Shown here: in pieces, positions 1 through 64,000 of the stretch
How the letters are laid out: the number at the start of each line of letters is the position of its first letter
Position numbering within the stretch: position 1 is the stretch's first letter
Program-made: the position numbers and the translations under genes
NCBI GenBank assembly: GCA_001595385.3
Contig: LVEI03000001.1
Coordinates: forward strand, 1,765,501-1,829,500
Direction of reading: 5' to 3'
Source of the DNA: Deltaproteobacteria bacterium GWC2_55_46
GTDB lineage: Bacteria > Desulfobacterota > GWC2-55-46
Length of the DNA stretch: 64,000 bases
Notes under the pieces: model-generated
Databases searched by the model: none
What the model saw: the letters and a program-made list of their open reading frames with translations, nothing else
Told to the model about the DNA's origin: nothing

Positions 1-2
1 GA

Positions 3-1172
3 GGTGAAAAGAAAGATACCCTTTCAAGGCTCGACTCTCTCGACTGGGTCTATGTGCCTTCGTTTTATAATGTCGTCTACGAAGGCATAAGGATTAAAGA
101 GGTCGTGGCCGCAAAGGGCGCAAAGGCCTCCGTAAAGTCCGCGAAGACGGGGGATCTCAGCAAGGCTCCGGTACCCCAGAGCTTTGTATATACCCCTCAG
201 ACCGAGTTCAGGGAGACCTATTGCGTTGAGGTGGAAAGGGGCTGCGGCAAGGGGTGCAGGTTCTGCGCCGCCGGCTTCCTCTATCTCCCGCCCAGGATGA
301 GGGATGCCGCAGCGGTGCTCGAATCGGTCAGCAAGGGGCTGGAAAGCTCAGGCAAGGTAGGTCTTGTTGGCACCGCTGTATCAGAGTACCCGGAGATAAA
401 AGAGGTATTGAGGCGCGGCATCGGCAGGAACGCGACCTTGACGCTGTCTTCGCTACGCCTCGACGAGCTCGACTCCGAGTTCCTTGCCCTTCTTAAAGAT
501 GCCGGTTACAGGACCATGACTCTCGCCCCTGAGGCGGGCACAGAGCGCATGCGCGATATCATCAACAAGGGGATAACCGGGGAAGAGATAATGGAGTCTG
601 TCCGGCTCATCGCCGACGCAGGCATCAGGAGGGTAAGGCTCTACTTCCTTGTGGGCCTGCCCGGAGAGACCGACGAGGACGTCCAGGGCATCGTCGACCT
701 CTCGATAGAGATACGGAAGGCGTTAAAGGGCGGCGAGGTCAACTTGAGCGTAAACCCGTTCATCCCCAAGCCCTGCACCCCTTTCCAGTGGCACGGCTTC
801 GAGAGTATTGACGTCATAGAAAGAAGGCTCGGGATAATAAAGAAGAGCCTCGGCAAGGCCGGGATCATGGTACGTGAGATGTCCGCGAGGGAGGCCTTTT
901 TGCAGGCCTATCTTTCGAGGGCGGACAGGCGCGCAGGCGAGATCATCCTGGCGGCGGCGGACTCCGGCTGGAGGAAGGCGATGAAGGGAAAAGAGGCGTT
1001 CATCGCGGAATCGGTCCACTCGGCGAGGGATAAGGATGATATACTGCCCTGGGACATAATAGACCACGGTGTGAAAAAAGATTATTTCTGGAAGGAATAT
1101 CAGAGGGGTCTGGGGGGAAAAACAACCCCGCCTTGCGACGTTGGCAGGTGCTCAAGGTGCGGGGTCTGCTGA
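3..1172 (+). CDS. B12-binding-type radical SAM protein (5' end outside window)
   Basis: The reading frame is open to the first bases of the window, so the start lies upstream; a GTG at 54 is in frame but falls inside conserved sequence. The protein has the radical-SAM cluster motif C-x3-C-x2-C (CGKGCRFC) and ends in a Cys-rich tail (CDVGRCSRCGVC). Both motifs recur in the next gene, so the two are adjacent paralogues. The family (TIGR03960-like radical SAM, often with an N-terminal cobalamin-binding domain) is widespread, but its reaction is not firmly known. Unlike its neighbour it has no DUF2344 domain. It is probably co-directional with the next gene; a palindromic repeat lies between them. 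Confidence 0.85.
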   Translation, partial: GEKKDTLSRLDSLDWVYVPSFYNVVYEGIRIKEVVAAKGAKASVKSAKTGDLSKAPVPQSFVYTPQTEFRETYCVEVERGCGKGCRFCAAGFLYLPPRMRDAAAVLESVSKGLESSGKVGLVGTAVSEYPEIKEVLRRGIGRNATLTLSSLRLDELDSEFLALLKDAGYRTMTLAPEAGTERMRDIINKGITGEEIMESVRLIADAGIRRVRLYFLVGLPGETDEDVQGIVDLSIEIRKALKGGEVNLSVNPFIPKPCTPFQWHGFESIDVIERRLGIIKKSLGKAGIMVREMSAREAFLQAYLSRADRRAGEIILAAADSGWRKAMKGKEAFIAESVHSARDKDDILPWDIIDHGVKKDYFWKEYQRGLGGKTTPPCDVGRCSRCGVC

Positions 1173-1257
1173 AGGTCTCCGCCCGCCCGTTCCATGTGGG
1201 AGAGGGGTTGTTTTAAAAAGATTTTTTCAGCTTACGATGTATTAGAGCCACCAGGAA

Positions 1258-1340
1258 CCCCTCTTTTTTAAAGAGGGGTATGGGGAGATTATTTAACAGT
1301 TTTTTATAATCCCCATTCATCCCCCTTTAGAAAAGGGGGA
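1258..1340. repeat. R1 palindromic repeat, copy 1
   Basis: Two short palindromes, CCCCTCTTT/AAAGAGGGG (1258-1278) and CCCCCTTT/AAAGGGGG (1321-1339), are separated by a GGGGAGATTA-containing spacer. The same two units recur between other genes (41340, 48158, 49104, 59647). It lies in the 196-base gap between the two radical-SAM genes, where I see nothing else. Confidence 0.75.
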
Positions 1341-1368
1341 AAATAAATTTGAGGATAATTGTCGACGT

Positions 1369-3894
1369 ATGACAACGGACATAAAAAAACTCCTTCCCCT
1401 CGTAAGGAAGCCTTCGCGCTATACAGGCGGAGAGGTCAACTCGGTCAAGAAAGACCTCTCAAAGGTGAGGCTTACCTTTGGCATGGGCTTCCCGGACGCC
1501 TATGAGATAGGCATGAGCCATCTCGGCATCCAGATACTCTATCAGATATTGAACGCCCGGGAGGATATCGCCTGCGAAAGGGTATTCGCCCCGTGGACCG
1601 ACATGGAAGGGCTTTTGAGGAAGCGGGGCTTGAGGCTTACTACCCTCGAGTCCGGCATACCGTTAAACGGCCTCGACATACTCGGGATATCCCTCCAGTA
1701 TGAGCTATCCTACACCAATATCCTCAATATGCTCGACCTTGGCGGCATACCGTTTTTTTCCAGGGACAGGGTCGATGGCGCCACCTTTGTCATCGGCGGC
1801 GGCCCAGTTGCCTTCAACCCCGAGCCTGTGGCGGAGTTCTTTGACGCTCTTCTCCTGGGCGACGGCGAGGAGGCTATCCTTGAGATAGCCGACGCGGTCG
1901 CTGAAGGTATGGAGAAGGGCGAGGGCAGGGTAGAGATACTCAAAAGGCTCGCCCGCATACCCGGCGTCTATGTCCCCTCTTTTTTCGATATCGAATATAA
2001 TGATGATAATACCGTCAAAAGGGCCGTTCCCATCCTCGAAGGCTATGAGAAGGTCGTAAAAAGGACGGTCCCGGACATCAACTCGCTCCCTTTGCCGACA
2101 AGGCCGGTCGTCCCTTTCCTGGAGACGGTACACGACAGGGTAAGTGTCGAGATATCGCGCGGCTGCACCAGGGGGTGCAGGTTCTGCCAGGCCGGGATGA
2201 TCTACAGGCCGGTAAGAGAGAGGGCGCCTGAGGCGGTTAAAAGGATAATAGACGAGAGCCTCAAGAACACGGGCTATGACGAGGTCTCGCTATTGTCTTT
2301 GAGCACCGGCGACTATACTTTCATAGAGGACCTCCTTGCCGGGCTCATGAAGAGGTTCTCGGATGAGAAGATAGCGGTATCGCTCCCCTCCTTGAGGGTA
2401 GGGACCTTGAGCGCGAAGGTCGCCGGGGAAATAAGGAAGGTCAGGAAGACGGGCTTTACGCTCGCGCCAGAGGCCGGGAGCGAACGCCTCCGTAAGCTCA
2501 TAAACAAGGGCATAAAGGAAGAGGACCTCCACGCGGCGGCCAGGGACATATTCACCCTCGGCTGGAAGTCAATGAAGCTCTACTTCATGATAGGCCTTCC
2601 GACGGAAGAAGATGAGGACATCCTTGCCATAGTCCGCCTCGCCGAGTGCGTTAAGAATATAGGCAAGGGCGCCTCCGGCAGATGGCCTGAGATAAACGTT
2701 AGCGCCTCTTCGTTCATACCAAAGCCTTTTACGCCATTTCAGTGGGAGCCTCAGATAACGATGGGCGAGGGGCTTCGGAAACAGGCGCTACTGCGTAAAG
2801 AGCTTTCCAGGCTAAAGCTCGGCTTCAAATGGCACGGCGCCGACATGAGCATCGTCGAAGGCGTTTTCTCGCGTGGCGACCGCAGGCTTTCAAAGGTCTT
2901 GCTCAATGCCTACAGGAACGGGTGCAGGTTCGACGGCTGGAGCGAGATGTTCGACTTCGCCAAATGGCAGGAGGCCTTCCGCGCCTCCTGCATAGACCCG
3001 TCGTTCTATACGGAAAGACGCAGGCCTTTTGACGAGGTATTCCCGTGGGACCACCTGAGCCCGGGCGTTAAAAAGCATTTTTTCAGGAAGGAGCTTGATA
3101 GCGCCCTCGCCCTTGCCGAAACGCCGGACTGCAAGGTGGACAGGTGCTCGCAATGCGGCCTCTGCGACTGGAAGAGCATAAAACCGAGGCCCGCAGATGA
3201 AGCCCCTTCATTTAGCGATGTCCATGGCCGGGCGGGCGATGACGTCTCTTTCAGGGTAAGGCTTAAGTTCTCCAAGACCGGGGACGCGAGGTTCCTGGGC
3301 CACCTGGAGCTTATGTCCGCGGTTGTAAGGGCCGTAAGAAGGGCCGGGTTGCCACTTAGGTACTCGCAGGGCTTTCACCCGATGCCAAAGTTGTCGTTCG
3401 GCCCGCCACTGCCGGTCGGCATCGAATCCCTTGAGGAGTACCTCGACATCGAGCTTGCCGGGAGTGTAGCTCCGGAAGAGGTGCTCAAGAGGCTCAATAG
3501 CGAGATGCCCCGGGGGTTACATTTTCTTGAGGCTTATCACTTACCCTTGAAAGTTGCTCTGCCCTCTGCTATTATGACAGAGTATGTTGCTGCTTTAAAT
3601 GACAGCCCACAGGGCTTGCATATAGATTTTGAAAGAATTGATGGGTTATTAAGGGATTTTTTAAGCAGGGACTCCATTCCCGTGACTATCGAGAAGGAGG
3701 GCAGGACCAGAGAGATCGACATCAAACCGCTTCTGGCAGGGCTTTCCCTGAATAGCGATTTGACATTGAGGCTCGCCCTTAAAAAGGGCGACGGCGCATC
3801 AGTCCGGCCTCACGACGTCCTGGCCTGTCTCCTTTCCCTACCGAGGGAATCCGCTTCCTTAATCCCCATCCTTAAAATCAGGGCGGTCCATTAG
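1369..3894 (+). CDS. TIGR03960 radical SAM protein fused to DUF2344
   Basis: The 841-residue protein has an N-terminal B12-binding-like region (about 1-240), a radical-SAM core with cluster cysteines C266, C270 and C273, a Cys-rich tail with C588, C593, C596 and C599, and a C-terminal DUF2344 domain from about residue 628. This architecture commonly precedes RNase G/E in anaerobes, as it does here, which fits an RNA- or translation-related role, but the substrate is unknown. The ATG has only a distant GAGG (14 bases away). A stretch of about 140 bases near 3530-3670, at the start of the DUF2344 tail, is clearly more AT-rich and uses rare leucine codons compared with the rest of the gene. Confidence 0.88.
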   Translation: MTTDIKKLLPLVRKPSRYTGGEVNSVKKDLSKVRLTFGMGFPDAYEIGMSHLGIQILYQILNAREDIACERVFAPWTDMEGLLRKRGLRLTTLESGIPLNGLDILGISLQYELSYTNILNMLDLGGIPFFSRDRVDGATFVIGGGPVAFNPEPVAEFFDALLLGDGEEAILEIADAVAEGMEKGEGRVEILKRLARIPGVYVPSFFDIEYNDDNTVKRAVPILEGYEKVVKRTVPDINSLPLPTRPVVPFLETVHDRVSVEISRGCTRGCRFCQAGMIYRPVRERAPEAVKRIIDESLKNTGYDEVSLLSLSTGDYTFIEDLLAGLMKRFSDEKIAVSLPSLRVGTLSAKVAGEIRKVRKTGFTLAPEAGSERLRKLINKGIKEEDLHAAARDIFTLGWKSMKLYFMIGLPTEEDEDILAIVRLAECVKNIGKGASGRWPEINVSASSFIPKPFTPFQWEPQITMGEGLRKQALLRKELSRLKLGFKWHGADMSIVEGVFSRGDRRLSKVLLNAYRNGCRFDGWSEMFDFAKWQEAFRASCIDPSFYTERRRPFDEVFPWDHLSPGVKKHFFRKELDSALALAETPDCKVDRCSQCGLCDWKSIKPRPADEAPSFSDVHGRAGDDVSFRVRLKFSKTGDARFLGHLELMSAVVRAVRRAGLPLRYSQGFHPMPKLSFGPPLPVGIESLEEYLDIELAGSVAPEEVLKRLNSEMPRGLHFLEAYHLPLKVALPSAIMTEYVAALNDSPQGLHIDFERIDGLLRDFLSRDSIPVTIEKEGRTREIDIKPLLAGLSLNSDLTLRLALKKGDGASVRPHDVLACLLSLPRESASLIPILKIRAVH

Positions 3895-3925
3895 CTACCT
3901 TTAGGGGGACGCGCCCAACCTCACT

Positions 3926-5401
3926 ATGAAGAACAGTAACAGGACAGAGATACTCATCAACTCAAACCCGTTTGAGAAGAGGGTGGCCCTTATCGAGCAG
4001 GGCCGGCTCGTGGAGTTCTACGTCGAGCGGGCCAAGGACAGGGGCATCACCGGCAATATCTACAAGGGCAGGATCGTAAGGGTGCTCCCTGGCATGCAGT
4101 CCGCCTTCGTGGAGGTCGGCATACAGAGGACATCGTTCCTGCACGTCTCCGATATAAAAGAGCCTCCCGACGAGTTCGAGGAGGAGGATGAAGAGCACCA
4201 GAAGCACGCGGACGTAAGGATACAGGACCTTATAAAAGAGGGGCAGGAGATGATGGTCCAGGCTGCCAAGGAGCCGATTGGCACCAAGGGCGCGAGGGTA
4301 ACCTCCTACATCTCCTTGCCGGGCCGCTACCTGGTATTCATGCCCACCTACGATAAGATCGCCATCTCCCGGAGGATATCGAGCGAGAAGGAGAGGAGAA
4401 GGCTCCGTGAGATAGTCTCGTCAGTGCGTCCTCCCGGCTACGGGTTCATCATCAGGACCGTGTGCGACGGCATGCCCAAAGAGGACATCCAGGCCGATAT
4501 GGAGTTCCTCATAAAGCTCTGGAACTCCATATTAAAGACGAAAGACCAGGTCAGGACGCCCGGGCTGGTCTGGTCGGAGCTCGACATCACGCTCAGGATA
4601 ATAAGGGACCTTTTCTCGAAGGATATTGACAAGCTCATAATAGACTCAAAAGAGGAATATGAGCGCGCGAGGAAGTTCGTCGAGGACTTTATGCCTCACC
4701 TTGCCGGAAGGCTCGAGCTCTATGAAGGCAAGGAGGATATCTTCGACGCCCACGGCATCGAGATAGAGCTTACAGACGCCCTTGAGCGGCGCGTCTGGCT
4801 CCGCTCCGGCGGCCACATCGTCATCGACCAGATGGAGGCCCTTACAGCGATAGACGTGAACACGGGCAAGTACGTTGGAAAAAAGAGCTCTGAGGATACC
4901 ATTGTCAAGACCAACCTCGAGGCGGTAAAAGAGGTAGTCTACCAGCTCCGGCTCCGCAACATCGGGGGCATCATAGTGATAGACTTCATCGACATGGCAA
5001 GGGCCGCCGACAGGGAGAAGGTCTATAACGCGCTCAAGGAGGCGCTCAAGGCCGACAAGGCGCGTACCAATATACTCAAGATATCCGAGCTCGGCATCGT
5101 GGAGATGACGAGGAAGAGGACGAGGGAGAGCTTGTCGCAGTCGCTCTGCGAGCCATGTCCTTACTGCGACGGTAACGCGCAGGTGAAGGCGAAGGACACC
5201 ATTATAATGGATATCTACAGGGAGCTCACGAGAGAGCTCCCCATGAGAAAGAAGAAGGCGACGCTGTACGTAAGCCCCTCCGTGGCCGAGCGGCTTAAGG
5301 AAGACCCCGGCCCTATGCAGGAGGTCGAGAAGAAATCCGGCAAGAAGGTGATCGTCAAGCCTGTGGACAGGTTTCACCAGGAAAGGTACGAAATACTCTG
5401 A
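3926..5401 (+). CDS. rng: Ribonuclease G/E family endoribonuclease
   Basis: The 491-residue protein fits RNase G rather than the long RNase E. It cleaves single-stranded RNA and matures rRNA in known members. An S1 domain lies near the N-terminus (about 40-130, with an acidic insertion). The metal-binding aspartates are D310 (AIDVNTG) and D353 (IDFIDM), spaced 43 apart as in E. coli RNase E (D303/D346). The Zn-link cysteines are C411 and C414 (CPYC). There is no long C-terminal degradosome scaffold. It follows the radical-SAM/DUF2344 gene by 31 bases and is likely co-transcribed with it. Confidence 0.95.
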   Translation: MKNSNRTEILINSNPFEKRVALIEQGRLVEFYVERAKDRGITGNIYKGRIVRVLPGMQSAFVEVGIQRTSFLHVSDIKEPPDEFEEEDEEHQKHADVRIQDLIKEGQEMMVQAAKEPIGTKGARVTSYISLPGRYLVFMPTYDKIAISRRISSEKERRRLREIVSSVRPPGYGFIIRTVCDGMPKEDIQADMEFLIKLWNSILKTKDQVRTPGLVWSELDITLRIIRDLFSKDIDKLIIDSKEEYERARKFVEDFMPHLAGRLELYEGKEDIFDAHGIEIELTDALERRVWLRSGGHIVIDQMEALTAIDVNTGKYVGKKSSEDTIVKTNLEAVKEVVYQLRLRNIGGIIVIDFIDMARAADREKVYNALKEALKADKARTNILKISELGIVEMTRKRTRESLSQSLCEPCPYCDGNAQVKAKDTIIMDIYRELTRELPMRKKKATLYVSPSVAERLKEDPGPMQEVEKKSGKKVIVKPVDRFHQERYEIL

Positions 5402-5429
5402 CCGCCCTGGGGTTTTCCCCATTCCTTCC

Positions 5430-5455
5430 AAAAGCCCGTGTTTTGCAAGGCTTTT
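5430..5455 (+). terminator. Possible weak terminator after rng
   Basis: AAAAGCC pairs with GGCTTTT across a 12-base loop, and the T run lies inside the 3' arm. It sits between rng and a well-formed promoter for the cytochrome gene. Confidence 0.35.
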
Positions 5456-5469
5456 CGGTTTCAAAGCCC

Positions 5470-5499
5470 TTGACAAGCAATCCCCTTCCCGTTTACCAT
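5470..5499 (+). promoter_or_regulatory. Candidate sigma-70 promoter for the cytochrome c pair
   Basis: TTGACA (5470-5475), an 18-base spacer and TACCAT (5494-5499). The inferred start near 5506 gives a leader of about 35 bases with a TAGGAG ribosome site before the ATG at 5541. Confidence 0.5.
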
Positions 5500-5540
5500 A
5501 AAGGCAGCCTTATTTATCCTTTTTCAATGTTAGGAGCAAG

Positions 5541-6209
5541 ATGAGAGCTCTTGGGGTTTTATTCGCTGTTACAGCCCTTGCCTGCGCTGTTTTGTTTCCG
5601 GCTGGAGCGCAGGCCGGGGTCGCTGAAGGGAAAAAGGCTTTCGAGGCGCGCAAATGCGCCTCATGCCATCAGGTCGCCGGGCCTGCCTCTGAAAAGACCA
5701 TAAAGGACCAGCTCGCCAAGAAAGGGCCTGAGCTCTGGTACGCGGGCAGCAAGTTCAAGGCCGGTTTTCTTGAGAGGTGGCTCTCCAACCCTCAGCCCAT
5801 AAGGCCGCTTGCCTACAATAGCGTAACCGAGAGGAACAAGGGCGACCACCAGAGGCTTGCCGGTCCAGAGGCGAAAGACGTGGCCGTGTACCTTATGAGC
5901 CTCAAATCGACAAATGTAAAGCAGCTCGGCATCCAGCCGGCAGACACCCCGAAGGGCAGGGTTATTTTCATAAAGAAGCAGTCGTGCTACGGCTGCCATA
6001 CCGTCATCAATAACAGGGGCAAGGCCGTGGGCGGCCTCTCCGGCCCCGCTCTTGCCAACGCCTATGACAGGCTCAACCCGGACTGGGTCTACGCCTATCT
6101 TTCCAACCCGAAGGCCTTCAAGCCGGTCAAGATGATGCCTGTCTATGCCGGGGTGCTTAACGACGCCGAGATGAAGGAGCTCGCGGCGTATGTCGGGGGG
6201 CTCAGATGA
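5541..6209 (+). CDS. Periplasmic diheme cytochrome c
   Basis: The 222-residue protein starts with a Sec signal peptide (basic start, hydrophobic core, cleavage after about AGAQA near residue 25). It carries two covalent heme sites, CASCH (C39-H43) and CYGCH (C149-H153), each in its own cytochrome c domain. It probably carries electrons in the periplasm; its redox partner cannot be told from sequence. A TAGGAG site precedes the ATG. Its stop overlaps an in-frame ATG of the next cytochrome gene (ATGA), so the two are likely translated together. Confidence 0.9.
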   Translation: MRALGVLFAVTALACAVLFPAGAQAGVAEGKKAFEARKCASCHQVAGPASEKTIKDQLAKKGPELWYAGSKFKAGFLERWLSNPQPIRPLAYNSVTERNKGDHQRLAGPEAKDVAVYLMSLKSTNVKQLGIQPADTPKGRVIFIKKQSCYGCHTVINNRGKAVGGLSGPALANAYDRLNPDWVYAYLSNPKAFKPVKMMPVYAGVLNDAEMKELAAYVGGLR

Positions 6210-6226
6210 GATCGAAGGAGCGTGCG

Positions 6227-6592
6227 ATGGGTTTGAGGCCTTATTATATCGTCCCGGCCATTCTGCTGGCCCTGGGCGCGGCAGCCGCGCCTTCTTTCGG
6301 GGCCACGGCAGAGGAGAACTATAAATTCTATTGCGCCCAGTGCCATGGAACACACGGCAGGGGAGACGGGCCAAACGCCACGAAGGAGATGCCGGTTAGC
6401 CCGCGCGATCATACAAGCGCGGTCGAGATGAGCAAACTAACGGACGAGGATATCATAAACGCGATAGCCGAGGGCGGCCCGGCCACGAGCAAGTCAAGCC
6501 TCATGCCCCCTTTCGGCAAGACCCTCACCAGGGGTGAGATAACGGAGCTTAAGGCCTATTTGAGAAAGCTCTGCAACTGCAAGGGGAAGTAG
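6227..6592 (+). CDS. Periplasmic monoheme cytochrome c
   Basis: A class I cytochrome c of about 121 residues with one CAQCH heme site (C36-H40) after an N-terminal signal segment, and a Met ligand candidate in the SLMPPFG motif. I chose ATG 6227 because AAGGAG lies six bases upstream; an in-frame ATG at 6206 would overlap the previous stop and add seven residues. The C-terminus has two extra cysteines (LCNCKGK). It is in one operon with the diheme cytochrome and likely accepts or donates electrons in the same chain. Confidence 0.87.
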   Translation: MGLRPYYIVPAILLALGAAAAPSFGATAEENYKFYCAQCHGTHGRGDGPNATKEMPVSPRDHTSAVEMSKLTDEDIINAIAEGGPATSKSSLMPPFGKTLTRGEITELKAYLRKLCNCKGK

Positions 6593-6607
6593 CATCAAGG
6601 TATCAAA

Positions 6608-6823
6608 ATGGGTTTTGGTTCAGAGAGGTTCGGATTCGTACTTATGCTCCTCGGCGCGCTCCTCGTCATCGAGGGCATCCCGTACTTCGGTTTTCCCAAG
6701 GCGGTAAGGCATTGGGCGGGGTATCTCCACCGTCTCCCCGAGAAGAGGATGAGGCTTCTGGGCCTCGTGATAATGGCCTCTGGCATAGTCCTTCTTTTCG
6801 CCATAAGGGACATCTGGAAGTAA
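6608..6823 (+). CDS. DUF2065 family small membrane protein (first copy)
   Basis: The 71-residue protein has two hydrophobic segments around a short basic loop, and the LLGALLVIEGIPYFGFP motif typical of DUF2065 (YjeT-like) inner-membrane proteins. Function is unknown in the family; members often lie near hflK/hflC, but not here. It starts 15 bases after the cytochrome gene with an AAGG site. The next gene is a second copy of the same family. Confidence 0.75.
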   Translation: MGFGSERFGFVLMLLGALLVIEGIPYFGFPKAVRHWAGYLHRLPEKRMRLLGLVIMASGIVLLFAIRDIWK

Positions 6824-6827
6824 GCCC

Positions 6828-7016
6828 ATGGAGATCATACTTCCAGTCCTCGGCGCCCTGCTTGTCATAGAGGGGCTGCCGTATCTCCTCTTTCCCGGTA
6901 AGGTCAAGGAATGGTCGGCCGCGCTTGTTGAGGCTACAGAGCCGGGGATGAGGGTAATAGGCCTTGTAACCGTTTTTGCCGGGCTACTAATACTCTACCT
7001 TGTCCGGTCCTTCTAA
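6828..7016 (+). CDS. DUF2065 family small membrane protein (second copy)
   Basis: The 62-residue protein repeats the pattern of its neighbour: VLGALLVIEGLPYLLFP, a polar middle and a second membrane span (VTVFAGLLILYLV). The two share the same fold and key residues but differ clearly, so this is an old tandem duplication. It starts four bases after the previous stop. The two may form a hetero-oligomer in the inner membrane; this is inference. Confidence 0.72.
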   Translation: MEIILPVLGALLVIEGLPYLLFPGKVKEWSAALVEATEPGMRVIGLVTVFAGLLILYLVRSF

Positions 7017-7030
7017 ATCTACCCTGAGCA

Positions 7031-7056
7031 AATCGGAGTTTTTCAGCAACTGATAA
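7031..7056. repeat. R5 repeat fragment (AATCGGAGTTTTTCAGCAAC)
   Basis: The same block recurs at 43804-43830, and its TTTTTCAGCAACC part at 32055-32075. Here it ends three bases before the SpoIID-like start codon, so that gene has no usable Shine-Dalgarno site of its own. Confidence 0.6.
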
Positions 7057-7059
7057 TAT

Positions 7060-8160
7060 ATGCCATCGTTTAAAACCAGGCCCTGGCGGCTTATAAGCGT
7101 TCTTTTGCTCCTGCTCTCTGGCTGTCTCCATACGGCGCCCGGCCAGGCTGGCTATGGGGAGAAGGTGCGGGTCCTGATACTTAAATCGTCCGGCTCCTTT
7201 GACCTCCGTGGCACTGACAGGGGGGAGCTGCATATCAGGTACTCCGGGGCGGAGTCCGCCTCTGTGAACGGCAGATTGAAGCGCCTGCCGATGAAGCTTT
7301 ATCCAGAGGACGAGTTCGTCTATATAAACGGCAGGCCCTACCGCGGGACGGTCGAGGTCTCGGCTGGCAAGGGCGCCCTTCTGGTAGTGAACGAAGTCAA
7401 CATGGAGGCCTACATAGCCGGGATAATAAATAACGAGATATCGTCCAAATGGCCTGAGGACGTGATAAAGTCACAGGCTGTCATCGCCAGGACCTATGCC
7501 CTCTTCAACATGAGAAAGAGGCAGAACCTGCCTTATCATGTTGAAAGCTCTGTCATGGGGCAGGTCTACAGCGGCGCCTCGGTAGAGGATAACGCCGCCA
7601 TAAAGGCCGTGCAGGCAACCGCGGGCGAGATACTCGTCTTTGACGGCGAGCCGGCCCTGACGGTCTACCACTCGAACGCCGGCGGCATGACCGATTCGGC
7701 GCGCGAAATATGGCGCAGGGATTATCCATACCTTCTGCCGGTGGAGAGCCCGTTTGATGCGAGCGCCCCGAAGTACGAGTGGGAGTTCGCCCTCCCGGCG
7801 GAGTCTTTCAAGGGGCTCCTTTCTTCCGGGGGCCTCCCCGCGCTCACTCCTCAAGAGATAACCGTCCTCGATACTACCTCGGCTGGAAGGGTAAAGCTCA
7901 TCGCCTTAAGGGATGGCAGCGGGAAAGAGGCGCGGTTATCGGGTGAGGAGCTTAGAGGGGCCGTAGGTTACTCTAATTTGAGATCGACCTTCTTCGCTGT
8001 CGAGAAGGACGGGGACCGCTTTATCTTCAAGGGCAGGGGCTCCGGCCATGGGGTCGGCCTCTCCCAATGGGGGGCAAAGGGGATGGCGGAGAACGGATAT
8101 TCCTACAGGGAAATACTCGATCATTTTTATCCGGGCACAGAGCTTACCAGGGCGTGGTGA
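7060..8160 (+). CDS. SpoIID/LytB domain lipoprotein
   Basis: The 366-residue protein has a lipoprotein signal peptide (LLLLLSGC, lipobox Cys near residue 22) and a SpoIID domain (about 100-360). Typical stretches are VEAYIAG-like (MEAYIAGIINNEISSKWP), SQAVIARTYA, YHSNAGG and GHGVGLSQWGA. SpoIID proteins are lytic transglycosylases acting on denuded glycan; in Gram-negative bacteria the homologues probably remodel the cell wall. The start codon directly follows a dispersed repeat and lacks a clear ribosome site. The next gene, queA, follows after 57 bases. Confidence 0.87.
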   Translation: MPSFKTRPWRLISVLLLLLSGCLHTAPGQAGYGEKVRVLILKSSGSFDLRGTDRGELHIRYSGAESASVNGRLKRLPMKLYPEDEFVYINGRPYRGTVEVSAGKGALLVVNEVNMEAYIAGIINNEISSKWPEDVIKSQAVIARTYALFNMRKRQNLPYHVESSVMGQVYSGASVEDNAAIKAVQATAGEILVFDGEPALTVYHSNAGGMTDSAREIWRRDYPYLLPVESPFDASAPKYEWEFALPAESFKGLLSSGGLPALTPQEITVLDTTSAGRVKLIALRDGSGKEARLSGEELRGAVGYSNLRSTFFAVEKDGDRFIFKGRGSGHGVGLSQWGAKGMAENGYSYREILDHFYPGTELTRAW

Positions 8161-8217
8161 CCCACCTTTTTTTAAATCCCCTCTAAATCAAGCGGACCTC
8201 TTTGAGAATTGACTCTG

Positions 8218-9234
8218 ATGGAACTTAACGACTTCATATTCGACCTCCCTGAGAGGCTCATCGCCCAGCACCCGCTGCCTGAGAGGGACGCTTCGCGCCT
8301 CATGGTGCTCTCCAGGGAAACCGGGCATATTGAGCACAGCTCATTCAGGGACCTCGCCAAGTACCTCAAGGCCGGGGACGTCCTTATATTGAACGACACC
8401 AGGGTCATTCCTACAAGGGTCTTTGGCCAGAAGGGCAGCGGCGGCAGGGTAGAGCTCCTGCTCGTTGACAGGACAGGGGCAGATGGGGATGAATGGAGGT
8501 GCCTGGCGAAGCCCTCGAAGGGGTTGAGGAACGGGACGCGCCTGACCATCGAAGGGGTCGAAGGCGAGATAACCGGAAAGGATGATGAGGGGCTTCTGAC
8601 TTGCAGGTTCGCAAGTCCTCTCGACCTTTCTTCCATAGGCAAGATCCCTCTGCCGCCTTATATAAGGAGGGAGGCTGACGAGGCGGATAGCGTCAGGTAT
8701 CAGACGGTATTCGCCGGGTCCGCCGGGGCTGTAGCGGCCCCAACCGCCGGGCTCCATTTTACTGACGGGCTTATCGACGATATAAAGCGCAAAGGCGTCA
8801 TCGTACACCGCTTAACCCTGCATACAGGCCCGGGCACCTTCATGCCCGTGCGTTGCTCAAGGATCGAGGAGCACAGGATGATGAAAGAGCGCTACATCAT
8901 AGGTAAAGATGCCTTCGATGCGGTGGCGAGCGCGAAAAAGGAAGGGCGGAGGGTCGTTGCCGTGGGCACTACCTCTACGCGCGCCCTCGAATCGAGCGTG
9001 AAGAACGGCTTTGAGAGGCCGGCCCTTGAGGGAGCAACAGACCTTTTCATCTACCCGGGCTTCAGCTTCAAGGCGGTGGACGCCCTCCTGACCAATTTTC
9101 ACCTGCCAGGCTCGACGCTTATAATGCTTGTGGCGGCCTTCGCGGGAACGGGACTGACTCTCGGCGCGTACAGGGAGGCCGTCCGGAAAGAGTACAGGTT
9201 TTTCAGCTATGGCGACGCGATGCTTGTGCTGTAG
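8218..9234 (+). CDS. queA: S-adenosylmethionine:tRNA ribosyltransferase-isomerase QueA
   Basis: QueA transfers the ribosyl part of SAM to preQ1 in tRNA, forming epoxyqueuosine. The N-terminus (MELNDFIFDLPERLIAQHP) and the motifs VLILNDTRVIPTR, AAPTAGLHFT, LHTGPGTF and NFHLPGSTL are standard. An in-frame TTG at 8209 would add three residues, but ATG 8218 gives the normal family N-terminus. The next gene, tgt, makes the preceding step of the same pathway, so the two form a queuosine operon that runs on into the Sec accessory genes. Confidence 0.95.
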   Translation: MELNDFIFDLPERLIAQHPLPERDASRLMVLSRETGHIEHSSFRDLAKYLKAGDVLILNDTRVIPTRVFGQKGSGGRVELLLVDRTGADGDEWRCLAKPSKGLRNGTRLTIEGVEGEITGKDDEGLLTCRFASPLDLSSIGKIPLPPYIRREADEADSVRYQTVFAGSAGAVAAPTAGLHFTDGLIDDIKRKGVIVHRLTLHTGPGTFMPVRCSRIEEHRMMKERYIIGKDAFDAVASAKKEGRRVVAVGTTSTRALESSVKNGFERPALEGATDLFIYPGFSFKAVDALLTNFHLPGSTLIMLVAAFAGTGLTLGAYREAVRKEYRFFSYGDAMLVL

Positions 9235-9265
9235 ACTGTAGATTGTTCTGCTATGATATTCGTAA

Positions 9266-10426
<1,161 letters not shown>

Positions 10427-10445
10427 AAAAAGGAGGACTATTTTC

Positions 10446-10769
10446 GTGTTTTTTTTCCCAGTCGCAATGGCCTACGCACAGGACGCTCAGCCGGCCGTGC
10501 CCGGACTCTCGGGCCTCATGAGCATAGCCCCGCTGATAATACTCTTCGTGATCTTCTACTTCCTCCTCATAAGGCCGCAGCAGAAAAGGGCCAAGGAGCA
10601 CAGGCAGATGATGGCCGCCGTCCAGAAGGGCGACAACATTGTCACCTCCAGCGGGATCCACGGCAAGGTCGTAACGGTGAACGAGGATACCGTCATGGTG
10701 GAGATAGCCGATGGCGTGAAGATCAAGATGTCCAAGGAATCTGTCGCCGTAAGAAAGCCTCAAGCGTAG
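10446..10769 (+). CDS. yajC: Preprotein translocase subunit YajC
   Basis: The 107-residue protein has one N-terminal membrane span (LIILFVIFYFLLIRPQQKR) and a soluble tail with the KGDNIVTSSGIHGKV motif. YajC associates with SecDF and SecYEG. The GTG start has a full AGGAGG nine bases upstream. A strong terminator follows, but secD begins about 60 bases later. Confidence 0.93.
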   Translation: MFFFPVAMAYAQDAQPAVPGLSGLMSIAPLIILFVIFYFLLIRPQQKRAKEHRQMMAAVQKGDNIVTSSGIHGKVVTVNEDTVMVEIADGVKIKMSKESVAVRKPQA

Positions 10770-10783
10770 GTAACTTTGTCTTT

Positions 10784-10809
10784 GCCGCCCCGCGGGGCGG
10801 CGTTTTTTT
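10784..10809 (+). terminator. Rho-independent terminator after yajC
   Basis: GCCGCCCC and GGGGCGGC form a perfect 8-bp stem with a two-base gap, followed by G and seven T. It could lower secDF expression relative to queA-tgt-yajC, as it lies inside the usual operon. Confidence 0.75.
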
Positions 10810-10872
10810 GTTTTGAGCCGCCGGTAAGCATAAAAGCGCCGGTGGTAAATCGGCTGTCATTCCGGAGATAGG

Positions 10873-12459
10873 ATGAGAAGTATTTTCTGGCGCGTCGTAC
10901 TTCTGGCCGCGTTCACAGTCCTGGCGATAGTGCTTTTCCTGCCCTCGACCCCTCTTTCAAAGAGGCTGCCATCGTTCTGGGTCAATAACATCCCCAAGAT
11001 AAACCTGGGCCTTGACCTCCAGGGGGGCATGCACCTGGTATTGAACATAGACCAGGCAAAAGCGGTGGAGAGCCATACACAGAGGCTCGCTGGCTCTCTT
11101 GAGGATGCGCTCAAAAAGAAGGGCATACCTTATTATAGCGTCAACAGGCAGGGGATTGATTCCATAGCGGTAGCCTTCCCTGACGAGAAGACGAAGGGCG
11201 AGATAGCAAAGCTCGTAAAGGATGAGTTCGGGATATTCGGCTCTCCTTCTGAGGAGAGCGGCAGGCTCCTTTTCACCCTCGATCAGCCCGAGACAGACCG
11301 CATAAGGGAGTGGTCTGTATCCCAGGCCCTTGAGACCATAAGGAACAGGATAGACAAGTTCGGGGTCGCCGAGCCCATAATACAAAAGCAGGGCGAAGAC
11401 GAGCTTGTCGTACAGCTCCCAGGCCTCAAGGATCCCGAGAGGGCCATTCAGCTCATCGGCAAGACGGCTGTCCTGGAATTCAGGCTCATCGACGAGTCGA
11501 TGAGCCCGTTTGCCGCCGAGACGCAGGGCGCGCCGTTCGGCTCAGAGGTCATCTATCAGTACTCCGTCGACAAGCAGACGGGCGCTCAGCAGAAGACCCC
11601 CTTTCTCGTAAAGAAAGATTCCATACTTACGGGGGATTCGCTCTCCGACGCCAGGGTCGCCTTCGACACCCAGTATAACGAGCCGTATGTCTCGCTTACA
11701 TTCGATTCGGCGGGCTCTCGCGTCTTCGAACGGGTCACGACACAGAACGTCGGCAAAAGGCTCGCCATAGTCCTTGACGGGAACCTCCATTCAGCCCCCC
11801 AGATAAGGGAGCCGATAAGCGGCGGCAGGGCGCAGATAAGCGGCGGCTTCACCTATGAAGAGGCCACAGACCTTGCCATAGTCCTCCGGGCGGGCGCTCT
11901 CCCGGCCCCGGTAAACATCATCCAGAACGTGACCGTCGGCCCAAGCCTCGGGCAGGACTCGATCGAGGCTGGCATAAAGGCCGGCCTCCTCGGCGCGTCC
12001 CTCGTCCTCGTCTTCATGCTGTTTTATTACAAGGTTTCCGGCGCAATAGCGGACTTCGCCGTGTGCCTGAATATCATAATGCTCCTCGGGGCCATGTCAT
12101 GGCTGAACGCCACGCTCACGCTCCCTGGCATAGCCGGTATCGTTCTCACCATAGGCATGGGCGTTGACTCCAACGTCCTCATATTCGAGAGGATAAAAGA
12201 GGAGCTCCTGGCGGGACGCACCCCCAGGTCTGCCATAAACGCCGGGTATGACAGGGCGTGGTGGACGATCGTCGACGCACACGTGACGACCTTGATAACC
12301 GCTGCCGTGCTCTTCCAGTTCGGGAGCGGGCCGATAAAGGGCTTCGCGGTATCTTTGAGCCTCGGAATACTCATAAACCTCTTCACCGCCCTTGTCGGCA
12401 CGAAGGTGGCCTTTGATATCCAGAGCGAGAAGCTGAGGGTCAAGAAGCTTAGCATCTAA
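10873..12459 (+). CDS. secD: Protein translocase subunit SecD
   Basis: The 528-residue SecD has its first membrane span at residues 8-25, a large periplasmic region with the NLGLDLQGGMHLVLNID motif, and five C-terminal spans with GIAGIVLTIGMGVDSNVLIFERIKEE. With SecF it uses the proton gradient to pull translocating proteins into the periplasm. TAGGATGAG overlaps the ATG, giving a weak ribosome site. secF follows after 35 bases. Confidence 0.95.
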   Translation: MRSIFWRVVLLAAFTVLAIVLFLPSTPLSKRLPSFWVNNIPKINLGLDLQGGMHLVLNIDQAKAVESHTQRLAGSLEDALKKKGIPYYSVNRQGIDSIAVAFPDEKTKGEIAKLVKDEFGIFGSPSEESGRLLFTLDQPETDRIREWSVSQALETIRNRIDKFGVAEPIIQKQGEDELVVQLPGLKDPERAIQLIGKTAVLEFRLIDESMSPFAAETQGAPFGSEVIYQYSVDKQTGAQQKTPFLVKKDSILTGDSLSDARVAFDTQYNEPYVSLTFDSAGSRVFERVTTQNVGKRLAIVLDGNLHSAPQIREPISGGRAQISGGFTYEEATDLAIVLRAGALPAPVNIIQNVTVGPSLGQDSIEAGIKAGLLGASLVLVFMLFYYKVSGAIADFAVCLNIIMLLGAMSWLNATLTLPGIAGIVLTIGMGVDSNVLIFERIKEELLAGRTPRSAINAGYDRAWWTIVDAHVTTLITAAVLFQFGSGPIKGFAVSLSLGILINLFTALVGTKVAFDIQSEKLRVKKLSI

Positions 12460-12494
12460 AGGCCGCAGACGCGGCTTTCGGAGGATAGACATAG

Positions 12495-13409
12495 ATGGAC
12501 CTTGTCCGTAACACAAAGATAGATTTCCTTGGGAAAAGGCGGATAACATTCGTCATCTCGATAGTCCTTGTCCTGTTGGGGCTTGTGGCCGCTATCGCCA
12601 TACCAATGGGCAAGGCGAACCTGAGCACCGACTTCGAGGGCGGAATAGCCATACAGTTCAGGTTCCAGAATGCCTTTGAGATAGACAGGATGAGGGTGCT
12701 CCTCGCTGAAGCGGGCTTCAAGGACGCTAACTTGCAGCAGTTCGCCGAGCCCACGAAGCTCCTCGTCAAGCTCAAGAGGTCTGACGGAGACCTGAGGGCC
12801 CTGTCCCAATCACTCGGAGATGTCTTCACAAGGGGCATCCATGACAACCCCTTTACGATAGACTCGACCACCGAGATTGGTCCTACCGTGGGAAAGAAGC
12901 TCCAGAAGGACGCGCTCTGGGCTGTGCTTATTTCTATGATAGGCATACTCCTTTATGTGGCGTGGAGGTTCGAGTTCAGGTTCGGCGTGGCCGCGGTGGC
13001 AGCCACCTTCCATGACGTCCTGGCCGTACTCGGCGTATTCTTCCTGCTCGACAAGGAGATGAGCCTGCTGGTAGTGACAGCCCTTTTGACCGTCGCCGGG
13101 TACTCCCTTACGGATACTGTCGTGGTCTTCGACAGGATACGCGAGAACATGAGGAAGAGGACCAAGGAGGACCTCGTGACCCTCATAAACAGGTCGCTGA
13201 ACGAGGTCCTCTCCCGTACCATCGTCACATCCCTTACTACCCTGCTCGCCGCCCTTGCCCTGACAATCCTTGGGGGGGAGGTCATACATGACTTCGCCCT
13301 TGCCCTGGTAATGGGCGTCATCGTGGGCACCTTTTCATCGATATTTATCGCGAGCCCGCTACTCCTTTACTGGAAAGGTAAGGGAAAACAATCGCTTGTA
13401 AAAGTTTAA
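12495..13409 (+). CDS. secF: Protein translocase subunit SecF
   Basis: The 304-residue protein has six predicted spans, the SecF start FLGKRRITFVIS, the STDFEGG motif of the first periplasmic loop, and YSLTDTVVVFDRIREN in the fourth or fifth span. It is the partner of SecD. GGAGG lies 11 bases before the ATG. Confidence 0.95.
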   Translation: MDLVRNTKIDFLGKRRITFVISIVLVLLGLVAAIAIPMGKANLSTDFEGGIAIQFRFQNAFEIDRMRVLLAEAGFKDANLQQFAEPTKLLVKLKRSDGDLRALSQSLGDVFTRGIHDNPFTIDSTTEIGPTVGKKLQKDALWAVLISMIGILLYVAWRFEFRFGVAAVAATFHDVLAVLGVFFLLDKEMSLLVVTALLTVAGYSLTDTVVVFDRIRENMRKRTKEDLVTLINRSLNEVLSRTIVTSLTTLLAALALTILGGEVIHDFALALVMGVIVGTFSSIFIASPLLLYWKGKGKQSLVKV

Positions 13410-13425
13410 CCCCTTCTTTGCGTTT

Positions 13426-13450
13426 CCCGCGCCCTTTTTAAGGGTGCGGG
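13426..13450 (+). terminator. Stem-loop after secF
   Basis: CCCGCGCCCTT pairs with AAGGGTGCGGG (one G-U) over a TTT loop. The T run is displaced by five bases, so termination may be partial. Confidence 0.45.
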
Positions 13451-13633
13451 ACCAATTTTTCGGATTTTCCTCAAAAAAAAGCCTATTGTAATTTTTAAAG
13501 ACTTATGCTATTCACAAGTATCGGCAGGAAGCCGTTTTGTTCATCTTTTATTTAGAAATTTAAATATGAGGCTGACCTTCCGGTAGTAGAAATCAGTAAT
13601 AAAAGGCTCATGGCGGGCCGGAAAAGGTAAGGG

Positions 13634-13672
13634 ATGCCAAGATACCAAGAAGGTATTAAGGCATTTTTTTTT
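13634..13672 (+). terminator. Terminator or attenuator just ahead of the GGDEF gene
   Basis: ATGCC/GGCAT and the inner GATACC/GGTATT form an 11-bp stem broken by AA bulges, followed by nine T (13664-13672). It ends seven bases before the first possible start of the next gene. The 13451-13633 stretch before it has no gene and is AT-rich. It may be a leader RNA whose terminator controls the signalling operon, or the end of a small RNA. Confidence 0.65.
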
Positions 13673-13679
13673 GCGCTGA

Positions 13680-15278
13680 ATGGATCTACGTAGTTCCACG
13701 CTAAAGAGCGGCTCTATGGAAAAGAAAAACGGCTTTTCCGCTATTCCCGCCCCCATGGACCTGTCGGTCTGGAGGGAGTTTCAGAAGGGGCTCTCGCTTC
13801 TTCTGGACATGCCGCTTCAGCTTTATGACTCGGCAGGGAACCTGCTTGTCCCCTCGATAAAAGAACCGTGCGTTTGCGAGAAGGTCTGTTCAAACGAGCG
13901 CGGCAGGTCCCTTTGCTCGGAGATGATCTTGGCCTCCATAGCCAAGGTCATCGAAAAAAAGAAAGCTTACATATTCAAATGTCACGTGAACCAGTACTTC
14001 TTCGCTGTCCCTGTCATCCTCGCTTCCGGCCACGCGTTTGTGATAATCGGTGGGCGGGCGTACTTCGAAGGGAGCGTAATAAAGGATTTTTATGAGGGTA
14101 TAAGCGGGTTGGGCTTAAGCGAGTCTGAAGCGAGCGGGCTTCGGGCAGAGCTGAAGACGGTCCAGCCGAAGTCCATGTTCATGGCCCCGACGATATTGCA
14201 CAGCATGTCCGTGCCTCTTTTGACCTCCCTGGTGGCAAACCGCCAGGCAGGCGCGGGAGACTCTGACGTGAGTCTCAGGGGCTTTAAGGCCCTGGAGCAG
14301 GTCTACAGGTCGATAGCGCCTGTGCTGGACCGGGAGGAGCTCTATGAGACGATACTGGCGAAATCCTCCGAGCTGGTGGGGGCCGACAGGGGGTCTCTTA
14401 TGATCCTCGATAACAAGCAGAACGTACTTTCGGTCAAGGCATCAAAGGGCATGGACAGGAAGATCGCAGAGGGCTTGAGGGTCAAGGTCGGCGACGGTAT
14501 CTCCGGGGCGATAGCGGCCAGGGGCGTGCCGGTGATAGTCAGGGATATAGAGAACGAGGTGCCGTCCTGGAAGAACAGGCCGAGGTACAAGACCAAGTCC
14601 TTCATATCCTTGCCGCTTAAGCTCGAGAGCAAGGTCATAGGCGTAATAAATTTAAGCGACAAGAACTCCGGCGAGGTCTTCTCTGAAGAGGATCTGCACC
14701 TGCTGCTCTCTTTTTCGAACTACGCCTCTATCGCCCTGGAGCGAGGCGCTTACTACAGCATGAGCGAAGAGCTCAAGATGCTCTCCATGACAGACCCGCT
14801 TACGGGCCTTTTCAACAGGAGGTATTTCAGGGAAAGGCTCTATGAGGAAGTCGAGAGGGTCAAGAGGCATAACGAGTGCTTCACCTCCTTTGTAATAGAC
14901 ATAGATAACTTCAAGAGCTTCAATGACAGGTATGGCCATCTCGCGGGCGACGAGGTCTTGAAGGGTGTTTCTCGGGCCATCAGGGACGCCGTGAGGTCCA
15001 TGGACGTAGTGGCCAGGTACGGCGGCGAGGAGTTCGCGGTCATCCTCCCGCATACGAACAAGGCCGACGCCTCCATCATAGCCGAGAGGATAAGAAAGGG
15101 CGTTCAGGACTTCAGGCCGCCGAACCCGGACTTCGAGCACTGGCCCACCATAAGCCTTGGCGTGGCAGAGTTCCCCGGGGACGCGAGCCACATAGACGAT
15201 CTCATAAACAAGGCCGACAAGGCCATGTACCTGGCCAAGAGGATGGGCAAGAACAAGGTAGTGGTCTATGAAAGATAG
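13680..15278 (+). CDS. Diguanylate cyclase with PocR-like and GAF sensor domains
   Basis: The 532-residue protein makes cyclic di-GMP. Residues about 25-200 form a Cys-rich PocR-type sensory domain (CVCEKVC, LCSEM, FKCHVNQYFFAVP). A GAF domain spans about 210-355 and the GGDEF domain about 365-530. The active loop is GGEEF (448-452), and the inhibitory I-site RSMD (R439, D442) sits five residues before it, so product inhibition is expected. ATG 13680 follows a T run with no ribosome site; ATG 13716 (MEKKNG) is a plausible alternative. The stop overlaps the start of the next gene by 11 bases. The cysteines could bind a metal or sense redox state; that is inference. Confidence 0.9.
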   Translation: MDLRSSTLKSGSMEKKNGFSAIPAPMDLSVWREFQKGLSLLLDMPLQLYDSAGNLLVPSIKEPCVCEKVCSNERGRSLCSEMILASIAKVIEKKKAYIFKCHVNQYFFAVPVILASGHAFVIIGGRAYFEGSVIKDFYEGISGLGLSESEASGLRAELKTVQPKSMFMAPTILHSMSVPLLTSLVANRQAGAGDSDVSLRGFKALEQVYRSIAPVLDREELYETILAKSSELVGADRGSLMILDNKQNVLSVKASKGMDRKIAEGLRVKVGDGISGAIAARGVPVIVRDIENEVPSWKNRPRYKTKSFISLPLKLESKVIGVINLSDKNSGEVFSEEDLHLLLSFSNYASIALERGAYYSMSEELKMLSMTDPLTGLFNRRYFRERLYEEVERVKRHNECFTSFVIDIDNFKSFNDRYGHLAGDEVLKGVSRAIRDAVRSMDVVARYGGEEFAVILPHTNKADASIIAERIRKGVQDFRPPNPDFEHWPTISLGVAEFPGDASHIDDLINKADKAMYLAKRMGKNKVVVYER

Positions 15279-17466
15279 GATGCTCTTCAATACCTGCCCT
15301 GACGGCGAGTTCTTCGGCCGGGTATACGAGATAGATTACATCTGCAGGAGGGCGGCTGAGAAGCCCGCCCCGGCCATCTTCCTTTTCGGAGGACGCTGGA
15401 CCGGGAAGACAGAGCTCCTCCGCAGGGTCTTCCACGGCCTCTTCTGGGGACAGGCCAGGGTAGTGCCCATTTACTACCAGTTCAAGGGCTACGGCTCCGC
15501 CGAGGAGTTCGCGGAGGACTACCTGAAGGAGGTCCTGAAGCAGTACCTCGCCTTCAGGCTCCGCGACGCCAGGCTCGTCCGCAACGAAGTCTCTCTCGAT
15601 AAGCTCGACCGCCTGCTCGTGGATAACGACCTTTACGACCTCGCCGACCTCGCCGCCATTCACAGGGAGGCGCGCAGGGCTTCCGACAGCACCGCGGCCT
15701 TGAGGAACGCCCTTTCAAGCCCGGCGATGGTCTCCGCGCGCTCAGGCATACCCGTATACCTCATACTGGACGATATCGACCACGCGGCGTGCTCGGACGG
15801 TCAGAGGGAGGCCGCGTTGTCCAGGGAGCTTATCGACTCGCTCTCGCTCGGCCCCGCCTCCTTCGTCGCTTCTGCGTCGACCAAGCGCCCTCTCGATGGC
15901 GCCGCCTTCAGCGGCTCGGCCGAGGCCATGGAGCTTCCCGGCCTTGACGAGGAGGTCGCCACGTCGATGATGATGGACTTAGGCCGCCAGTACGGGGTCG
16001 AGTTCGATACCGAAATATTGAGGCTCGCGGCCACGAGGCTTGAGGGGAACCCCATGTACCTTAAGAGCCTGGTCTGGGCGGCGGCCAAATCCGGAGTAAG
16101 CCTTTCTACACTCAAGGAGTTCGGGGACCTCTATACCCAGGACCTCTTCGAGGGTAATATGGGCATAGCGCTGAGGTCGGCATTGGGGCTCCGGGGGATA
16201 AACAGTTTAAGGGTGCTCCATGCGTGCTCCACATCGAAGAGGCCGCTTTCCGACGAAGATCTCTCCGAGAGGTTCAGGCTTGAGCCCTCGGAACTTGAAA
16301 ATATCATCGAGGGGCTCTCTGAGGCCGGTCTCGTGGAGGTGAACCTCGGATCGCTCCTGTGGGCCGGGGGCTCGGTAGTCAAGGATTTCATATGCTTCGT
16401 CTACGAAACGCGCGTTAAGGGTAGAAGCGCCGAAGAGGTAAGGACCTATCTGGCCAGGGAGATACTGAAGGAAGGGTTCGGCTTCAGGGGGGCGAGGGCC
16501 GGGTTAAAGCTCAAGGACGAAGTCGCCGAAGTAATGAGATCGTTCAACAACCAGAAGGTACTGAAGCTCCTTTTCCGGAACCAGGCGTTTTCAGCCAGGT
16601 TCAAGAAAGGGAAAGGCGGGGACGAAGGCGAGCTTACGGTCCCGCAATCAGTTGGCTGCTTCTCATCCGAACGCCTTGAGGCCGGAGAGGCGGGCCCGCC
16701 AATACTCGTGGCGCACGGCTTCCAGAACGGCAGGTACGATTCCGGCAATGAGGTCGTCTGGATAGCCTCGGTCAAGGACGCCCTTTCGCCGGTCAATATC
16801 GGCGACGTAGAGAACTTCCTGAGGCGCACCCAGATACTCCGGGAGAACTTCAGGGCCGCGAAGGTCGTAAGATGGATGGTCGGGAGGGAGGGCTTCACCG
16901 CCGAAGCGCAAAAGCGCATAGAGGCCGAGGGCGTTTTCTCATCCGATTCTGTCCAGTTGAAGATAATAAAAGAGGGGCTCGCCGATAAAGACTCGGCCAC
17001 GAGGCTCAAGTCCTCTGATAAGATAGCCCCGGTCAAGGAATTCGAGGTGGTGCTGCCTTCGTCTTCCAAGGCCGAGCTTGTGGCGGCGAAGGCGGTCGAG
17101 GAGATAGGCACCGAGATGGGCTTCGACGACGCGGCCATAGGCCAGATAAAGGCCGCCCTAGTAGAGGCCTGCATAAACGCATTCGAGCACAGCAGGCTTA
17201 AGATCGCGAAGGTCTTTTTGAGGTTCGTCGCCTCTGCCGACAGGCTTACCATCCATGTCCAGAACGGCGGGGTCGATTTCGACAGCCCTTCCGAGCCTTC
17301 AGACCCCATCGAAGCGGGGGCCATGCCCAGGAAGCGCGGCTGGGGATTCGAGCTCATGAGGGGGCTTATGGATGAGGTCAGGGTAGAGCGGGTAAGGGGA
17401 GGGGCGAAGATAGTCCTCGTGAAATACCTTGTAAAAGGAGATAGCAGTAATGGTAAAGAGGTATAG
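15268..17466 (+). CDS. AAA/STAND-like ATPase fused to RsbW-like histidine-kinase-type ATPase domain
   Basis: The 732-residue fusion starts with an AAA-type P-loop domain: Walker A GGRWTGKT (41-48) and Walker B YLILDDIDH with D168/D169. The middle resembles a winged-helix and arm region (about 300-560). The last 140 residues are an HATPase_c domain of the anti-sigma kinase type: N-box E633-A-C-I-N637-A-F-E-H641 and G-box RGWGFELM near 690-697. Such domains phosphorylate STAS-domain antagonists in partner switching, and the very next gene encodes a STAS protein whose start overlaps this gene by 17 bases. I know of no characterised protein with this exact fusion. It lies between a cyclase and an HD-GYP phosphodiesterase. 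Confidence 0.82.
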   Translation: MKDRMLFNTCPDGEFFGRVYEIDYICRRAAEKPAPAIFLFGGRWTGKTELLRRVFHGLFWGQARVVPIYYQFKGYGSAEEFAEDYLKEVLKQYLAFRLRDARLVRNEVSLDKLDRLLVDNDLYDLADLAAIHREARRASDSTAALRNALSSPAMVSARSGIPVYLILDDIDHAACSDGQREAALSRELIDSLSLGPASFVASASTKRPLDGAAFSGSAEAMELPGLDEEVATSMMMDLGRQYGVEFDTEILRLAATRLEGNPMYLKSLVWAAAKSGVSLSTLKEFGDLYTQDLFEGNMGIALRSALGLRGINSLRVLHACSTSKRPLSDEDLSERFRLEPSELENIIEGLSEAGLVEVNLGSLLWAGGSVVKDFICFVYETRVKGRSAEEVRTYLAREILKEGFGFRGARAGLKLKDEVAEVMRSFNNQKVLKLLFRNQAFSARFKKGKGGDEGELTVPQSVGCFSSERLEAGEAGPPILVAHGFQNGRYDSGNEVVWIASVKDALSPVNIGDVENFLRRTQILRENFRAAKVVRWMVGREGFTAEAQKRIEAEGVFSSDSVQLKIIKEGLADKDSATRLKSSDKIAPVKEFEVVLPSSSKAELVAAKAVEEIGTEMGFDDAAIGQIKAALVEACINAFEHSRLKIAKVFLRFVASADRLTIHVQNGGVDFDSPSEPSDPIEAGAMPRKRGWGFELMRGLMDEVRVERVRGGAKIVLVKYLVKGDSSNGKEV

Positions 17467-17818
17467 GAACTTCAAGGAGATAGGGGATACCGTCGTCCTT
17501 TACCCTGATAATTATATCAACGACATAGAAGGGGAAAAGCTCGAAGAGCTCTGCGCCAGCTACCTTGAGCGGGGCTTCAAGAAAATAGTGATAGACTTCT
17601 CGGAGACAGACCTCATAAATTCCATCGGTGTATCCGTGCTCATCGGCATGATAGAGAAGGTCAGGGAGAAGAATGGCGCTGTCCTTTTCTCCGGGCTCAA
17701 GCGCGTTAACTACGACATATTCAGCATAGTAGGGCTTACGAAGCATATAAGGATATACGAGACCGAAGAGGAAGCCATTGGGGTCGGTCCTGACACTGCT
17801 GGTCACGTGACAGCCTGA
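17450..17818 (+). CDS. STAS domain anti-anti-sigma factor-like protein
   Basis: The 122-residue protein is of SpoIIAA/RsbV type. The STAS core runs through KIVIDFSETDLINSIGVSVL; S58 lies in the loop where RsbV-like proteins are phosphorylated, but the usual D-S-S/T-G reads N-S-I-G here, so phosphorylation should not be assumed. Its start overlaps the upstream kinase-domain gene, so the two products are probably made in fixed ratio and bind each other. The target, a sigma factor or another enzyme, is not encoded in this window. Confidence 0.85.
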   Translation: MVKRYRNFKEIGDTVVLYPDNYINDIEGEKLEELCASYLERGFKKIVIDFSETDLINSIGVSVLIGMIEKVREKNGAVLFSGLKRVNYDIFSIVGLTKHIRIYETEEEAIGVGPDTAGHVTA

Positions 17819-17836
17819 AACCCTTAGGAGGAGTTG

Positions 17837-19066
17837 ATGTCTGAAGCCGAACTGAGCCTTGAAAAGCTCCTTTTCAACCTGAGCACGCTTGCGGAGCTTG
17901 GTGAAGAGATAACCTCGCCAAAGGATTTTAACAGGGTAGTGAAGAGCGCCCTTTACATGGTGATGGGCTCGTTTTCGTCAACAAAAGGCGCGATATTCCA
18001 GTACGACCAGGACAGGGATTTCTTCACCCCCATAGCCTCCAAGGGCCTTGGCGACATAGGCGGGGTGTCGATCAAGCTCGGGCACGATGAAGTAGCCGGG
18101 CTTGTAAAGCACAAGGACCCCCTGGACCTCGCCTCCGGGGCCCATCCGGCAGGCCTGCTGGGTACGGCAAGGGAGGCGTTAGATAAGCTTGACGCGAAGG
18201 TGCTGGCATGCCTTATCGTTAAAAACGAGCTGCTGGGCCTTATCGCCATAAACGGCAAATTCACCGGCGAGCCATTTACCGTATACGATTACCAGCTCCT
18301 GTCGGTCATGTCCCAGCACATCTCATTTTCGCTCCACAGCCATTCGCTTCTGATGAAGCTCATGCACAAGTACACGGAGAACAAGAACCTGTACGACAAT
18401 TTAAGGCGCATATACTACGACACCATACACGCCTTTGCCGCCGCCATCGACGCCAAGGACGCCTATACCAGGGGCCATTCCCACAGGGTCTCGGCCTATA
18501 GCGCGGCGCTGGCAAGGGAGATGGGCTGGTCTAACGACGAGGTCGAAGGGATAAGGATAGGCGGACTCCTTCACGATATCGGCAAGATAGCCGTCGACAA
18601 GACCATCATAAACAAGGCGAGTCCGCTTACGAGCTATGAGTGCAGGGAGCTCAACTCGCATCCGGTCGTGGGCTACGAGATACTCTCCAAGATAAAGTTC
18701 CCGTGGAAGGGTATACCCATGATGACACGGAACCACCATGAGAAGGTGGACGGCTCAGGTTATCCCGACAGGCTCAAGAAATCCGAGATACCCATAGGCG
18801 CCAGGATAATGTCGCTCGTGGACGCCTTCGACGCGATGACGACCGACAGGCCGTACAGGCCCCGTCTCTCTTTCAGAGAGGCGATGAGCGAGGTAAAGGA
18901 GAACTTCGACAGGCAGTTCGACCCGGAGGTCGTCTACCCGTTCATCTCGGTAATAAAGAAAGAGGTGAGAAGGGAGGTCGATAACCCGACGATAGTGCCT
19001 CTTCTTCTGGAGCAGTTGGATTCTGTCACCATCGACAGGATGTTCGAGGGCTTCCCCCCTGCCTAA
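17837..19066 (+). CDS. GAF/HD-GYP domain cyclic di-GMP phosphodiesterase
   Basis: The 410-residue protein has an N-terminal GAF domain (about 25-175) and a C-terminal HD-GYP domain (about 190-390). The metal and substrate residues are intact: HDIGK (H246-D247), HH (300-301), the signature DGSGYP (305-310) and DAFDAMTTDRPYR. HD-GYP enzymes break c-di-GMP to pGpG or GMP. ATG 17837 has AGGAGG five bases upstream; a TTG directly before it is too close to that site. Being in one operon with a GGDEF cyclase, it likely balances the same signal. A terminator follows. Confidence 0.92.
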   Translation: MSEAELSLEKLLFNLSTLAELGEEITSPKDFNRVVKSALYMVMGSFSSTKGAIFQYDQDRDFFTPIASKGLGDIGGVSIKLGHDEVAGLVKHKDPLDLASGAHPAGLLGTAREALDKLDAKVLACLIVKNELLGLIAINGKFTGEPFTVYDYQLLSVMSQHISFSLHSHSLLMKLMHKYTENKNLYDNLRRIYYDTIHAFAAAIDAKDAYTRGHSHRVSAYSAALAREMGWSNDEVEGIRIGGLLHDIGKIAVDKTIINKASPLTSYECRELNSHPVVGYEILSKIKFPWKGIPMMTRNHHEKVDGSGYPDRLKKSEIPIGARIMSLVDAFDAMTTDRPYRPRLSFREAMSEVKENFDRQFDPEVVYPFISVIKKEVRREVDNPTIVPLLLEQLDSVTIDRMFEGFPPA

Positions 19067-19097
19067 TAAGGCTGGCAGCGCGTTAATCAGGAAAGAA

Positions 19098-19135
19098 GGC
19101 CCCGTCGGAAAGACCCGCCGGGGCCTTTCTCTTTC
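19098..19135 (+). terminator. Terminator of the signalling operon
   Basis: GGCCCCGTCGG pairs with CCGCCGGGGCC (one mismatch) over AAAGAC, followed by TTTCTCTTTC. The rest of the 312-base gap (19136-19378) is AT-rich and holds no convincing gene; its end shares a CGACATG...GGAAAAAA block with 28512-28540. Confidence 0.75.
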
Positions 19136-19378
19136 AGGATATACATCATCTCTGCTGTCCGCTATTGTTTATGAAAAGCTCCACTTTTTATACTTTTTCC
19201 GACTTGTGTAATGTCTTTGATCCAGGCCATTCTGTCTTGACCTTTTCCCCCGTTGAAAGTAAAATGAACGCTGCCAATCCCTTCGCTTTTTAAGCTCCCC
19301 TCTAGCCAGCTGGGGCTTCGACATGCGGGAAAAAACATATTACACATCGCTCGCTTGACCCCGTAATCTACTGCGGGA

Positions 19379-21127
19379 ATGCTCGCGGGCATGTTCAAGA
19401 GGGCCGTAGATCATCTGATGCTCAAAAAACGCTGGAAAGTAAGCCCGGCCGATATGGGGTTGCGGGAGGGCTTAAGCAGGCAGCTCAACATATTGCCGGT
19501 TACGGCTCAGCTTCTGGTAAACAGGGGCCTTGTCGAGGTCGACAAGGCCTTTTCCTTTCTTAAGCCGGACTTATCCTCTCTGCACGACCCCATGCTCATG
19601 AAGGGCATGGAGGCGGCTGTCGCGCGCGTTGTCAAGGCCATGGCCGGGGGGGAGAAGATAGCCGTCTACGGCGACTATGATGTTGACGGGACTACGTCAG
19701 CGGCCCTTCTGTACCTGTTTTTCAAGGAATCCGGCGTCGATGTGCAGACGTATATACCGGCGAGGCTCACCGAGGGGTACGGCCTCAACGCCGAGGCCTT
19801 GAAAAAGATCGCGGCCTCCGGCTGTACGCTCGTCATAACGGTAGACTGCGGCTCGTCAAATGTCGCGGAGGTGGCGTTCGCCAATTCGTTAGGCATGGAC
19901 GTTATCATAACCGACCACCATGAGATGAAGGAGGCGCCCCCGGCCCACGCGGTGCTGAACCCGAAGCAGGAGGGCTGCGCGTTCCCCTTCAAGGGGCTCG
20001 CGGGTGTGGGTGTTGCCTTTAACCTTGTCGTGGCGCTACGGACCCGCTTGAGAGAGGCGGGCTGGTTCAAGGAGGGTGTTCCGAACCTCAAAAGGTACCT
20101 TGACCTGGTGGCGGTTGGCACCGTGGCAGACCTCGTGCCCCTGATGGACGAGAACCGCGTATTCGTGCACTACGGCTTAAAGGAGCTTGAGAGGGCGGAA
20201 AGACCCGGGCTAAAGGCCCTTATTGAGGTCGCCGGGATAAAGGGCAGGCTCGATTCCACCGGCATAGCCTTTCAGATCGCGCCGCGCATAAACGCGGCGG
20301 GAAGGGTCGCGAGCGCCGGTACGGCCCTAAGGCTCCTTACGACCAGCGACCCGCAAGAGGCGGCCTCACTCGCGGCCGAGCTCGACCGTGAGAACACCTC
20401 GCGCCAGAGGATAGAGGCCGAAACGCTAAGTGAGGCCCTTTCAATGCTTGAGGGGCACACAGGCAACGGCATAGTCCTTTTTTCGGAGGGCTGGCACCCC
20501 GGTGTCGTGGGCATAGTCGCCTCCCGCCTCGTGGACAGGTTCTCGAAGCCCGCTGTGCTCATCGCGATGGATAACGGGGTTGGAAAGGGCTCGGCCCGCG
20601 GCATAAGGTCTTTCGACATCTTGAAGGGGCTTGAGTCATGTTCGGCCTTTCTTGAGAGGTTCGGGGGGCACAAGGCCGCCGCCGGCCTTACGGTTACAAG
20701 CGAAAAGGTGGAGGCGTTCAGGGACGAGTTCGTCAGATACGCGGACAGGACCCTCAGAGACGAGGACCTCGTGCCAGAGGTCACCCTCGACGCCGTAGTC
20801 TCCCTCGACGAGGTCGACCGGAGGCTCATATCCGAGATAGAAAGCCTCGCCCCGTTCGGCCAATCGAACCGCGAGCCGGTCCTTTGCCTCTCTGACGCGC
20901 ACATAGTCGCCACCGAGGTCGTCGGCTCAAGGCACTTGAGGTTCACGGTCAAGCATAACGGGCGCTCCGGGCGGGGTATTGGCTTCGGGCTTGCGGGGCT
21001 CCATCCGGTGCAGGGCAAGGGCTACGGCATAGCCTTTTCCCCCTATATCGACGAGTGGCAGGGCGCGTCAAGCCTGAGGCTCAGGATAAAGGACGTCATG
21101 CACGGGTTTGTAAAAACCTTGACATGA
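19379..21127 (+). CDS. recJ: Single-stranded-DNA-specific exonuclease RecJ
   Basis: This 582-residue 5'-3' ssDNA exonuclease acts in recombination and mismatch repair. The DHH domain has AVYGDYDVDGTTSAAL (about 95-110) and D179-H180-H181. The DHHA1 domain shows RFGGHKAAAGLT, and an OB-fold follows near the C-terminus (SRHLRFTVKHNG). The ATG at 19379 and another at 19391 are both possible; neither has a strong ribosome site. Confidence 0.93.
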   Translation: MLAGMFKRAVDHLMLKKRWKVSPADMGLREGLSRQLNILPVTAQLLVNRGLVEVDKAFSFLKPDLSSLHDPMLMKGMEAAVARVVKAMAGGEKIAVYGDYDVDGTTSAALLYLFFKESGVDVQTYIPARLTEGYGLNAEALKKIAASGCTLVITVDCGSSNVAEVAFANSLGMDVIITDHHEMKEAPPAHAVLNPKQEGCAFPFKGLAGVGVAFNLVVALRTRLREAGWFKEGVPNLKRYLDLVAVGTVADLVPLMDENRVFVHYGLKELERAERPGLKALIEVAGIKGRLDSTGIAFQIAPRINAAGRVASAGTALRLLTTSDPQEAASLAAELDRENTSRQRIEAETLSEALSMLEGHTGNGIVLFSEGWHPGVVGIVASRLVDRFSKPAVLIAMDNGVGKGSARGIRSFDILKGLESCSAFLERFGGHKAAAGLTVTSEKVEAFRDEFVRYADRTLRDEDLVPEVTLDAVVSLDEVDRRLISEIESLAPFGQSNREPVLCLSDAHIVATEVVGSRHLRFTVKHNGRSGRGIGFGLAGLHPVQGKGYGIAFSPYIDEWQGASSLRLRIKDVMHGFVKTLT

Positions 21128-21181
21128 AAGCCAAAACAAAATATATTTTTACGTTGCTTGTTTTTAGGAGTTATCTTCTTG

Positions 21182-21817
21182 ATGTCTCACGGAAAATCTC
21201 ATAAAATGATTTTGAAAAAAGGGCTTGCCGTTCTTGCCATGGCCTTCTTCTTTGAGGCCTTCCTGTCGCCAGCTTTTTCGAATGGAAGGTTTTTCTCTGA
21301 CTGGCTGCCGGAGAAGAGCCAGTCGGCGAAGGCCGCCAGGCATTATGTGCTGGACGTGCTCCGCGAGAACAGGACCGGGCTCGGCTCCCTTGAGGAGCTT
21401 AAGCTCGCCGAGGTCATCCTCATGGAGAGCGTTGCCCACAAGATAGACCCTTTGTTCGTGCTCGCCCTCATAGAGAACGAGTCGACCTTCTATAACTGGA
21501 CAAGGTCGTTCCGCGGCGCGGTGGGGCTCATGCAGATACTCCCCACCACGGGCGAGGAGCTGGCTGGCGAGCTTAACGTCGCCTGGAAGGGCGAGGAGAC
21601 GCTTCTGGACCCGTATACAAATGTCAGGATGGGGGTCCACTACCTCTCAAGGCTTAAAAGCAGGTACAAGGACCTTGATACTACCCTTTCAGCCTATAAC
21701 TTCGGCCCCGGCAGGATGGATACCATGATGAAGGAAGGCAATGAGCCGGAGGCCGAGTACGCCCACAGGGTGCTTGAGAGTTACAGGAAGTTCAAGGAAA
21801 AGGCCGAGTTCTATTGA
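21182..21817 (+). CDS. Lytic transglycosylase (Slt/MltC-like SLT domain)
   Basis: A secreted protein of about 211 residues with a long hydrophobic signal segment (KKGLAVLAMAFFFEAFLSPAFS). The goose-lysozyme-like SLT domain is at the C-terminus. The catalytic Glu is in LALIENESTFY, followed by GAVGLMQILPTTG and LSAYNFGPGRMD, the three standard motifs. It cleaves the MurNAc-GlcNAc bond with 1,6-anhydro product. TTTTTAGGAG lies 11 bases before this ATG; the TTG at 21179 directly ahead of it may be used instead. Confidence 0.88.
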   Translation: MSHGKSHKMILKKGLAVLAMAFFFEAFLSPAFSNGRFFSDWLPEKSQSAKAARHYVLDVLRENRTGLGSLEELKLAEVILMESVAHKIDPLFVLALIENESTFYNWTRSFRGAVGLMQILPTTGEELAGELNVAWKGEETLLDPYTNVRMGVHYLSRLKSRYKDLDTTLSAYNFGPGRMDTMMKEGNEPEAEYAHRVLESYRKFKEKAEFY

Positions 21818-21892
21818 AGGCCGCCGGGCAAGAGTCCTACGCCGGTCAACTCCGGCTTGGCAATATATAACATGTAATCCGGGGGTATAAAA

Positions 21893-22438
21893 ATGTTCGT
21901 ACCAAAAAGGGTCTTTTTTACAAAGGGCGTAGGCATACACAAGGAAGAGCTCACCTCTTTCGAGCTCGCGTTGAGGGATGCGGGCATAGAGAAGTTCAAC
22001 CTTGTGCAGGTCTCCAGCATATTCCCGCCCGCCGCCAAGATCGTGCCCAAGACGGTCGGGCTTAAAAAGCTCTCCCCCGGACAGATAGTATTCTGCGTCA
22101 TGAGCAGGCTTGCGAGCAACGAGCCCAGGAGGCTTCTGGCCGCCTCAGTGGGATGCGCCATCCCGACCGACAGGAAACTCTACGGGTACTTGAGCGAGCA
22201 CCATTCCTACGGCCAGTCCGATAACATCGCCGGAGACTACGCGGAGGACCTCGCGGCCGCCATGCTGGCCTCGACCCTCGGCATCGAGCTCGATGAGAAC
22301 CTCGGCTGGGACGAGAAGAAAGAGATATACAGGATAAGCGACAAGATAGTAAAGACGACTAATATAACCCAGTCCGCCATAGTCAAAAGCGACGGCAAGT
22401 TCACCACGGTCGTAGCCGCGGCAGTCCTCGTCCCCTGA
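21893..22438 (+). CDS. Pyruvoyl-dependent arginine decarboxylase
   Basis: The 181-residue proenzyme turns arginine into agmatine and CO2. The self-cleavage site VSSIFPP is at residues 40-46, so cleavage between S41 and S42 should give a beta chain and a pyruvoyl-headed alpha chain. Other family blocks are [29 protein letters not shown] and [10 protein letters not shown]. It leads a tight gene run with two ATP-grasp ligases, an acetyltransferase and a methyltransferase, so agmatine may be used locally rather than for general polyamines. Confidence 0.9.
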
Positions 22439-22479
22439 GCCGCGAAGCTCACCCGAGGCCTAAAGCCTTAAACGGTGCT

Positions 22480-23493
22480 ATGAGAGTCGCCCTTACCTAC
22501 AATCTGAAAAAGGACCTCGTGGAGGCCAAAAGCCTCCCCTCGGACTTCTACGCGGAGTGCGACGAGCCTGAGACCATTCAGGCCGTCCGTGACGCCCTCG
22601 CGGAGCGTCATGAAGAGGTCGCCATGGTAGAAGCCGACGAGGATGCCTTCGAGAAGCTCCGGCGCCTTAAGCCCGATATCGTCTTCAACATGGCCGAAGG
22701 GCTCTGGGGAGAGAGCAGGGAGGCGCAGATACCGGCCGTCCTCGAGATGCTCCGCATCCCGTACACCGGCTCAAACCCGCTGACATTGGGGCTTTGCCTC
22801 AACAAGGCCCGCGCGAAAGAGGTCCTTGCCTATTACGGGATACCCACGGCAAGGTTCGTCGTAGCCGCCGCGCCCTCTCTTGAAATAGAGAAGTTCCTGA
22901 CCTTCCCGATGATAGTGAAGCCGCTATTCGAAGGTTCGAGCAAGGGCATAAAGAACGATTCCATCGTACATACCCCCTCTGAATTAAAGAAGAAGGTCGC
23001 CTCGGTGCTCGAAGAGTACTCCCAGCCCGCCCTTGTGGAGGAGTACCTGAGCGGGCGCGAGTTTACCGTCGCGCTCATGGGTAACGGTGAGGGGCTCAAG
23101 GTCCTCCCGATAGTCGAGATAAACTACTCTGCCCTCCCGGCGGGCGTAAACCATATATATTCGTACGAGGCCAAATGGGTGCTCGACACACCGGATGCCC
23201 CGCTCGACATATTCACGTGCCCGGCGCAGATACCTGACAGGCTCAAGAGCGCCATCGAGGCGGTTTCAAGGGACGCCTTCAAGTCGCTTGACGTCAAGGA
23301 CTGGTGCAGGATAGACGTAAGGCTCGATTCATCTGGCGTGCCGCACGTCATAGAGCTCAATCCCCTGCCCGGCATCCTCATGGACCCGAAGTGCAATTCA
23401 TGCTTTCCCAAGGCCGCGAGGGCAGCCGGGATGTCGTTCAGCTCCCTCGTAAACGGCGTGCTTGATGCCGCGCGCGGAAGGTTCGGCCTGTGA
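22480..23493 (+). CDS. Ddl-like ATP-grasp ligase (first of pair)
   Basis: The 337-residue ATP-grasp protein is of D-alanine-D-alanine ligase type: N-terminal domain (1-95), YTGSNPLTLGLCLNKARAK, PMIVKPLFEGSSKGI for ATP binding, VEEYLSGREFTVALMG, and the metal site VIELNPLPG near the C-terminus. It lies in no cell-wall cluster but directly after arginine decarboxylase, and its stop overlaps the GTG of a second ligase by four bases. Such enzymes join an amine to a carboxylate using ATP. The substrate is not known; a role in making an agmatine- or amino-acid-derived amide is inference. Confidence 0.8.
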   Translation: MRVALTYNLKKDLVEAKSLPSDFYAECDEPETIQAVRDALAERHEEVAMVEADEDAFEKLRRLKPDIVFNMAEGLWGESREAQIPAVLEMLRIPYTGSNPLTLGLCLNKARAKEVLAYYGIPTARFVVAAAPSLEIEKFLTFPMIVKPLFEGSSKGIKNDSIVHTPSELKKKVASVLEEYSQPALVEEYLSGREFTVALMGNGEGLKVLPIVEINYSALPAGVNHIYSYEAKWVLDTPDAPLDIFTCPAQIPDRLKSAIEAVSRDAFKSLDVKDWCRIDVRLDSSGVPHVIELNPLPGILMDPKCNSCFPKAARAAGMSFSSLVNGVLDAARGRFGL

Positions 23494-24533
23494 GGCCGTC
23501 GAAGGTGAAGATAATCTTCAACGACGACGGACATGACACATACGCCATGGGCGGCAAGGCGATAGACCTCGAAGACATCAACTCTACCGTAGCCGACGTA
23601 GATGGCGCCTTAAGATCAAAAGGATATCCCGTATCGAGTGTGCCGCTTAAGGGCAGTGAAGATCTCGATAGGTTCACGGCAGAGATAAAAGACACAGAGG
23701 CGGTCATCTTTAACCTCTGCGAAGGGGCCTTCTCCAAGAGCTCATTCGAGATGAACGTGGCGGCCCTCCTTGAGCTCTACGGCGCGCGCTTTACGGGCAA
23801 CGGCCCGCTTACGCTGGGGCTCTCTCTCAATAAGGGCCTTACAAAGGATATACTCTCCAGAAGGGGCGTGCCTACGCCGGCTTACGCCGTCATGAATGAG
23901 CCGCCGGAGGAGATTGCCGGCCTTGAGTTCCCGCTTATCGTCAAGCCGCTTTGCGAGGACGCAAGCGTCGGGATAGATTCGAAAGCGGTCGTTGGGAACC
24001 TTGCGGAGTTGCGTGAGAGGGTCGGGCATGTCGTCTCGAAGTTCTGCCAGCCGGCCATCGTGGAAGAATATATCGACGGCAGGGAGTTCAATATCGCGGT
24101 AATGGGCAATGGAAGAGGCGCGCGGGCGCTGCCGCCTTCGGAGATACTCTTCGTCGATTTCCCTGAGGGCAGGCCGAAGATATGCTGCTACGAGGCCAAA
24201 TGGGTGGAGGAGAGCCCCTTTTATATGAAGACGGTCCCGAGCTGTCCCGCGCAGATACCCGACAGTCTCAAGGCCGAGCTTCAGTCGATAGCGCTGCTGG
24301 CCTACAGGACCATGGGCTGCAGGGATTACGCCAGGGTGGACATGAGGCTCGGCATGGACAATAAGGTCAGGGTGATCGAGGTAAACCCCAACCCGGACAT
24401 ATCGTCAGATGCCGGGTTCGCGAGGGCAGCCAAAGCCGCCGGGCTTGAGTACGCCGACCTTATAGCCGCGATAGTCGAAGCGGCGGTCGAGAGGAATGAA
24501 CCGCAGGAGGCCAGGGCCTGCTTAGCGAGATGA
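23490..24533 (+). CDS. Ddl-like ATP-grasp ligase (second of pair)
   Basis: The 347-residue paralogue of the preceding ligase has the same blocks: FTGNGPLTLGLSLNKGLTK, LIVKPLCEDASVGI, VEEYIDGREFNIAVMG and VIEVNPNPD. The N-terminal substrate-binding part differs strongly (NDDGHDTYAMGG), so the two probably act on different substrates or in sequence. The GTG start overlaps the previous TGA (GTGA), and the stop overlaps the next ATG (ATGA). A second GTG at 23505 is possible. Confidence 0.8.
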   Translation: MRPSKVKIIFNDDGHDTYAMGGKAIDLEDINSTVADVDGALRSKGYPVSSVPLKGSEDLDRFTAEIKDTEAVIFNLCEGAFSKSSFEMNVAALLELYGARFTGNGPLTLGLSLNKGLTKDILSRRGVPTPAYAVMNEPPEEIAGLEFPLIVKPLCEDASVGIDSKAVVGNLAELRERVGHVVSKFCQPAIVEEYIDGREFNIAVMGNGRGARALPPSEILFVDFPEGRPKICCYEAKWVEESPFYMKTVPSCPAQIPDSLKAELQSIALLAYRTMGCRDYARVDMRLGMDNKVRVIEVNPNPDISSDAGFARAAKAAGLEYADLIAAIVEAAVERNEPQEARACLAR

Positions 24534-25030
24534 GAGAGAGCGCCAGCCAGAGCGGGTTAACGATGAGAAAGACGGTTCCCGCGGACAGGGCGGCGCTTGT
24601 TTCGTGCGTCGAGGGCGCCGGGAACCTCACGTCAGATGAGAGGGACTGCGCGGTAGAGCTCATCGACATATATCTGAAAGACCCGCTTCAGACCGATTAC
24701 TTCTTCATCACGGCGGCCGCTTCCGACGGATGCCCTGCCGGTTACGCGTGCTATGGGAAGAGGCCGCTCACGGACGCTGTCTATGACCTGTACTGGATAC
24801 TCGTCGGCCAGGAGCGCAGGCGAGAGGGTGTCGCGACCATGCTCCTTGAACACGTCGAGGGGCTTTTAAGGGACGAGGGCGCGAGGATGCTTGTGGCCGA
24901 GACATCCGGCTTGCCGGCCTATGACGCGGCAAGAAGGCTGTATCTTAAGAGCGGCTTCCGCGAAGAGGCCAGGATAAGGGAATTCTACAAGCCGGGAGAC
25001 GATATAATTTTTTTCACCAAGCGGTTATAA
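24530..25030 (+). CDS. GNAT family N-acetyltransferase in the ATP-grasp operon
   Basis: The 166-residue GNAT fold protein has the acetyl-CoA loop QERRREGVATMLL and the C-terminal RRLYLKSGFREEARIREFY block. An ATGA overlap couples it to the second ligase. Its place in the operon suggests that it acylates the product of the ligases or of arginine decarboxylase. An ATG at 24563 is a possible internal start that would still keep the full domain. Confidence 0.82.
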   Translation: MRESASQSGLTMRKTVPADRAALVSCVEGAGNLTSDERDCAVELIDIYLKDPLQTDYFFITAAASDGCPAGYACYGKRPLTDAVYDLYWILVGQERRREGVATMLLEHVEGLLRDEGARMLVAETSGLPAYDAARRLYLKSGFREEARIREFYKPGDDIIFFTKRL

Positions 25031-25046
25031 AACCAACGGAGTGACT

Positions 25047-25664
25047 GTGGAGCTTGAGAGCATAAAAAAGATATACGCCGGTTACTCGAACATATACGAC
25101 GCCCTTTTCAAGAGGTTCTTTTATCCGAGGATAAAGCACGCCATAACCTACATGGACATCAAGCCCGGGGAGAGGGTCCTTGACGTCGGCGTGGGCACGG
25201 GCCTTTCCCTTCAGGAGTTCCCCGGTAACTGCACCGTGGTCGGCATAGACCTCTCTACGGCCATGCTCAGGAAGGCGAAGGACAAGATAGGCAAGCACGG
25301 CCTCGGCCACATACATGTGCTCAGCATGGACGCCATGAGCATAGGCTTCAGGGACGACACCTTCGACAAGGTCTTCATATCCCATGTCGTAAGCGTCGTG
25401 CCAGACCCGTACAGGCTCATGTCCGAGGTGAGGCGCGTGTGCAAGAAGGGCGGCCAGGTCGTCATCGTCAACCACTTCAAGTCGAGCAACAAGGTCGTTG
25501 AGATAGTCGAGAAGCTCATAAACCCGGTGTGCAAGAAGATAGGGTGGAGGTCGGACCTGTGCCTAAACGAGTTCATAAACCGTTCCGGCCTCAACGTCCG
25601 GCAGAAGTACATGCTCAAGAAGCTGGACTTTTGGCACATACTCTTCGCCACAAACGAGAAGTAA
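25047..25664 (+). CDS. Class I SAM-dependent methyltransferase (PmtA/UbiE-like)
   Basis: The protein of about 205 residues binds SAM through VLDVGVGTGLSL, with the acidic strand end GIDLS and motif AMSIGFRDDTFDKVF. It resembles bacterial phosphatidylethanolamine N-methyltransferases and UbiE-like enzymes; the substrate is unknown. The GTG at 25047 has GGAG five bases upstream; a GTG at 25041 is in the same frame. It follows the GNAT gene by fewer than 20 bases, so it is probably part of the same operon and could methylate its product. Confidence 0.8.
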   Translation: MELESIKKIYAGYSNIYDALFKRFFYPRIKHAITYMDIKPGERVLDVGVGTGLSLQEFPGNCTVVGIDLSTAMLRKAKDKIGKHGLGHIHVLSMDAMSIGFRDDTFDKVFISHVVSVVPDPYRLMSEVRRVCKKGGQVVIVNHFKSSNKVVEIVEKLINPVCKKIGWRSDLCLNEFINRSGLNVRQKYMLKKLDFWHILFATNEK

Positions 25665-25677
25665 GCCGCGGAGCCAT

Positions 25678-26142
25678 TTGCCCAGGGACAATATCCTATC
25701 CGGCCATCTTATCGAGCCCCTGACCGCCGAAGACCTCGAGGAGGTCATGAGGATCGAGAGGGTCTCTTTCCCCAAGCCCTGGACCAGGGCAATGTTCGAA
25801 GGCGAGCTGAAAAACCCGGTCTCCTCGGCGTACACCCTGAAGGTGCGCCCCGACGATGATGAGCTGGCGGCCTACATAGTCTTCTGGATAGTCCACGGCG
25901 AGGCCCATATCCTCAATATCGCCGTTGACCCGAGGTGGAGGGGCAGGGGGGTGGCTTCCCGCTTACTTGGCTTCGTCCTCCAGATAATGAAGCGCAGGAT
26001 GGTCTACGAGGTCTTCCTCGAGGTCAGGGTTTCTAACGAGTACGCGAAGAGCCTCTATAAGAAGTTCGGCTTCAGGGAGGCCTTCATAAGAAGGAACTAC
26101 TATGGGGACGAGGATGCGATAGTGATGGTCCTCGATCTTTAG
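25678..26142 (+). CDS. rimI: Ribosomal-protein-alanine N-acetyltransferase RimI-like
   Basis: The 154-residue GNAT protein has the RimI pattern: WTRAMFEGELKNP near the start, HILNIAVDPRWRGRGVASRLL for acetyl-CoA, and VRVSNEYAKSLYKKFGF. RimI acetylates the N-terminus of ribosomal protein S18. The start is TTG with GGAG upstream. Since it ends an operon with another GNAT gene, a role in that pathway cannot be ruled out, but the sequence fits RimI better. Confidence 0.78.
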   Translation: MPRDNILSGHLIEPLTAEDLEEVMRIERVSFPKPWTRAMFEGELKNPVSSAYTLKVRPDDDELAAYIVFWIVHGEAHILNIAVDPRWRGRGVASRLLGFVLQIMKRRMVYEVFLEVRVSNEYAKSLYKKFGFREAFIRRNYYGDEDAIVMVLDL

Positions 26143-26190
26143 CAGGCGACGAAGAATCTCTCTTATTTTGGAACTGAGGCAGGGAAGATT

Positions 26191-26976
26191 TTGGAACTAA
26201 AGGCAAAGATACTCTATAACGACCGCCTTGCTGAAGGGTACTTCAGGCTTGGCCTCTCCTGCGGGATGGCCGAAGTGAGGGCAGGGCATTTTGTCATGCT
26301 CAAGGTCTCTAACGGATTGGACCCGCTCCTGAGAAGGCCGCTCGGCATATACAGGCCGCTTGGCGCGAAAGGCAAGGGCGCAGGTGTAGAGCTTCTTTAC
26401 AGGGTCGTTGGCAGGGGCACGGGGATACTGTCGCTCAAGAGGCCTGGTGAGACGCTCGGCGTGCTTGGCCCGCTCGGCAACGGTTTTGCCGACCCGCCTG
26501 AAGACCGTAAGATAGTGATGCTTGCCGGCGGCATGGGCATAGTGCCGCTTTATATGCTGGCGAAAAAAGCCAGGGGCGCTACGCTTCTTTTCGGGGCGCG
26601 CACGAAAAAAGAGACTTTCCTACTGAAGGACTTCCGCGCCATGGGGCTCAAGATAAAGACCGCCACTGAGGACGGCAGCGCCGGTACAAAGGGCTTTGTT
26701 ACGGAGCTGCTTGCCTCTGGGATTACCCCTGAGACAACTGTATACGCCTGCGGCCCTGTCGGCATGCTCAAGGCAGCGGCCATGATAACCAATAAGGCCG
26801 GGGCGAAATGCCTGGTCTCGCTCGAGCGGTCGATGGCCTGCGGCATAGGCGTATGCCTGGGCTGCGCCGTGAGGACCAGGGCGCGCCACGAGGAGAAGGA
26901 GAACAGGTTCTACAAGATGGTCTGCTCTGACGGCCCTGTATTCGATAGCGAGGAGATAGATTGGGACGTGCTCTGA
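26191..26976 (+). CDS. pyrK: Dihydroorotate dehydrogenase electron transfer subunit PyrK
   Basis: The 261-residue flavoprotein carries electrons from PyrD to NAD+ or another acceptor. It has a FAD domain (LLRRPLGIYR), an NAD(P)-binding domain with MLAGGMGIVPLY and YACGPVGMLKA, and a 2Fe-2S cluster bound by C217, C222, C225 and C245 (MACGIGVCLGCAV, VCSDGPVF). The TTG start has AGGGAAG upstream. pyrD follows with a 16-base overlap. Confidence 0.92.
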   Translation: MELKAKILYNDRLAEGYFRLGLSCGMAEVRAGHFVMLKVSNGLDPLLRRPLGIYRPLGAKGKGAGVELLYRVVGRGTGILSLKRPGETLGVLGPLGNGFADPPEDRKIVMLAGGMGIVPLYMLAKKARGATLLFGARTKKETFLLKDFRAMGLKIKTATEDGSAGTKGFVTELLASGITPETTVYACGPVGMLKAAAMITNKAGAKCLVSLERSMACGIGVCLGCAVRTRARHEEKENRFYKMVCSDGPVFDSEEIDWDVL

Positions 26977-27893
26977 AAAGAGAAAACCCGCTTGAGGTAA
27001 GGATAGCGGGGCTCAGCTTCAAAAACCCGGTCATGACAGCTTCCGGAACCTTCGGCTATGGGAGCGAGTTCGCGCCGTATATGGATTTGAATAAGCTCGG
27101 CGCGATCGTCGTGAAGGGCCTCTCTCTTTATCCCAGGCAGGGCAATCCCGGGCCGAGGATAGTCGAAACGCCCAGCGGCATGCTCAACGCCATAGGCCTT
27201 CAGAACGTGGGCGTTGACGACTTTATCGAGCGGAAGCTCCCGCTACTTAAGGGAGTAGACACGCACGTCATCGCCAATATCTTCGGAGAGACCGTCGAGG
27301 ACTATGTCGAGGTAGCGCGGAGGCTCGACGCCGCGAAAGGTGTAGCGGCCCTTGAGATAAACATCTCATGCCCGAATGTAAAAAAAGGCGGCATCGTCTT
27401 CGGCACAGACCCGAACGAGGCGTTCAAGGTGGTCTCTGCCGTGAGGAAGGCAACCCGTCTTCCGGTCATCACAAAGCTATCGCCCAACGTAACCGACATA
27501 AAGGTGATGGTAAAGGCGGCTGAGGACGGCGGCTCTGACGCGATTTCTCTCATCAACACCATAACCGGCATGGCCATAGACGTAGAGCGGAGAAGGCCTG
27601 TCCTCGCCACGGCCACAGGCGGCCTCTCAGGCCCGGCCATAAGGCCGATAGCCGTGCGAATGGTATGGCAGGCGGCGCAGGTGGCGAAGGTGCCCATAAT
27701 AGGCATGGGCGGCATCGTAACGGCCAAAGACGCGCTTGAGTTCATAATAGCCGGCGCAACCGCCGTGCAGGTGGGCACCGCGAACTTCATAGAACCGGAC
27801 GCCTCTGTCAAGGTGGTTGACGGGATAGAAGAATATCTCGTCAGGAAAAATATGAAGCTGGAAGAGCTCATAGGTTCGCTCAGGAGCGGGTGA
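26961..27893 (+). CDS. pyrD: Dihydroorotate dehydrogenase class 1B catalytic subunit PyrD
   Basis: The 310-residue FMN enzyme oxidises dihydroorotate to orotate. C137 in NISCPNVKKGG is the active-site base of class 1, and the FMN loop is IIGMGGIVTAKDALEFI. The TTG start has AGGAG six bases upstream and lies inside pyrK, as in other pyrKD pairs. The 200 bases after the gene hold no gene that I can see. Confidence 0.94.
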   Translation: MGRALKRENPLEVRIAGLSFKNPVMTASGTFGYGSEFAPYMDLNKLGAIVVKGLSLYPRQGNPGPRIVETPSGMLNAIGLQNVGVDDFIERKLPLLKGVDTHVIANIFGETVEDYVEVARRLDAAKGVAALEINISCPNVKKGGIVFGTDPNEAFKVVSAVRKATRLPVITKLSPNVTDIKVMVKAAEDGGSDAISLINTITGMAIDVERRRPVLATATGGLSGPAIRPIAVRMVWQAAQVAKVPIIGMGGIVTAKDALEFIIAGATAVQVGTANFIEPDASVKVVDGIEEYLVRKNMKLEELIGSLRSG

Positions 27894-28095
27894 AGCTGGT
27901 CTTGCCGTTATTGGTAAGGACTTTTTCCGCACTGCCGTGAGGCATCGAGGCTAAGGCTCACTTCTTTCTACCTCTCTCACTCCGTGAACTCGCCCCTTAG
28001 GTCGCTTCGCTCCATCTTCCCATCATTCCTCTTTTGGGTTGAAATCTCCATTCATACGGGTTAAGTTTGAATCAAAATCGAAAGTGGGAGGATGT

Positions 28096-28398
28096 ATGAA
28101 AAACCCTGTCGAAAAGATCTTGAAGGAATCGAGCGTCGTCTCGGAGCTCTACCACAAGCTGTCGAAGCTCAGGGGCAAGCTCGACAAGGAGATGAACGCC
28201 ATCGGGAAGAAGTTCTCCAACGAGATAACGAAGATAGAGAAAAAGGCCAAGAAGAAGCTCAAGGCCGTCGAGCATGCCCAGCTATGGGAAAAGGGCGGCT
28301 TTGAGAAGCTCGCCGTGAAGGTCCACAAGAAGACCGAGGCCCTGATGAAAACGGCCCAGAAGGACTGCAAGCTGGTGATAGCGAAGCTGAGGAAGTAA
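28096..28398 (+). CDS. Lys-rich coiled-coil protein of unknown function
   Basis: The 100-residue protein is very basic (about a quarter lysine) and predicted mostly helical. It has no signal peptide or membrane span and no cysteine except one near the end. I recognise no family. GGGAGG lies four bases before the chosen ATG, and a strong terminator follows 13 bases after the stop, so it is a stand-alone expressed unit. The charge would suit binding to nucleic acid or a polyanion such as polyphosphate; that is inference. Confidence 0.7.
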   Translation: MKNPVEKILKESSVVSELYHKLSKLRGKLDKEMNAIGKKFSNEITKIEKKAKKKLKAVEHAQLWEKGGFEKLAVKVHKKTEALMKTAQKDCKLVIAKLRK

Positions 28399-28410
28399 GG
28401 GATGATGAAA

Positions 28411-28440
28411 GCCGGGGCGCGAAAGCGCCCCGGCTTTTTA
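28411..28440 (+). terminator. Strong Rho-independent terminator
   Basis: GCCGGGGCGC and GCGCCCCGGC form a perfect 10-bp stem with a GAAA tetraloop and TTTTTA tail. Confidence 0.92.
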
Positions 28441-28485
28441 GTAGGGGGCTCCGCCCAACAAAAGCAAGGCGCCAAATCAAAAAAT

Positions 28486-28500
28486 GGTGGCGCAGCCACC
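28486..28500. repeat. R3 hairpin repeat (GGTGGC-GCA-GCCACC)
   Basis: ATGGTGGC GCA GCCACCCTACC is one of several short GGTGsGC/GCsCACC hairpins between genes here (also at 49142, 49807, 52737 and 52793). It lies just before the AT-rich acyltransferase gene. Confidence 0.55.
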
Positions 28501-28575
28501 CTACCCTACTGCGACATGTAAGGAAAAAAACCTATTACATTGCGCTTGCGACCATGTTCAAGCAGTGAGAGTCCT

Positions 28576-29697
28576 GTGTCCTTAAACTATTCAGGCCCAA
28601 AGTTTCTTAATGGCATTGCCTTATTGCGGGCTATTGCAGTTCTGTTTGTCATGTACGCCCATCTTGTAGGCCAAAATCAATATGTCATCTTATGGCCCAA
28701 GCAGCTCTTAACCGAATACTTCTTTGAGCCTTTAAATATTGTTCAGCATGGTGGCGCTCTTGGCGTGGCGATCTTCTTTTTGGTGAGCGGCTACATTATC
28801 CCCTATGTAGCACAGCATGAAACCTTCAAAGAGTTTGCCCTGAAGAGATTTTTCAGGATATATCCGCCATTCCTTTTTTCGATTCTATTCATAGCCGCCG
28901 CCTTTATATTGTTGGCATTTTTAAAGGTCAAAACCTATGGCTTTATGTCGTCTGAGCATTTTATTCCCAAAAACATCATTCTGAGTGCATCCTTGACTAA
29001 TTATTTCTTTCAGATCAAGAATATAAACAGTGTCGCATGGACGCTCGCGATCGAGATCTTATTCTATGTCTGGATCTCTCTAATATTGGGTGTCCTTTTC
29101 AAAAGACCTCCTTTTGCTATTCTTGTAACTTTCACCTCGTCTGTACTGTTGCTAGGAAGCAAAGTGCTTTTTAATTTTCAAGGAGAATTGGTCAATTGTT
29201 TTATGTTCATCTGTTTTATGTTTCTGGGTACCTTAATATACCTAAGGCAGGCAGGGCTGATATCAAGACTCCATCTGGTTTTTTGGACGGCCCTTTTCTG
29301 GATATTATTTTTATATCATGTCGACCTGCACGTTGTGCCACCTGCGCCTCAATATGAGACGCCGGGGTATGCCGCTTCCTATGGCCTTGCTTATTTGATT
29401 TTTGTATTAGCCGTATTCTTTGAGCCCAGGATCAGGCTTGGTCCAATATTTAAGTTCATCTCTGACAGAAGCTATTCGATCTATTTATTCCATGGCACAA
29501 TCGGCGTTTTCTTAATCGGATCGCTATATGCTATTATTGGTATCCATCTCACATTGATACTTGCCTTTTCTGCTATCTTTCTGTGCTGCCATTTAGCCTA
29601 TAAATTTGTTGAAAAGCCCTCTCAGGTTTTGGCGAGAAAACTATTAGGTAGGACAGATAGCAATAGCTTATCTAGGAGTGTAGTAAAAGATGTGTAA
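28576..29697 (+). CDS. Acyltransferase 3 (OafA/YrhL family) membrane protein
   Basis: The protein of about 373 residues has roughly ten membrane spans and the family start LNGIALLRAIAVLFVMYAH with the catalytic His at the end of the first span, followed by GVAIFFLVSGYII. Members O-acetylate or acylate cell-surface sugars. GTG 28576 gives the usual N-terminus; a TTG at 28540 is also open. The gene is much more AT-rich than its neighbours, has different codon use, and has repeats on both sides, which suggests horizontal transfer. Confidence 0.85.
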   Translation: MSLNYSGPKFLNGIALLRAIAVLFVMYAHLVGQNQYVILWPKQLLTEYFFEPLNIVQHGGALGVAIFFLVSGYIIPYVAQHETFKEFALKRFFRIYPPFLFSILFIAAAFILLAFLKVKTYGFMSSEHFIPKNIILSASLTNYFFQIKNINSVAWTLAIEILFYVWISLILGVLFKRPPFAILVTFTSSVLLLGSKVLFNFQGELVNCFMFICFMFLGTLIYLRQAGLISRLHLVFWTALFWILFLYHVDLHVVPPAPQYETPGYAASYGLAYLIFVLAVFFEPRIRLGPIFKFISDRSYSIYLFHGTIGVFLIGSLYAIIGIHLTLILAFSAIFLCCHLAYKFVEKPSQVLARKLLGRTDSNSLSRSVVKDV

Positions 29698-29750
29698 ATA
29701 GTATCGTAGGCTGGGTTGAGCGTAGTGAAGTAATCACACCTTAACCTTGA

Positions 29751-29783
29751 GATTGCTTCGTCGCCGAAAGCGTTCCTCGCAAC
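29751..29783. repeat. R4 repeat (ATTGCTTCGTCGC...CCTCGCAA)
   Basis: GATTGCTTCGTCGCCGAAAG and CCTCGCAA match blocks at 53093-53126 and 53169-53201. The preceding 29710-29740 stretch (GCTGGGTTGAGCGTAG) looks like another degraded repeat. Confidence 0.5.
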
Positions 29784-29810
29784 CCCTCTCCCTCAACGGG
29801 AGGGGCAATA

Positions 29811-29846
29811 AAAAACCGGGTCGGCTTTCGCCTTCCCGGTTTTTGT
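29811..29846 (-). terminator. Terminator of the mrp gene
   Basis: On the minus strand the stem AAAAACCGGG/CCCGGTTTTT encloses an inner GGC-GAAA-GCC hairpin and ends in a T run. The A/T runs on both sides let it work in both directions. It begins about 16 bases after the mrp stop. Confidence 0.8.
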
Positions 29847-29861
29847 TTTTATCCGTAAATC

Positions 29862-30914
29862 TTACGCCAGATCCAGCACGCTCACCTTTGCCGCCACCTG
29901 CTGTGATATCTCGACAAAGGCCTTTGAGTGGACGGAGGCCGGGTCAGCGTGGACTATCGGCATGCCTGTGTCCCCGCCCTCCCTTATCGCCATGTCGAGG
30001 GGGATCTTGCCGAGGAGCGGCACATTGTACCGTTCGCTCGTCTTCTCTCCTCCGCCGTGGCTGAATATCTCGGACGTCCCATTGCAATGCGGGCAGACGA
30101 AGAAGCTCATGTTCTCAACTATCCCCAGTACAGGCACCTTGACCTCCTTGAACATCTTTATCGCCCGCCTCGCGTCTATTAGGGCAACGTCCTGCGGCGT
30201 GGTGACGATGACCGCGCCGGTAAGGGGTATGGTCTGGACAAGGGTAAGCTGGACGTCTCCTGTGCCGGGCGGGAGGTCGATGACCAGATAGTCGAGATCG
30301 CCCCACTCAACCCCCACGAGGAACTGCTTAACGAGCTGCATGACAAGCGGCCCCCTCCAGATAAGCGGGGTCTCCTCGTCGAGCATGAAGCCTACGGAGA
30401 TGAGCTTAACGCCATACTTCTCAAGCGGCACAAGCCGCTCTTCAGGCGTTGCCTGAAGCGGTTCATGGATGCCGAACATAAGCGGCAGGCTCGGCCCGTA
30501 GAGGTCTGTATCAAGAAGGCCGACCTTCGCGCCCGATTGCGCCAATGAGACGGCCAGGTTCACGGCTACGGTAGATTTGCCGACGCCGCCCTTGCCGCTC
30601 GCTACGGCTATAGTGTTCTTGACGCCGGGTATCTGCTCCTTATCGGGCAGTTGCTTTGATTTCGGCACCTGCGCCCCTGTGGTAAGGGATACATCGGTTA
30701 CACCGGGTATCGCCTTCACCGCGTTCACGCAGTTGGCCTCAAGCTCTTTCTTTAATGGGCAGGCCATCGTGGTGAGGACCAGGTTGAAGCTCACCCTGGT
30801 CCCCTCGACCTTCACGTCCTTTATCATGTTGAGGGTGACGAGGTCCTTGCCAAGCTCTGGGTCCATTACGGCGCTCAATGCCTTGAGCACCTGGGATTCG
30901 GTTATATTTGACAA
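29862..30914 (-). CDS. mrp: Mrp/ApbC family iron-sulfur carrier ATPase with MIP18 domain
   Basis: The 350-residue P-loop NTPase loads Fe-S clusters onto target proteins. An N-terminal MIP18/DUF59 domain spans about 1-90. The ParA/MinD-like ATPase shows the deviant Walker A ASGKGGVGKSTVAVNLA (about 107-122), and the CPHC cluster motif lies in NMSFFVCPHCNG. The start is TTG with GGAGG eight bases upstream on the minus strand. It lies near a ferredoxin and a NifU-like gene on the same strand, consistent with Fe-S assembly. Confidence 0.92.
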   Translation of the reverse strand: MSNITESQVLKALSAVMDPELGKDLVTLNMIKDVKVEGTRVSFNLVLTTMACPLKKELEANCVNAVKAIPGVTDVSLTTGAQVPKSKQLPDKEQIPGVKNTIAVASGKGGVGKSTVAVNLAVSLAQSGAKVGLLDTDLYGPSLPLMFGIHEPLQATPEERLVPLEKYGVKLISVGFMLDEETPLIWRGPLVMQLVKQFLVGVEWGDLDYLVIDLPPGTGDVQLTLVQTIPLTGAVIVTTPQDVALIDARRAIKMFKEVKVPVLGIVENMSFFVCPHCNGTSEIFSHGGGEKTSERYNVPLLGKIPLDMAIREGGDTGMPIVHADPASVHSKAFVEISQQVAAKVSVLDLA

Positions 30915-31098
30915 TTAATTACCTCCGGTCCTTGGTCCGTTTTCGGGTTGATTCCGCGCTGCTTGCGGCTTTTATCGGCTCTTTGTCCTCTATGGGGCAG
31001 GATATCGGCGCTTCTTATCCGCCCATTGGAATCCCATCCCCCCATTCAAGGGAAAGGGTGGGAAGTAAGATCAGCAAAACAATCGCGAGGCGGTCTTC

Positions 31099-31293
31099 TT
31101 ACCTGGAAGCCGCCTCGTTAAGCGCCGTCATGAGCTCTTCAAGGGGCGCTCCGTCCCTTCTCGCTGCCGCCTCTATCGAGACAGCCCCGCCGCAGCATGA
31201 GTCTATGCGGAACTGCGTGAATATCCCGATAGTCTTGGGGAAGAGCTTTATGCAGTCGTTTACGACCATGTACTTGTTTACCTTGCTCATCAT
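31099..31293 (-). CDS. DUF542 (ScdA N-terminal-like) small protein
   Basis: The 64-residue protein consists of a DUF542 domain with the signature RIDSCCGG, found at the N-terminus of Ric/YtfE/ScdA iron-sulfur repair proteins. Stand-alone forms occur beside nitric-oxide or low-oxygen genes. Its start overlaps the previous stop (ATGATG on TGA), so it is translationally coupled to the DUF1858 gene. A GAGGCGG/CCGCCTC stem (31087-31116) spans its stop codon. Confidence 0.82.
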   Translation of the reverse strand: MMSKVNKYMVVNDCIKLFPKTIGIFTQFRIDSCCGGAVSIEAAARRDGAPLEELMTALNEAASR

Positions 31294-31499
31294 CTCACCT
31301 TCTTCTTGCCGGCTATCTCGTTCAGGTCCCTTAGAAGGGCGTCCATGTCAACGCTGTGCATCTGTGAGCCGAAGTCTATATCCTCATAGTCGGCGCCGGG
31401 GCAGTCATCGCACCCCTTGAAGTACCTCCTGAACACCTCTATCGTATCAGGGTACTCCTCCATCACCTTGCCGATTATCATTTCCTTTGTGATGGGCAT
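31290..31499 (-). CDS. DUF1858 small protein
   Basis: The 69-residue protein is of the DUF1858 type, with the paired cysteines of FKGCDDCPG (CxxC) and the start ITKEMIIGKVMEEYPDTIEVF. The family is linked to hybrid-cluster proteins and redox disulfide chemistry. It begins four bases after the mini-oxidase gene and overlaps the DUF542 gene. Confidence 0.8.
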   Translation of the reverse strand: MPITKEMIIGKVMEEYPDTIEVFRRYFKGCDDCPGADYEDIDFGSQMHSVDMDALLRDLNEIAGKKKVR

Positions 31500-31503
31500 A
31501 TAA

Positions 31504-31917
31504 CTATTTCGGAGGCGCCGGTGGCGGCGGGGCTGCCTTTACGGTCATGAGCATATTGGTGGCGAAGAAGACGATGGAGATCGCCTCGACGACCGAGAAG
31601 ATGGCCAGAGTCGCCATCTCGCCGGAATCGTTGCGTATCACCCAGCCTGCCGCCATGCCGATGAGGCCGATATTCGCGAGCCAAAGCTGCGCCTTTGCGA
31701 GCGGGTCGCTGTAGAGAGGGCGTCCGCTGAACCTGGGCAGTATATGGTATGCCACGCCGTAGATCATCATGGACATCCATCCGAGGAGGTTGAAGTGGGT
31801 GTGTATCGGCATCCACGGGTATACCGGGCCGGCTATACTCATGTGAAGCCCAAGGAGTATAGCGGCAAGGAAGTAGATGATCGCAAAGCGTATGAACCAG
31901 ACTGTTATACTGCTCAT
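31504..31917 (-). CDS. Short heme-copper-oxidase-like membrane protein
   Basis: The 137-residue protein has about four membrane spans. MPIHTHFNLLGWMSMMIYG resembles the paired-histidine heme helix of cbb3/NOR-type subunit I, and HILPRF follows. It is far too short to be an oxidase and ends in a proline-rich tail. It is the first gene of a three-gene minus-strand operon with DUF1858 and DUF542 proteins, with AGGAGG seven bases before the ATG. It may be a heme-binding partner or sensor in nitric-oxide or oxygen stress; that is inference. Confidence 0.75.
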   Translation of the reverse strand: MSSITVWFIRFAIIYFLAAILLGLHMSIAGPVYPWMPIHTHFNLLGWMSMMIYGVAYHILPRFSGRPLYSDPLAKAQLWLANIGLIGMAAGWVIRNDSGEMATLAIFSVVEAISIVFFATNMLMTVKAAPPPPAPPK

Positions 31918-31954
31918 TCAGTATCCTCCTAATGGACTGAGCGTGCTAACCTCG

Positions 31955-32000
31955 CTCGCCTTCGTCGCGCCTCGGTCTGCTTTGTTCTGACGCTCGGTCG
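31955..32000. repeat. R6 repeat (CTCGCCTTCGTCGCGCC...)
   Basis: The block CTCGCCTTCGTCGCGCC, a GGTCT(G/A) stretch and TGACGCTC matches 48191-48237 at most positions. It sits upstream of the minus-strand mini-oxidase operon. Confidence 0.6.
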
Positions 32001-32012
32001 TGCAATTCTAAC

Positions 32013-32075
32013 AGGCTGCTGAAAAACTTTTTGAGCAGCCTGAACAAAACCTGTGTTTTTCAGCAACCTGCCTAA
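32013..32075. repeat. Stem-loop plus R5 repeat
   Basis: AGGCTGCT and AGCAGCCT (32013-32041) pair with an inner GAAAAACTTTTTG; the T run of the loop then recurs as GTTTTTCAGCAACC (32055-32075), the R5 block. On the minus strand this can act as the ferredoxin terminator. Confidence 0.5.
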
Positions 32076-32086
32076 GGTACTATATA

Positions 32087-32308
<222 letters not shown>

Positions 32309-32418
32309 TCATGTGTTTATATATTCCGGCTGAGAGTTGCACCCATGGCGTCCGGCTGGACTGAAGCACAGCCGCTGAAGCTTAAGCAGGATGCTAATAA
32401 AGCCTGTCAAGGCATCGA

Positions 32419-32443
32419 CCTGGCCGGGTCTGCCCCGGCCAGG
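32419..32443 (-). terminator. GC-rich stem-loop between the NifU-like and ferredoxin genes
   Basis: CCTGGCCGGG and CCCGGCCAGG form a perfect 10-bp stem over a five-base loop. No T run follows on the minus strand, so it is either a weak terminator or an RNA-stabilising hairpin. A second hairpin (CGGCTG/CAGCCG, near 32355-32375) follows in the same 204-base gap. Confidence 0.4.
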
Positions 32444-32476
32444 TCTCACATTGCCAAAAAGCTTCGGGAAGACCTC

Positions 32477-32704
32477 TCAGATAGAGAGGACCTGCTTTAC
32501 TTCCGGGACCTTTTCCTTTATAGCCCTCTCAACGCCCATGACGAGTGTTATCTGCGCGCTGGGGCAGCCTGAGCACGCGCCCTGGAGCTGTACCCTTACG
32601 ACCCCCTGGGCCTCGTCTATATCAACGAGCTCGACATCTCCGCCGTCAGCCTGCAGCGCCGGCCTGATACCGTTAAGAGCCTCTTCGACCCTGTCTCTAA
32701 GCAT
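32477..32704 (-). CDS. NifU C-terminal domain Fe-S scaffold protein
   Basis: The 75-residue stand-alone NifU-like domain has the cluster-binding CSGCPSA motif, preceded by LQADGGDVELVDI. Such Nfu-type proteins pass 4Fe-4S clusters to apoproteins. A GGAGG site precedes the ATG. It is divergent from the oxidase-like gene across a 230-base shared promoter region. Confidence 0.92.
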   Translation of the reverse strand: MLRDRVEEALNGIRPALQADGGDVELVDIDEAQGVVRVQLQGACSGCPSAQITLVMGVERAIKEKVPEVKQVLSI

Positions 32705-32885
32705 TTTGTATATCCTCCATGGAAATGGTTGTTGAAAACACTCTATTATACCTCAAAATATAAAGCTCTTTCAAGCCGGAATAAATGATTTCCGTCATGT
32801 CATGCGCCCTTGCCATGTTGTAAAAAGTATACACAGGCTGTGGGTGAAGGGCATCCGGCCTGGACGTATCTTGCAATAACTGAGG

Positions 32886-32918
32886 TATTCTGGTATTTTA
32901 GAGTTATTCTGGTATTTT
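32886..32918 (+). promoter_or_regulatory. Paired 14-base direct repeats before the oxidase-like gene
   Basis: TATTCTGGTATTTT occurs twice (32886-32899 and 32905-32918), 19 bases apart, ending 16 bases before the ATG. Identical copies at two helical turns are typical of a tandem operator. The rest of the 230-base divergent gap is AT-rich with no gene. Confidence 0.5.
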
Positions 32919-32934
32919 TAAAGGAAAGCGTCTT

Positions 32935-34344
32935 ATGAAAAAAACATATGATCTCGTGACAGAGGCTCAAGGCTCTCCGGCCTCCGGTTTGGCCTTTGGC
33001 TGGCTTGCCCTGGCGGTATTTTCCCTCGTCTTTGCCGGGGTATTCGCCCTCCTTGTGGCACTGGCGAGGACGCCTGTACTTGAGGATATGCTCCCGCTCG
33101 GGCGGGACTATATCTATGTGGCCCTCGTCGGGCACGTAGTCCTTGCGGTTGTCATATGGTTCCTCGCCTTCAAGGGCTTTCTCTGGGTCTTCTCGTCGGC
33201 ATGCGTGGCTGGCAGGTCTGTCTTTTCAATGGCCCTCGGTTGGGCTTCGCTCGCTCTTTCTGCCATCGGTATGTCCCTGGTCGTAGTCTCAGCCGTCCTG
33301 GGGCTTGGGGCGGCCGAGCTTGCCAACTATGTGCCCGTCCTCCTGACCCCTGTCTTCTATGCGGGGCTCATATGCTTCGCTTCGGGTATATTACTCAATA
33401 TCGTAAATACGTTCCTCTCAGTCCTCTTCGGTGGCAAGGGGAAGCTCCCGGTACTCACCTTCGGCATGCTCATCGCCGGGGCAGCGGTAGCCGTGGCCTT
33501 CTTTGACTTCGCCCTCTCAGGCTGGTTCCAGTACTCGACAGGCAAGATGTACCTTGACTTTGAAAGACTATTCTGGGGCGGAGGGCATATACTCCAGTTC
33601 GCCAACACCATCGCGATGGCTACCGTCTGGCTCTACCTCGTAAAACGGGTGCTCGGCAGGAACGCCATTGGTGATACCGCCGCAAAGGCCATATATGTCA
33701 TCTTCCTTATCTTCATCCTGCCTTCTCCTGTGCTTTTCTTCTTGTACGATACCTCCTCGCAGGCCTATAAGGACAGCTTCACATGGCTCATGCAGTGGGG
33801 CATCGGCCCCTCTGTAGGCATATTCATGATAGCTGTCTACTGGACTTTGTTGGCCACAATGCGCAGGCCGTGGAAGGACCCGGCCTTCTCCTCTTTGGTC
33901 CTCTCGATCTCTGTCTTTTCACTCGGCGGGCTCATAGGCATCGGCATAGACGGAGTCAACACCATCATACCGGCCCATTACCACTGCGTCATAGGCGCGG
34001 TCACGATAGCGTTCATGGGCCTTTTCTACGAGATCCTGCCGGACTTCAACAGGGCCTTGTGGAGCAGAAGGCTCGCCGCGGTCCAGCCGTACCTCTATAC
34101 CCTCGGCATAGTCCTCTTTGCGGTCGGGCTCTTCCTCGCGGGCTCTCATGGCGTTGCGAGAAAGACCTACGGGAGCGAGCAGAACCTCAATACGCTCGGA
34201 AAGCTCATAGGCATGTCGATAATGGGCTTGGGCGGGCTGGTGGCCATCGCCGGCGGGATCGCCTTTGTAGTAAACGCCATTATGTCGCTCTTCGGTAAAA
34301 AGGCCGCTCAGGAGGCCCCTGTCGGGCTTGCCGGGCGCGCGTAA
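32935..34344 (+). CDS. Heme-copper oxidase subunit I-like protein lacking the CuB His pair
   Basis: The 469-residue protein has about twelve membrane spans. Retained histidines are H in VGHVVLAVVIW (low-spin heme), H in WGGGHILQFAN (one CuB ligand position of cbb3/NOR enzymes) and the heme pair in PAHYHCVIGAVTIAF. At the place of the usual His-His pair I read ILPSPVLFF, so CuB would be incomplete. It may be an alternative NO or O2 reductase or a non-catalytic relative. No subunit II is nearby, but heme O synthase and a cytochrome c follow. An AAAGGA site precedes the ATG. Confidence 0.75.
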   Translation: MKKTYDLVTEAQGSPASGLAFGWLALAVFSLVFAGVFALLVALARTPVLEDMLPLGRDYIYVALVGHVVLAVVIWFLAFKGFLWVFSSACVAGRSVFSMALGWASLALSAIGMSLVVVSAVLGLGAAELANYVPVLLTPVFYAGLICFASGILLNIVNTFLSVLFGGKGKLPVLTFGMLIAGAAVAVAFFDFALSGWFQYSTGKMYLDFERLFWGGGHILQFANTIAMATVWLYLVKRVLGRNAIGDTAAKAIYVIFLIFILPSPVLFFLYDTSSQAYKDSFTWLMQWGIGPSVGIFMIAVYWTLLATMRRPWKDPAFSSLVLSISVFSLGGLIGIGIDGVNTIIPAHYHCVIGAVTIAFMGLFYEILPDFNRALWSRRLAAVQPYLYTLGIVLFAVGLFLAGSHGVARKTYGSEQNLNTLGKLIGMSIMGLGGLVAIAGGIAFVVNAIMSLFGKKAAQEAPVGLAGRA

Positions 34345-34397
34345 CGGCCCGTCTTATTTGTGTTTTCTGAAATAAAAATGACCAGAGGAGTTACCAG

Positions 34398-35264
34398 ATG
34401 ACGGTGATGAAATACCTGCCGGTTTTCAAGCTCCGGATCTGCAGCCTCATAACCTTCAGCGCCATAGTGGGCCTTATCTCTTCGGCCTCCGGCGGCTTCA
34501 GCTTTGGCAAGATGGCCTTCCTGGTCCTGGCAACCATGCTCGCCGCAGCCTCCGCGAGCGCCTTCAACCATTACTTTGACAGCGACATCGACTCGGTGAT
34601 GAAAAGGACGAGCCGCAGGCCCCTGCCTTCCGGGGTAGCAGGCTCAAGGGTGGTGCTTGTCATGGCCGCCGCCCTTTTCATCCTTTCCCTGGCTGTCTCC
34701 TTTACCGCGCTCAACTACATGGTCGCCCTCCATCTCGCGCTCGGGGCCTTCGTCTACGCCATCATATACACCGTGTGGCTCAAAAGGAGGAGCTGGGTCA
34801 ATATAATCATCGGCGGGCTTGCAGGCAGCTTCGCCGTGCTCGCCGGCGGCGCATCGGCAAGCCCGGACCTGTGTATGCCCCCGGTCCTTCTTGCCATAGT
34901 CATGTTTTTCTGGACGCCATCGCATTTCTGGAGCTTCGCCATATATCACAGGGACGAGTACGCGAAGGCCGGGGTCCCCATGCTGCCCGTAGTGGTCGGC
35001 GACAGGCGGACCGCCCTCTATACCCTTATAAATACTATCCTTCTCGTGACCTCCTCGCTCGTGCCCTGGGTCCTGGGCTACAGCGGGGTGGTCTATCTTG
35101 CATCGGCCGTTCTCCTCGGGGCCTATTTTATCTACTGGAATGTAAGGCTTGTGCGGGACCCGGCAAGGGAGATCGCCTGGAAGAACTTCAAGGTATCCAT
35201 GCTATACCTGGGGGTGCTTTTCACCTCTGTCATAGTTGACATGGCCGTAAGGAACATGGGATAA
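34398..35264 (+). CDS. ctaB: Protoheme IX farnesyltransferase (heme O synthase)
   Basis: The 288-residue UbiA-family prenyltransferase has nine spans. The prenyl-diphosphate motif is NHYFDSDIDSVMKRTSRRPLP, and the second Asp motif lies in YHRDEYAKAGVPMLP. It adds farnesyl to heme B for heme O or A containing oxidases, so its place right after an oxidase-like gene is meaningful. AGAGGAG lies nine bases before the ATG. Confidence 0.94.
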   Translation: MTVMKYLPVFKLRICSLITFSAIVGLISSASGGFSFGKMAFLVLATMLAAASASAFNHYFDSDIDSVMKRTSRRPLPSGVAGSRVVLVMAAALFILSLAVSFTALNYMVALHLALGAFVYAIIYTVWLKRRSWVNIIIGGLAGSFAVLAGGASASPDLCMPPVLLAIVMFFWTPSHFWSFAIYHRDEYAKAGVPMLPVVVGDRRTALYTLINTILLVTSSLVPWVLGYSGVVYLASAVLLGAYFIYWNVRLVRDPAREIAWKNFKVSMLYLGVLFTSVIVDMAVRNMG

Positions 35265-35306
35265 TTCTAACCGAAAGGCGGCCCCCAAAGCCATTCTACA
35301 AAGTTC

Positions 35307-35335
35307 TTGACAAGGCAATGGGTTGACTGTATTCT
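35307..35335 (+). promoter_or_regulatory. Sigma-70 promoter of the cytochrome c gene
   Basis: TTGACA (35307-35312), a 17-base spacer and TATTCT (35330-35335) give an inferred start near 35342, 31 bases ahead of the ATG. Confidence 0.65.
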
Positions 35336-35372
35336 TTGTTTCTCAAATTTCCTTATACCAAGGAGGACTCAC

Positions 35373-35702
35373 ATGCGTAAAATATTAGGAATTGGCATAC
35401 TCGCTCTCGGTCTCGCCGCTTTCACAGTACCTGCGATGGCCGCTGACGGCGCAGCTGTCTACAAGGCGAAGTGCGCTCCGTGCCACGGCGCCGACGGACA
35501 GGGCACCGCGATGGCCCCCGGCTTCAAGGGCAGCGAGTGGGTAAGGAGCACCGCTGACGCCGAGATCGCCACCGTCATCACAGCCGGCCGCGAGGGCGCC
35601 GCGAAGAAGTACAAGCAGTTCGCCATGGGCATGCCCAAGCAGAAGCTCTCCGACGATGATGTAACGGCCGTTGTGGCCCACATCAAGGGGCAGGCGAAGT
35701 AA
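35373..35702 (+). CDS. Periplasmic monoheme cytochrome c
   Basis: The 109-residue class I cytochrome c has a clear signal peptide (LGIGILALGLAAFTVPAMA) and heme site CAPCH (C34-H38). The Met ligand is probably in the GMPKQKLS segment. AGGAGG sits six bases before the ATG. It has its own promoter and terminator, so it can be made at high level apart from the oxidase-like gene, whose electron donor it may be. Confidence 0.92.
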   Translation: MRKILGIGILALGLAAFTVPAMAADGAAVYKAKCAPCHGADGQGTAMAPGFKGSEWVRSTADAEIATVITAGREGAAKKYKQFAMGMPKQKLSDDDVTAVVAHIKGQAK

Positions 35703-35724
35703 AAGTTTATTAAGCTCTACTCGA

Positions 35725-35756
35725 AGGGCCCGGTCTTTCCGGGCCCTTTCTTTTTC
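35725..35756 (+). terminator. Terminator of the cytochrome c gene
   Basis: GGGCCCGG and CCGGGCCC pair over a short loop, followed by TTTCTTTTT. Confidence 0.88.
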
Positions 35757-35815
35757 CCCGCAATTTGAAGCCGCTCGATGCCGTTTTTTTTTATCTTGAT
35801 GACAGCCGGACGCAG

Positions 35816-35844
35816 TTGACAACCGTTTCGAAATCATCGATAAT
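35816..35844 (+). promoter_or_regulatory. Sigma-70 promoter of the giant activase gene
   Basis: TTGACA (35816-35821), a 17-base spacer and GATAAT (35839-35844) give an inferred start near 35851 and a 5' leader of about 160 bases. Confidence 0.65.
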
Positions 35845-35921
35845 TGCTGGATAATATTTTTTAAAATCCTACAATAAAACCCATTCTTTTTAAGGTTTTT
35901 CAGTTCAATGGAGCAACATCC

Positions 35922-35945
35922 ATCTGTCGCTTTTTTAGCGGCAGA
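35922..35945 (+). promoter_or_regulatory. Leader hairpin upstream of the giant activase
   Basis: ATCTGTCGCT pairs with AGCGGCAGAT (one G-U) over a TTTT loop inside the long 5' leader. No T run follows, so it is not a normal terminator. The gap around it is AT-rich. Confidence 0.4.
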
Positions 35946-36009
35946 TTTGAACTCAATAAGAGCCCGAACCATTATTAATTGCTAACACGCGAACAATCGG
36001 AGGTGGAAC

Positions 36010-39000
36010 TTGTCAGGCTCAAGGTCTGTATATGTCGGCATCGACATCGGCTCAGTAAGCGCCAATACGGTAGTACTTGATGAGCACAAAAACCTGCTCG
36101 AAGAACATTACACCAGGACCAAAGGCGAACCCTTCGAGACATCCCTCGCTATCCTCACAGAACTGATCGAAAAATACGGAAAAGCCAATATCAGGCTCGT
36201 GGCCGCCACCGGCTCCGGCGGTAAGCTCATAGCCCCTCTCATAGGCGCCGGCTTTACCAACGAGGTCATAGCTCAGGCCAAGGCGACCGCGGTCTTCCAT
36301 CCTGAGGCGAGGACGGTAATAGAGATGGGCGGACAGGACGCCAAGCTCATCTTCCTCACCCCGGAGGGCGAAGACGGCAATCTCAGGATGTCTGATTTCC
36401 AGATGAACTCCGTTTGCGCCGCCGGCACAGGCTCTTTCCTCGACCAGCAGGCATGCAGGATGAACCTTACGATAGAAGATTTCGGGCACCTGGCCCTGAA
36501 GGCCGAACACCCGCCAAGGGTCGCCGGAAGGTGCTCGGTCTTCGCCAAAAGCGACATGATACACCTCCAGCAGATAGCTACCCCCGACTACGACATCGTG
36601 GCCGGGCTCTGCTACGCGGTCGCGAGAAACTTCAAGGCCACCATTGGAAAAGGCAAGGACTTCATAAGCCCGGTCTCCTTCCAGGGCGGAGTTGCCGCCA
36701 ACCTCGGCGTGAGAAAGGCCTTCAAGGAGGTCCTTGAGCTCGAAGACAAGGACTATATCATCCCGGCGCATTATGCTTCGATGGGAGCCCTCGGGGCTGT
36801 CTTTACCTGCCTTGAGATGGGCAAGGCCATAGGCGCGTTCAAGGGCGTGGAGGGGCTTCAAAACTTCATGGCCACTGGCAGGAAGAACGACAGGTCGCTT
36901 GAGAAGCTTCAAAGGCCCGAGGGCCATCCCTCTCAGAGGATGAGCGCCGCTGGCTATGAGCTTCAACCGGGCAGGAAGATAGACGCCTACATGGGCATCG
37001 ACGTGGGCTCGACCAGCACGAACGTCATCCTCGTCGACAGGGACCTGAAGCTTATAACCAAGAGGTACCTCGCTACCGCCGGGCGCCCGCTTGAGGCGAT
37101 AAGAGAGGGGCTCAGCTCGGTCGGGGACGAATGCGGCGAGTACGTGAACGTCATGGGCGTCGGCACGACCGGCTCCGGCAGATATCTTTCAGGCGACTTC
37201 ATCGGAGCGGATATCATAAGGAACGAGATAACCGCGCAGGCCACAGCCGCCGCCGAGATAGACCCGGAGGTCGACACCATATTCGAGATAGGCGGCCAGG
37301 ACTCGAAGTACATTGCCATGAACGACGGCGTTGTCGTTGACTTCGAGATGAACAAGGTATGCGCCGCGGGCACGGGGTCGTTCCTCGAGGAGCAGGCGGA
37401 AAGGCTCGGCATAAGCATCAAGGGCGAGTTCAGCGATCTCGCGCTCGGCAGCCCCACCCCGCCCCCCATGGGCGAGAGGTGCACGGTCTTCATCGAATCA
37501 GACATGGTCAGCTTCCAGCAGAAGGGCGTTGAGAAGGACGGGCTCGTGGCCGGCCTCTCGTACTCCATCGTCCACAACTACCTTAACAGGGTCGTTGGAG
37601 ACAGGAAGATAGGCAACAAGATATTCTTCCAGGGCGGCACAGCCGCGAACCTGGGGGTCGTGGCGGCCTTCGAGAAGGTCACTGGCAAGAAGATCACCGT
37701 CCCCGAGAACCACGACGTGACCGGCGCCATCGGCGCGGCCATACTCGCGGCAAGGGAGATGCCTGCCGGGGCCAGGACCAGGTTCAAGGGCTGGGACGCG
37801 GGGAAGAAGAAGTACGAGCTTACCTCTTTCGAGTGCAGGGACTGCTCGAACGTCTGCGAGGTAAGGAAAGTCGTCATGGACGGCGAAGCCCCGCTCTATT
37901 ACGGCGGCAGGTGCGAAAAGTACGACGTGAAGAGGGACGACAGCAAGAACAGCCACCTTCCGGACCTTTACAAGGAGAGGGAGAAGCTCCTCTTCTCCGC
38001 CTATACAGGCAAGGTCGCCGGTAAGGCCGCCCCTGTCATAGGCTTCCCCAGGATGCTCACCATGTACGAGCTCTACCCGTTCTGGAAGGCCTTCTTCGAT
38101 GTCCTGGGCTTCAGGACCCAGATGTCGTCGCCGACCAACAAGGATATAATAAAGAACGGCATAGAGCAGATAGTGACCGAGACCTGCTTCCCGATAAAGG
38201 TTGCGCACGGGCACGTAAACGAGCTTGTCGAAAAGGGCTTGAAGAAGATATTCATCCCTTCGATAGTGAACATGAAGCCCGCCAAGGAAGGGCAGACCGC
38301 TACACAGCTCTGCCCCTACGTGCAGACGATGCCGTACCTTTGCAACTCGGCCTATGACTTCAAGTCCAAGGGCGTAGAGGTGCTCGCCCCGGTTATACAC
38401 TTCAACACCAAAGAGTCGATACTGAAAAAGGAGTTCTACGACTTCGGCAAGACGCTCGGCAAGGGCAGGGGAGAGGTCGACAAGGCGCTCAAGGCGGCTT
38501 TTGGCGCGCAGGACTTGTTCAAGAAGAGGCTCCTTAAGCGCGGCAAGGAGGTCGTGGATGGCCTTAAGCCCGATGACACGGCCCTCGTCATTGTGGGCAG
38601 GGCCTATAACACTATGGACTCAGGGATAAACCTCGAGCTCCCGCAGAAGCTCCGCGAGATGGGCACTATCGCCATCCCCTTCGACATGCTTGACCTCGAC
38701 AGCGCCACCGACGAGACCCTGGGCGTGGACATGTACTGGAGGAGCGGGCAGAAGATACTCGCGACAGCGAAGATGACGAAGAACGACGAGAGGCTCTTCG
38801 CGGTCTACATAACCAACTTCGGCTGCGGCCCCGACTCGATGATAACCCACTTCTACAAGGACCTGTCAGGCGGCAAGCCCTTCCTCCAGCTCGAGATAGA
38901 CGAGCACTCCGCCGACGCGGGGGCCATAACCAGGTGTGAGGCCTTCCTCGACTCGATCAGGAACACAAAGGGCAAGCTCAAGATAAGGTCCGAAGAGAAG

Positions 39001-40266
39001 GCAGCGCTCAAGCGCACCAATATCAAAAAGAAGCTCTACATCCCGAACATGTGCGACGGGGTATACGGCATGGCCGCCGCCTTCCAGGCCTGCGGCCTCG
39101 ACGCCGAGGTCATGCCCGCGCCGGATGACGAGTCCCTCAAGTGGGGCAGGCGCTACACCTCCGGCAGGGAGTGCTATCCGACGATACTGACGACCGGGGA
39201 CATGGTAAAGATAGTCAAGAGGGAGGACTTTGTCCCTGAGCGTAGCGCCTTTTTCATGCCGTCGGGCGAAGGCCCGTGCAGGTTCGGCCAGTACAACAGA
39301 TTGCACAGGCTCATACTCGACGAGCTCGGCTTCAAGGATGTCCCGGTCTTCGCGCCTGACCAGGACGGCAAGCTCTACAAGGAGCTCGATATCGTCGGCG
39401 GCAACTTCCCGAGGCTCGCGTGGTGGGGGATAGCAGGCATAGACCTCCTTGAGAAGAGGCTCTTCGAGACCAGGCCCTACGAGAAGAACCCTGGCGAGAC
39501 CGAGCGCGTCTACTGGCAGGCCGTAAGCAAGCTCTGCGACGCGGTAAGGCAGAAGAGGTTCCCGGACAAGGAGCTCGAGGACGCAAGCGAGGCCTTCAAC
39601 AGGATACCCGTGAGCGAACCGGGCAGCAGGCCCGTCATCGGCATAGTCGGCGAGATATACGTCCGGAGCAACAGGTACAGCAACGAAGGTGTCATAAAGA
39701 AGCTCGAGTCCCTCGGCGCCGAGGTGCGGATCCCCACCATAGGCGAGTGGATATACTACACCAACTTCTGCAACAAGCGTAAGAGCTGGGAGAGAGGCCA
39801 GTTCAGCGACTACTTCAGGACCATCGCGAGCGAGTTCTTCCAGAAGAGGGACGAGAAGAAGATGGAGGATATCATCAGCCGTGACCTGAGGGCCGGCCAC
39901 GAGCCGCCCACCAAGGAGATCCTCCGGAACGCGGCCCCCTACCTGCACGACTCGTTCGAGGGCGAGGCGGTCCTTTCTATCGGCAAGTCGATAGACTATA
40001 TCTCGAACGGGGCGCACGGCATAGTCAACGCCATGCCCTTCACCTGCATGCCGGGTACTGTCGTAAACGGGCTCCTGAAGACGGTCCGCGAGGACAACGA
40101 CAACATACCCTACCTCAACATGGTCTTTGAGGGCAACGAGGACACCAATGCCGTTACCAGGATGGAGGCCTTTGTCCACCAGGCGAGGGAGTTCATGCTG
40201 AGGAACCGAGAGGGTGTCCAGACAAAGATAAACCACTCAGAAGAAGCCCCGGCGTACAGCGCCTAA
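36010..40266 (+). CDS. Giant acyl-CoA dehydratase activase (two BadF domains plus DUF2229/HgdB-like region)
   Basis: The 1418-residue protein has two tandem BadF/BadG/BcrA/BcrD ATPase domains, about 5-270 (GIDIGSVSANTVVL) and 328-600 (MGIDVGSTSTNVILV). Each keeps the cluster cysteines of the activase: C136 and C175, then C451 and C491 (CAAGTGSF and RCSVF/RCTVF). A DUF2229 region starts near 675 (GFPRMLTMYELYPFW), followed by HgdB-like sequence to the end. Activases use ATP to push one electron into 2-hydroxyacyl-CoA dehydratases or benzoyl-CoA reductases; here the activase and an HgdB-like part are one chain. No CoA-pathway gene is near, so the substrate is open. The TTG start has GGAGGTGG upstream. 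Confidence 0.88.
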   Translation: MSGSRSVYVGIDIGSVSANTVVLDEHKNLLEEHYTRTKGEPFETSLAILTELIEKYGKANIRLVAATGSGGKLIAPLIGAGFTNEVIAQAKATAVFHPEARTVIEMGGQDAKLIFLTPEGEDGNLRMSDFQMNSVCAAGTGSFLDQQACRMNLTIEDFGHLALKAEHPPRVAGRCSVFAKSDMIHLQQIATPDYDIVAGLCYAVARNFKATIGKGKDFISPVSFQGGVAANLGVRKAFKEVLELEDKDYIIPAHYASMGALGAVFTCLEMGKAIGAFKGVEGLQNFMATGRKNDRSLEKLQRPEGHPSQRMSAAGYELQPGRKIDAYMGIDVGSTSTNVILVDRDLKLITKRYLATAGRPLEAIREGLSSVGDECGEYVNVMGVGTTGSGRYLSGDFIGADIIRNEITAQATAAAEIDPEVDTIFEIGGQDSKYIAMNDGVVVDFEMNKVCAAGTGSFLEEQAERLGISIKGEFSDLALGSPTPPPMGERCTVFIESDMVSFQQKGVEKDGLVAGLSYSIVHNYLNRVVGDRKIGNKIFFQGGTAANLGVVAAFEKVTGKKITVPENHDVTGAIGAAILAAREMPAGARTRFKGWDAGKKKYELTSFECRDCSNVCEVRKVVMDGEAPLYYGGRCEKYDVKRDDSKNSHLPDLYKEREKLLFSAYTGKVAGKAAPVIGFPRMLTMYELYPFWKAFFDVLGFRTQMSSPTNKDIIKNGIEQIVTETCFPIKVAHGHVNELVEKGLKKIFIPSIVNMKPAKEGQTATQLCPYVQTMPYLCNSAYDFKSKGVEVLAPVIHFNTKESILKKEFYDFGKTLGKGRGEVDKALKAAFGAQDLFKKRLLKRGKEVVDGLKPDDTALVIVGRAYNTMDSGINLELPQKLREMGTIAIPFDMLDLDSATDETLGVDMYWRSGQKILATAKMTKNDERLFAVYITNFGCGPDSMITHFYKDLSGGKPFLQLEIDEHSADAGAITRCEAFLDSIRNTKGKLKIRSEEKAALKRTNIKKKLYIPNMCDGVYGMAAAFQACGLDAEVMPAPDDESLKWGRRYTSGRECYPTILTTGDMVKIVKREDFVPERSAFFMPSGEGPCRFGQYNRLHRLILDELGFKDVPVFAPDQDGKLYKELDIVGGNFPRLAWWGIAGIDLLEKRLFETRPYEKNPGETERVYWQAVSKLCDAVRQKRFPDKELEDASEAFNRIPVSEPGSRPVIGIVGEIYVRSNRYSNEGVIKKLESLGAEVRIPTIGEWIYYTNFCNKRKSWERGQFSDYFRTIASEFFQKRDEKKMEDIISRDLRAGHEPPTKEILRNAAPYLHDSFEGEAVLSIGKSIDYISNGAHGIVNAMPFTCMPGTVVNGLLKTVREDNDNIPYLNMVFEGNEDTNAVTRMEAFVHQAREFMLRNREGVQTKINHSEEAPAYSA

Positions 40267-40269
40267 AAG

Positions 40270-41328
40270 ATGGAAGAAGCCGTAATCATCGTTCTTTCGG
40301 TCCTGGTCCTGGGCCTTGTTGCCGCCCTTTTCATGGCGGCAAAGGCCCGGGGCACGGACTCCTTCCAAGCCGGGATAGATTCCTTAAGGTCAGAGGTACA
40401 GAAGTCCCTTACAGAGACCACCAGGCACATAGACAGCCAGCTCGCCTCAGTTACCGGCCAGGTCGCGGAGCAGCTCTCATCTGTAGCCAGCCAGCTCAAC
40501 TCATCCACAGGCCAGATAAACAATCGAATGGACAACGCACAGAGGGCCGTGGGCGAGGTGCGCCATGCCCTTGGCGAGCTTACGAAGGCGACCGAGCAGG
40601 TCTTTGAGATAGGCAAGAGCATCTCAGGGCTTGAAAAGATACTCGCCGCGCCAAAGGCAAGGGGCGGGTTTGGTGAATTACTGCTTGGCGAGCTTCTTTC
40701 GCAATGCCTTCCTGCAGACCGGTTTGAGCTGCAGCACGGCTTCTCGGACGGCGCAAGGGTCGACGCTATCATAAGGCTTAAAGAGGGGCTCGTGCCCATA
40801 GATTCGAAGTTTCCGCTGGAGAACTTCAGAAAACTGATCGAGGCGCAGACTGACGATGAACGGCGAGGAGCCGGAAGAAGGTTCGCGACCGATTGCAGGA
40901 AACATGTCGACGCGATAGCCTCGTCCTATATCCGCCCAATCGAGGGCACCTTGAGCTTCGCCTTGATGTATGTGCCTGCCGAGAGTGTCTATTACGAGCT
41001 TATAACCAGGACCGACGACAGCGGGGCCGCCCTTTCCGATTACGCCCTTTCGAAGAAGGTCGTGCCGGTCTCTCCAAACAGCTTCTACGCCTACTTGCAG
41101 ACCATACTCATGGGGCTCAAGGGCATGGAGATAGAGGAGAGGGCCGGGGAGATACTCGCTCACCTCACAAGCCTTCGGGGCGGGTTCGAGAGGTTCGCGT
41201 CCGACCTCGACACCCTCGGAGGCCACATATCGCGCGCCAAATCCAAGTACGACGAAGTGGAAAGAAAGGCCCGCCAGTTCGGGGAGAGGCTGGAGGCCGG
41301 GGCAGGAGAGGAGAGGGAGAAGGTTTAG
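40270..41328 (+). CDS. rmuC: DNA recombination protein RmuC
   Basis: The 352-residue protein has an N-terminal membrane anchor (VIIVLSVLVLGLVAALFMA), a coiled coil (about 30-120) and the RmuC nuclease-like domain with GFGELLLGELL and VDAIIRLKEGLVPIDSKFPLENF. It limits inversions at short repeats in E. coli. It starts three bases after the activase stop, so it is probably co-transcribed with it. Confidence 0.92.
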   Translation: MEEAVIIVLSVLVLGLVAALFMAAKARGTDSFQAGIDSLRSEVQKSLTETTRHIDSQLASVTGQVAEQLSSVASQLNSSTGQINNRMDNAQRAVGEVRHALGELTKATEQVFEIGKSISGLEKILAAPKARGGFGELLLGELLSQCLPADRFELQHGFSDGARVDAIIRLKEGLVPIDSKFPLENFRKLIEAQTDDERRGAGRRFATDCRKHVDAIASSYIRPIEGTLSFALMYVPAESVYYELITRTDDSGAALSDYALSKKVVPVSPNSFYAYLQTILMGLKGMEIEERAGEILAHLTSLRGGFERFASDLDTLGGHISRAKSKYDEVERKARQFGERLEAGAGEEREKV

Positions 41329-41339
41329 CATTATTTCAT

Positions 41340-41422
41340 CCCCCTTTTCTAAAGGGGGATTGAGGGGGCTTATAAAATCGACGAAAGATAATCTCCCCCT
41401 GCCCCTCTTTAGAAAAGAGGGG
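41340..41422. repeat. R1 palindromic repeat, copy 2
   Basis: CCCCCTTT/AAAGGGGG (41340-41358) and CCCCTCTTT/AAAGAGGGG (41402-41422) are joined by a spacer carrying ATAATCTCCCC. The order of the two units is reversed relative to copy 1. It opens a 478-base gap that also holds R2 copy A and a hairpin over the next ribosome site, but no gene. Confidence 0.75.
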
Positions 41423-41532
41423 TAAATCGCTCAGAATGACAATAAGTCCCTCCCCGCCCTTGACGGGAGGGGATTGAGGGCGGGTTCAGGTTTAAAACCT
41501 GAACCCGTAGATTTTGTACTTAAAAACACATC

Positions 41533-41649
41533 GGGCATAAGGCGTAGCGAGCCTAAGGGTGGGGGAAGGGCGCGCGAGCCGGGGAAGCAGGAGCGAGGGC
41601 CGAATGGGCCGAGCCTTATGCCCAGAAAAGCGCGGCAGCGCGCAAAAGG
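41533..41649 (+). repeat. R2 structured repeat, copy A
   Basis: The outer stem GGGCATAAGGC/GCCTTATGCCC (41533-41543, 41613-41623) is perfect and encloses an AGCGAGCC-rich interior. A second hairpin follows, GCGC-GGCA-GCGC, then AAAAGG. Three more copies keep the layout with base changes (49711, 52829 and 57791 on the minus strand). Confidence 0.75.
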
Positions 41650-41758
41650 TTTTTTGCAATAGAGCTGAAAACAGATTGCTCGTTTTTCGCTCGATAGCAT
41701 CTCCTCCCGACCATCTCCCCAGGGAAGAGGGTTAAATCCGAATACTCTTTTCCATTTG

Positions 41759-41797
41759 CCTCCAACTCCCCTCAGTCGTATCATTAGAAGTTGGAGG
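41759..41797 (+). promoter_or_regulatory. Hairpin covering the ribosome site of the DMT exporter
   Basis: CCTCCAACT (41759-41767) pairs perfectly with AGTTGGAGG (41789-41797), whose GGAGG is the ribosome site of the TTG start at 41807. Seven T follow at once. It can act as an intrinsic terminator or hide the ribosome site. Confidence 0.55.
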
Positions 41798-41806
41798 TTT
41801 TTTTAT

Positions 41807-42697
41807 TTGAAAAGCACGCAAAGCGGCGAGCGGCTTAAAGTCGGCATCGCCCTCGCCTCTCTTTACATACTCTGGAGCTCGACCTACCTTGCCATAAGGA
41901 TAGCGATAGAGTCGATCCCGCCCTTCATGATGGCTGGCTTGCGTTTTTTCATTACCGGATGGGCGCTCTACCTTTTTTTGAGGTTACGCGGGGTCGGCGC
42001 GCCTGAGAAAAGGCAATGGCTCGCTGGCGCGGCCGTAGGCGCTCTACTCCTCCCTGTCGGCAACGGCGGGGTCGTCTACGCAGAGCAGTGGGTGGCCTCA
42101 TCTCTTGCGGCACTTGGGGTGGCGACCGTCCCCCTTTGGACGGTACTCTTCGGCTGCCTCTGGAAGAGGCGTCCCACGTGGATAGAATGGGCAGGCGTTC
42201 TCCTGGGCCTTGCCGGTGTGGTGCTCCTCAACTTTGAAGGTGACTTGAGGGCGCACCCTATAGGCGCTTTAGCCCTCGTAATAGCCACTATCGGCTGGTC
42301 TTTCGGCTCTGCATGGGGTAAGGAGCTGCCGCTCCCAAAGGGGCTTATGAACGGGGCGGTGCAGATGATATCCGGCGGCGCGCTCTTTTTCGTGATGAGC
42401 GTCCTCTGGGGCGAGCCGATGCCGGACGCGGTCTCCTCCCGCTCTCTCATCGCGCTTATATATCTCATGATCTTCGGCGCGTTAATAGGCTTCAGCGCAT
42501 ATACATACCTCATTAATAACGTCCGGGCATCCCTTGCCACATCATACGCTTATGTAAACCCGGTCTTTGCCGTGCTCCTTGGCGTTGCCGCGGCTGGCGA
42601 GAGGATATCAGCGGCAGGGGTGGCGGCAATGCTCGTCATAGTGGGCGCGGTAATGCTCGTCCTTTTGGGCGGCCCTTCCATGAAACAGAGCGATTGA
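41807..42697 (+). CDS. EamA/DMT family exporter (YedA-like)
   Basis: The 296-residue protein has ten membrane spans in two EamA repeats, with LYILWSSTYLAIRIAIESIPPFMMAGLRF at the start (quoted to residue ~40 as two blocks: LYILWSSTYLAIRIAI and PPFMMAGLRF). Family members export amino acids, nucleosides or other small metabolites; the substrate is unknown. TTG 41807 gives the usual N-terminus and has GGAGG upstream, but that site lies inside a hairpin followed by a T run, so expression may be controlled by attenuation or by translation. Confidence 0.82.
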   Translation: MKSTQSGERLKVGIALASLYILWSSTYLAIRIAIESIPPFMMAGLRFFITGWALYLFLRLRGVGAPEKRQWLAGAAVGALLLPVGNGGVVYAEQWVASSLAALGVATVPLWTVLFGCLWKRRPTWIEWAGVLLGLAGVVLLNFEGDLRAHPIGALALVIATIGWSFGSAWGKELPLPKGLMNGAVQMISGGALFFVMSVLWGEPMPDAVSSRSLIALIYLMIFGALIGFSAYTYLINNVRASLATSYAYVNPVFAVLLGVAAAGERISAAGVAAMLVIVGAVMLVLLGGPSMKQSD

Positions 42698-42723
42698 CTT
42701 GGCATGTTCTTTTGCCGTATCAT
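42694..42723 (+). promoter_or_regulatory. Candidate sigma-70 promoter of asd
   Basis: TTGACT (42694-42699), an 18-base spacer and TATCAT (42718-42723) overlap the stop region of the exporter gene. The inferred leader is about 40 bases. Confidence 0.55.
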
Positions 42724-42769
42724 ATTTTAATCGAGATAGTCTTGAAATCTTTAGCGTCCAGAGGATAAA

Positions 42770-43792
42770 GTGAAAAAGAAAACCTACAACGTTGCCATTG
42801 CCGGCGCAACCGGCGTGGTCGGCAGGGAGTTCATAAAGATACTCGAGGAGAGGGACTTTCCGGTCGGAGAGATAAAGCTCCTCGCCTCCGAGCGGAGCGC
42901 CGGGACAAGGATAGAGTTCAAGGGCAACGAAGAGCTCGTGACCGACCTCGACGACGAGACCTTCGAGGGTATTGACATAGGCCTCTTCTCACCCGGCGGG
43001 AGCGTGAGCGCCAAGTACGCGCCGAGGGCCGCAAGAGCGGGCTGCATAGTCATCGACAACACCAGCCACTTCAGGATGGACCCTGACGTGCCGCTCGTCG
43101 TGCCCGAGGTCAACCCCAAGGACATCGGCCTCTACAAGAAAAAGAAGATAATAGCCAACCCCAACTGCTCTACCATCCAGATGGTGGTCGCCTTAAAGCC
43201 CATCCACGATAAGTACAGGATAAAGAGGGTAGTCGTCTCCACCTACCAGTCGGTCTCCGGCGCGGGCAAGGAGGCGATGGAGGAGCTTTCAAGCCAGGTA
43301 AAGGATCTCTTCAACATGAAGGAGCCCAACGTCAACGTCTTCCCGCACAGGATAGCATTCAACTGCCTGCCGCAGATAGACTCCTTCCTTGATAACGGAT
43401 ATACGAAGGAAGAGATGAAGATGGTCAACGAGACGCACAAGATATTCGGCGACGATAGCGTAAAAGTGACCGCAACGACCGTAAGGGTGCCGGTCTTCGT
43501 GGGCCACTCGGAATCGGTCAATATCGAGACAGAAAAGCCCATCGACCCGAAGGATGTCCAAAAGCTCCTCTCCAAGGCCCCCGGCGTCGTTGTCATAGAC
43601 GAGCCCAAGGAGAGCGCCTACCCCATGGCAGTCGACATAGCGGGCCAGGACGAGGTCTTCGTCGGCAGGATTAGGAGGGACGACACTGTCCCCAACGGCC
43701 TCAATATGTGGATAGTGGCCGATAACCTCCGCAAGGGCGCGGCCCTTAACGCCGTGCAGATTGCCGAGGTACTCATAAAGGAATATATCTGA
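42770..43792 (+). CDS. asd: Aspartate-semialdehyde dehydrogenase
   Basis: The 340-residue NADPH enzyme makes aspartate semialdehyde for lysine, threonine, methionine and diaminopimelate. It has the nucleotide-binding start NVAIAGATGVVGREF, active-site C133 in ANPNCSTIQ, and STYQSVSGAGKEAMEEL. The GTG start has AGAGGA upstream. A terminator 45 bases after the stop ends the unit. Confidence 0.96.
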   Translation: MKKKTYNVAIAGATGVVGREFIKILEERDFPVGEIKLLASERSAGTRIEFKGNEELVTDLDDETFEGIDIGLFSPGGSVSAKYAPRAARAGCIVIDNTSHFRMDPDVPLVVPEVNPKDIGLYKKKKIIANPNCSTIQMVVALKPIHDKYRIKRVVVSTYQSVSGAGKEAMEELSSQVKDLFNMKEPNVNVFPHRIAFNCLPQIDSFLDNGYTKEEMKMVNETHKIFGDDSVKVTATTVRVPVFVGHSESVNIETEKPIDPKDVQKLLSKAPGVVVIDEPKESAYPMAVDIAGQDEVFVGRIRRDDTVPNGLNMWIVADNLRKGAALNAVQIAEVLIKEYI

Positions 43793-43803
43793 TACCTAAC
43801 AAA

Positions 43804-43830
43804 AATCGGAGTTTTTCAGCAACCTGCTAA
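43804..43830. repeat. R5 repeat (AATCGGAGTTTTTCAGCAAC)
   Basis: The same block as at 7031; here it lies between the asd stop and its terminator. Confidence 0.6.
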
Positions 43831-43836
43831 ATTTCA

Positions 43837-43867
43837 AGCCCTCTCCCGTAAGGGGGAGGGCTTTTTG
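43837..43867 (+). terminator. Terminator of asd
   Basis: AGCCCTCTCCC pairs with GGGGGAGGGCT (one mismatch) over GTAA, then TTTTTGTTT. It ends nine bases before the truA start, so truA may need read-through or a promoter inside this hairpin. Confidence 0.8.
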
Positions 43868-43875
43868 TTTGGGCC

Positions 43876-44613
43876 ATGCGCAATATAAAGCTTTTAATAG
43901 AGTACGAAGGCACCAACTACGCCGGATGGCAGGTGCAGGCGGGGCTCCCCACCATACAGGGGGCGCTTATAGAGGCCGCTTCCCGGCTTACCCATGGGCA
44001 GGCCCAGGTTGCCGGGGCCTCGCGAACAGATGCCGGGGTGCACGCCTTGGGGCAGGTGGCGAGCCTCAGAACAGATTCCAGCATCCCAAGCCACAAGATA
44101 ATGCAGGGCATGAACTTCTTCCTTCCGAAGGATATCGTCATAAAGGAAGCGGCTGAGGCGCCGCCGGATTTCGACCCAAGGAGGGGCTCCAAGGGCAAGG
44201 TCTATCTATATAGGATAATAAACAGGGACCACCCTTCGGCCATCGTCCGCAACTTCACCTGGCACGTCTTCGCCTCCCTTGACATCGCCGCCATGCGGCA
44301 GGCCGCGGCTCATCTGATAGGAGAGAAGGACTTCTCATCATTCAGGGCGGCTGGCTGTGAGGCCATCCATCCTATAAGAGAGGTCACCTCCGTTGAGCTA
44401 TTCGACAGGGGAGAGGGGCTTATCGAGATAGAGGTCAGGGGAACGGCCTTCCTCCGGCACATGGTCCGCATAATGGCCGGAACCCTTGTCGCCGTTGGCA
44501 AGGGGAAGATAAGGCCGGATGAGCTCCCGGACATAACAGAGGCGAAGCAGAGGGCTGCCGCCGCCATGACCGCCCCGGCGCAGGGGCTCTGCCTGGTGAA
44601 GGTGGAATATTAA
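43876..44613 (+). CDS. truA: tRNA pseudouridine(38-40) synthase TruA
   Basis: The 245-residue protein modifies uridines 38-40 of the tRNA anticodon arm. The catalytic D52 is in GASRTDAGVHA; other blocks are FDPRRGSKGKVYLYRI and RGTAFLRHMVRIMAGTL. No clear ribosome site is present: the asd terminator almost touches the ATG. Confidence 0.94.
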   Translation: MRNIKLLIEYEGTNYAGWQVQAGLPTIQGALIEAASRLTHGQAQVAGASRTDAGVHALGQVASLRTDSSIPSHKIMQGMNFFLPKDIVIKEAAEAPPDFDPRRGSKGKVYLYRIINRDHPSAIVRNFTWHVFASLDIAAMRQAAAHLIGEKDFSSFRAAGCEAIHPIREVTSVELFDRGEGLIEIEVRGTAFLRHMVRIMAGTLVAVGKGKIRPDELPDITEAKQRAAAAMTAPAQGLCLVKVEY

Positions 44614-44677
44614 CGGTTTTCCTGTTTATTCTCGCTAAAGACGCCCTCTTCATCGCAACGCAAGTCCTTTAAAACCC

Positions 44678-44706
44678 TTGTTTTTCCCTTTCCCCTGTAG
44701 CATACT
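44678..44706 (+). promoter_or_regulatory. Candidate promoter of the quinone cluster
   Basis: TTGTTT (44678-44683), a 17-base spacer and CATACT (44701-44706), inferred start near 44713. No FNR-type palindrome is visible. Confidence 0.4.
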
Positions 44707-44744
44707 TTATAGCTGGATAAATCTCATTAAGGAACGGTTTTTCT

Positions 44745-45632
44745 ATGGAAATAACGCTCGGACCGGTCCTCTTTGATTGGCCGAAGGACGAGGTCTTGAA
44801 GTTCTATGAAGAGGCCTCCAGGATGGATGTTGACAGGGTCTACATCGGCGAGGTGGTCTGCACCAGGAAGATAGGCCTCAGGATGAACGACATCGAGGGG
44901 ATAATAAAGCTTCTCCAGGACTCTGGCAAGAAAGTGATCCTTTCGACCCTCGCGGTCATATCGAACGAGGAGGAGCTTGAGTTCACGAGAAAGCTCCTTC
45001 ATCTCCCATGCCCGGTCGAGGCCAACGACATGTCCGTCTTCAACATGGCAGGGGAGAGAGAACTTGTCGCCGGGCCTCATATCACCGCCTATAACGCGCC
45101 AACGATAGAGTTTTTTAAGTCCATCGGGGTAAAAAGGGTCGTCTTCCCCGTGGAGCTGCCGAAGGCGTCTATCGAGCACGACCTGAGGGCCACCGGCATA
45201 TTCGGCGAGGTCTTCGCCCACGGCAAGGTCCCCCTTGCCTTCTCGTGGCGGTGCTACACCTCCCGCGCCTTCGGTCTCAATAAGACAAATTGCAAGCACC
45301 ACTGCATGAAGTACCCCGATGGCATGGAGTTGAAGACCGTTGACGGCGAGCCGATCTTCAGCGTCAACGGCACCTCGATATTGAGCGCGAGCACCTATTC
45401 GCTCGTTGAGTTCGTCGAGGACCTTAAGGGCATTGGCGTCGGCGCCTTGCGGATATCCCCTCAGTACAGGAATACCGCGAAGATAGTCGAGGTCTTCAGG
45501 GCGCGGGTCAACGGCACGCTCGGGCCCGGCGAAGGCATGAAGGAATTGAAGGCTGTTACGGAAGGGAGCTTCTCAAACGGCTGGTACCATGGCGGTGCCG
45601 GCAAGGAGTACTTAAACGCGGTCCTCGGTTGA
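44745..45632 (+). CDS. ubiV: UbiV-like U32 family Fe-S protein (O2-independent quinone hydroxylation)
   Basis: The 295-residue protein is of the U32 family. The start (ITLGPVLFDWPKDEVLKFYEEA) and the four cluster cysteines C39, C170, C183 and C187 match the E. coli UbiV pattern (C39, C180, C193, C197), with the last three spaced 13 and 4 in both. UbiU-UbiV with UbiT hydroxylate the ubiquinone ring without oxygen. No second U32 gene (UbiU) lies in this window. Genes after it encode UbiB-, UbiE- and UbiT-like proteins, which supports a quinone role over a protease or RNA hydroxylase role. Confidence 0.83.
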   Translation: MEITLGPVLFDWPKDEVLKFYEEASRMDVDRVYIGEVVCTRKIGLRMNDIEGIIKLLQDSGKKVILSTLAVISNEEELEFTRKLLHLPCPVEANDMSVFNMAGERELVAGPHITAYNAPTIEFFKSIGVKRVVFPVELPKASIEHDLRATGIFGEVFAHGKVPLAFSWRCYTSRAFGLNKTNCKHHCMKYPDGMELKTVDGEPIFSVNGTSILSASTYSLVEFVEDLKGIGVGALRISPQYRNTAKIVEVFRARVNGTLGPGEGMKELKAVTEGSFSNGWYHGGAGKEYLNAVLG

Positions 45633-45650
45633 CCGCCGAAAGGAGTCGTC

Positions 45651-46055
45651 ATGGCAGATCTCCTCGATAAGGCGTTGCTCATAGGCTTGGGCCTTGAAAA
45701 AAAGGCCAAAGAGGTGCTTGAAGAGCTTGAAAGGTCCGGGAAGGGCTCAAAGGAAGGGACCGGCGAGGCCGGGCTGCCCACCAGGGAAAAGATAGAGAAC
45801 AAGGTGGTCGATGAGGGGGTAAAGGCCCTCGCGGACTTCCTTTCCCTTATAAGGGGCGCCAGGGAGAAGCTCGAAAAAGAGCTGTCATCTTCCTCTGAGA
45901 AGGTGCTCGACAAGCTGAACGTCGCGACCATGGACGATGTGGAAGTCATAAAAGAGATGGCAAGGGTGGCGAGAGAAAAGGTCGACAAGCTCGAAAAGCG
46001 GGTCGCTGACCTGGAGTCCCGTCTTGAGAAGGACGAGTTGAAGGAGGAGATGTAA
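45651..46055 (+). CDS. Small coiled-coil protein between UbiV- and UbiB-like genes
   Basis: The 134-residue acidic/basic helical protein has a strong C-terminal coiled coil (about 95-130) and a phasin-like N-terminus. It has no membrane span. AAAGGAG precedes the ATG. It resembles phasin-type or poly(hydroxyalkanoate)-granule helpers and, in size and position, the UbiK/UbiJ accessory factors of quinone synthesis, but no clear homology can be stated. Confidence 0.7.
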   Translation: MADLLDKALLIGLGLEKKAKEVLEELERSGKGSKEGTGEAGLPTREKIENKVVDEGVKALADFLSLIRGAREKLEKELSSSSEKVLDKLNVATMDDVEVIKEMARVAREKVDKLEKRVADLESRLEKDELKEEM

Positions 46056-46066
46056 GTCAGCACCCT

Positions 46067-47737
46067 ATGGCAGCGAGCGCTTACAAAAACATACGCAGGC
46101 TCAATCGGATAGTCATAACCCTCATAAGGTACGGCTTCGGGGGCCTCGCCAGGGACCTGAGGGTGTTGCCCTCGTTCGTCCCGGCTATAGAGCGGCTCTT
46201 CATCTCGAAGAAGGCCAGGGACTTAAGCGCGCCGGTGCGCATACGCCTGGTGCTTGAAGAGCTTGGCCCGACCTTCATAAAGCTCGGGCAGATAGCCTCT
46301 ACAAGGGCCGATATCCTCCCGCCGGACTGGGTCGAGGAGTTCAAAAAGCTCCAGGACATGGTCCCGCCGGTAGAGTTCGAGGAGGTCAGGCGGATAATAG
46401 AAGGCTCTTTCAAGGCGCCCATAGGGGCGAAGTTCGCCTCTTTCGACACTGAGCCGGTGGCCTCTGCGTCGATAGCGCAGGTCCATTACGCGGAGCTATT
46501 TGACGGAAGCAAGGTCGCCGTCAAGGTCAGGAGGCCGGGCATAGAGCGCGTCATCGCCTCCGACATATCGGTCATGCACACCATCGCCGGGTTGCTTGAC
46601 AGGTACGTGTCTGCGGCCCGCCGCTACAGGCCGCACGAGGTGGTAAGCGAGTTCGAGAGGGTAATAAAGAGCGAGCAGGACCTGACCATCGAAGGCGTCA
46701 ACCTGAACCGCTTCAGCGATATCTTCAAGGACGACCCGCATATCCAGATACCGCGCGTCTTCTGGGACTACACCACAGAGGACGTCCTCACCATGGAGCG
46801 CATAAGCGGCACGCCGATAGACGAGGTCGAAACACTCAAGTCCAAGGGCATAGACATCAAAGAGGTCGCTGTCCGCGGCATAGGCATCTTCTTCAAGCAG
46901 GTATTCGAGCATGGCATATTCCACGCCGACCTCCACCCCGGCAACATCTTCGTAAGGGACGACGGCGTTATTATCTATCTCGACTTCGGCATCATCGGCA
47001 GGCTCGACAGGGACTTGAGGAAGTACCTCGCCAGCATGCTCTTCCACCTGGTGCGCTCGGACTACTACAGGATGGCCCTTGTGCACAGGGAGATGGGCCT
47101 TATCGGCGACGACGTGAGCCTCTCTGAGTTCGAGGAGGCGCTCCGCGACATATCGGTGCCCATCTTCGGCAAGTCCCTTGAGAAGATAGACATCTCGGGG
47201 CTTCTTATGAAGCTCCTCCAGACTGCCAAGCGCTTCAATATGAAGCTTCAGCCCAACCTCCTTCTTCTTCAGAAGTCGATGGTCATAATAGAGGGCGTGG
47301 GCAGGCAACTCTACCCGGATGTAAACATGTGGGAGGTCGCCAAGCCTCTTATCTTCAAGTGGATGGCGAAAGAGAAGCTCTCGCCTAAGATGATAGCCGA
47401 GAGGGGCAGGGAGAAGCTCGAAGAGATAATGGAGACGGCCTTTGACCTGCCGGTTAACTTCAATACCCTCCTGAGAAGGACCCTCAGGGAGGACATAAAG
47501 ATAGGTTTTGTCCACCACAGGCTTGAAGAGGTAACAAACGAGCTTGAGAACGCCGGCAGGAGGATAGGCGGCGGCATAGTCGTAGCCGCGCTCGTCATAG
47601 GGGCCTCGCTCGTGGCTGTTTTCTCGAAAGAGGCGACGACGTTTCTGGGCCTCCCTGTGTTGAGCGGCGCCGGTTACCTGGTCGCCGCCATTATGGGCTT
47701 GAGGCTCTTCAGGAGGAGCGGCAGGAATGGAAGATAG
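46067..47737 (+). CDS. ubiB: UbiB/ABC1 family atypical kinase
   Basis: The 556-residue protein has the KxGQ motif (K72-L-G-Q75), the alanine-rich loop in PVASASIAQVHYAE, the catalytic FHADLHPGNIFV and the metal motif YLDFGIIGRLD, and two C-terminal membrane spans. UbiB proteins are ATPases needed for quinone synthesis or lipid handling. Only a distant ribosome site is seen (AGGAGG about 19 bases away). It overlaps the next gene by 11 bases. Confidence 0.93.
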   Translation: MAASAYKNIRRLNRIVITLIRYGFGGLARDLRVLPSFVPAIERLFISKKARDLSAPVRIRLVLEELGPTFIKLGQIASTRADILPPDWVEEFKKLQDMVPPVEFEEVRRIIEGSFKAPIGAKFASFDTEPVASASIAQVHYAELFDGSKVAVKVRRPGIERVIASDISVMHTIAGLLDRYVSAARRYRPHEVVSEFERVIKSEQDLTIEGVNLNRFSDIFKDDPHIQIPRVFWDYTTEDVLTMERISGTPIDEVETLKSKGIDIKEVAVRGIGIFFKQVFEHGIFHADLHPGNIFVRDDGVIIYLDFGIIGRLDRDLRKYLASMLFHLVRSDYYRMALVHREMGLIGDDVSLSEFEEALRDISVPIFGKSLEKIDISGLLMKLLQTAKRFNMKLQPNLLLLQKSMVIIEGVGRQLYPDVNMWEVAKPLIFKWMAKEKLSPKMIAERGREKLEEIMETAFDLPVNFNTLLRRTLREDIKIGFVHHRLEEVTNELENAGRRIGGGIVVAALVIGASLVAVFSKEATTFLGLPVLSGAGYLVAAIMGLRLFRRSGRNGR

Positions 47738-48155
47738 CAAGGTAAAGGTGGTCGCCATAATACAGTGCGACTTCGCGAAGGAGCGCTGCAGCGGCTTTTG
47801 CTGCGTAAACTCATTCTCTAAAAGGATAGACGCCTTTGCGGGATATCCCAAAGATGCCGAGATAATGGCTGTGCCATTCAACTGCGGCGGCTGCCCCGGC
47901 AGGAGGATATCCCGGTCTGTGGCTCATCTGGTGAAGAGGGCCAAGAAGAAGGCGGAGATAGAAAAGGACGAGATCGTCTTCCATCTTTCGTCATGCATGG
48001 TAACAGACAACGGCCATTATCCGCCGTGCCCGCACCTGGATTATATCGAGAAGATATTGATGAGGAAGGGCGTTAGATATAAAAAGGGGAGCTACAGGAG
48101 CAAGACCGCGACAGCGAGGCGGCAGGCGGGGGTTTACGAGCCGTTCGAGTTTTAA
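47727..48155 (+). CDS. CGGC domain protein
   Basis: The 142-residue cytoplasmic protein is of the CGGC domain family (NCGGCPGRR), with further cysteines in QCDFAKERCSGFCCVN, LSSCMVTDNG and PPCPHLD, enough to bind metal or Fe-S. Function is unknown; such domains are common in anaerobes. The gene overlaps ubiB, so it belongs to the quinone cluster. Its many cysteines would suit a redox or cluster-binding role in O2-independent hydroxylation; that is inference. Confidence 0.78.
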   Translation: MEDSKVKVVAIIQCDFAKERCSGFCCVNSFSKRIDAFAGYPKDAEIMAVPFNCGGCPGRRISRSVAHLVKRAKKKAEIEKDEIVFHLSSCMVTDNGHYPPCPHLDYIEKILMRKGVRYKKGSYRSKTATARRQAGVYEPFEF

Positions 48156-48157
48156 TT

Positions 48158-48190
48158 CCCCTCTTTAAAAAAGAGGGGAAGGGGAGATTA
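48158..48190. repeat. R1 palindromic repeat, copy 3
   Basis: CCCCTCTTT AAAA AAGAGGGG followed by GGGGAGATTA, the minimal R1 unit, directly followed by an R6 block (48191). Confidence 0.7.
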
Positions 48191-48237
48191 CTCGCCTTCG
48201 TCGCGCCTTGGTCTATTTTGTGCTGACGCTCTGCGAC
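48191..48237. repeat. R6 repeat, second copy
   Basis: CTCGCCTTCGTCGCGCC and TGCTGACGCTC match 31955-32000. Confidence 0.6.
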
Positions 48238-48267
48238 AAAGAAGATTTTGTCATAAGGAGTTTTTAG

Positions 48268-49014
48268 ATGTCCGAGAAGATGACCCACTTCGGGAACCAG
48301 ACCATCCCGGAAGGTGAAAAAGAGAAGAAGGTCAGGGAGGTATTCGACTCTGTAGCCTCCAGGTATGACCTCATGAACGATCTAATGAGCTTCGGCGTCC
48401 ACAGGTTCTGGAAGAGGTTCGTCGCCGCTGAGACGGGCTTGAGGCCCGGGCAGTCGGCGATAGATGTCGCCGGAGGCACCGCCGATATATCTCTACTCAT
48501 GGCAGACAGGGTCGGCGAAGCCGGCAATATCGTCGTCTTCGACATAAACGGCGAGATGCTTAAATACGGCAAGGAGAAGTGCGTTGACCGCGGGTACCTG
48601 AAGAACATCCGCTTCGTGCAGGGCAACGCCGAGGACATAGCCTTCGATGATAATACGTTCCATTGCGCAACCGTCGGCTTCGGCATAAGGAACGTAACGC
48701 ACCTCGACCGGGCTTTCAGGGAGATGACAAGGGTAGTGAAGCCCGGAGGCAAGGTCATCTGCCTTGAGTTCTCGCACCCGACGAGCAAACTATTCAAGAA
48801 GGCCTACGACCTCTATTCGTTCAGCTTCATCCCGAACGTGGGCGAGATGATAACCGGCAACAGGAGCGCGTACGAGTATCTGCCAGAGTCTATCCGCAAG
48901 TTCCCGCCGCAGGAGGAGCTGAAGAAGATAATGGAGGGGGCCGGGCTCTGGAAGGTAAAATACCACAACCTCATGAACGGCATAGCGGCCGTGCACGTGG
49001 GGGTGAAGGTGTAG
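48268..49014 (+). CDS. ubiE: Quinone C-methyltransferase UbiE/MenG
   Basis: The 248-residue SAM methyltransferase shows the UbiE start (VREVFDSVASRYDLMNDLMS FGVHRFWK, seen as two blocks), SAM motif AIDVAGGTADIS and the C-terminal GIAAVHVGVKV. UbiE works on both demethylmenaquinone and ubiquinone precursors, so it does not tell the quinone type. ATAAGGAG precedes the ATG. It is separated from the CGGC gene by repeats. Confidence 0.95.
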   Translation: MSEKMTHFGNQTIPEGEKEKKVREVFDSVASRYDLMNDLMSFGVHRFWKRFVAAETGLRPGQSAIDVAGGTADISLLMADRVGEAGNIVVFDINGEMLKYGKEKCVDRGYLKNIRFVQGNAEDIAFDDNTFHCATVGFGIRNVTHLDRAFREMTRVVKPGGKVICLEFSHPTSKLFKKAYDLYSFSFIPNVGEMITGNRSAYEYLPESIRKFPPQEELKKIMEGAGLWKVKYHNLMNGIAAVHVGVKV

Positions 49015-49103
49015 GTTTTTTTTGCGTCGAAGCAATATCAAAGGATTGATTAATTAAAACCAGATTGCTTCCCCTCACACGCTCGCAATTACAAGGTATC
49101 TAT

Positions 49104-49198
49104 CCCCCTTTTCTAAAGGGGGATAGAGGGGGATTATTTTTGGTGCGCACGGCGCACCCTGCGGATAAGCTCCCCATCCCCTCTTCAGGAAAGAGGGG
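49104..49198. repeat. R1 palindromic repeat, copy 4, with nested R3 hairpin
   Basis: CCCCCTTT/AAAGGGGG (49104-49122) and CCCCTCTT/AAGAGGGG (49178-49198) flank a GGTGCGC-ACG-GCGCACC hairpin (49142-49158). The nesting suggests that one repeat type inserted into the other. Nothing else is seen in the 49015-49251 gap. Confidence 0.7.
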
Positions 49199-49251
49199 TA
49201 TAAGAAAATCATTCTGAACATAGCGGAAAATCAAGCCAGGTGAAAATTGAA

Positions 49252-49668
49252 ATGGAAGAGATAAAGAAGCAGCTGAGGGAAGAGCTCTACAAGGGCCTTC
49301 GCCTGCCGTTGAAGGCGATCCCCCTCTGGATGGAGGCCATAGGCGTCGGTGTATTCATCAAGAGCATACTCGAGAAGAACCCGTCGTTCAGAGAACGGCT
49401 TGGCGAGCTCGACGACAAAGTATTCATGTTCGAGGCAAAGGACCTCGGCAAGGGCTTCTTCATGCATATAAAGGACAACGACATAAAGGTCAAGCCGCAT
49501 AGTGTGCGCGCCCCGGACGTCACCATGAAGGGAGAGATGAGCGTCCTCATGGACGTCCTTCTCGGCAAGGAAGACCCGGACACTGTCTTCTTCTCAAGGA
49601 AGCTTGAGATAACGGGAGACACCGCTACAGCGATACACTTCAAGAACCTGTTGGCGGCGTTGGGATAG
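49252..49668 (+). CDS. ubiT: UbiT-like SCP2 domain protein
   Basis: The protein of about 138 residues has an SCP2 lipid-binding domain. Its end reads DPDTVFFSRKLEITGDTAT, close to the hallmark end of E. coli UbiT (DPDTLFFQRRLVIEGDTE). UbiT is the accessory factor of O2-independent ubiquinone synthesis and partners UbiU-UbiV. ATG 49252 has AGGTGA eight bases upstream; a GTG at 49240 is in frame and would add four residues. With the UbiV-like gene 4 kb upstream this supports an anaerobic quinone pathway. Confidence 0.8.
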   Translation: MEEIKKQLREELYKGLRLPLKAIPLWMEAIGVGVFIKSILEKNPSFRERLGELDDKVFMFEAKDLGKGFFMHIKDNDIKVKPHSVRAPDVTMKGEMSVLMDVLLGKEDPDTVFFSRKLEITGDTATAIHFKNLLAALG

Positions 49669-49710
49669 GACCCTTTGCCGTCGACGCTAAGTTGTTTTTA
49701 AAAGAACCCT

Positions 49711-49803
49711 GAGGGTAAGGTGAGCGAGCCGGGGGAGAACGAGCAGGGGGGGAGAAAGCGACACGAGCCTTAGCCCTCGAACCGCACGGCAGTGCGGAAA
49801 AGG
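49711..49803 (+). repeat. R2 structured repeat, copy B
   Basis: The outer stem GAGGGTAAGG/CCTTAGCCCTC (one bulge) differs from copy A on both arms together. The 3' hairpin is CCGCAC-GGCA-GTGCGG, again changed on both arms with the GGCA loop kept, then AAAAGG. An R3 hairpin follows (49807-49823). Confidence 0.75.
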
Positions 49804-49806
49804 AAT

Positions 49807-49823
49807 GGTGCGCAGAGCGCACC
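49807..49823. repeat. R3 hairpin repeat (GGTGCGC-AGA-GCGCACC)
   Basis: A perfect 7-bp stem followed by CTACAGGG, just after R2 copy B and before the AT-rich cassette. Confidence 0.6.
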
Positions 49824-49874
49824 CTACAGGGCTGACCGGGTGCGTGCGGATTAACCAAAAAGTGGGGTAGTAGC

Positions 49875-50522
49875 ATGGATTGGCCGGCCTTTATCGCCGC
49901 GTTATTGACCAGTCTCGGAGGAACCGGGATTCTCATCGCCATTGCTGTGTTTCTTGGCAAAAAATGGCTTGGATCTCGAATTGAGCAGCTTGTTAAGCAT
50001 GAATATGATAAGAAGCTCGAAGAACACAAGGCAGAACTTCAAGCACAGGTGAACAGATCTGTTGAGGAGATGAAGGCTGAGTTTCAAGAGGCTGTTGATC
50101 AAAAGGCGACGGATAAAACTCTTTTTGCCAAGTTTCTGGATACGCTCCCATCCTCTGGCAGTATCGAGTTCCTTAAGACTTTTGATATGGGATTTGGTTC
50201 CTTCGAAACGGAGCAATTATCTCAATTAAAAGATTTTTATTATAATTGGAACAAGCCAGAATACGAATTTCTTGATTCAGAATTGGAAAAGAAGCGCAGA
50301 GAATTACGCAACGTTGTGCAAAAGTATCTTGATTCTTATAGCAAGAATACATTCCTTACATACGACATAGATCAAAAACGTGCTTATGTGCTACCAGAAT
50401 GGAAGATAACACAGCCTGAAAATTATCGTCAGGCTATAGAAGAACTGAACTCTTTGGCTGATGAAGTGGTAAAAGCGCATACGGATTTAGTCCGTAGCGC
50501 TCGGGTTAAGCTGAAATGCTGA
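49875..50522 (+). CDS. Membrane-anchored coiled-coil protein (defence cassette, unknown)
   Basis: The 215-residue protein has one N-terminal membrane span (FIAALLTSLGGTGILIAIAVFL), a coiled coil (about 35-75) and a helical C-terminal domain. I recognise no named family. It is AT-rich, unlike most of the window, and lies 121 bases before a DUF262 nuclease gene of the same base composition. A shared origin is likely. It could be a membrane partner of a phage-defence system; that is inference. No clear ribosome site is seen (GGGGTAGTAGC precedes ATG). Confidence 0.65.
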   Translation: MDWPAFIAALLTSLGGTGILIAIAVFLGKKWLGSRIEQLVKHEYDKKLEEHKAELQAQVNRSVEEMKAEFQEAVDQKATDKTLFAKFLDTLPSSGSIEFLKTFDMGFGSFETEQLSQLKDFYYNWNKPEYEFLDSELEKKRRELRNVVQKYLDSYSKNTFLTYDIDQKRAYVLPEWKITQPENYRQAIEELNSLADEVVKAHTDLVRSARVKLKC

Positions 50523-50643
50523 GTGTTAGAATGAAGCAGATAATAATCCGGAACTTAAACCGCTAATAGCATCCCGTCTGAATAGTTTGAGGTCGATTGC
50601 CTACTCTGATCGGGCGGGATTCGAGTAAAATAGGAGGTCTGTA

Positions 50644-52386
50644 GTGCTGAAAAAAGGTGAGATCGATAGCAAGAAGATGCTTGTTAAAGATGTTTTTAAA
50701 ATGTGGTTTCGAATCCCAGAATATCAGCGGCCTTATGTGTGGGGATATGAGGAAATTACGGATCTCTTAGATGACCTTTCATTTGCACACAGCGAGAAAC
50801 CGGATTCAGAATATTTTCTCGGCTCTTTTGTTTTTCAAGCAAAGCCAGCAGACCCAGGGCTTGGGCGGAAGTTTCCTGAAAATGACCTGCTTGACGGACA
50901 GCAGCGAATGACGACCCTGCTTCTTTTGATGGCTGTTATTCGAGACCTCTCAAATGACCCTAGTATCAAAAACAAATGTCAGGAATATATATTTCAAGAA
51001 GCCGACAAGGTTGAAAAAATACCCGAACGAGTCAGGGTGGTTTTTGCTATACGTGATGTAGTTCAAGAGTTTATTGATCAATACGTTAAAACCAAAGACG
51101 GCACGAGTGACGAAAAAGCGATAGAGCAGATAGCGAAGAAAACACAGGACGTATCTGTAAGAAATATGGCGGAAGCCATTTTGGAAATTCGGGAATATTT
51201 TAAGCAGGAGGGTGCTTCAAAACCCGATGAATTACTCACTTTTATAGCAAATAATGTTTTAATGATCTATGTTGCCACAGAGAACCTGGAAGACGCATTC
51301 CGTATGTTCACAATACTCAACAATCGTGGTATCCCACTTCGTAATAGTGATATTCTAAAGTCTCTGAATCTGGGAGCTTTGGAAACAGAGAAAGATAAGC
51401 TCAAATATGCAAAGCTGTGGGAAGAGGCAGAGGGCGAGCTTGGCGATGACTTTGACCGTTTTCTGAACTATATTCGAACTATTCTTGTTAAAGAAAAGGC
51501 ACGCCTTAGCCTTTTGCAGGAGTTCGAGGATAAGATTTATGACCCGAAAGAAAAGGATAAATCTACAGGGAAGAAAAAGCCAGCTCTGCTTAAGAAGGGA
51601 AAAGATACTTTTCTTCTTGTCGAGAAGTATTTAAAGCATTATAAGGCGCTGTTAGGAGGCCAAAACTATGATGAGGTCGGCAAGAGCTTCGAGTTTGACA
51701 ACCTAATCAAGGTGATGCTTACCGGTCTGCCATCTACAGATTGGGTACCGCCTTTGCTACGTTATTTTGACAAATTCAACTATGATAGACTATATGAGCT
51801 TTTAACAAAGCTCGATAATAAGTTTTCGGGCGATTGGATAGCCCAATATTCGCCAACTGAGCGTATAGAAGCGATGAATAATGTTATAAAGGCTATTGAT
51901 ACCTCAAAAAGGCCGGATGATGTTTTTCGCTCTGGATGCTTTAATATCGACAAAGACTCTTTTGCCCGGATACTTGAAGGGCTAGTATACGGGAAGCGAT
52001 TTGTTCTCTATATGCTTTTGAAGCTTGATTATTTGTATCAGAACCACGACCAGAAGATGCACTTTGAAACCTTGTCAGTCGAACATATTCTCCCTCAGAC
52101 CCCTGCAGAGGATAGCCGGTGGATAAAAGACTTCGCACCCAAGGTGCGGGAAGAATGGACGCATAGACTGGGGAATCTGGTTCTTATCACTAGACGCAAA
52201 AATACTTCGCAGGGTAGGTTGGACTACAAAGAAAAGGTCAATAAATACTTCAGTAAAAGTATTGACACCTGTCCAAATTCGCTGCGGGTACTTCAAAAGT
52301 ACAAAAGCTGGACTCCTACAGAACTAAAAGAAAATCACAAGACGGTTTTCGAAAATATCCTTAAGCATTACGAAATTAAGGTGTAA
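50644..52386 (+). CDS. DUF262/DUF1524 (GmrSD-like) nuclease
   Basis: The 580-residue protein fuses DUF262, with IPEYQRPYVW (24-33) and DGQQR (84-88), to a C-terminal DUF1524 HNH domain: E480-H481 in SVEHILPQ, H507 and N511 in HRLGNLVLITRRKN. GmrSD is a type IV restriction enzyme that uses nucleotide hydrolysis to cut DNA with modified, often glucosylated, cytosine; related proteins act in phage defence. The GTG start follows AGGAGG. The AT-rich composition and repeats on both sides suggest transfer. Confidence 0.9.
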   Translation: MLKKGEIDSKKMLVKDVFKMWFRIPEYQRPYVWGYEEITDLLDDLSFAHSEKPDSEYFLGSFVFQAKPADPGLGRKFPENDLLDGQQRMTTLLLLMAVIRDLSNDPSIKNKCQEYIFQEADKVEKIPERVRVVFAIRDVVQEFIDQYVKTKDGTSDEKAIEQIAKKTQDVSVRNMAEAILEIREYFKQEGASKPDELLTFIANNVLMIYVATENLEDAFRMFTILNNRGIPLRNSDILKSLNLGALETEKDKLKYAKLWEEAEGELGDDFDRFLNYIRTILVKEKARLSLLQEFEDKIYDPKEKDKSTGKKKPALLKKGKDTFLLVEKYLKHYKALLGGQNYDEVGKSFEFDNLIKVMLTGLPSTDWVPPLLRYFDKFNYDRLYELLTKLDNKFSGDWIAQYSPTERIEAMNNVIKAIDTSKRPDDVFRSGCFNIDKDSFARILEGLVYGKRFVLYMLLKLDYLYQNHDQKMHFETLSVEHILPQTPAEDSRWIKDFAPKVREEWTHRLGNLVLITRRKNTSQGRLDYKEKVNKYFSKSIDTCPNSLRVLQKYKSWTPTELKENHKTVFENILKHYEIKV

Positions 52387-52677
52387 GAAGAACGTAGATA
52401 AAATACCACTCGCATGAATGGAGTAAGAGTTTTTTTGTAAGACTTAAATGAATCAAGAAAGGTATTAATAAAGGAGCCTTCTGACTATACGCGTTTGAGC
52501 GGTATCACTTCGGGGGGGCGCCGCTGATATGCTTCGTTCAGGTCAACCTTGCAAATACAAGCTCATCCCAAGCGAGGCTTAAGATACCGTTCGACCTTTA
52601 AAGCAAAGCACGGGTCCGCCTAATCTACACATCAGGCTCACAGGCCAAAGGGTGGCATAGGCTCATCTCCCCCGTAA

Positions 52678-52704
52678 TTACCCCGGCGTCCCGGGGTAAC
52701 TTTT
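52678..52704 (+). terminator. Terminator-like hairpin in the gap after the nuclease gene
   Basis: TTACCCCGG and CCGGGGTAA form a perfect 9-bp stem with a CGTC loop, followed by CTTTT. The upstream 52387-52677 stretch has no gene and several short GC pairings; it may be the 3' end of the nuclease transcript or an unknown RNA. Confidence 0.5.
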
Positions 52705-52736
52705 ACCAAGTTGCGGCCTTAAAATCCACTGGTTCT

Positions 52737-52773
52737 AATATACAATGGTGGGCTCCGCCCACCATTGTATATT
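52737..52773. repeat. R3-type perfect 17-bp palindrome
   Basis: AATATACAATGGTGGGC (52737-52753) is repeated inverted without a mismatch (52757-52773) around TCC. The core GGTGGGC-TCC-GCCCACC matches the R3 hairpins. Confidence 0.75.
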
Positions 52774-52792
52774 TAGCGACACAGCCGCATAG

Positions 52793-52809
52793 GGTGCGCT
52801 GTGCGCACC
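52793..52809. repeat. R3 hairpin repeat (GGTGCGC-TGT-GCGCACC)
   Basis: Perfect 7-bp stem followed by ATTTTTTT, so it could also stop transcription. A degraded copy (GTGCGCTGTGCCCACC) lies near 53138. Confidence 0.6.
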
Positions 52810-52828
52810 ATTTTTTTAAAGGCACAGG

Positions 52829-52936
52829 GGGCATAAGGCGGAAGGAGCTTGAGGTTGGGGGAAGGGCGAGCGAGGAGGCAGGGGGCGGATAGCGACTGGA
52901 GCCCTATGCCCAAAGAAGCCCGGCAGGTCGCAAACG
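52829..52936 (+). repeat. R2 structured repeat, copy C
   Basis: Outer stem GGGCATAAGGC/GCCCTATGCCC (one A-C mismatch). The 3' hairpin around GGCA is weaker (one C-U mismatch), then AAACGG. The 52937-53054 stretch after it holds more repeat remnants and no gene. Confidence 0.7.
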
Positions 52937-53054
52937 GTATTTGGCGACAAGGACAAAATCAGATTCTTCGCTCCGCTCAGAATGACAAACTGAATCTTCC
53001 CTCATCCCGCGCTTAGCCCCCCTCTCCCCAAGGGGAGAGGGTGACCGAGAAATA

Positions 53055-53082
53055 AAAAAGGCGGGTTTTCACCCGCCTTTTT
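53055..53082. terminator. Bidirectional terminator
   Basis: AAAAAGGCGGGT and ACCCGCCTTTTT pair perfectly over TTTC, with A and T runs on the two sides. On the minus strand it can end the transcript of the small secreted protein gene. Confidence 0.8.
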
Positions 53083-53092
53083 CTAAATGATG

Positions 53093-53201
53093 AGATTGCT
53101 TCGTCGCTAAAGCTCCTCGCAATGACAGTCTTGTAGGGTGCGCTGTGCCCACCATTCACTTCAATACGAGATCCTTCGGTCGCTTCGCTCCTCGCAATGA
53201 C
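53093..53201. repeat. R4 repeats, two copies
   Basis: GATTGCTTCGTCGCTAAAG with CCTCGCAATGACAG (53093-53126), and a shorter copy with CGCTTCGCTCCTCGCAATGAC (53179-53199), both like 29751. Confidence 0.55.
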
Positions 53202-53210
53202 CGCCCCGCC

Positions 53211-53621
53211 TTACTCGAACGATATCTCTTTTATATTCTTCGCTAAAATCCTGTAAGTGCCATAGCTGGTCGTGCCGAGGAAGCGCTGGTCGTTCTCCAG
53301 GCTTATCGCCACCACGTCCCCGCTCTTCATCGTCACTTGAAAATCGCTCTTGTTGTTGTTGCCTGTCCCTGTCGAGGTAATCTTCTTTATCTTCTCGAAT
53401 GAGACGGTAACCGTCCCTTTGCCGCGGTTGCCGATGAAGAAGATGTTCCCTTCCCATGAGGCGTTGGTGACCTTTGTAGTTATCTCCTGGTCGTCCTTTA
53501 CTGTGGCGTTAAAGCTGATCTCAGGGACCGGCACATCAGAGCCGGGGCCCTTCCCCATGCCAACGAGCATCACCCAGACGAAAAGAGCGGCAAAGACCCC
53601 GAAAGACCTTTTTATGCGCAC
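53211..53621 (-). CDS. Small secreted protein of unknown function
   Basis: The 136-residue protein has a signal peptide or N-terminal anchor (KRSFGVFAALFVWVMLVGMG) and a beta-rich domain. ITTKVTNASWEGNIFFIGNRG and GDVVAISLENDQRFLGTTSYG suggest an all-beta fold. I chose GTG 53621 because GGGAGGG lies six bases upstream; a TTG at 53636 would place that site inside the gene. No family is recognised. It is alone between repeats and a divergent promoter region. Confidence 0.7.
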   Translation of the reverse strand: MRIKRSFGVFAALFVWVMLVGMGKGPGSDVPVPEISFNATVKDDQEITTKVTNASWEGNIFFIGNRGKGTVTVSFEKIKKITSTGTGNNNKSDFQVTMKSGDVVAISLENDQRFLGTTSYGTYRILAKNIKEISFE

Positions 53622-53779
53622 TGTCGACCCTCCCAATCAAAAATTGACTAATTATTGCAGGCATAAAGCCCAAAAGTCAAGGATTCGGTGTAATATATAG
53701 GTACATAGCATGCAGATATTCCCGTTAAGGAGCTTTTTTAGCCCCAATAGCCGCATGGCCGCCTAACCCAAGGCAATAT

Positions 53780-53808
53780 TTGACAAAATCAGCTTTTTAC
53801 CGTATAAT
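53780..53808 (+). promoter_or_regulatory. Consensus sigma-70 promoter giving a near-leaderless mRNA
   Basis: TTGACA (53780-53785), exactly 17 bases, TATAAT (53803-53808). Transcription should start near 53815, only about five bases before the ATG at 53820, and no ribosome site is present. Confidence 0.75.
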
Positions 53809-53819
53809 GCTATCCGCTT

Positions 53820-54080
53820 ATGGCTACGAGGATCAACTTCATAGACCTGTACTCTTTCTACAACGACCTTGACGCGAGCGTAATAGAGACCCTCATGGAG
53901 GGGCGCAATATCACGTGTTCGATAAGGACGCTCGGCAAGGTGCGCTTCGCGACAGACATGGGCGCGTACCTCGAAACGAGGATAGCCGTTGAAGAGGGCA
54001 GTATCGAGAACGCCCGGAAGATAATCAGGGACGCCATAAGAAACGGGGTCATCTCCAAGGAAGGCAAGTTCAGGACCTGA
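53820..54080 (+). CDS. Small protein, possibly DUF2007-like
   Basis: The 86-residue soluble protein begins RINFIDLYSFYNDLDASVIETLMEG (read here as a helix after a short strand) and ends EEGSIENARKIIRDAIRNG, the pattern of DUF2007-type putative signalling proteins where a strand is followed by a helix that samples adjacent residues. The match is weak. It has a perfect promoter and appears to be translated from a nearly leaderless mRNA. The sirtuin gene follows 78 bases later. Confidence 0.6.
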   Translation: MATRINFIDLYSFYNDLDASVIETLMEGRNITCSIRTLGKVRFATDMGAYLETRIAVEEGSIENARKIIRDAIRNGVISKEGKFRT

Positions 54081-54158
54081 CCGGTCCCGTTAAGTTTAGG
54101 TCTATCCGTGGCCCTTGCCCCGGCAACTCTCACCCTCCGCCATCAACCGTTCAGATAA

Positions 54159-54878
54159 ATGGAATCAGGGCTTATAGGATCTGTAAGGGAAAGGCTCAAG
54201 GCGGCCCGCTCTCTGGTGGTGCTTACCGGCGCCGGGGTATCGGCTGAAAGCGGCGTGCCAACCTTCAGGGGGGCTGAAGGGCTTTGGCGTAACTTCAACC
54301 CCCAGGAGCTTGCCACCCCTGAGGCCTTTGAGGCTGACCCCAGGCTTGTATGGGAGTGGTATGACTGGAGGCGCTCGATAATAGCCGGGATCAGGCCAAA
54401 CCCCGCCCATTACGCGCTCGCGGAACTTGAAAGGCGCTCCCCGGGTTTTACCCTTATAACCCAGAACGTGGACGGCCTGCACGGCGCGGCCGGGAGCAGG
54501 AACGTCCTTGAGATACACGGCTCCATCTGGACCGTCAGGTGCGTTGAGTGCGGAAATTCAAGTGAAAACAGGGATGTGCCGATAAAGATATTACCCAGGT
54601 GCTCCTGCGGCGGGCTCCTTCGCCCCGGTGTCGTCTGGTTCGGGGAATCGCTTCCCGAGGAGGTCCTCTATAGGGCCTTCGAGGCCGCTTCATCGGCAGA
54701 CTGCATGCTGGTGATAGGTACTTCAGGCATCGTCCAGCCAGCGGCCTCTTTGGCGGCCAGGGCAAAGGGGGCGGGGGCCTTTGTCGCGGAGATAAACCCG
54801 GAGGCAACGCCGCTGTCTGATATAATGGACGCCAGGCTTCCGGGTAAGGCCGCGGAGTTGATGCCAAGGCTCGTTTGA
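54159..54878 (+). CDS. cobB: NAD-dependent protein deacylase (sirtuin, CobB-type)
   Basis: The 239-residue sirtuin removes acyl groups from lysines using NAD. It has GAGVSAESGVPTFRG, TQNVDGLH, catalytic H120 and zinc ligands C128, C131, C148 and C150. Y68 and R71 form the Y-x-x-R pair that in SIRT5/CobB favours succinyl and malonyl lysine, so desuccinylase activity is expected. No good ribosome site is visible. Confidence 0.93.
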   Translation: MESGLIGSVRERLKAARSLVVLTGAGVSAESGVPTFRGAEGLWRNFNPQELATPEAFEADPRLVWEWYDWRRSIIAGIRPNPAHYALAELERRSPGFTLITQNVDGLHGAAGSRNVLEIHGSIWTVRCVECGNSSENRDVPIKILPRCSCGGLLRPGVVWFGESLPEEVLYRAFEAASSADCMLVIGTSGIVQPAASLAARAKGAGAFVAEINPEATPLSDIMDARLPGKAAELMPRLV

Positions 54879-54969
54879 GACGTTCCTGTAGAAATTCGCA
54901 CCTGACATAAAGTATAATACTGCCCGGCTAGAAAGGCTTATGGCAGATTACCGAGAACAAGGAGGGTAA

Positions 54970-55404
54970 ATGAAGGTCTTTACCAGCGCTATCAGGGTAA
55001 GGTCGAGTGCCAAGACCGAGGAGGTCAACATAACAAACCAGGTGGAGGCCGTTATGATGGAAAGCGGCATCTACGAAGGGACGGCCCTTGTCTTTACGGG
55101 CCATACCACGGCGAGCATTCACCTCAATAACGCTGACAGGGACCTCGAAGAGGACTTCCATAACTTCCTAAAGGAAATGGTGCCCAATAAGCCCACCTAC
55201 AAGCACAATAAGGGCGAGTACGGCAGGAACGCCGACGCCCATCTGAAGTCATTGCTGATAGGCAACAGCGTTACCATACCAGTAACAAAGGGCAGGCTTG
55301 CCCTGGGCCAATGGCAGGCCATTTACTTCTCGGAGTTCGATGGGCCGAGGAGCAGGCTCATCTCCATAAAGGTCGTCGGGGCTCCCGAGGCCGGCAGCAG
55401 GTAG
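54970..55404 (+). CDS. YjbQ/UPF0047 family protein
   Basis: The 144-residue protein of the YjbQ family has GTALVFTGHTTASIHLNNAD and the C-terminal LGQWQAIYFSEFDGPRSR. E. coli YjbQ has promiscuous thiamine-phosphate synthase activity, but its real role is unknown. AAGGAGGG lies four bases before the ATG. rsmD follows four bases after its stop. Confidence 0.88.
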   Translation: MKVFTSAIRVRSSAKTEEVNITNQVEAVMMESGIYEGTALVFTGHTTASIHLNNADRDLEEDFHNFLKEMVPNKPTYKHNKGEYGRNADAHLKSLLIGNSVTIPVTKGRLALGQWQAIYFSEFDGPRSRLISIKVVGAPEAGSR

Positions 55405-55408
55405 GGCT

Positions 55409-55969
55409 TTGAGGATAATCGGGGGCAGGTTCAAGGGCAGGAGGCTCGCTCCCTTCAAGGGCCTCCATACAAGGCCGACCTCTGACAAGGTAAGGGAAGC
55501 GGTCTTCAACATACTCCCCGGGGAGTTTCCCTTCAGGAGCGTGCTCGACCTCTTTGCGGGAACCGGGGCAATGGGGATAGAGGCCCTTTCCCGCGGGGCT
55601 GTCGAAGCCACCTTTGTAGACAGCGACCCGGCGTCCCTGGCCGTTATAAGAAAAAACATGGAGCTATGCGGCCAGCAAGCCCGCGTGATAAAAAAAGACG
55701 CCGTCGCCGCGGCAGCCGATCTTGCGCGCAGGGGCGAGAGCTTCGACCTGATTATAATCGACCCCCCATACAGCTCAGAGCTCCTTCTGGAGACGCTAAA
55801 CGCGATAGACCGCGGAGGCCTTCTGGCCCCCGGCGGGATAATAGTGGCCGAGTCCGGCAAGAGGGCCCCGCTTGAAGCGGACTTCACCGGTATAGAATCA
55901 TTTGACCAGAGGGGGTACGGCGACACCCTGGTCTATTTCCTGAGACGCCGGGAGGGTACAGATGCCTAA
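55409..55969 (+). CDS. rsmD: 16S rRNA (guanine966-N2)-methyltransferase RsmD
   Basis: The 186-residue enzyme methylates G966 of 16S rRNA. It starts RIIGGRFKGRRL and has TRPTSDKVREAVFNIL, SAM motif VLDLFAGTGAMGIEALSRG and catalytic IIDPPY. The start is TTG. coaD overlaps its end by eight bases, a common gene pair. Confidence 0.94.
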   Translation: MRIIGGRFKGRRLAPFKGLHTRPTSDKVREAVFNILPGEFPFRSVLDLFAGTGAMGIEALSRGAVEATFVDSDPASLAVIRKNMELCGQQARVIKKDAVAAAADLARRGESFDLIIIDPPYSSELLLETLNAIDRGGLLAPGGIIVAESGKRAPLEADFTGIESFDQRGYGDTLVYFLRRREGTDA

Positions 55970-56468
55970 GCACATAGGCGTATATCCGGGCACGTTCGAC
56001 CCCATCACCAGGGGACACCTCGACGTCATCGAGCGCGGCATAAAGCTCTTTGACGTCCTTATAGTCGCGGTTGCCGAAAGCCTCTCCAAGGCCCCTTTCT
56101 TCGACGTCGAGGAGAGGCTTGAGATGATACGCGACGAGGTAAGGAAGTACAAAAAGGTAAAGGTCGAAAGCTTCGACTGCCTTCTCATGGACTACATGAA
56201 AAAGAAGAAGGCGAATATCGTGCTGAGGGGCCTGCGTGTGGTCTCTGATTTCGAGTTCGAGTTCCAGATGGCGCTCATCAACCGCAAGCTCGACCCGACC
56301 GTAGAGACGGTATTCATGATGACCTCTGACAACTACGCGCCTGTAAGCTCCAGGTTCATAAAGGAGATAGCCCGCTACGGCGGGGACGTAGCCGCGTTCG
56401 TAACGCCGGGGGTCTCAAGGAAGCTCAGGAAAAAGTTCAAGGAAAAGGATCTGGACGCGGCGACATAG
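55962..56468 (+). CDS. coaD: Phosphopantetheine adenylyltransferase CoaD
   Basis: The 168-residue enzyme makes dephospho-CoA from phosphopantetheine and ATP. It has T11 and H19 of the YPGTFDPITRGHLDVI nucleotidyl-transferase motif, RGLRVVSDFEFEFQMALINR, and SSRFIKEIARYGGD. It follows rsmD in overlap and likely shares its transcript. Confidence 0.96.
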   Translation: MPKHIGVYPGTFDPITRGHLDVIERGIKLFDVLIVAVAESLSKAPFFDVEERLEMIRDEVRKYKKVKVESFDCLLMDYMKKKKANIVLRGLRVVSDFEFEFQMALINRKLDPTVETVFMMTSDNYAPVSSRFIKEIARYGGDVAAFVTPGVSRKLRKKFKEKDLDAAT

Positions 56469-56518
56469 GTCGCCGGGGCAGGGCCGGTTAGAACATTTCA
56501 TCAAGGAGCAGCTTTAAT

Positions 56519-57715
56519 ATGTTCAAGCTTTCGCAAAGGCTTTCAGGACTCGAAGAATCTGTAACGCTCGCGATAACCGCCAAGGCGCGGGCCTTGAAGG
56601 CCGAAGGAAAAGACGTTGTTGGCTTCGGCGCCGGCGAGCCCGACTTTGACACCCCGGAGAACATAAAAGAGGCCGCCATAAAGGCCATCCGCGACGGGCA
56701 GACAAAATACACCGCCGTTGGCGGGATAAACGAGCTAAAGGACGCCATAATAGGGAAGTTCAGGAGGGACAACGCCCTTACCTACGGAAGGGACGAGGTA
56801 ATAGTCTCCTGCGGCGGCAAGCACTCCATCTTTAACCTGTTCCAGGCGGTCCTCAATATCGGCGACGAGGTCATAATACCGGCCCCGTACTGGGTATCAT
56901 ACCCGGTGATGGTAGCCCTGGGCGGCGGGACCCCGAGGGTCGTCCACACCAAAGAGGCCGACGGCTTCAGGATGTCGCCCGAGGCGTTCAAGGCGAGCAT
57001 CGGCCCGAATACCAAGGCTGTCGTCATAAACAGCCCTTCAAACCCCACCGGCGCGGCTTATACCGAAAAGGAGCTTCTTGAGCTCGCCGAGATAGCCCTT
57101 GAGAACGGCCTCCTTATAATATCTGACGAGATATACGAGAAGCTCACCTATGACGGCTTCAAGGCGACCTCGATAGCTTCCATTTCCGATGAGGTCAAGA
57201 AGAGTACGGTCGTTTTAAACGGCGTATCAAAGACCTATTCTATGACAGGCTGGAGGATAGGGTACGCGGCAGGGGCAAAGGAGATAATAAAGGCCATGAC
57301 CAATATCCAGAGCCAGTCTACCTCTAACCCCACGTCGATCAGCCAGTGGGCGGCAGTAGAGGCTATAAGCGGCCCGCAGGACGCGATAGCCATGATGGTC
57401 AGGGAGTTCGGCAAGAGGCGCGACGCCATGGTCGCGGGCCTTAACGCCATAAATGGCATAAGCGCGATAACACCCCAGGGCGCCTTCTACGTATTCGCCA
57501 ACGTATCGGGCCTCTTCGGGAGGTCTTACAACGGGAAGATGATAAAGGGCTCGGTCGACCTTGCGACATATCTTATCGACGAGGCTGGGATAGCCGTTGT
57601 ACCGGGAGAGCCGTTCGGGGACGATAACTTCGTAAGGCTCTCCTACGCTACCTCGATGGAGAATATATTGAAGGGCGTCAAGAGGATAGGGGAGGCGGCA
57701 GGGGCGCTTAAGTAA
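56519..57715 (+). CDS. aspC: Class I aspartate aminotransferase
   Basis: The 398-residue PLP enzyme of type I-beta moves amino groups between aspartate and 2-oxoglutarate. It has AVGGINELKDAI, NSPSNPTGAAYT, ISDEIYEKL, the PLP lysine in GVSKTYSMTGWRIGYA, and FVRLSYATSMENI. Related enzymes also take prephenate or aromatic acids, so the exact substrate is not certain. AAGGAG precedes the ATG, and a strong terminator follows. Confidence 0.9.
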   Translation: MFKLSQRLSGLEESVTLAITAKARALKAEGKDVVGFGAGEPDFDTPENIKEAAIKAIRDGQTKYTAVGGINELKDAIIGKFRRDNALTYGRDEVIVSCGGKHSIFNLFQAVLNIGDEVIIPAPYWVSYPVMVALGGGTPRVVHTKEADGFRMSPEAFKASIGPNTKAVVINSPSNPTGAAYTEKELLELAEIALENGLLIISDEIYEKLTYDGFKATSIASISDEVKKSTVVLNGVSKTYSMTGWRIGYAAGAKEIIKAMTNIQSQSTSNPTSISQWAAVEAISGPQDAIAMMVREFGKRRDAMVAGLNAINGISAITPQGAFYVFANVSGLFGRSYNGKMIKGSVDLATYLIDEAGIAVVPGEPFGDDNFVRLSYATSMENILKGVKRIGEAAGALK

Positions 57716-57736
57716 GCCGCAAGGATTTAAAAAAAA

Positions 57737-57767
57737 GAGGCCAGCCGTTATTAGGCTGGCCTCTTCT
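57737..57767. terminator. Terminator after aspC
   Basis: GAGGCCAGCC and GGCTGGCCTC form a perfect 10-bp stem over GTTATTA, with A run before and TTCT after. Confidence 0.85.
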
Positions 57768-57790
57768 CATTTCCGCGATATGGCAAGATA

Positions 57791-57874
57791 CCTTTTGTGC
57801 GCTGCCGCGCTTTTTTGGGCATAAGGCTCTGGCTCGCTTTCCGCCCCATCCTTAGGCTCGCAACGCCTTATGCC
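57791..57874 (-). repeat. R2 structured repeat, copy D (minus strand)
   Basis: Read on the minus strand: GGCATAAGGC, AGCGAGCC-type interior, GCCTTATGCCC, then GCGC-GGCA-GCGC and AAAAGG. It is the shortest copy (interior about 37 bases), so the interior length varies while both stems stay. Confidence 0.75.
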
Positions 57875-57914
57875 ATGGCTTATTTAAAAAAAAATGGAAG
57901 AAAATAGATTTGTC

Positions 57915-58469
57915 CTAAACCCTCTCCCTCTCCCCGAACACCTCCGCCTCAAAGATATAGATATCCGCCCCTTCTCTCCATGCGTTCGGCTCAAGGCCTG
58001 CCTTTATGCATGTCTCGTCGAGGAACTCCTCCCTGTCGAAGCCGTGCTCCGAGGCCACCTGCGGAAGGAGCACACCCCTGTTTCGCCCCTGCATTATGTA
58101 GATCCCGTGGCGGCCTACCTCTATCTCGTTTATATCTTTTATCTGACGTAAAGGGGAAAGGACCGATATCTCGATATCGATCTCAGGAAGCTCACCCTTT
58201 TCAACCGGCACGAACCTCGGGTCTTTTGAAGCCGCTGAACAGGCCATCTCCTGCACCGTCTTCCATAGCGGGTCTTTCGAGGCGAATACGCCTATGCAGC
58301 CTCTTAAGCGCCCGTTCTTGTGAATGGATACGAAGGCCCCTGAGTCCTGCTTGATGGCCTCTGACTCCAGAGCAGGGTTCAGTACACTGAGTTTTTTCGT
58401 GACCGCGGCCTCGATAGAGGTTCTGGCGGCCTTGAGCAGCTCTTGCCTTTCCTGTACGTTTAAAGACAT
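57915..58469 (-). CDS. AMMECR1 domain protein (AmmeMemoRadiSam system protein A)
   Basis: The 184-residue AMMECR1-fold protein shows GRLRGCIGVFASKDPLW, DPRFVPVEKGELPEIDIEISVLSP (two blocks), GIYIMQGRNRGVLLPQV and the conserved Cys after FLDETC. Family partners (Memo-like protein B and a radical SAM enzyme) are not next to it here. Its function is unknown. The gene runs opposite to aspC and nadA. Confidence 0.88.
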   Translation of the reverse strand: MSLNVQERQELLKAARTSIEAAVTKKLSVLNPALESEAIKQDSGAFVSIHKNGRLRGCIGVFASKDPLWKTVQEMACSAASKDPRFVPVEKGELPEIDIEISVLSPLRQIKDINEIEVGRHGIYIMQGRNRGVLLPQVASEHGFDREEFLDETCIKAGLEPNAWREGADIYIFEAEVFGERERV

Positions 58470-58490
58470 ATGTATACCTATCGTCGTGGT

Positions 58491-58518
58491 TTGCTTTTTT
58501 GGAATATTATCATATAAT
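58491..58518 (+). promoter_or_regulatory. Sigma-70 promoter of nadA
   Basis: TTGCTT (58491-58496), a 16-base spacer and a perfect TATAAT (58513-58518), start near 58525. Confidence 0.6.
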
Positions 58519-58555
58519 TACAGTTTGCTGAAACCAATTTTGACTGGGGGACAAG

Positions 58556-59473
58556 TTGGAAAAGGAAGAGCTTAAAAAGAGGGTGAGGGCGCTTCTCAAG
58601 GAAAGGAACGCCATAATGATCGCCCATAATTACCAGAGGGACGAGGTGCAGGCGGTTGCCGATATCACCGGCGACTCATTGGCCTTGAGCCAGGCCGCGG
58701 CTGAAAGCCCCGCCAGGGTGATAGTCTTCTGCGGGGTACACTTCATGGCCGAGAGCGCGGCGATACTCTCGCCTGATAAGACGGTTATAATGCCGAGGAT
58801 GGACGCCGGTTGCCCGATGGCGGACATGATAACGCCTGAGGATCTCGCAAGGGAGAAGGAGAACAGGCCCGGAGTGCCTGTTGTGGCCTACGTCAATACC
58901 AGCGCGGCTGTAAAGGCCTTGAGCGACATATGCTGCACTTCGGCCAACGCGGTCAAGGTCGTGGACTCGCTCGCCGAAGAGCGGGTCTACATGATCCCTG
59001 ACAGGAACCTTTCGCATTATGTCTCTCTCAGGACGAAAAAGAAGCTGGAGTGGTGGGACGGGTACTGCCCCACGCATGAGAGGCTTACGGTCAAGGATGT
59101 GCTGAAGGCCAAGGAGGAAAACCCCGGGGCGCTCTTCGTCTGCCACCCCGAGTGCAACCCTGAGGTGGTAAAACTCGCCGACCACGTCTGCTCGACGTCA
59201 GGCATGTACAGGTTTGCGAAGACGAGCGATGCGAAGACCTTCATCATCGGCACCGAGATGGGCATACTCTACAAGCTCAGGACAGAGAACCCTGATAAGA
59301 AGTTCATCCTGCCTTCGAGGGCGCTCATATGCCCGAACATGAAGCTCACGACCCTTGAGGACGTCGAAGAGAGCCTTATCGAGATGAAGAACGTAGTAAC
59401 GGTTCCGGAGGACGTGAGGGAGAAGGCGAAAGCGACCCTCGACAGGATGATGCGGGTTCCGAGGGACTTTTGA
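58556..59473 (+). CDS. nadA: Quinolinate synthase NadA
   Basis: The 305-residue 4Fe-4S enzyme condenses iminoaspartate with dihydroxyacetone phosphate to make quinolinate for NAD. The three cluster cysteines are C86 (DAGCPMAD), C171 (GYCPTH) and C259 (LICPNM), the spacing of short NadA types. [13 protein letters not shown] and [11 protein letters not shown] are present. The start is TTG. A terminator closes the single-gene unit; nadB and nadC are not in the window. Confidence 0.95.
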
Positions 59474-59490
59474 TTTTTTGTAAATTGTGA

Positions 59491-59522
59491 AGCCCCGCCC
59501 GATGAATCGGGCGGGGCTTTTT
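59491..59522 (+). terminator. Terminator of nadA
   Basis: AGCCCCGCCCGAT and ATCGGGCGGGGCT form a 13-bp perfect stem with a GA loop, then TTTTT. Confidence 0.92.
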
Positions 59523-59646
59523 AATGTCTCACAACGGGATCTGAATTCCCTCGCCTATTACAGGCGAAGACTTCCAGTGGTCTAATGAGATTTTCAAGCT
59601 TACGTCCTATGCCAGGCTGAAAGCGCGATATCAAATGGAAGCGATT

Positions 59647-59691
59647 AATCTCCCCTGACCCCTCTTTCCTGAAGAGGGGTCAGGGGAGATT
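59647..59691. repeat. R1 repeat, copy 5: perfect 20-bp palindrome
   Basis: AATCTCCCCTGACCCCTCTT (59647-59666) is repeated inverted without a mismatch at 59672-59691 around a five-base loop. It contains the CCCCTCTT and AATCTCCCC parts of R1 and lies between the convergent nadA and porin genes. Confidence 0.8.
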
Positions 59692-59715
59692 CCAGTCGGG
59701 CTTTCCGCAGGACGA

Positions 59716-62109
59716 TCAGAATTTGTAGGCCGCGCTCAGCATCCCCACGTGGGCCTCGTAGCTTGGGCCGAGAAGGCTCCCGAGGGTTACGAGCCTGTTA
59801 CCCCAACGGTTGTCTTCGGTTTCATCGCGCAAGAAGAATTCGCTGCCGACCTCTTCGACCCAATCGCCCGTGGCCTCCTGCATCCAGTCCTTGACCTTGT
59901 ACCTGTCGTAGAGGTAGGAGAGGCCCACTACCAGGTTCTTCATGGCCTTGTACTCAAGGGTGGCGTCTATGACATGGTTCCTGTGGCTTACCTTGTCAGG
60001 GTTTGAGAAGGCATAGTAAGTGGTCGTGAGAGGCTGGTCAGAGCCGTAGCCGGTGTAATCTATGGCTACCGTCCCGTAGGAGTAGGTGTAGTCGACGGCC
60101 AGGTTCAATTTCTCCGGTATTATCACATAGCCTGCCGCGGCCCCAAAGGTGTTGGTCTTGTCGTGTACCTCGGCCATCCACTGGTTTGATGCGACGGCCC
60201 AGGTGGCAGAGGTTGTCCTGGCGTTTTCGTCGACGGCCATCCCCCGCTGGACCTGCTTTAATATCTCCCTTGAGAAAAAGACCGAGAGCGTTATGTTCTC
60301 TTCAGGCCTGTAGGAGGCGTCCACGGTATAAAAGTCCCTTCTATCCTTCAAAAGCCCGAGCTGGTCGCCCGGCGTTACTCCAGCCTCGGCGGCAAAACCG
60401 GTGCCTGCCAACGGCTGCGTGGAGGTGACGTCGGAATCGAAGTCGTCTTCCCTGAAGCTGTAGCTGGCCGAGAAAGAGAGGTCGGGGCGGGGTGAGGCCG
60501 CAGCCGATATGTCGAACTGGCTCCTCTTCCTGTCGGCTACGTCGAACTTTCTCAGGTCAGGGTGGTTCGAGAAGGCCGAGACAGGCCTGTCACTCCCGCT
60601 TTCGGCGGCGTTCGAAAAATGATAGCTTTCATCGGTGACCTCGCCGTTATAGCCGCTCCCGTCCCTTATCCCGTAGTGATACTTGAGCTTGAGGGAGAGT
60701 ATCTTCGCAAGCTGCGTGGAGAGCGAGGCCTTGAATATGTCCTCGGACGTGTCAGATTCCCTGAAGTCCCTGCCTATCTCCTCCCTTTCATACCCCAGGC
60801 CGAACCTGTACCCTTTAAAAGGATAGTAGGCGTCAACCCCGTAATTCTGCTTGGCGTAATCGTAGGCAAGGTTCTTGCGCTGGTTATTGACGTTTGTCCC
60901 GCCAGAGGTGTTAGAGGATGCGTCCTGGGTCACATAGTACCATTCGTCGGTATTTGTGCCGTTCTCCAGACCGTAATAGTTGTAGAAGCCATGCAGGCCG
61001 AGCCCTTGCACAGGGATAATAGAGTAGTTAAGCTTCAGGTAGGTCGAGCTCAACTCCGCCTCGGCGGATGTCCTGGGGAGCTTGCTGGCGGAATCCCAGT
61101 CTGTTCCGAGGGCGCTATAGCTATAAGGCAGAAGGTTTTCGTTCTGGTCGAACCTGCTGTATGAGACGGTCGCGTCGAGCCTGCTTTCTTTTGGAAGGTT
61201 AAAGGCCGTCGTAAGTGTGAAGTTCTGGTAGAGGTTGTCCGGATAGAGCGCCGTCCTGCCGACGGTGGAATATGTCCTGTCTGTCGCGCCGTCCTCCACG
61301 GTCGTTGTGTTGCCGGAAGTCGGGTCGTAGAAGATGTTGTTCCACGTGAGTGAGTCGTTATCGTTATCAAAGGCCGAGAGGAGATAGGAGAACTGAACCT
61401 GGTAGTTCTCCTTTGCGTAGTCGGTCTTGAATGAAAGCTCTTTGGTGCTGTAATCCACAGGCTCGCTTATCTGGGTGTTCAGGGCCCGCGGCGGCCTGTC
61501 GCCTATCGCGGCGCTGGTGACCTCGAAGCCCTCCTTGCGCTCGACGCCCGCCGATATCTTGAAGGCAAGCTCAGGGGTGGCGTTCATTGAATAGGATATC
61601 CGTGCCTTCTCCCTCTGGGTGCCAAGCTCGGTGTCATGGAGATTGGAGGAGAGATAACTCGCTACAGTAGAGTCCTTGGCTGTCGAGGCGCCGGCGGTGC
61701 TCATGTCCACTCCCGCGGTGGAAGGGACGGTGAAGATGCCGTCGCCCTGGTAATTGTAGGGGGTCTTGGCCTTTGTGCTTATAAGGTGCGGTGTTTCGTC
61801 CCATTCGAGCTCGAATCTCCACTTGCGCCACTTGCCGGTCGCCAGGAGCACGTTCTGGTCGTCGCGGAAGAGGTTTCTGGCAGCGAGGTCTATGTATCTG
61901 CTTCCTGGCCTGTCCAGAAGCCCGAGGTTCAACCTGTACAGGTATAGCCCGTCCTTTATGTCCCTGTACTCGTTGAACTTGGCCGAGTCGCCCCCTGCGA
62001 GGTGCTGGTACCCGGCCTTCATCTCTCCCGAGTATGTTGTCTCATCTGCGGACCAGGCTAAGACCGGGAAGAAAGCGGCGATGATGGTAGAAACAATTTT
62101 TTTGCGCAT
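59716..62109 (-). CDS. MtrB/PioB family decaheme-associated outer membrane porin
   Basis: The 797-residue protein has a signal peptide (STIIAAFFPVLAWSA), many alternating beta strands and a C-terminal phenylalanine (LSAAYKF) for outer-membrane insertion. The start of the mature part (TTYSGEMKAGYQHLAGGD) and the overall pattern fit the MtrB/PioB barrel that holds a periplasmic decaheme cytochrome and lets electrons cross the outer membrane. I do not see the N-terminal CxxC of Shewanella MtrB. It lies six bases after the decaheme gene, in one operon. No surface cytochrome (MtrC or OmcA type) is seen in the window. Confidence 0.9.
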   Translation of the reverse strand: MRKKIVSTIIAAFFPVLAWSADETTYSGEMKAGYQHLAGGDSAKFNEYRDIKDGLYLYRLNLGLLDRPGSRYIDLAARNLFRDDQNVLLATGKWRKWRFELEWDETPHLISTKAKTPYNYQGDGIFTVPSTAGVDMSTAGASTAKDSTVASYLSSNLHDTELGTQREKARISYSMNATPELAFKISAGVERKEGFEVTSAAIGDRPPRALNTQISEPVDYSTKELSFKTDYAKENYQVQFSYLLSAFDNDNDSLTWNNIFYDPTSGNTTTVEDGATDRTYSTVGRTALYPDNLYQNFTLTTAFNLPKESRLDATVSYSRFDQNENLLPYSYSALGTDWDSASKLPRTSAEAELSSTYLKLNYSIIPVQGLGLHGFYNYYGLENGTNTDEWYYVTQDASSNTSGGTNVNNQRKNLAYDYAKQNYGVDAYYPFKGYRFGLGYEREEIGRDFRESDTSEDIFKASLSTQLAKILSLKLKYHYGIRDGSGYNGEVTDESYHFSNAAESGSDRPVSAFSNHPDLRKFDVADRKRSQFDISAAASPRPDLSFSASYSFREDDFDSDVTSTQPLAGTGFAAEAGVTPGDQLGLLKDRRDFYTVDASYRPEENITLSVFFSREILKQVQRGMAVDENARTTSATWAVASNQWMAEVHDKTNTFGAAAGYVIIPEKLNLAVDYTYSYGTVAIDYTGYGSDQPLTTTYYAFSNPDKVSHRNHVIDATLEYKAMKNLVVGLSYLYDRYKVKDWMQEATGDWVEEVGSEFFLRDETEDNRWGNRLVTLGSLLGPSYEAHVGMLSAAYKF

Positions 62110-62115
62110 TTTTGG

Positions 62116-62958
62116 CTACCTTGTGAATTTGGCCCCTGACGGGTGATTTGAACCGTGTATCCTCGTATGACAGTTGATGCAGCCCTTGCCGTAAGCCGCG
62201 CTGGCCCTGTTGTACCTGGGCATGTTTACGTGTCCGCCGTACTGATGGCACTGGGTACAGAGGAACGGCCCTTTGGACTTGAGCAACCCCGGGTTGTTGG
62301 AGCCATGCGGGTCGTGGCAGTTCGCGCAGCTCTCTCTTACCACCGCGTGCTCCCACAGGAACGGCCCCCTCTTTTCAGAGTGGCATGAATAGCAGGTCTC
62401 GTTTACCGAAGGGGTCTTGAGCATCTTCGGCCCTATGGAGCCGTGGGGGTTATGGCAGCCGGAGCAGGTCATCTTGCCCTCGCGCACCGGCATGTGCGAG
62501 GATTTCAGTATCTGCGCGCGCTTGTCCTGGTGGCAGTTGAGGCATATATCTGTCCCGGATACCCGGGTGGCTGAGTGCACCTTATGGCAGCTGAAGCAGC
62601 TCACGCCTGAAAGGCTATGGGTGCTTCCCTTCCAGAAAAGGGTCTCTCCCCTTTCATGGCACGCGAGGCACTTCTTTGACGCCTCAGCCGAAGGCTTGGA
62701 GAAGTTTTCGATCTTCAGGTCCTTATCCTCCCTGTCGACCGCGTCCAGGTGTTCCTTCCCGTCGCCATGGCAGTTGGCGCATCCGGAGCCGCCCTCAAGG
62801 CCGAAGGAGAGGCCGTGCCTGGTCTTTGAGTAGGCCTCCTTGACCTCCTTGTGGCATGAGAGGCACCGTATCTCCTCGACCTCATCCGCCCATGTGAGGG
62901 CCGGAAAGGCGCAAACGATAAAAAATATGGCAAATATCAGGTTCTGCATTGTCTTCAT
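62116..62958 (-). CDS. DmsE/MtrA-type periplasmic decaheme cytochrome c
   Basis: The 280-residue protein has a signal peptide (NLIFAIFFIVCAFPALTWA) and exactly ten CxxCH sites in a row: CLSCH, CANCH, CLACH, CFSCH, CLNCH, CSGCH, CYSCH, CANCH, CTQCH and CINCH. This is the MtrA/DmsE family, which fills the MtrB-type barrel. Electrons move from the periplasm to the outside, or inward in PioA-like cases. The 130 bases upstream are AT-rich with no sharp promoter. Confidence 0.94.
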   Translation of the reverse strand: MKTMQNLIFAIFFIVCAFPALTWADEVEEIRCLSCHKEVKEAYSKTRHGLSFGLEGGSGCANCHGDGKEHLDAVDREDKDLKIENFSKPSAEASKKCLACHERGETLFWKGSTHSLSGVSCFSCHKVHSATRVSGTDICLNCHQDKRAQILKSSHMPVREGKMTCSGCHNPHGSIGPKMLKTPSVNETCYSCHSEKRGPFLWEHAVVRESCANCHDPHGSNNPGLLKSKGPFLCTQCHQYGGHVNMPRYNRASAAYGKGCINCHTRIHGSNHPSGAKFTR

Positions 62959-63091
62959 CCCGTTTTTATATGGTTTAAATTCTTATCGACACCCGGTAGA
63001 TGAACTTAAGTAAAATTTTTTATATAAGGGAAATCAATGGGTTGGGGCAGCTTATGTCGGGCCGGTTGGAGGGATCGGGCCTCCGCGGAGG

Positions 63092-64000
63092 TCACTCCAT
63101 CGACTTCCTCTGCATGTGTATCTTCTGTTTCGGATAGAGCCACTTTACCATCTCCATCAGCACGAGCGGCTGTACCGAGAAGGCGGCCACGACCGCCCAG
63201 TCAAGGAGGCTTAATGGGACTACCTTGAAGACCGACTGGAGGGAGGGCACATAGATGAGCAGCAGCTGTGTGGAGAGTATCAGCGCTACAGCCCAGTTGA
63301 GGGTCTTGTTGGAGAAGATCCCGATCTTGAAAACCGAGGTCCATGCCGAGCGGCAATTGAAGACGTGGAACTTCTGGCAGAGGACAAGTACGGTGAAGGC
63401 GATGGTCTGCGCCTTTACGAGATCTGCCTCGAAATAATAGACCTCGATGGCGAAGGGTATGAGAGTGCAGATGGCGATGAATATGCCCTGAAGGAGCATG
63501 ACCCACAAAAGGTTCTTCGTGACTATGCCCTCGTTCTTCGGCCTCGGTTGCCTCGTCATGACGTCCGGGTCGACCGCCTCCATCGCAAGCCCGAGGGCGG
63601 GGAGCCCGTCGGTTACGAGGTTTGTCCATAGTATCTGTACCGGAAGTAGCGGCAGGGGCATGCCGGCGAGCGAGGCCACAAGGAGGACCAGTATCTCGCC
63701 GATATTGCAGGAAAGGAGGAAGTGGACGACCCTCCGTATGTTGTCGAATATGCCGCGCCCTTCCTCCACGGCGGAGACGATCGAGGCGAAGTTGTCATCT
63801 GTGAGGACCATGTCGCTCGCCTCTTTTGTCACGTCGGTGCCTGTCACACCCATGGCGACCCCGATATCCGCCTCTTTCAAGGCTGGCGCGTCGTTGACCC
63901 CGTCGCCTGTCATGGCGATTATCTCTCCGCGCTCCTTCCAGGCCTTCACGACCTTGAGCTTGTGCTCGGGGTTTACCCTCGCGTATACCTTTATCTTCGG
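63092..64000 (-). CDS. Cation-transporting P-type ATPase, C-terminal part (5' end outside window)
   Basis: The frame is open to the window edge (VYARVNPEHKLKVVKAW lies in the last 50 bases), so at least 300 residues of the C-terminal part are present. It has the hinge motif TGDGVNDAPALKEADIGVAMG and six C-terminal spans with NIGEILVLL, LPVQILWTNLVTDGLPALGLA. This is the Ca2+-type (P2A) pattern. The ion-binding residues N and D in WTNLVTDG and E in NIGEI fit calcium transport. No terminator of note follows, and the gene is tail-to-head with the cytochrome gene. Confidence 0.92.
   Translation of the reverse strand, partial: PKIKVYARVNPEHKLKVVKAWKERGEIIAMTGDGVNDAPALKEADIGVAMGVTGTDVTKEASDMVLTDDNFASIVSAVEEGRGIFDNIRRVVHFLLSCNIGEILVLLVASLAGMPLPLLPVQILWTNLVTDGLPALGLAMEAVDPDVMTRQPRPKNEGIVTKNLLWVMLLQGIFIAICTLIPFAIEVYYFEADLVKAQTIAFTVLVLCQKFHVFNCRSAWTSVFKIGIFSNKTLNWAVALILSTQLLLIYVPSLQSVFKVVPLSLLDWAVVAAFSVQPLVLMEMVKWLYPKQKIHMQRKSME

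Follow-up and report, generated by a model that had tools for sequence, protein, structure and literature searches.

A four-gene operon joining c-di-GMP synthesis and breakdown genes with a STAND-type ATPase/RsbW-fold fusion and a STAS protein

Partner switches that act on diguanylate cyclases have been described in the SiaABCD, HsbA/HsbD and BgrV/BgrR systems (PMC8457831, PMC7647112, PMC5085249). In SiaABCD of Pseudomonas aeruginosa, the kinase is SiaB, the STAS-fold protein is SiaC (T68 in LNTSS), and the diguanylate cyclase is SiaD, which is activated by unphosphorylated SiaC (PMC8457831, PMC7647112). HsbA (P. aeruginosa, Ser56) is a STAS-type anti-anti-sigma protein whose phosphorylation state governs its binding to, and activation of, a cyclase (PMC5085249). 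In the BgrSTUWV/BgrR system of Sinorhizobium meliloti, the STAS protein BgrV regulates the cyclase BgrR, according to the text that cites it (PMC8457831). Given these published systems, control of c-di-GMP by a partner switch has precedents. The proposal of the initial annotation that a STAS switch sets the c-di-GMP level at the present locus is partly supported, and its principle is in outline that of SiaABCD, HsbA/HsbD and BgrV/BgrR. Separate small kinases had also been taken as the rule for known sets, which does not hold for Rv1364c (PDB 3ke6) or HsbR (PMC5085249); a report of a fusion to a STAND ATPase was not found. In the full-text literature searched, which covers few subscription papers, no paper brought together HD-GYP, RsbW and STAS, or a STAND NTPase and RsbW.

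Layout of the operon and its two c-di-GMP enzymes

According to the ORF listing, four genes spanning 13680-19066 of the window (the whole stretch of 64,000 nucleotides that was analysed) encode PocR-GAF-GGDEF, AAA-HATPase, STAS and GAF-HD-GYP proteins. The features are listed in Table 1. The four-gene operon with these domains described in the initial annotation is real, as the ORFs and Pfam agreed, with the AAA_16 match of the fusion (2e-6, 28.7 bits) lying under its cut-off of 32.6. The overlaps of 11 bases between the cyclase and fusion genes and of 17 bases between the fusion and STAS genes were confirmed from the ORF coordinates. For the HD-GYP gene, the ATG at 17837 was the likelier start, and the TTG at 17834 was also possible. 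No promoter-like site was found 5' of the operon in a sigma-70 promoter scan.

Table 1. Coordinates of the operon, its protein domains and its boundaries in the window.
Feature	Coordinates	Strand	Basis
Terminator-like hairpin after secF, upstream boundary	13425..13451	+	12-pair stem, -22.6 kcal/mol, z -4.95
PocR-GAF-GGDEF diguanylate cyclase, 532 aa	13680..15278	+	Pfam
AAA-wHTH-(endonuclease-like)-HATPase fusion protein, 732 aa	15268..17466	+	Pfam, fold comparison
STAND/archaeal-type AAA ATPase and winged helix, residues 5-377	15280..16398	+	Fold match, Walker motifs
Fusion middle domain, residues 390-584, PD-(D/E)XK/restriction-endonuclease-like fold, degenerate active site	16435..17019	+	Domain-only model
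RsbW-like HATPase_c_2 kinase domain, residues 590-721	17035..17430	+	Pfam, fold match
STAS protein, 122 aa, predicted phospho-acceptor Ser58	17450..17818	+	Pfam, alignment
GAF-HD-GYP c-di-GMP phosphodiesterase, 409 aa from ATG	17837..19066	+	Pfam, motifs
Terminator-like hairpin, downstream boundary	about 19091..19135	+	-28.3 kcal/mol, z -3.27

The cyclase matched the Pfam profiles PocR (1.4e-12), GAF_2 (4.9e-19) and GGDEF (5.3e-50). Both motifs of an active diguanylate cyclase, GG(D/E)EF and the RxxD I-site, were present as GGEEF and RSMD, and GGEEF, R439 and D442 were invariant in the alignment of 17 relatives. The HD-GYP protein matched HD_5 (1.6e-37) and, weakly, GAF_3, and it had the complete HD...HDIGK...HHE..DGSGYP motif set. 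The HD, HHE and DGxGYP residues, which are those of an active phosphodiesterase, were invariant in the 15 aligned HD-GYP sequences. In deeper members of the class (L048, L049, L050, L056 and L058), the upstream gene encoded a longer cyclase, in which an extra GAF-like domain of ~170 residues lay between PocR and the GGDEF-adjacent GAF.

Two other regions of the window were recorded. The GC fraction fell to 0.47 at 48001-52000, compared with about 0.56 before, and acquired DNA is a possible explanation. A tandem pair of putative D-Ala-D-Ala ligase-like (ATP-grasp) genes, named by reading their sequences, was located at 22480-24533 and recurred beside the operon in several relatives.

The fusion protein, its putative STAS partner and the missing phosphatase

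STAND ATPases are best known from immunity and apoptosis. The full-length model of the fusion had a mean pLDDT of 80, and residues 5-377 matched the archaeal STAND-like ATPases PABY2304 (2qen, Z 22.9) and SSO1545 (2fna, Z 22.8), with which the fusion had the ATPase and winged-helix fold in common. The AAA core, the winged helix and both Walker motifs of STAND/archaeal AAA ATPases were present; moreover, G46, K47 and T48 of Walker A and D168 and D169 of Walker B were invariant in the aligned class members. The fold matches and the invariant Walker residues upheld the STAND-type identity that had been assigned to this region. The solved archaeal proteins comprise about 350 residues with no RsbW-like domain, whereas the fusion comprises 732 residues with one.

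The middle domain was missed by the full-length fold search and was therefore modelled alone (pLDDT 88). Its fold matches were AF1548 (1y88, Z 10.7), EndoMS (8.8), MspJI (8.2) and FokI (7.8), followed by RPB5; the Z values were moderate and the best Foldseek E was 1.3e-3, and the top rows agreed on one fold, which was restriction-endonuclease-like. An intact D...(D/E)XK active site was not found in the aligned relatives. D491 was kept, the acid of (D/E)XK was replaced at S501, and position 501 in the relatives was S, G, A, V or F and never an acid; K503 was mostly kept within the class and lost in f39, which represents a second class. Catalysis by the middle domain is unlikely because the acidic residue of (D/E)XK has been lost. 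The earlier domain reading of the fusion was thus correct for the ATPase and the C-terminal kinase domain and overlooked the endonuclease-like domain between them.

The C-terminal domain matched HATPase_c_2 (2.1e-16). Residues 590-721 superposed on RsbW (6m36) with a Z of 19.0 and an rmsd of 1.4 Å over 105 residues, which upheld the RsbW fold proposed for the C-terminus. The N-box residues E633 and N637 and the second glycine box were invariant in the aligned class members, and the counterpart of Glu633 is the catalytic base in SpoIIAB. The Asp of the G1 box contacts adenine in GHKL ATPases. This residue was replaced by N666 in all 17 of the 17 aligned class members, whereas the f39 homologues retained Asp; hence, ATP binding and kinase activity of the domain are not assured. 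The G1 Asp-to-Asn change had gone unnoticed in the initial annotation, which was right about the RsbW fold.

The STAS protein matched the STAS profile (1.9e-14) and aligned with SpoIIAA and TM1081. Ser58 corresponded to the phosphosite of SpoIIAA, as had been proposed; N57 was invariant in the aligned sequences, and 17 of 18 sequences had Ser at residue 58, with Thr in the remaining one. Judged from the alignments, the two proteins would supply the pair typical of a partner switch, namely an RsbW/SpoIIAB-type GHKL domain with the N-box Glu and Asn and a STAS protein with a predicted phosphorylatable Ser/Thr. The next three HATPase_c_2 matches examined in the genome were HisKA kinases of the usual type, and the remaining STAS gene had a receiver-domain gene on one side and a CheA-like gene on the other; thus, no RsbW-like/STAS pair besides the fusion and its STAS protein is evident in this genome. 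The second STAS gene was located in L071 (1108-3272), and its CheA-like neighbour was of the Hpt/CheA-like kind.

A search of the genome that covered SpoIIE and PP2C_2 among the phosphatase families gave no match to either, so the classical reset step is without a candidate. The kinase/STAS pair described in the initial annotation was recovered, but that annotation had overlooked that no PP2C/SpoIIE phosphatase is recognisable. Among the examined f1 and f39 fusion carriers, some with fragmented genomes, neither SpoIIE nor PP2C_2 was found. PP2C_2 was found in two f11 carriers and in G104, and three f7 carriers had SpoIIE, which in one of them (G035) was near a separate small HATPase. On contig 11 of G035, a region of about 11 kb (L061, about 3304-14100) carried genes for SpoIIE, a HAMP-GAF-GGDEF cyclase and a stand-alone HATPase_c_2 protein of 137 aa. 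This set is possibly a second, phosphatase-bearing c-di-GMP switch.

The HATPase domain could also be a nucleotide-gated tether that holds the STAS protein without phosphorylation, with capture and release driven by the STAND ATPase cycle. No phosphatase would then be needed, which agrees with the lack of SpoIIE and PP2C_2 matches in this genome and in the examined f39 carriers, and the G1 Asn of all aligned class members and the joining of the kinase domain to another ATPase point in the same direction. However, Glu633, Asn637 and the phospho-acceptor Ser/Thr were conserved, which is unexpected if phosphorylation were dispensable, and the f39 homologues keep the canonical G1 Asp and yet are also without SpoIIE or PP2C_2. 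We regard the tether as possible but doubtful.

Conservation of the set and its putative target

The fusion was present in 32 of 59 genomes taken from the same class. The fusion and the STAS gene coincided in 57 of the 59 genomes (both in 31, one without the other in 1 and 1, neither in 26), and the Fisher p value was about 2e-14, uncorrected for shared ancestry. In the two exceptions, one fusion was cut by a contig end and one STAS was distant and of another kind. The order cyclase, fusion, STAS and HD-GYP was kept in the fetched loci of many families wherever the contig was long enough, and the 11-base cyclase/fusion overlap recurred in most related loci examined. In its own family, the four-gene set was located between secDF and recJ; in L047, L048, L049, L052 and L056, no secDF or recJ was seen in the part of the contig fetched around the set, and yet the four genes remained linked. 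The recurring order, the overlap and the fusion/STAS co-occurrence indicate that the arrangement is not due to chance. The linkage claimed by the initial annotation was upheld, since unlinking in relatives, named beforehand as the observation that would count against it, was not seen in the related loci examined.

A contig search with one protein gave matches only in deltaproteobacterial MAGs and one uncultured bacterium. Most of the relatives identified by name were uncultured Deltaproteobacteria, for example GWA2_55_10 and GWB2_55_19. Among plasmids, there was a single match of 33%, which was limited to the kinase domain, and the viral contig search yielded no relatives.

The wider phylum was surveyed by searching 395 genomes and then fetching loci, and three arrangements were seen. 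In f39, a full-length fusion was accompanied by STAS, the HD-GYP gene came next in several members, and the cyclase was absent; an HD-GYP gene adjoining STAS was not detected in the f39 loci L101, L102, L105, L107 and L108. In L112, a fusion without the middle domain lay beside a TPR protein, STAS and HD-GYP. In f20 and f34, a small separate HATPase and STAS were followed by a GAF-histidine kinase, and f99 also had a GAF gene. SpoIIE genes were near this small-HATPase arrangement in L118 and L119, where the stand-alone HATPase and STAS genes accompanied a GAF-histidine kinase or GAF gene, with an ABC_sub_bind gene in between in L118. In f39, L107 and L108 had long ORFs (1672 and 1531 aa), which were considered as fusions with an upstream gene and rejected. 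They were treated as over-extended frames because the L107 extension had no Pfam match, the upstream radical-SAM gene of L106 was oppositely oriented, and other loci had ORFs that resembled this gene in size and orientation.

The GAF domain of the gene after STAS, which sits on HD-GYP or HisKA outputs, scored 36-102 bits with the HD-GYP GAF profile, compared with 19-35 bits for other GAFs; the f39 scores (36-48 bits) were barely above background. These scores weakly suggest that the GAF protein is the putative target of the switch. From the f39 linkage without a cyclase and the similar GAF after STAS elsewhere, we infer that the GAF/HD-GYP enzyme was the earlier target and that the cyclase was added afterwards. 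The initial annotation had missed the evidence that the widely conserved partner is the HD-GYP enzyme, not the cyclase.

The same neighbourhoods bear on two other readings. If the HATPase domain were an anti-sigma factor and the STAS protein its antagonist, the c-di-GMP enzymes would be upstream inputs or mere operon neighbours. RsbW and SpoIIAB are indeed the closest solved relatives, the genome has ten Sigma70_r2 matches, and HsbA also acts on FlgM/FliA (PMC5085249). However, among the neighbours annotated, no sigma or anti-sigma gene was linked to the set, whereas a GAF-output gene was linked, and the HATPase-STAS pairs elsewhere in the phylum adjoin GAF-HisKA genes and not sigma genes. A sigma-factor switch appears improbable. 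We give very little weight to a STAS switch whose target lies outside the operon and with which the c-di-GMP enzymes share no more than expression. STAND and HD-GYP proteins are common and HD-GYP was not adjacent in some f39 loci, but the linkage is retained in two classes although their flanks differ, and a similar GAF is repeatedly found on the gene after STAS.

Proposed mechanism and comparison with known systems

We favour, at about even odds, an operon-encoded signalling unit that sets c-di-GMP via a partner-switch-like pair. This reading is favoured by the kept gene order, the fusion/STAS co-occurrence, the RsbW fold, the N-box, Ser58 and the precedents for cyclase switches; it is weakened by the lack of a phosphatase match, the G1 Asn, the f39 loci without HD-GYP and the marginal f39 GAF scores. 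The STAND-type ATPase would serve as the input and control its own C-terminal RsbW-fold domain, and the non-catalytic endonuclease-fold module is perhaps a ligand- or nucleic-acid-binding sensor. The RsbW-fold domain would bind the STAS protein and probably phosphorylate its Ser58. In its free or its phosphorylated form, STAS may then dock on the HD-GYP phosphodiesterase encoded by the same transcript, namely on its GAF domain. In this lineage, STAS perhaps docks on the PocR/GAF cyclase too, and the two enzymes would thus be set against each other, with feedback through the cyclase I-site.

If this signalling unit operates, c-di-GMP breakdown joins sigma factors and cyclases as a target of partner switching, and STAND ATPases become linked to a Ser/Thr switch. 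Moreover, a recognisable phosphatase is absent in many carriers, so that the resetting of the switch becomes a directly testable question. In a phosphatase-free form, the STAND ATPase with its catalytically dead endonuclease-fold sensor would gate the RsbW domain mechanically or by nucleotide, and the STAS protein would be captured and released, thereby controlling the HD-GYP enzyme. We consider this form unlikely; to our knowledge, no earlier partner switch has been shown to control the breakdown of c-di-GMP or to be driven by a STAND ATPase, so that this form, if true, would be the first in both respects.

SiaABCD is an operon with a kinase, a phosphorylatable STAS-fold protein and a cyclase, and the present locus is predicted to encode a similar set. 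However, SiaC belongs to DUF1987, whereas the switch protein here matched STAS/anti-sigma antagonist families and not DUF1987 (Pfam, NCBIfam). SiaD has a stalk, whereas the cyclase here has PocR/GAF domains and fell outside the SiaD family of NCBIfam (173 bits against a cut-off of 290, in the GGDEF domain only). Furthermore, SiaA is a PP2C phosphatase and none was recognised here, the published SiaA-D operon is described without a phosphodiesterase, and SiaB is not known as an ATPase fusion, whereas the kinase domain here is fused to one. The operon is not classed as SiaABCD because its switch protein and cyclase come from other families.

In HptB-HsbR-HsbA/HsbD, a STAS-type protein switches a cyclase, as STAS may do here. 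HsbR, however, holds both kinase and phosphatase, the switch also controls FlgM/FliA, and the module was described without HD-GYP. For BgrSTUWV/BgrR, the text that cites it (PMC8457831) mentions neither a STAND fusion nor HD-GYP. RsbW/RsbV and SpoIIAB/SpoIIAA have in common with the present pair the kinase-domain fold, the N-box and a STAS protein with the matching Ser, but here the kinase domain is part of a 732-aa ATPase with Asn in the G1 box, and no sigma factor or phosphatase is linked. Because a phosphatase and the G1 Asp were looked for and not found, the operon is not classed as a classical partner-switching system. The missing phosphatase, the HD-GYP partner and the STAND-fused kinase set this operon apart from the known c-di-GMP partner switches.

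Follow-up and report, generated by a model that had tools for sequence, protein, structure and literature searches.

A conserved heme-copper subunit I homologue without the CuB histidine pair, putatively a two-heme pseudo-oxidase derived from an eNOR-like nitric oxide reductase subunit

Here we describe a subunit I homologue of the heme-copper (HCO) superfamily that retains its heme ligand positions and has lost two of the three CuB ligands. The gene lies in the window, by which we mean the whole stretch of 64,000 nucleotides from Deltaproteobacteria bacterium GWC2_55_46 that was analysed (Table 1). Because the CuB pair is lost while the heme sites are kept and the gene is preserved beside a heme o synthase gene, the protein is probably a respiratory-enzyme fold adapted to another, putative use. 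The more specific reading that we prefer, and to which we give about an even chance, is that it represents a conserved two-heme pseudo-oxidase, descended from an eNOR-like NO reductase subunit of the B family, which would bind a gas or relay electrons in a copper-free form.

Table 1. The CuB-less gene, its ligand-position codons and neighbouring genes (window coordinates)
Feature	Coordinates	Strand	Evidence
CuB-less HCO subunit I	32935..34344	+	469 aa; PF00115 1.3e-23
H67 codon, TM2, low-spin heme ligand position	33133..33135	+	H in 46/47; 47th truncated there
H218 codon, TM6 CuB-ligand position; then Q221	33586..33588	+	H218, Q221 in 47/47
L267-F268 codons, opposite the missing CuB His-His	33733..33738	+	HH 0/47; sister clade 40/40
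H348 codon, high-spin heme proximal ligand position	33976..33978	+	47/47
H350 codon, low-spin heme second ligand position	33982..33984	+	47/47
CtaB, heme o synthase, 288 aa	34398..35264	+	TIGR01473 271.6 bits, cut-off 210.3
Small cytochrome c, signal-like N terminus; candidate electron partner	35373..35702	+	PF00034 3.2e-13
Acyl-CoA dehydratase activase-domain protein, 1418 aa	36010-40266	+	TIGR00241 7.1e-87
COX1-like mini-protein, 137 aa, HTH motif	31504-31917	-	PF00115 34.5 bits, slightly below cut-off; partial CcoN match

First, the 469-aa protein is predicted to adopt the full-length fold of an HCO subunit I. COX1 (PF00115) is its sole Pfam match, NCBIfam returned no match, and in a phmmer search of the PDB the ba3 oxidase of Thermus was the only heme-copper match (4fa7, 5.2e-05; 4faa, 7.1e-05). 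An AlphaFold2 model built from 12 aligned sequences reached a pLDDT of 82.9 and a pTM of 0.86; Foldseek matched this model best to ba3 oxidase (4g71_A, E 2.0e-11), and VIA-align gave Z values of 30-33 across 412-439 residues to many COX I chains among the 50 matches listed. Together, these results argue for a complete subunit I fold, and the Pfam match and the fold place the protein within the HCO superfamily.

Second, the metal site is altered in a defined way. The protein contains only five histidines (67, 218, 348, 350 and 405). By alignment, H67 and H350 occupy the ligand positions of the low-spin heme, H348 the proximal position of the high-spin heme and H218 the first CuB ligand position in TM6, which bears out the initial annotation in its statement that the heme-binding histidines and one CuB-position histidine are present. 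That annotation had also read the CuB pair as replaced by PSPV; the loss holds, but the location does not, since the pair falls on L267-F268, just after P263-S-P-V266, when D272, the conserved Asp, and the histidine of TM6 serve as anchors of the alignment. In an alternative alignment by phmmer, the pair lies opposite a two-residue gap. Another histidine pair at the CuB site was looked for, and its presence is excluded by the count of five histidines. We also considered a second CuB-like site elsewhere in the protein and ruled it out, as no histidine is to spare in TM7-8. A "histidine sextet" of three heme and three metal-site histidines has been described as the HCO signature (PMC3413370), and four of these six are kept here.

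The residues that accompany the copper site in related enzymes have changed too. The H+4 position, Tyr or Gln elsewhere, is F222 in the window protein and Phe in 41 of 47 CuB-less homologues, none of which carries Gln, compared with Gln in all 40 eNOR-like paralogues. Similarly, Tyr at H+15 is found in 0/47 homologues versus 40/40 members of the sister clade, and position 340 is Gly in all 47 homologues and His in 40/40 of the sister clade. R409 is kept throughout (47/47), and position 410 is Lys in 47/47 homologues and Arg in the sister clade. The reference residues of ba3 oxidase used for comparison are Y237, Y244, Y248 and H376, with roles such as that of K-channel Tyr. The loss of Tyr H+15 and of His 340 argues against the usual proton-coupled reduction of O2 or NO. 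With two of three CuB ligands, the H+4 Tyr/Gln and the H+15 Tyr missing, the protein falls outside the tested definitions of the A/B-family O2 reductases (CuB triad and Tyr at H+4) and of eNOR, which is characterised by Gln in place of the cross-linked Tyr of subunit I (PMC8756737).

Third, the missing pair is shared by a family of homologues. We based residue counts on the 47 distinct members that remained from 83 ORF matches and on an eNOR-like set of 40, to which three 572-aa B-type rows (L030-L032) do not belong; rows shorter than 300 aa (one eNOR-like, three of a third family) were left out. The CuB HH pair is found in 0/47 homologues versus 40/40 of the sister clade, and one homologue, L085, carries a His at the second of the two positions only. 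By comparison, H218, Q221, H348 and H350 are invariant, and H67 is kept in all 46 homologues whose sequence reaches that position. NG86 dN/dS values of 0.07-0.22 for the 15 closest homologue pairs indicate that the gene is under purifying selection. The absence of HH in 47 homologues together with the low dN/dS means that the missing pair is due neither to chance nor to sequencing error. Although the loss of two active-site residues might by itself suggest a decaying pseudogene or a sequence error, we regard this explanation as having virtually no chance of being right, given an identical change in 47 distinct homologues, the low dN/dS and the invariant heme ligands.

The family extends beyond the phylum of the window genome, in which a whole-genome search gave a match in 17 of 297 genomes, a sample of a larger group. 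A scan of assembly contigs, which alone covered phyla other than this one and Bdellovibrionota, found ten homologues at 60-76% identity and one from Bdellovibrionaceae at 31%; nine of these records are named Deltaproteobacteria and one is an uncultured bacterium. In Bdellovibrionota, the phylum of the last homologue (L016), a search at 1e-30 gave matches in 12 of 368 genomes, and the other seven proteins, whose alignment was inspected by eye, all lack HH (7/7).

Our phylogenetic analyses place the CuB-less clade, with two phyla represented, as the sister of copper-keeping eNOR-like subunit I. A tree of 56 rows (LG+C20+F+G4) unites the 35 CuB-less rows in one clade (100/100), which joins the copper-keeping paralogues with a support of 100/99. 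Both groups are also clades at 99 in a quick 52-row tree without four long-branched rows and some columns, although the column numbers came from the 56-row alignment and were applied to the 52-row one, so that the columns removed may miss the exact ligand regions. The window genome encodes one such paralogue (C1:680930-682369), which is 34% identical to the CuB-less protein and retains the TM6 His, the HH pair and the heme ligands, with Gln at H+4. Beside it lies the gene for a COX2-domain subunit II of the cupredoxin/CuA type (L062 10668-11198; PF00116 8e-05), and the operon also encodes SCO1 and a cytochrome b-FeS protein. No cupredoxin or CuA subunit II, which would be expected of an eNOR, is present among the ORFs adjoining the CuB-less gene in the window. 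The suggestion that the protein could be an alternative nitric-oxide reductase is thus sound as regards ancestry, but the protein itself departs from the eNOR sequence features; the other half of that suggestion, a heme protein with another task, agrees better with the loss of two of three CuB ligands and of the H+4 and H+15 residues.

Two further observations concern the relatives of this paralogue. The cytochrome b-FeS protein in the eNOR-like operon (L062 6152-7729, minus strand) is a fusion that combines a cytochrome b domain with 4Fe-4S and FlpD domains, and occurs in 34/36 class genomes with the eNOR-like gene versus 3/27 without, in a presence set that omits G306 (31%). In addition, a third, very divergent COX1-like subunit (L055 4666-6111; L058 9422-10861) retains the TM6 His, HH and HFH, has its own subunit-II-like neighbour and stands in tandem with eNOR-like genes in some class genomes.

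The surroundings of the gene tie it to heme biosynthesis and, in some genomes, to the eNOR-like paralogue. In the window, ctaB starts 53 bp 3' of the CuB-less gene, as the initial annotation had stated for heme O synthase, and a relative of the small cytochrome c that follows was found in 7 of 22 neighbourhoods compared. Upstream on the opposite strand are genes for an Mrp-like ATPase, the 137-aa COX1-like protein, a ferredoxin and a NifU-like protein, with the Mrp, ferredoxin and NifU assignments made by eye. The 137-aa protein often adjoins the CuB-less gene, and small COX1-like matches similar to it also occur in class genomes that have no CuB-less gene (e.g. G313); the gene for the 1418-aa acyl-CoA dehydratase activase-like protein lies downstream in many related genomes.

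Across the class, the CuB-less gene directly adjoins the gene for eNOR-like subunit I in nine genomes (G016, G300, G339, G340, G341, G342, G343, G344 and G345; adjacency was counted by hand from gene coordinates), and several of these neighbour pairs continue with ctaB and SCO1. For example, two loci (L127, L130) show the order CuA-type subunit II, eNOR-like subunit I, CuB-less protein, CtaB and SCO1, with the cytochrome b-FeS gene on the opposite strand, and parts of this order recur in L122, L124, L128, L129, L131 and L134. The two genes also share a cluster in four loci of Bdellovibrionota (L016, L150, L152, L154), two of which (L016, L150) unite the genes for eNOR-like subunit I, the cytochrome b-FeS protein, the CuB-less protein and CtaA. 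This arrangement, together with the fact that only one of 36 genomes with an eNOR-like gene is without a CuB-less gene, could mean that the protein is the non-catalytic partner in a catalytic/non-catalytic heterodimer of an eNOR-like complex. We find this rather doubtful, because the eNOR-like gene is missing from 11 of 46 CuB-less genomes and because the two genes are about 1.1 Mb apart in the window genome itself. The eleven genomes imply that the CuB-less gene can outlive its paralogue and that its product is no obligate subunit of an eNOR-like complex.

The CuB-less gene is further associated with CtaB. Among 63 class genomes, CtaB is present in 46/46 genomes with the CuB-less gene (two as contig-end pieces) versus 1/17 without, compared with 35/36 genomes with the eNOR-like paralogue and 12/27 without, so CtaB follows the CuB-less gene better than it follows the copper-keeping paralogue. 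The eNOR-like gene itself is found in 35/46 CuB-less genomes versus 1/17 others. These comparisons treat relatives as independent and thereby overstate the evidence. Presence sets were compiled by hand: the CuB-less set comprises rows of at least 44% identity, split rows of family f4 and G332 (31-33%, alignment inspected), the eNOR-like set rows of at least 55% identity, including the broken G328 and the fragmentary G314, and the CtaB set matches above cut-off together with pieces at contig ends in G314 and G345. The proposal that the protein binds a farnesylated heme is therefore well supported by association, with ctaB adjoining the CuB-less gene in 38/46 class genomes and not adjacent in the remaining 8/46. 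In two genomes (G322, G332), the CuB-less gene adjoins an A-type oxidase, and CtaB there could serve that oxidase, which speaks against our main reading.

CtaA (PF02628) was absent from the window genome (G000) and from 57/63 class genomes and was found in 6/63, which suggests heme O as the farnesylated heme of the window organism. Heme A was considered for this organism and appears unlikely, as no PF02628 match was found in G000.

In three genomes (G316, G314, G173) the CuB-less protein is the sole PF00115 match; G314 additionally encodes an eNOR-like fragment of 62 aa and the gene of G173 starts at a contig end, so we used only G316 (= G349), which is 96% complete and has ctaB adjoining the CuB-less gene, itself close enough to a contig end that a second HCO could be unassembled. 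This genome bears on the idea that the protein is an assembly or heme-delivery factor, which would take heme o from CtaB and pass it to catalytic HCOs, as the adjoining ctaB in 38/46 genomes and the nearby SCO1 genes of several operons might suggest. We judge such a role improbable: G316, in which a search found no second PF00115 protein, has kept the gene together with ctaB, and the invariance of both heme sites, the low-spin site included, goes beyond a carrier's needs. Cytochrome bd was considered as the terminal oxidase of those genomes that have no other HCO; across the 63 class genomes, CydA-like matches are mostly partial, and only G323 has a full-length one. In the window genome, the CydA-like protein at G000:C1:2176717-2177415 matches only the N-terminal half of PF01654, although its frame spans about 600 aa, and most class genomes encode similar proteins.

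A link to NO is suggested by genes of the NirS family. Besides a NirS-type protein, two more proteins matching PF02239 are encoded in the window genome, which makes NO a plausible ligand, and PF02239 is found in 27/46 CuB-less genomes versus 3/17 others, a modest statistical link. Since this link is far weaker than that to CtaB, NO as the ligand is a guess. We note that the likely nir cluster of the window genome (L162 6288-15649) lies about 25 kb from the eNOR-like operon and contains these three proteins and a radical-SAM-like protein, the last assigned by eye. In G316, a protein with cytochrome c and cd1 domains (L161 6648-8369, minus strand; PF02239 506.7 bits) outscores the NirS-type protein of the window genome on PF02239. 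A heme-only NO (or O2) reductase, in which heme o alone, with H218 and Q221 as distal residues, would convert NO to N2O using electrons from cytochrome c, draws on the sister relationship to the eNOR-like clade, on the invariant distal His and Gln and on this cytochrome c-cd1 protein in a genome whose only PF00115 protein is the CuB-less one. However, the K-channel Tyr and the second metal site are missing, most CuB-less genomes without an eNOR-like gene have no PF02239 match, and G316 may not make NO, as no further NirF/NirN-type protein was found there by PF02239 and the cd1 protein has no evident nir-like neighbours. We therefore consider a heme-only reductase unlikely.

Our preferred reading, a two-heme pseudo-oxidase, treats the CuB-less protein as a paralogue of the eNOR-like catalytic subunit of a B-family NO reductase. 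The HCO fold has been retained, as have both histidines of the low-spin heme site and the proximal histidine for the high-spin heme. By contrast, two of the three CuB histidines and with them the copper site are gone, and so are the Tyr/Gln of the active site, His 340 and the K-channel Tyr (H+15). Its cargo would most likely be heme b and heme o, the latter the product of CtaB, in keeping with the absence of CtaA from the window genome. As a two-heme membrane cytochrome, it may accept electrons at the low-spin heme from a periplasmic cytochrome c, the putative donor, and pass them to a copper-free heme o with H218 and Q221 in the distal pocket, which could bind or buffer a diatomic gas, with NO the likeliest ligand and O2 a possible one, or hand the electron on.

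Compared with known systems, the CuB-less protein shares with eNOR and other B-family NO reductases the fold, the heme ligands and, in some lineages, an operon, and with the eNOR-like paralogue the TM6 His, Gln at H+3, Asn at H+6 and Trp at H+14, but it has no CuB pair, carries Phe for Gln at H+4 and lacks Tyr at H+15. The ba3-type oxygen reductase of Thermus thermophilus is its top Foldseek match and only heme-copper phmmer match, yet the CuB-less protein is without the CuB pair and without Tyr at H+4, H+11 and H+15. Altered metal-site ligands and a proposed unusual reaction are also described for the putative, qNOR-related NO dismutase (NOD), in which one metal-site His is replaced by Asn (PMC3413370). 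By that description, the CuB-less protein differs from NOD in losing two of three metal-site His (to L and F), with both pair positions changed rather than the single His-to-Asn replacement of a qNOR-type protein; the "histidine sextet" is broken at two places in the CuB-less clade, more than in NO dismutases. A cbb3-type oxidase of Nitrospina likewise has unusual residues around CuB, but there it is a Trp close to the site that has been replaced, and a loss of the three CuB His is not described (PMC3578206). The titles and abstracts searched describe no CuB-less HCO clade; the main survey of NOR diversity lay outside this search, so absence from print is not established.

Finally, the bimetallic centre defines the mechanism of heme-copper enzymes, and the CuB-less clade is a natural experiment that could reveal what the HCO fold does without copper. 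It is possible, though we think it improbable, that the clade represents a copper-free branch of HCOs with heme o as the sole reactive centre and a gas chemistry of its own, be it that of a heme-only NO reductase or of an NO-binding respiratory protein, and that it persists even in a genome in which the search found no further heme-copper enzyme. Moreover, Pfam alone would label the protein cytochrome c oxidase subunit I, and such mislabelling could inflate the aerobic respiration predicted from environmental genomes.
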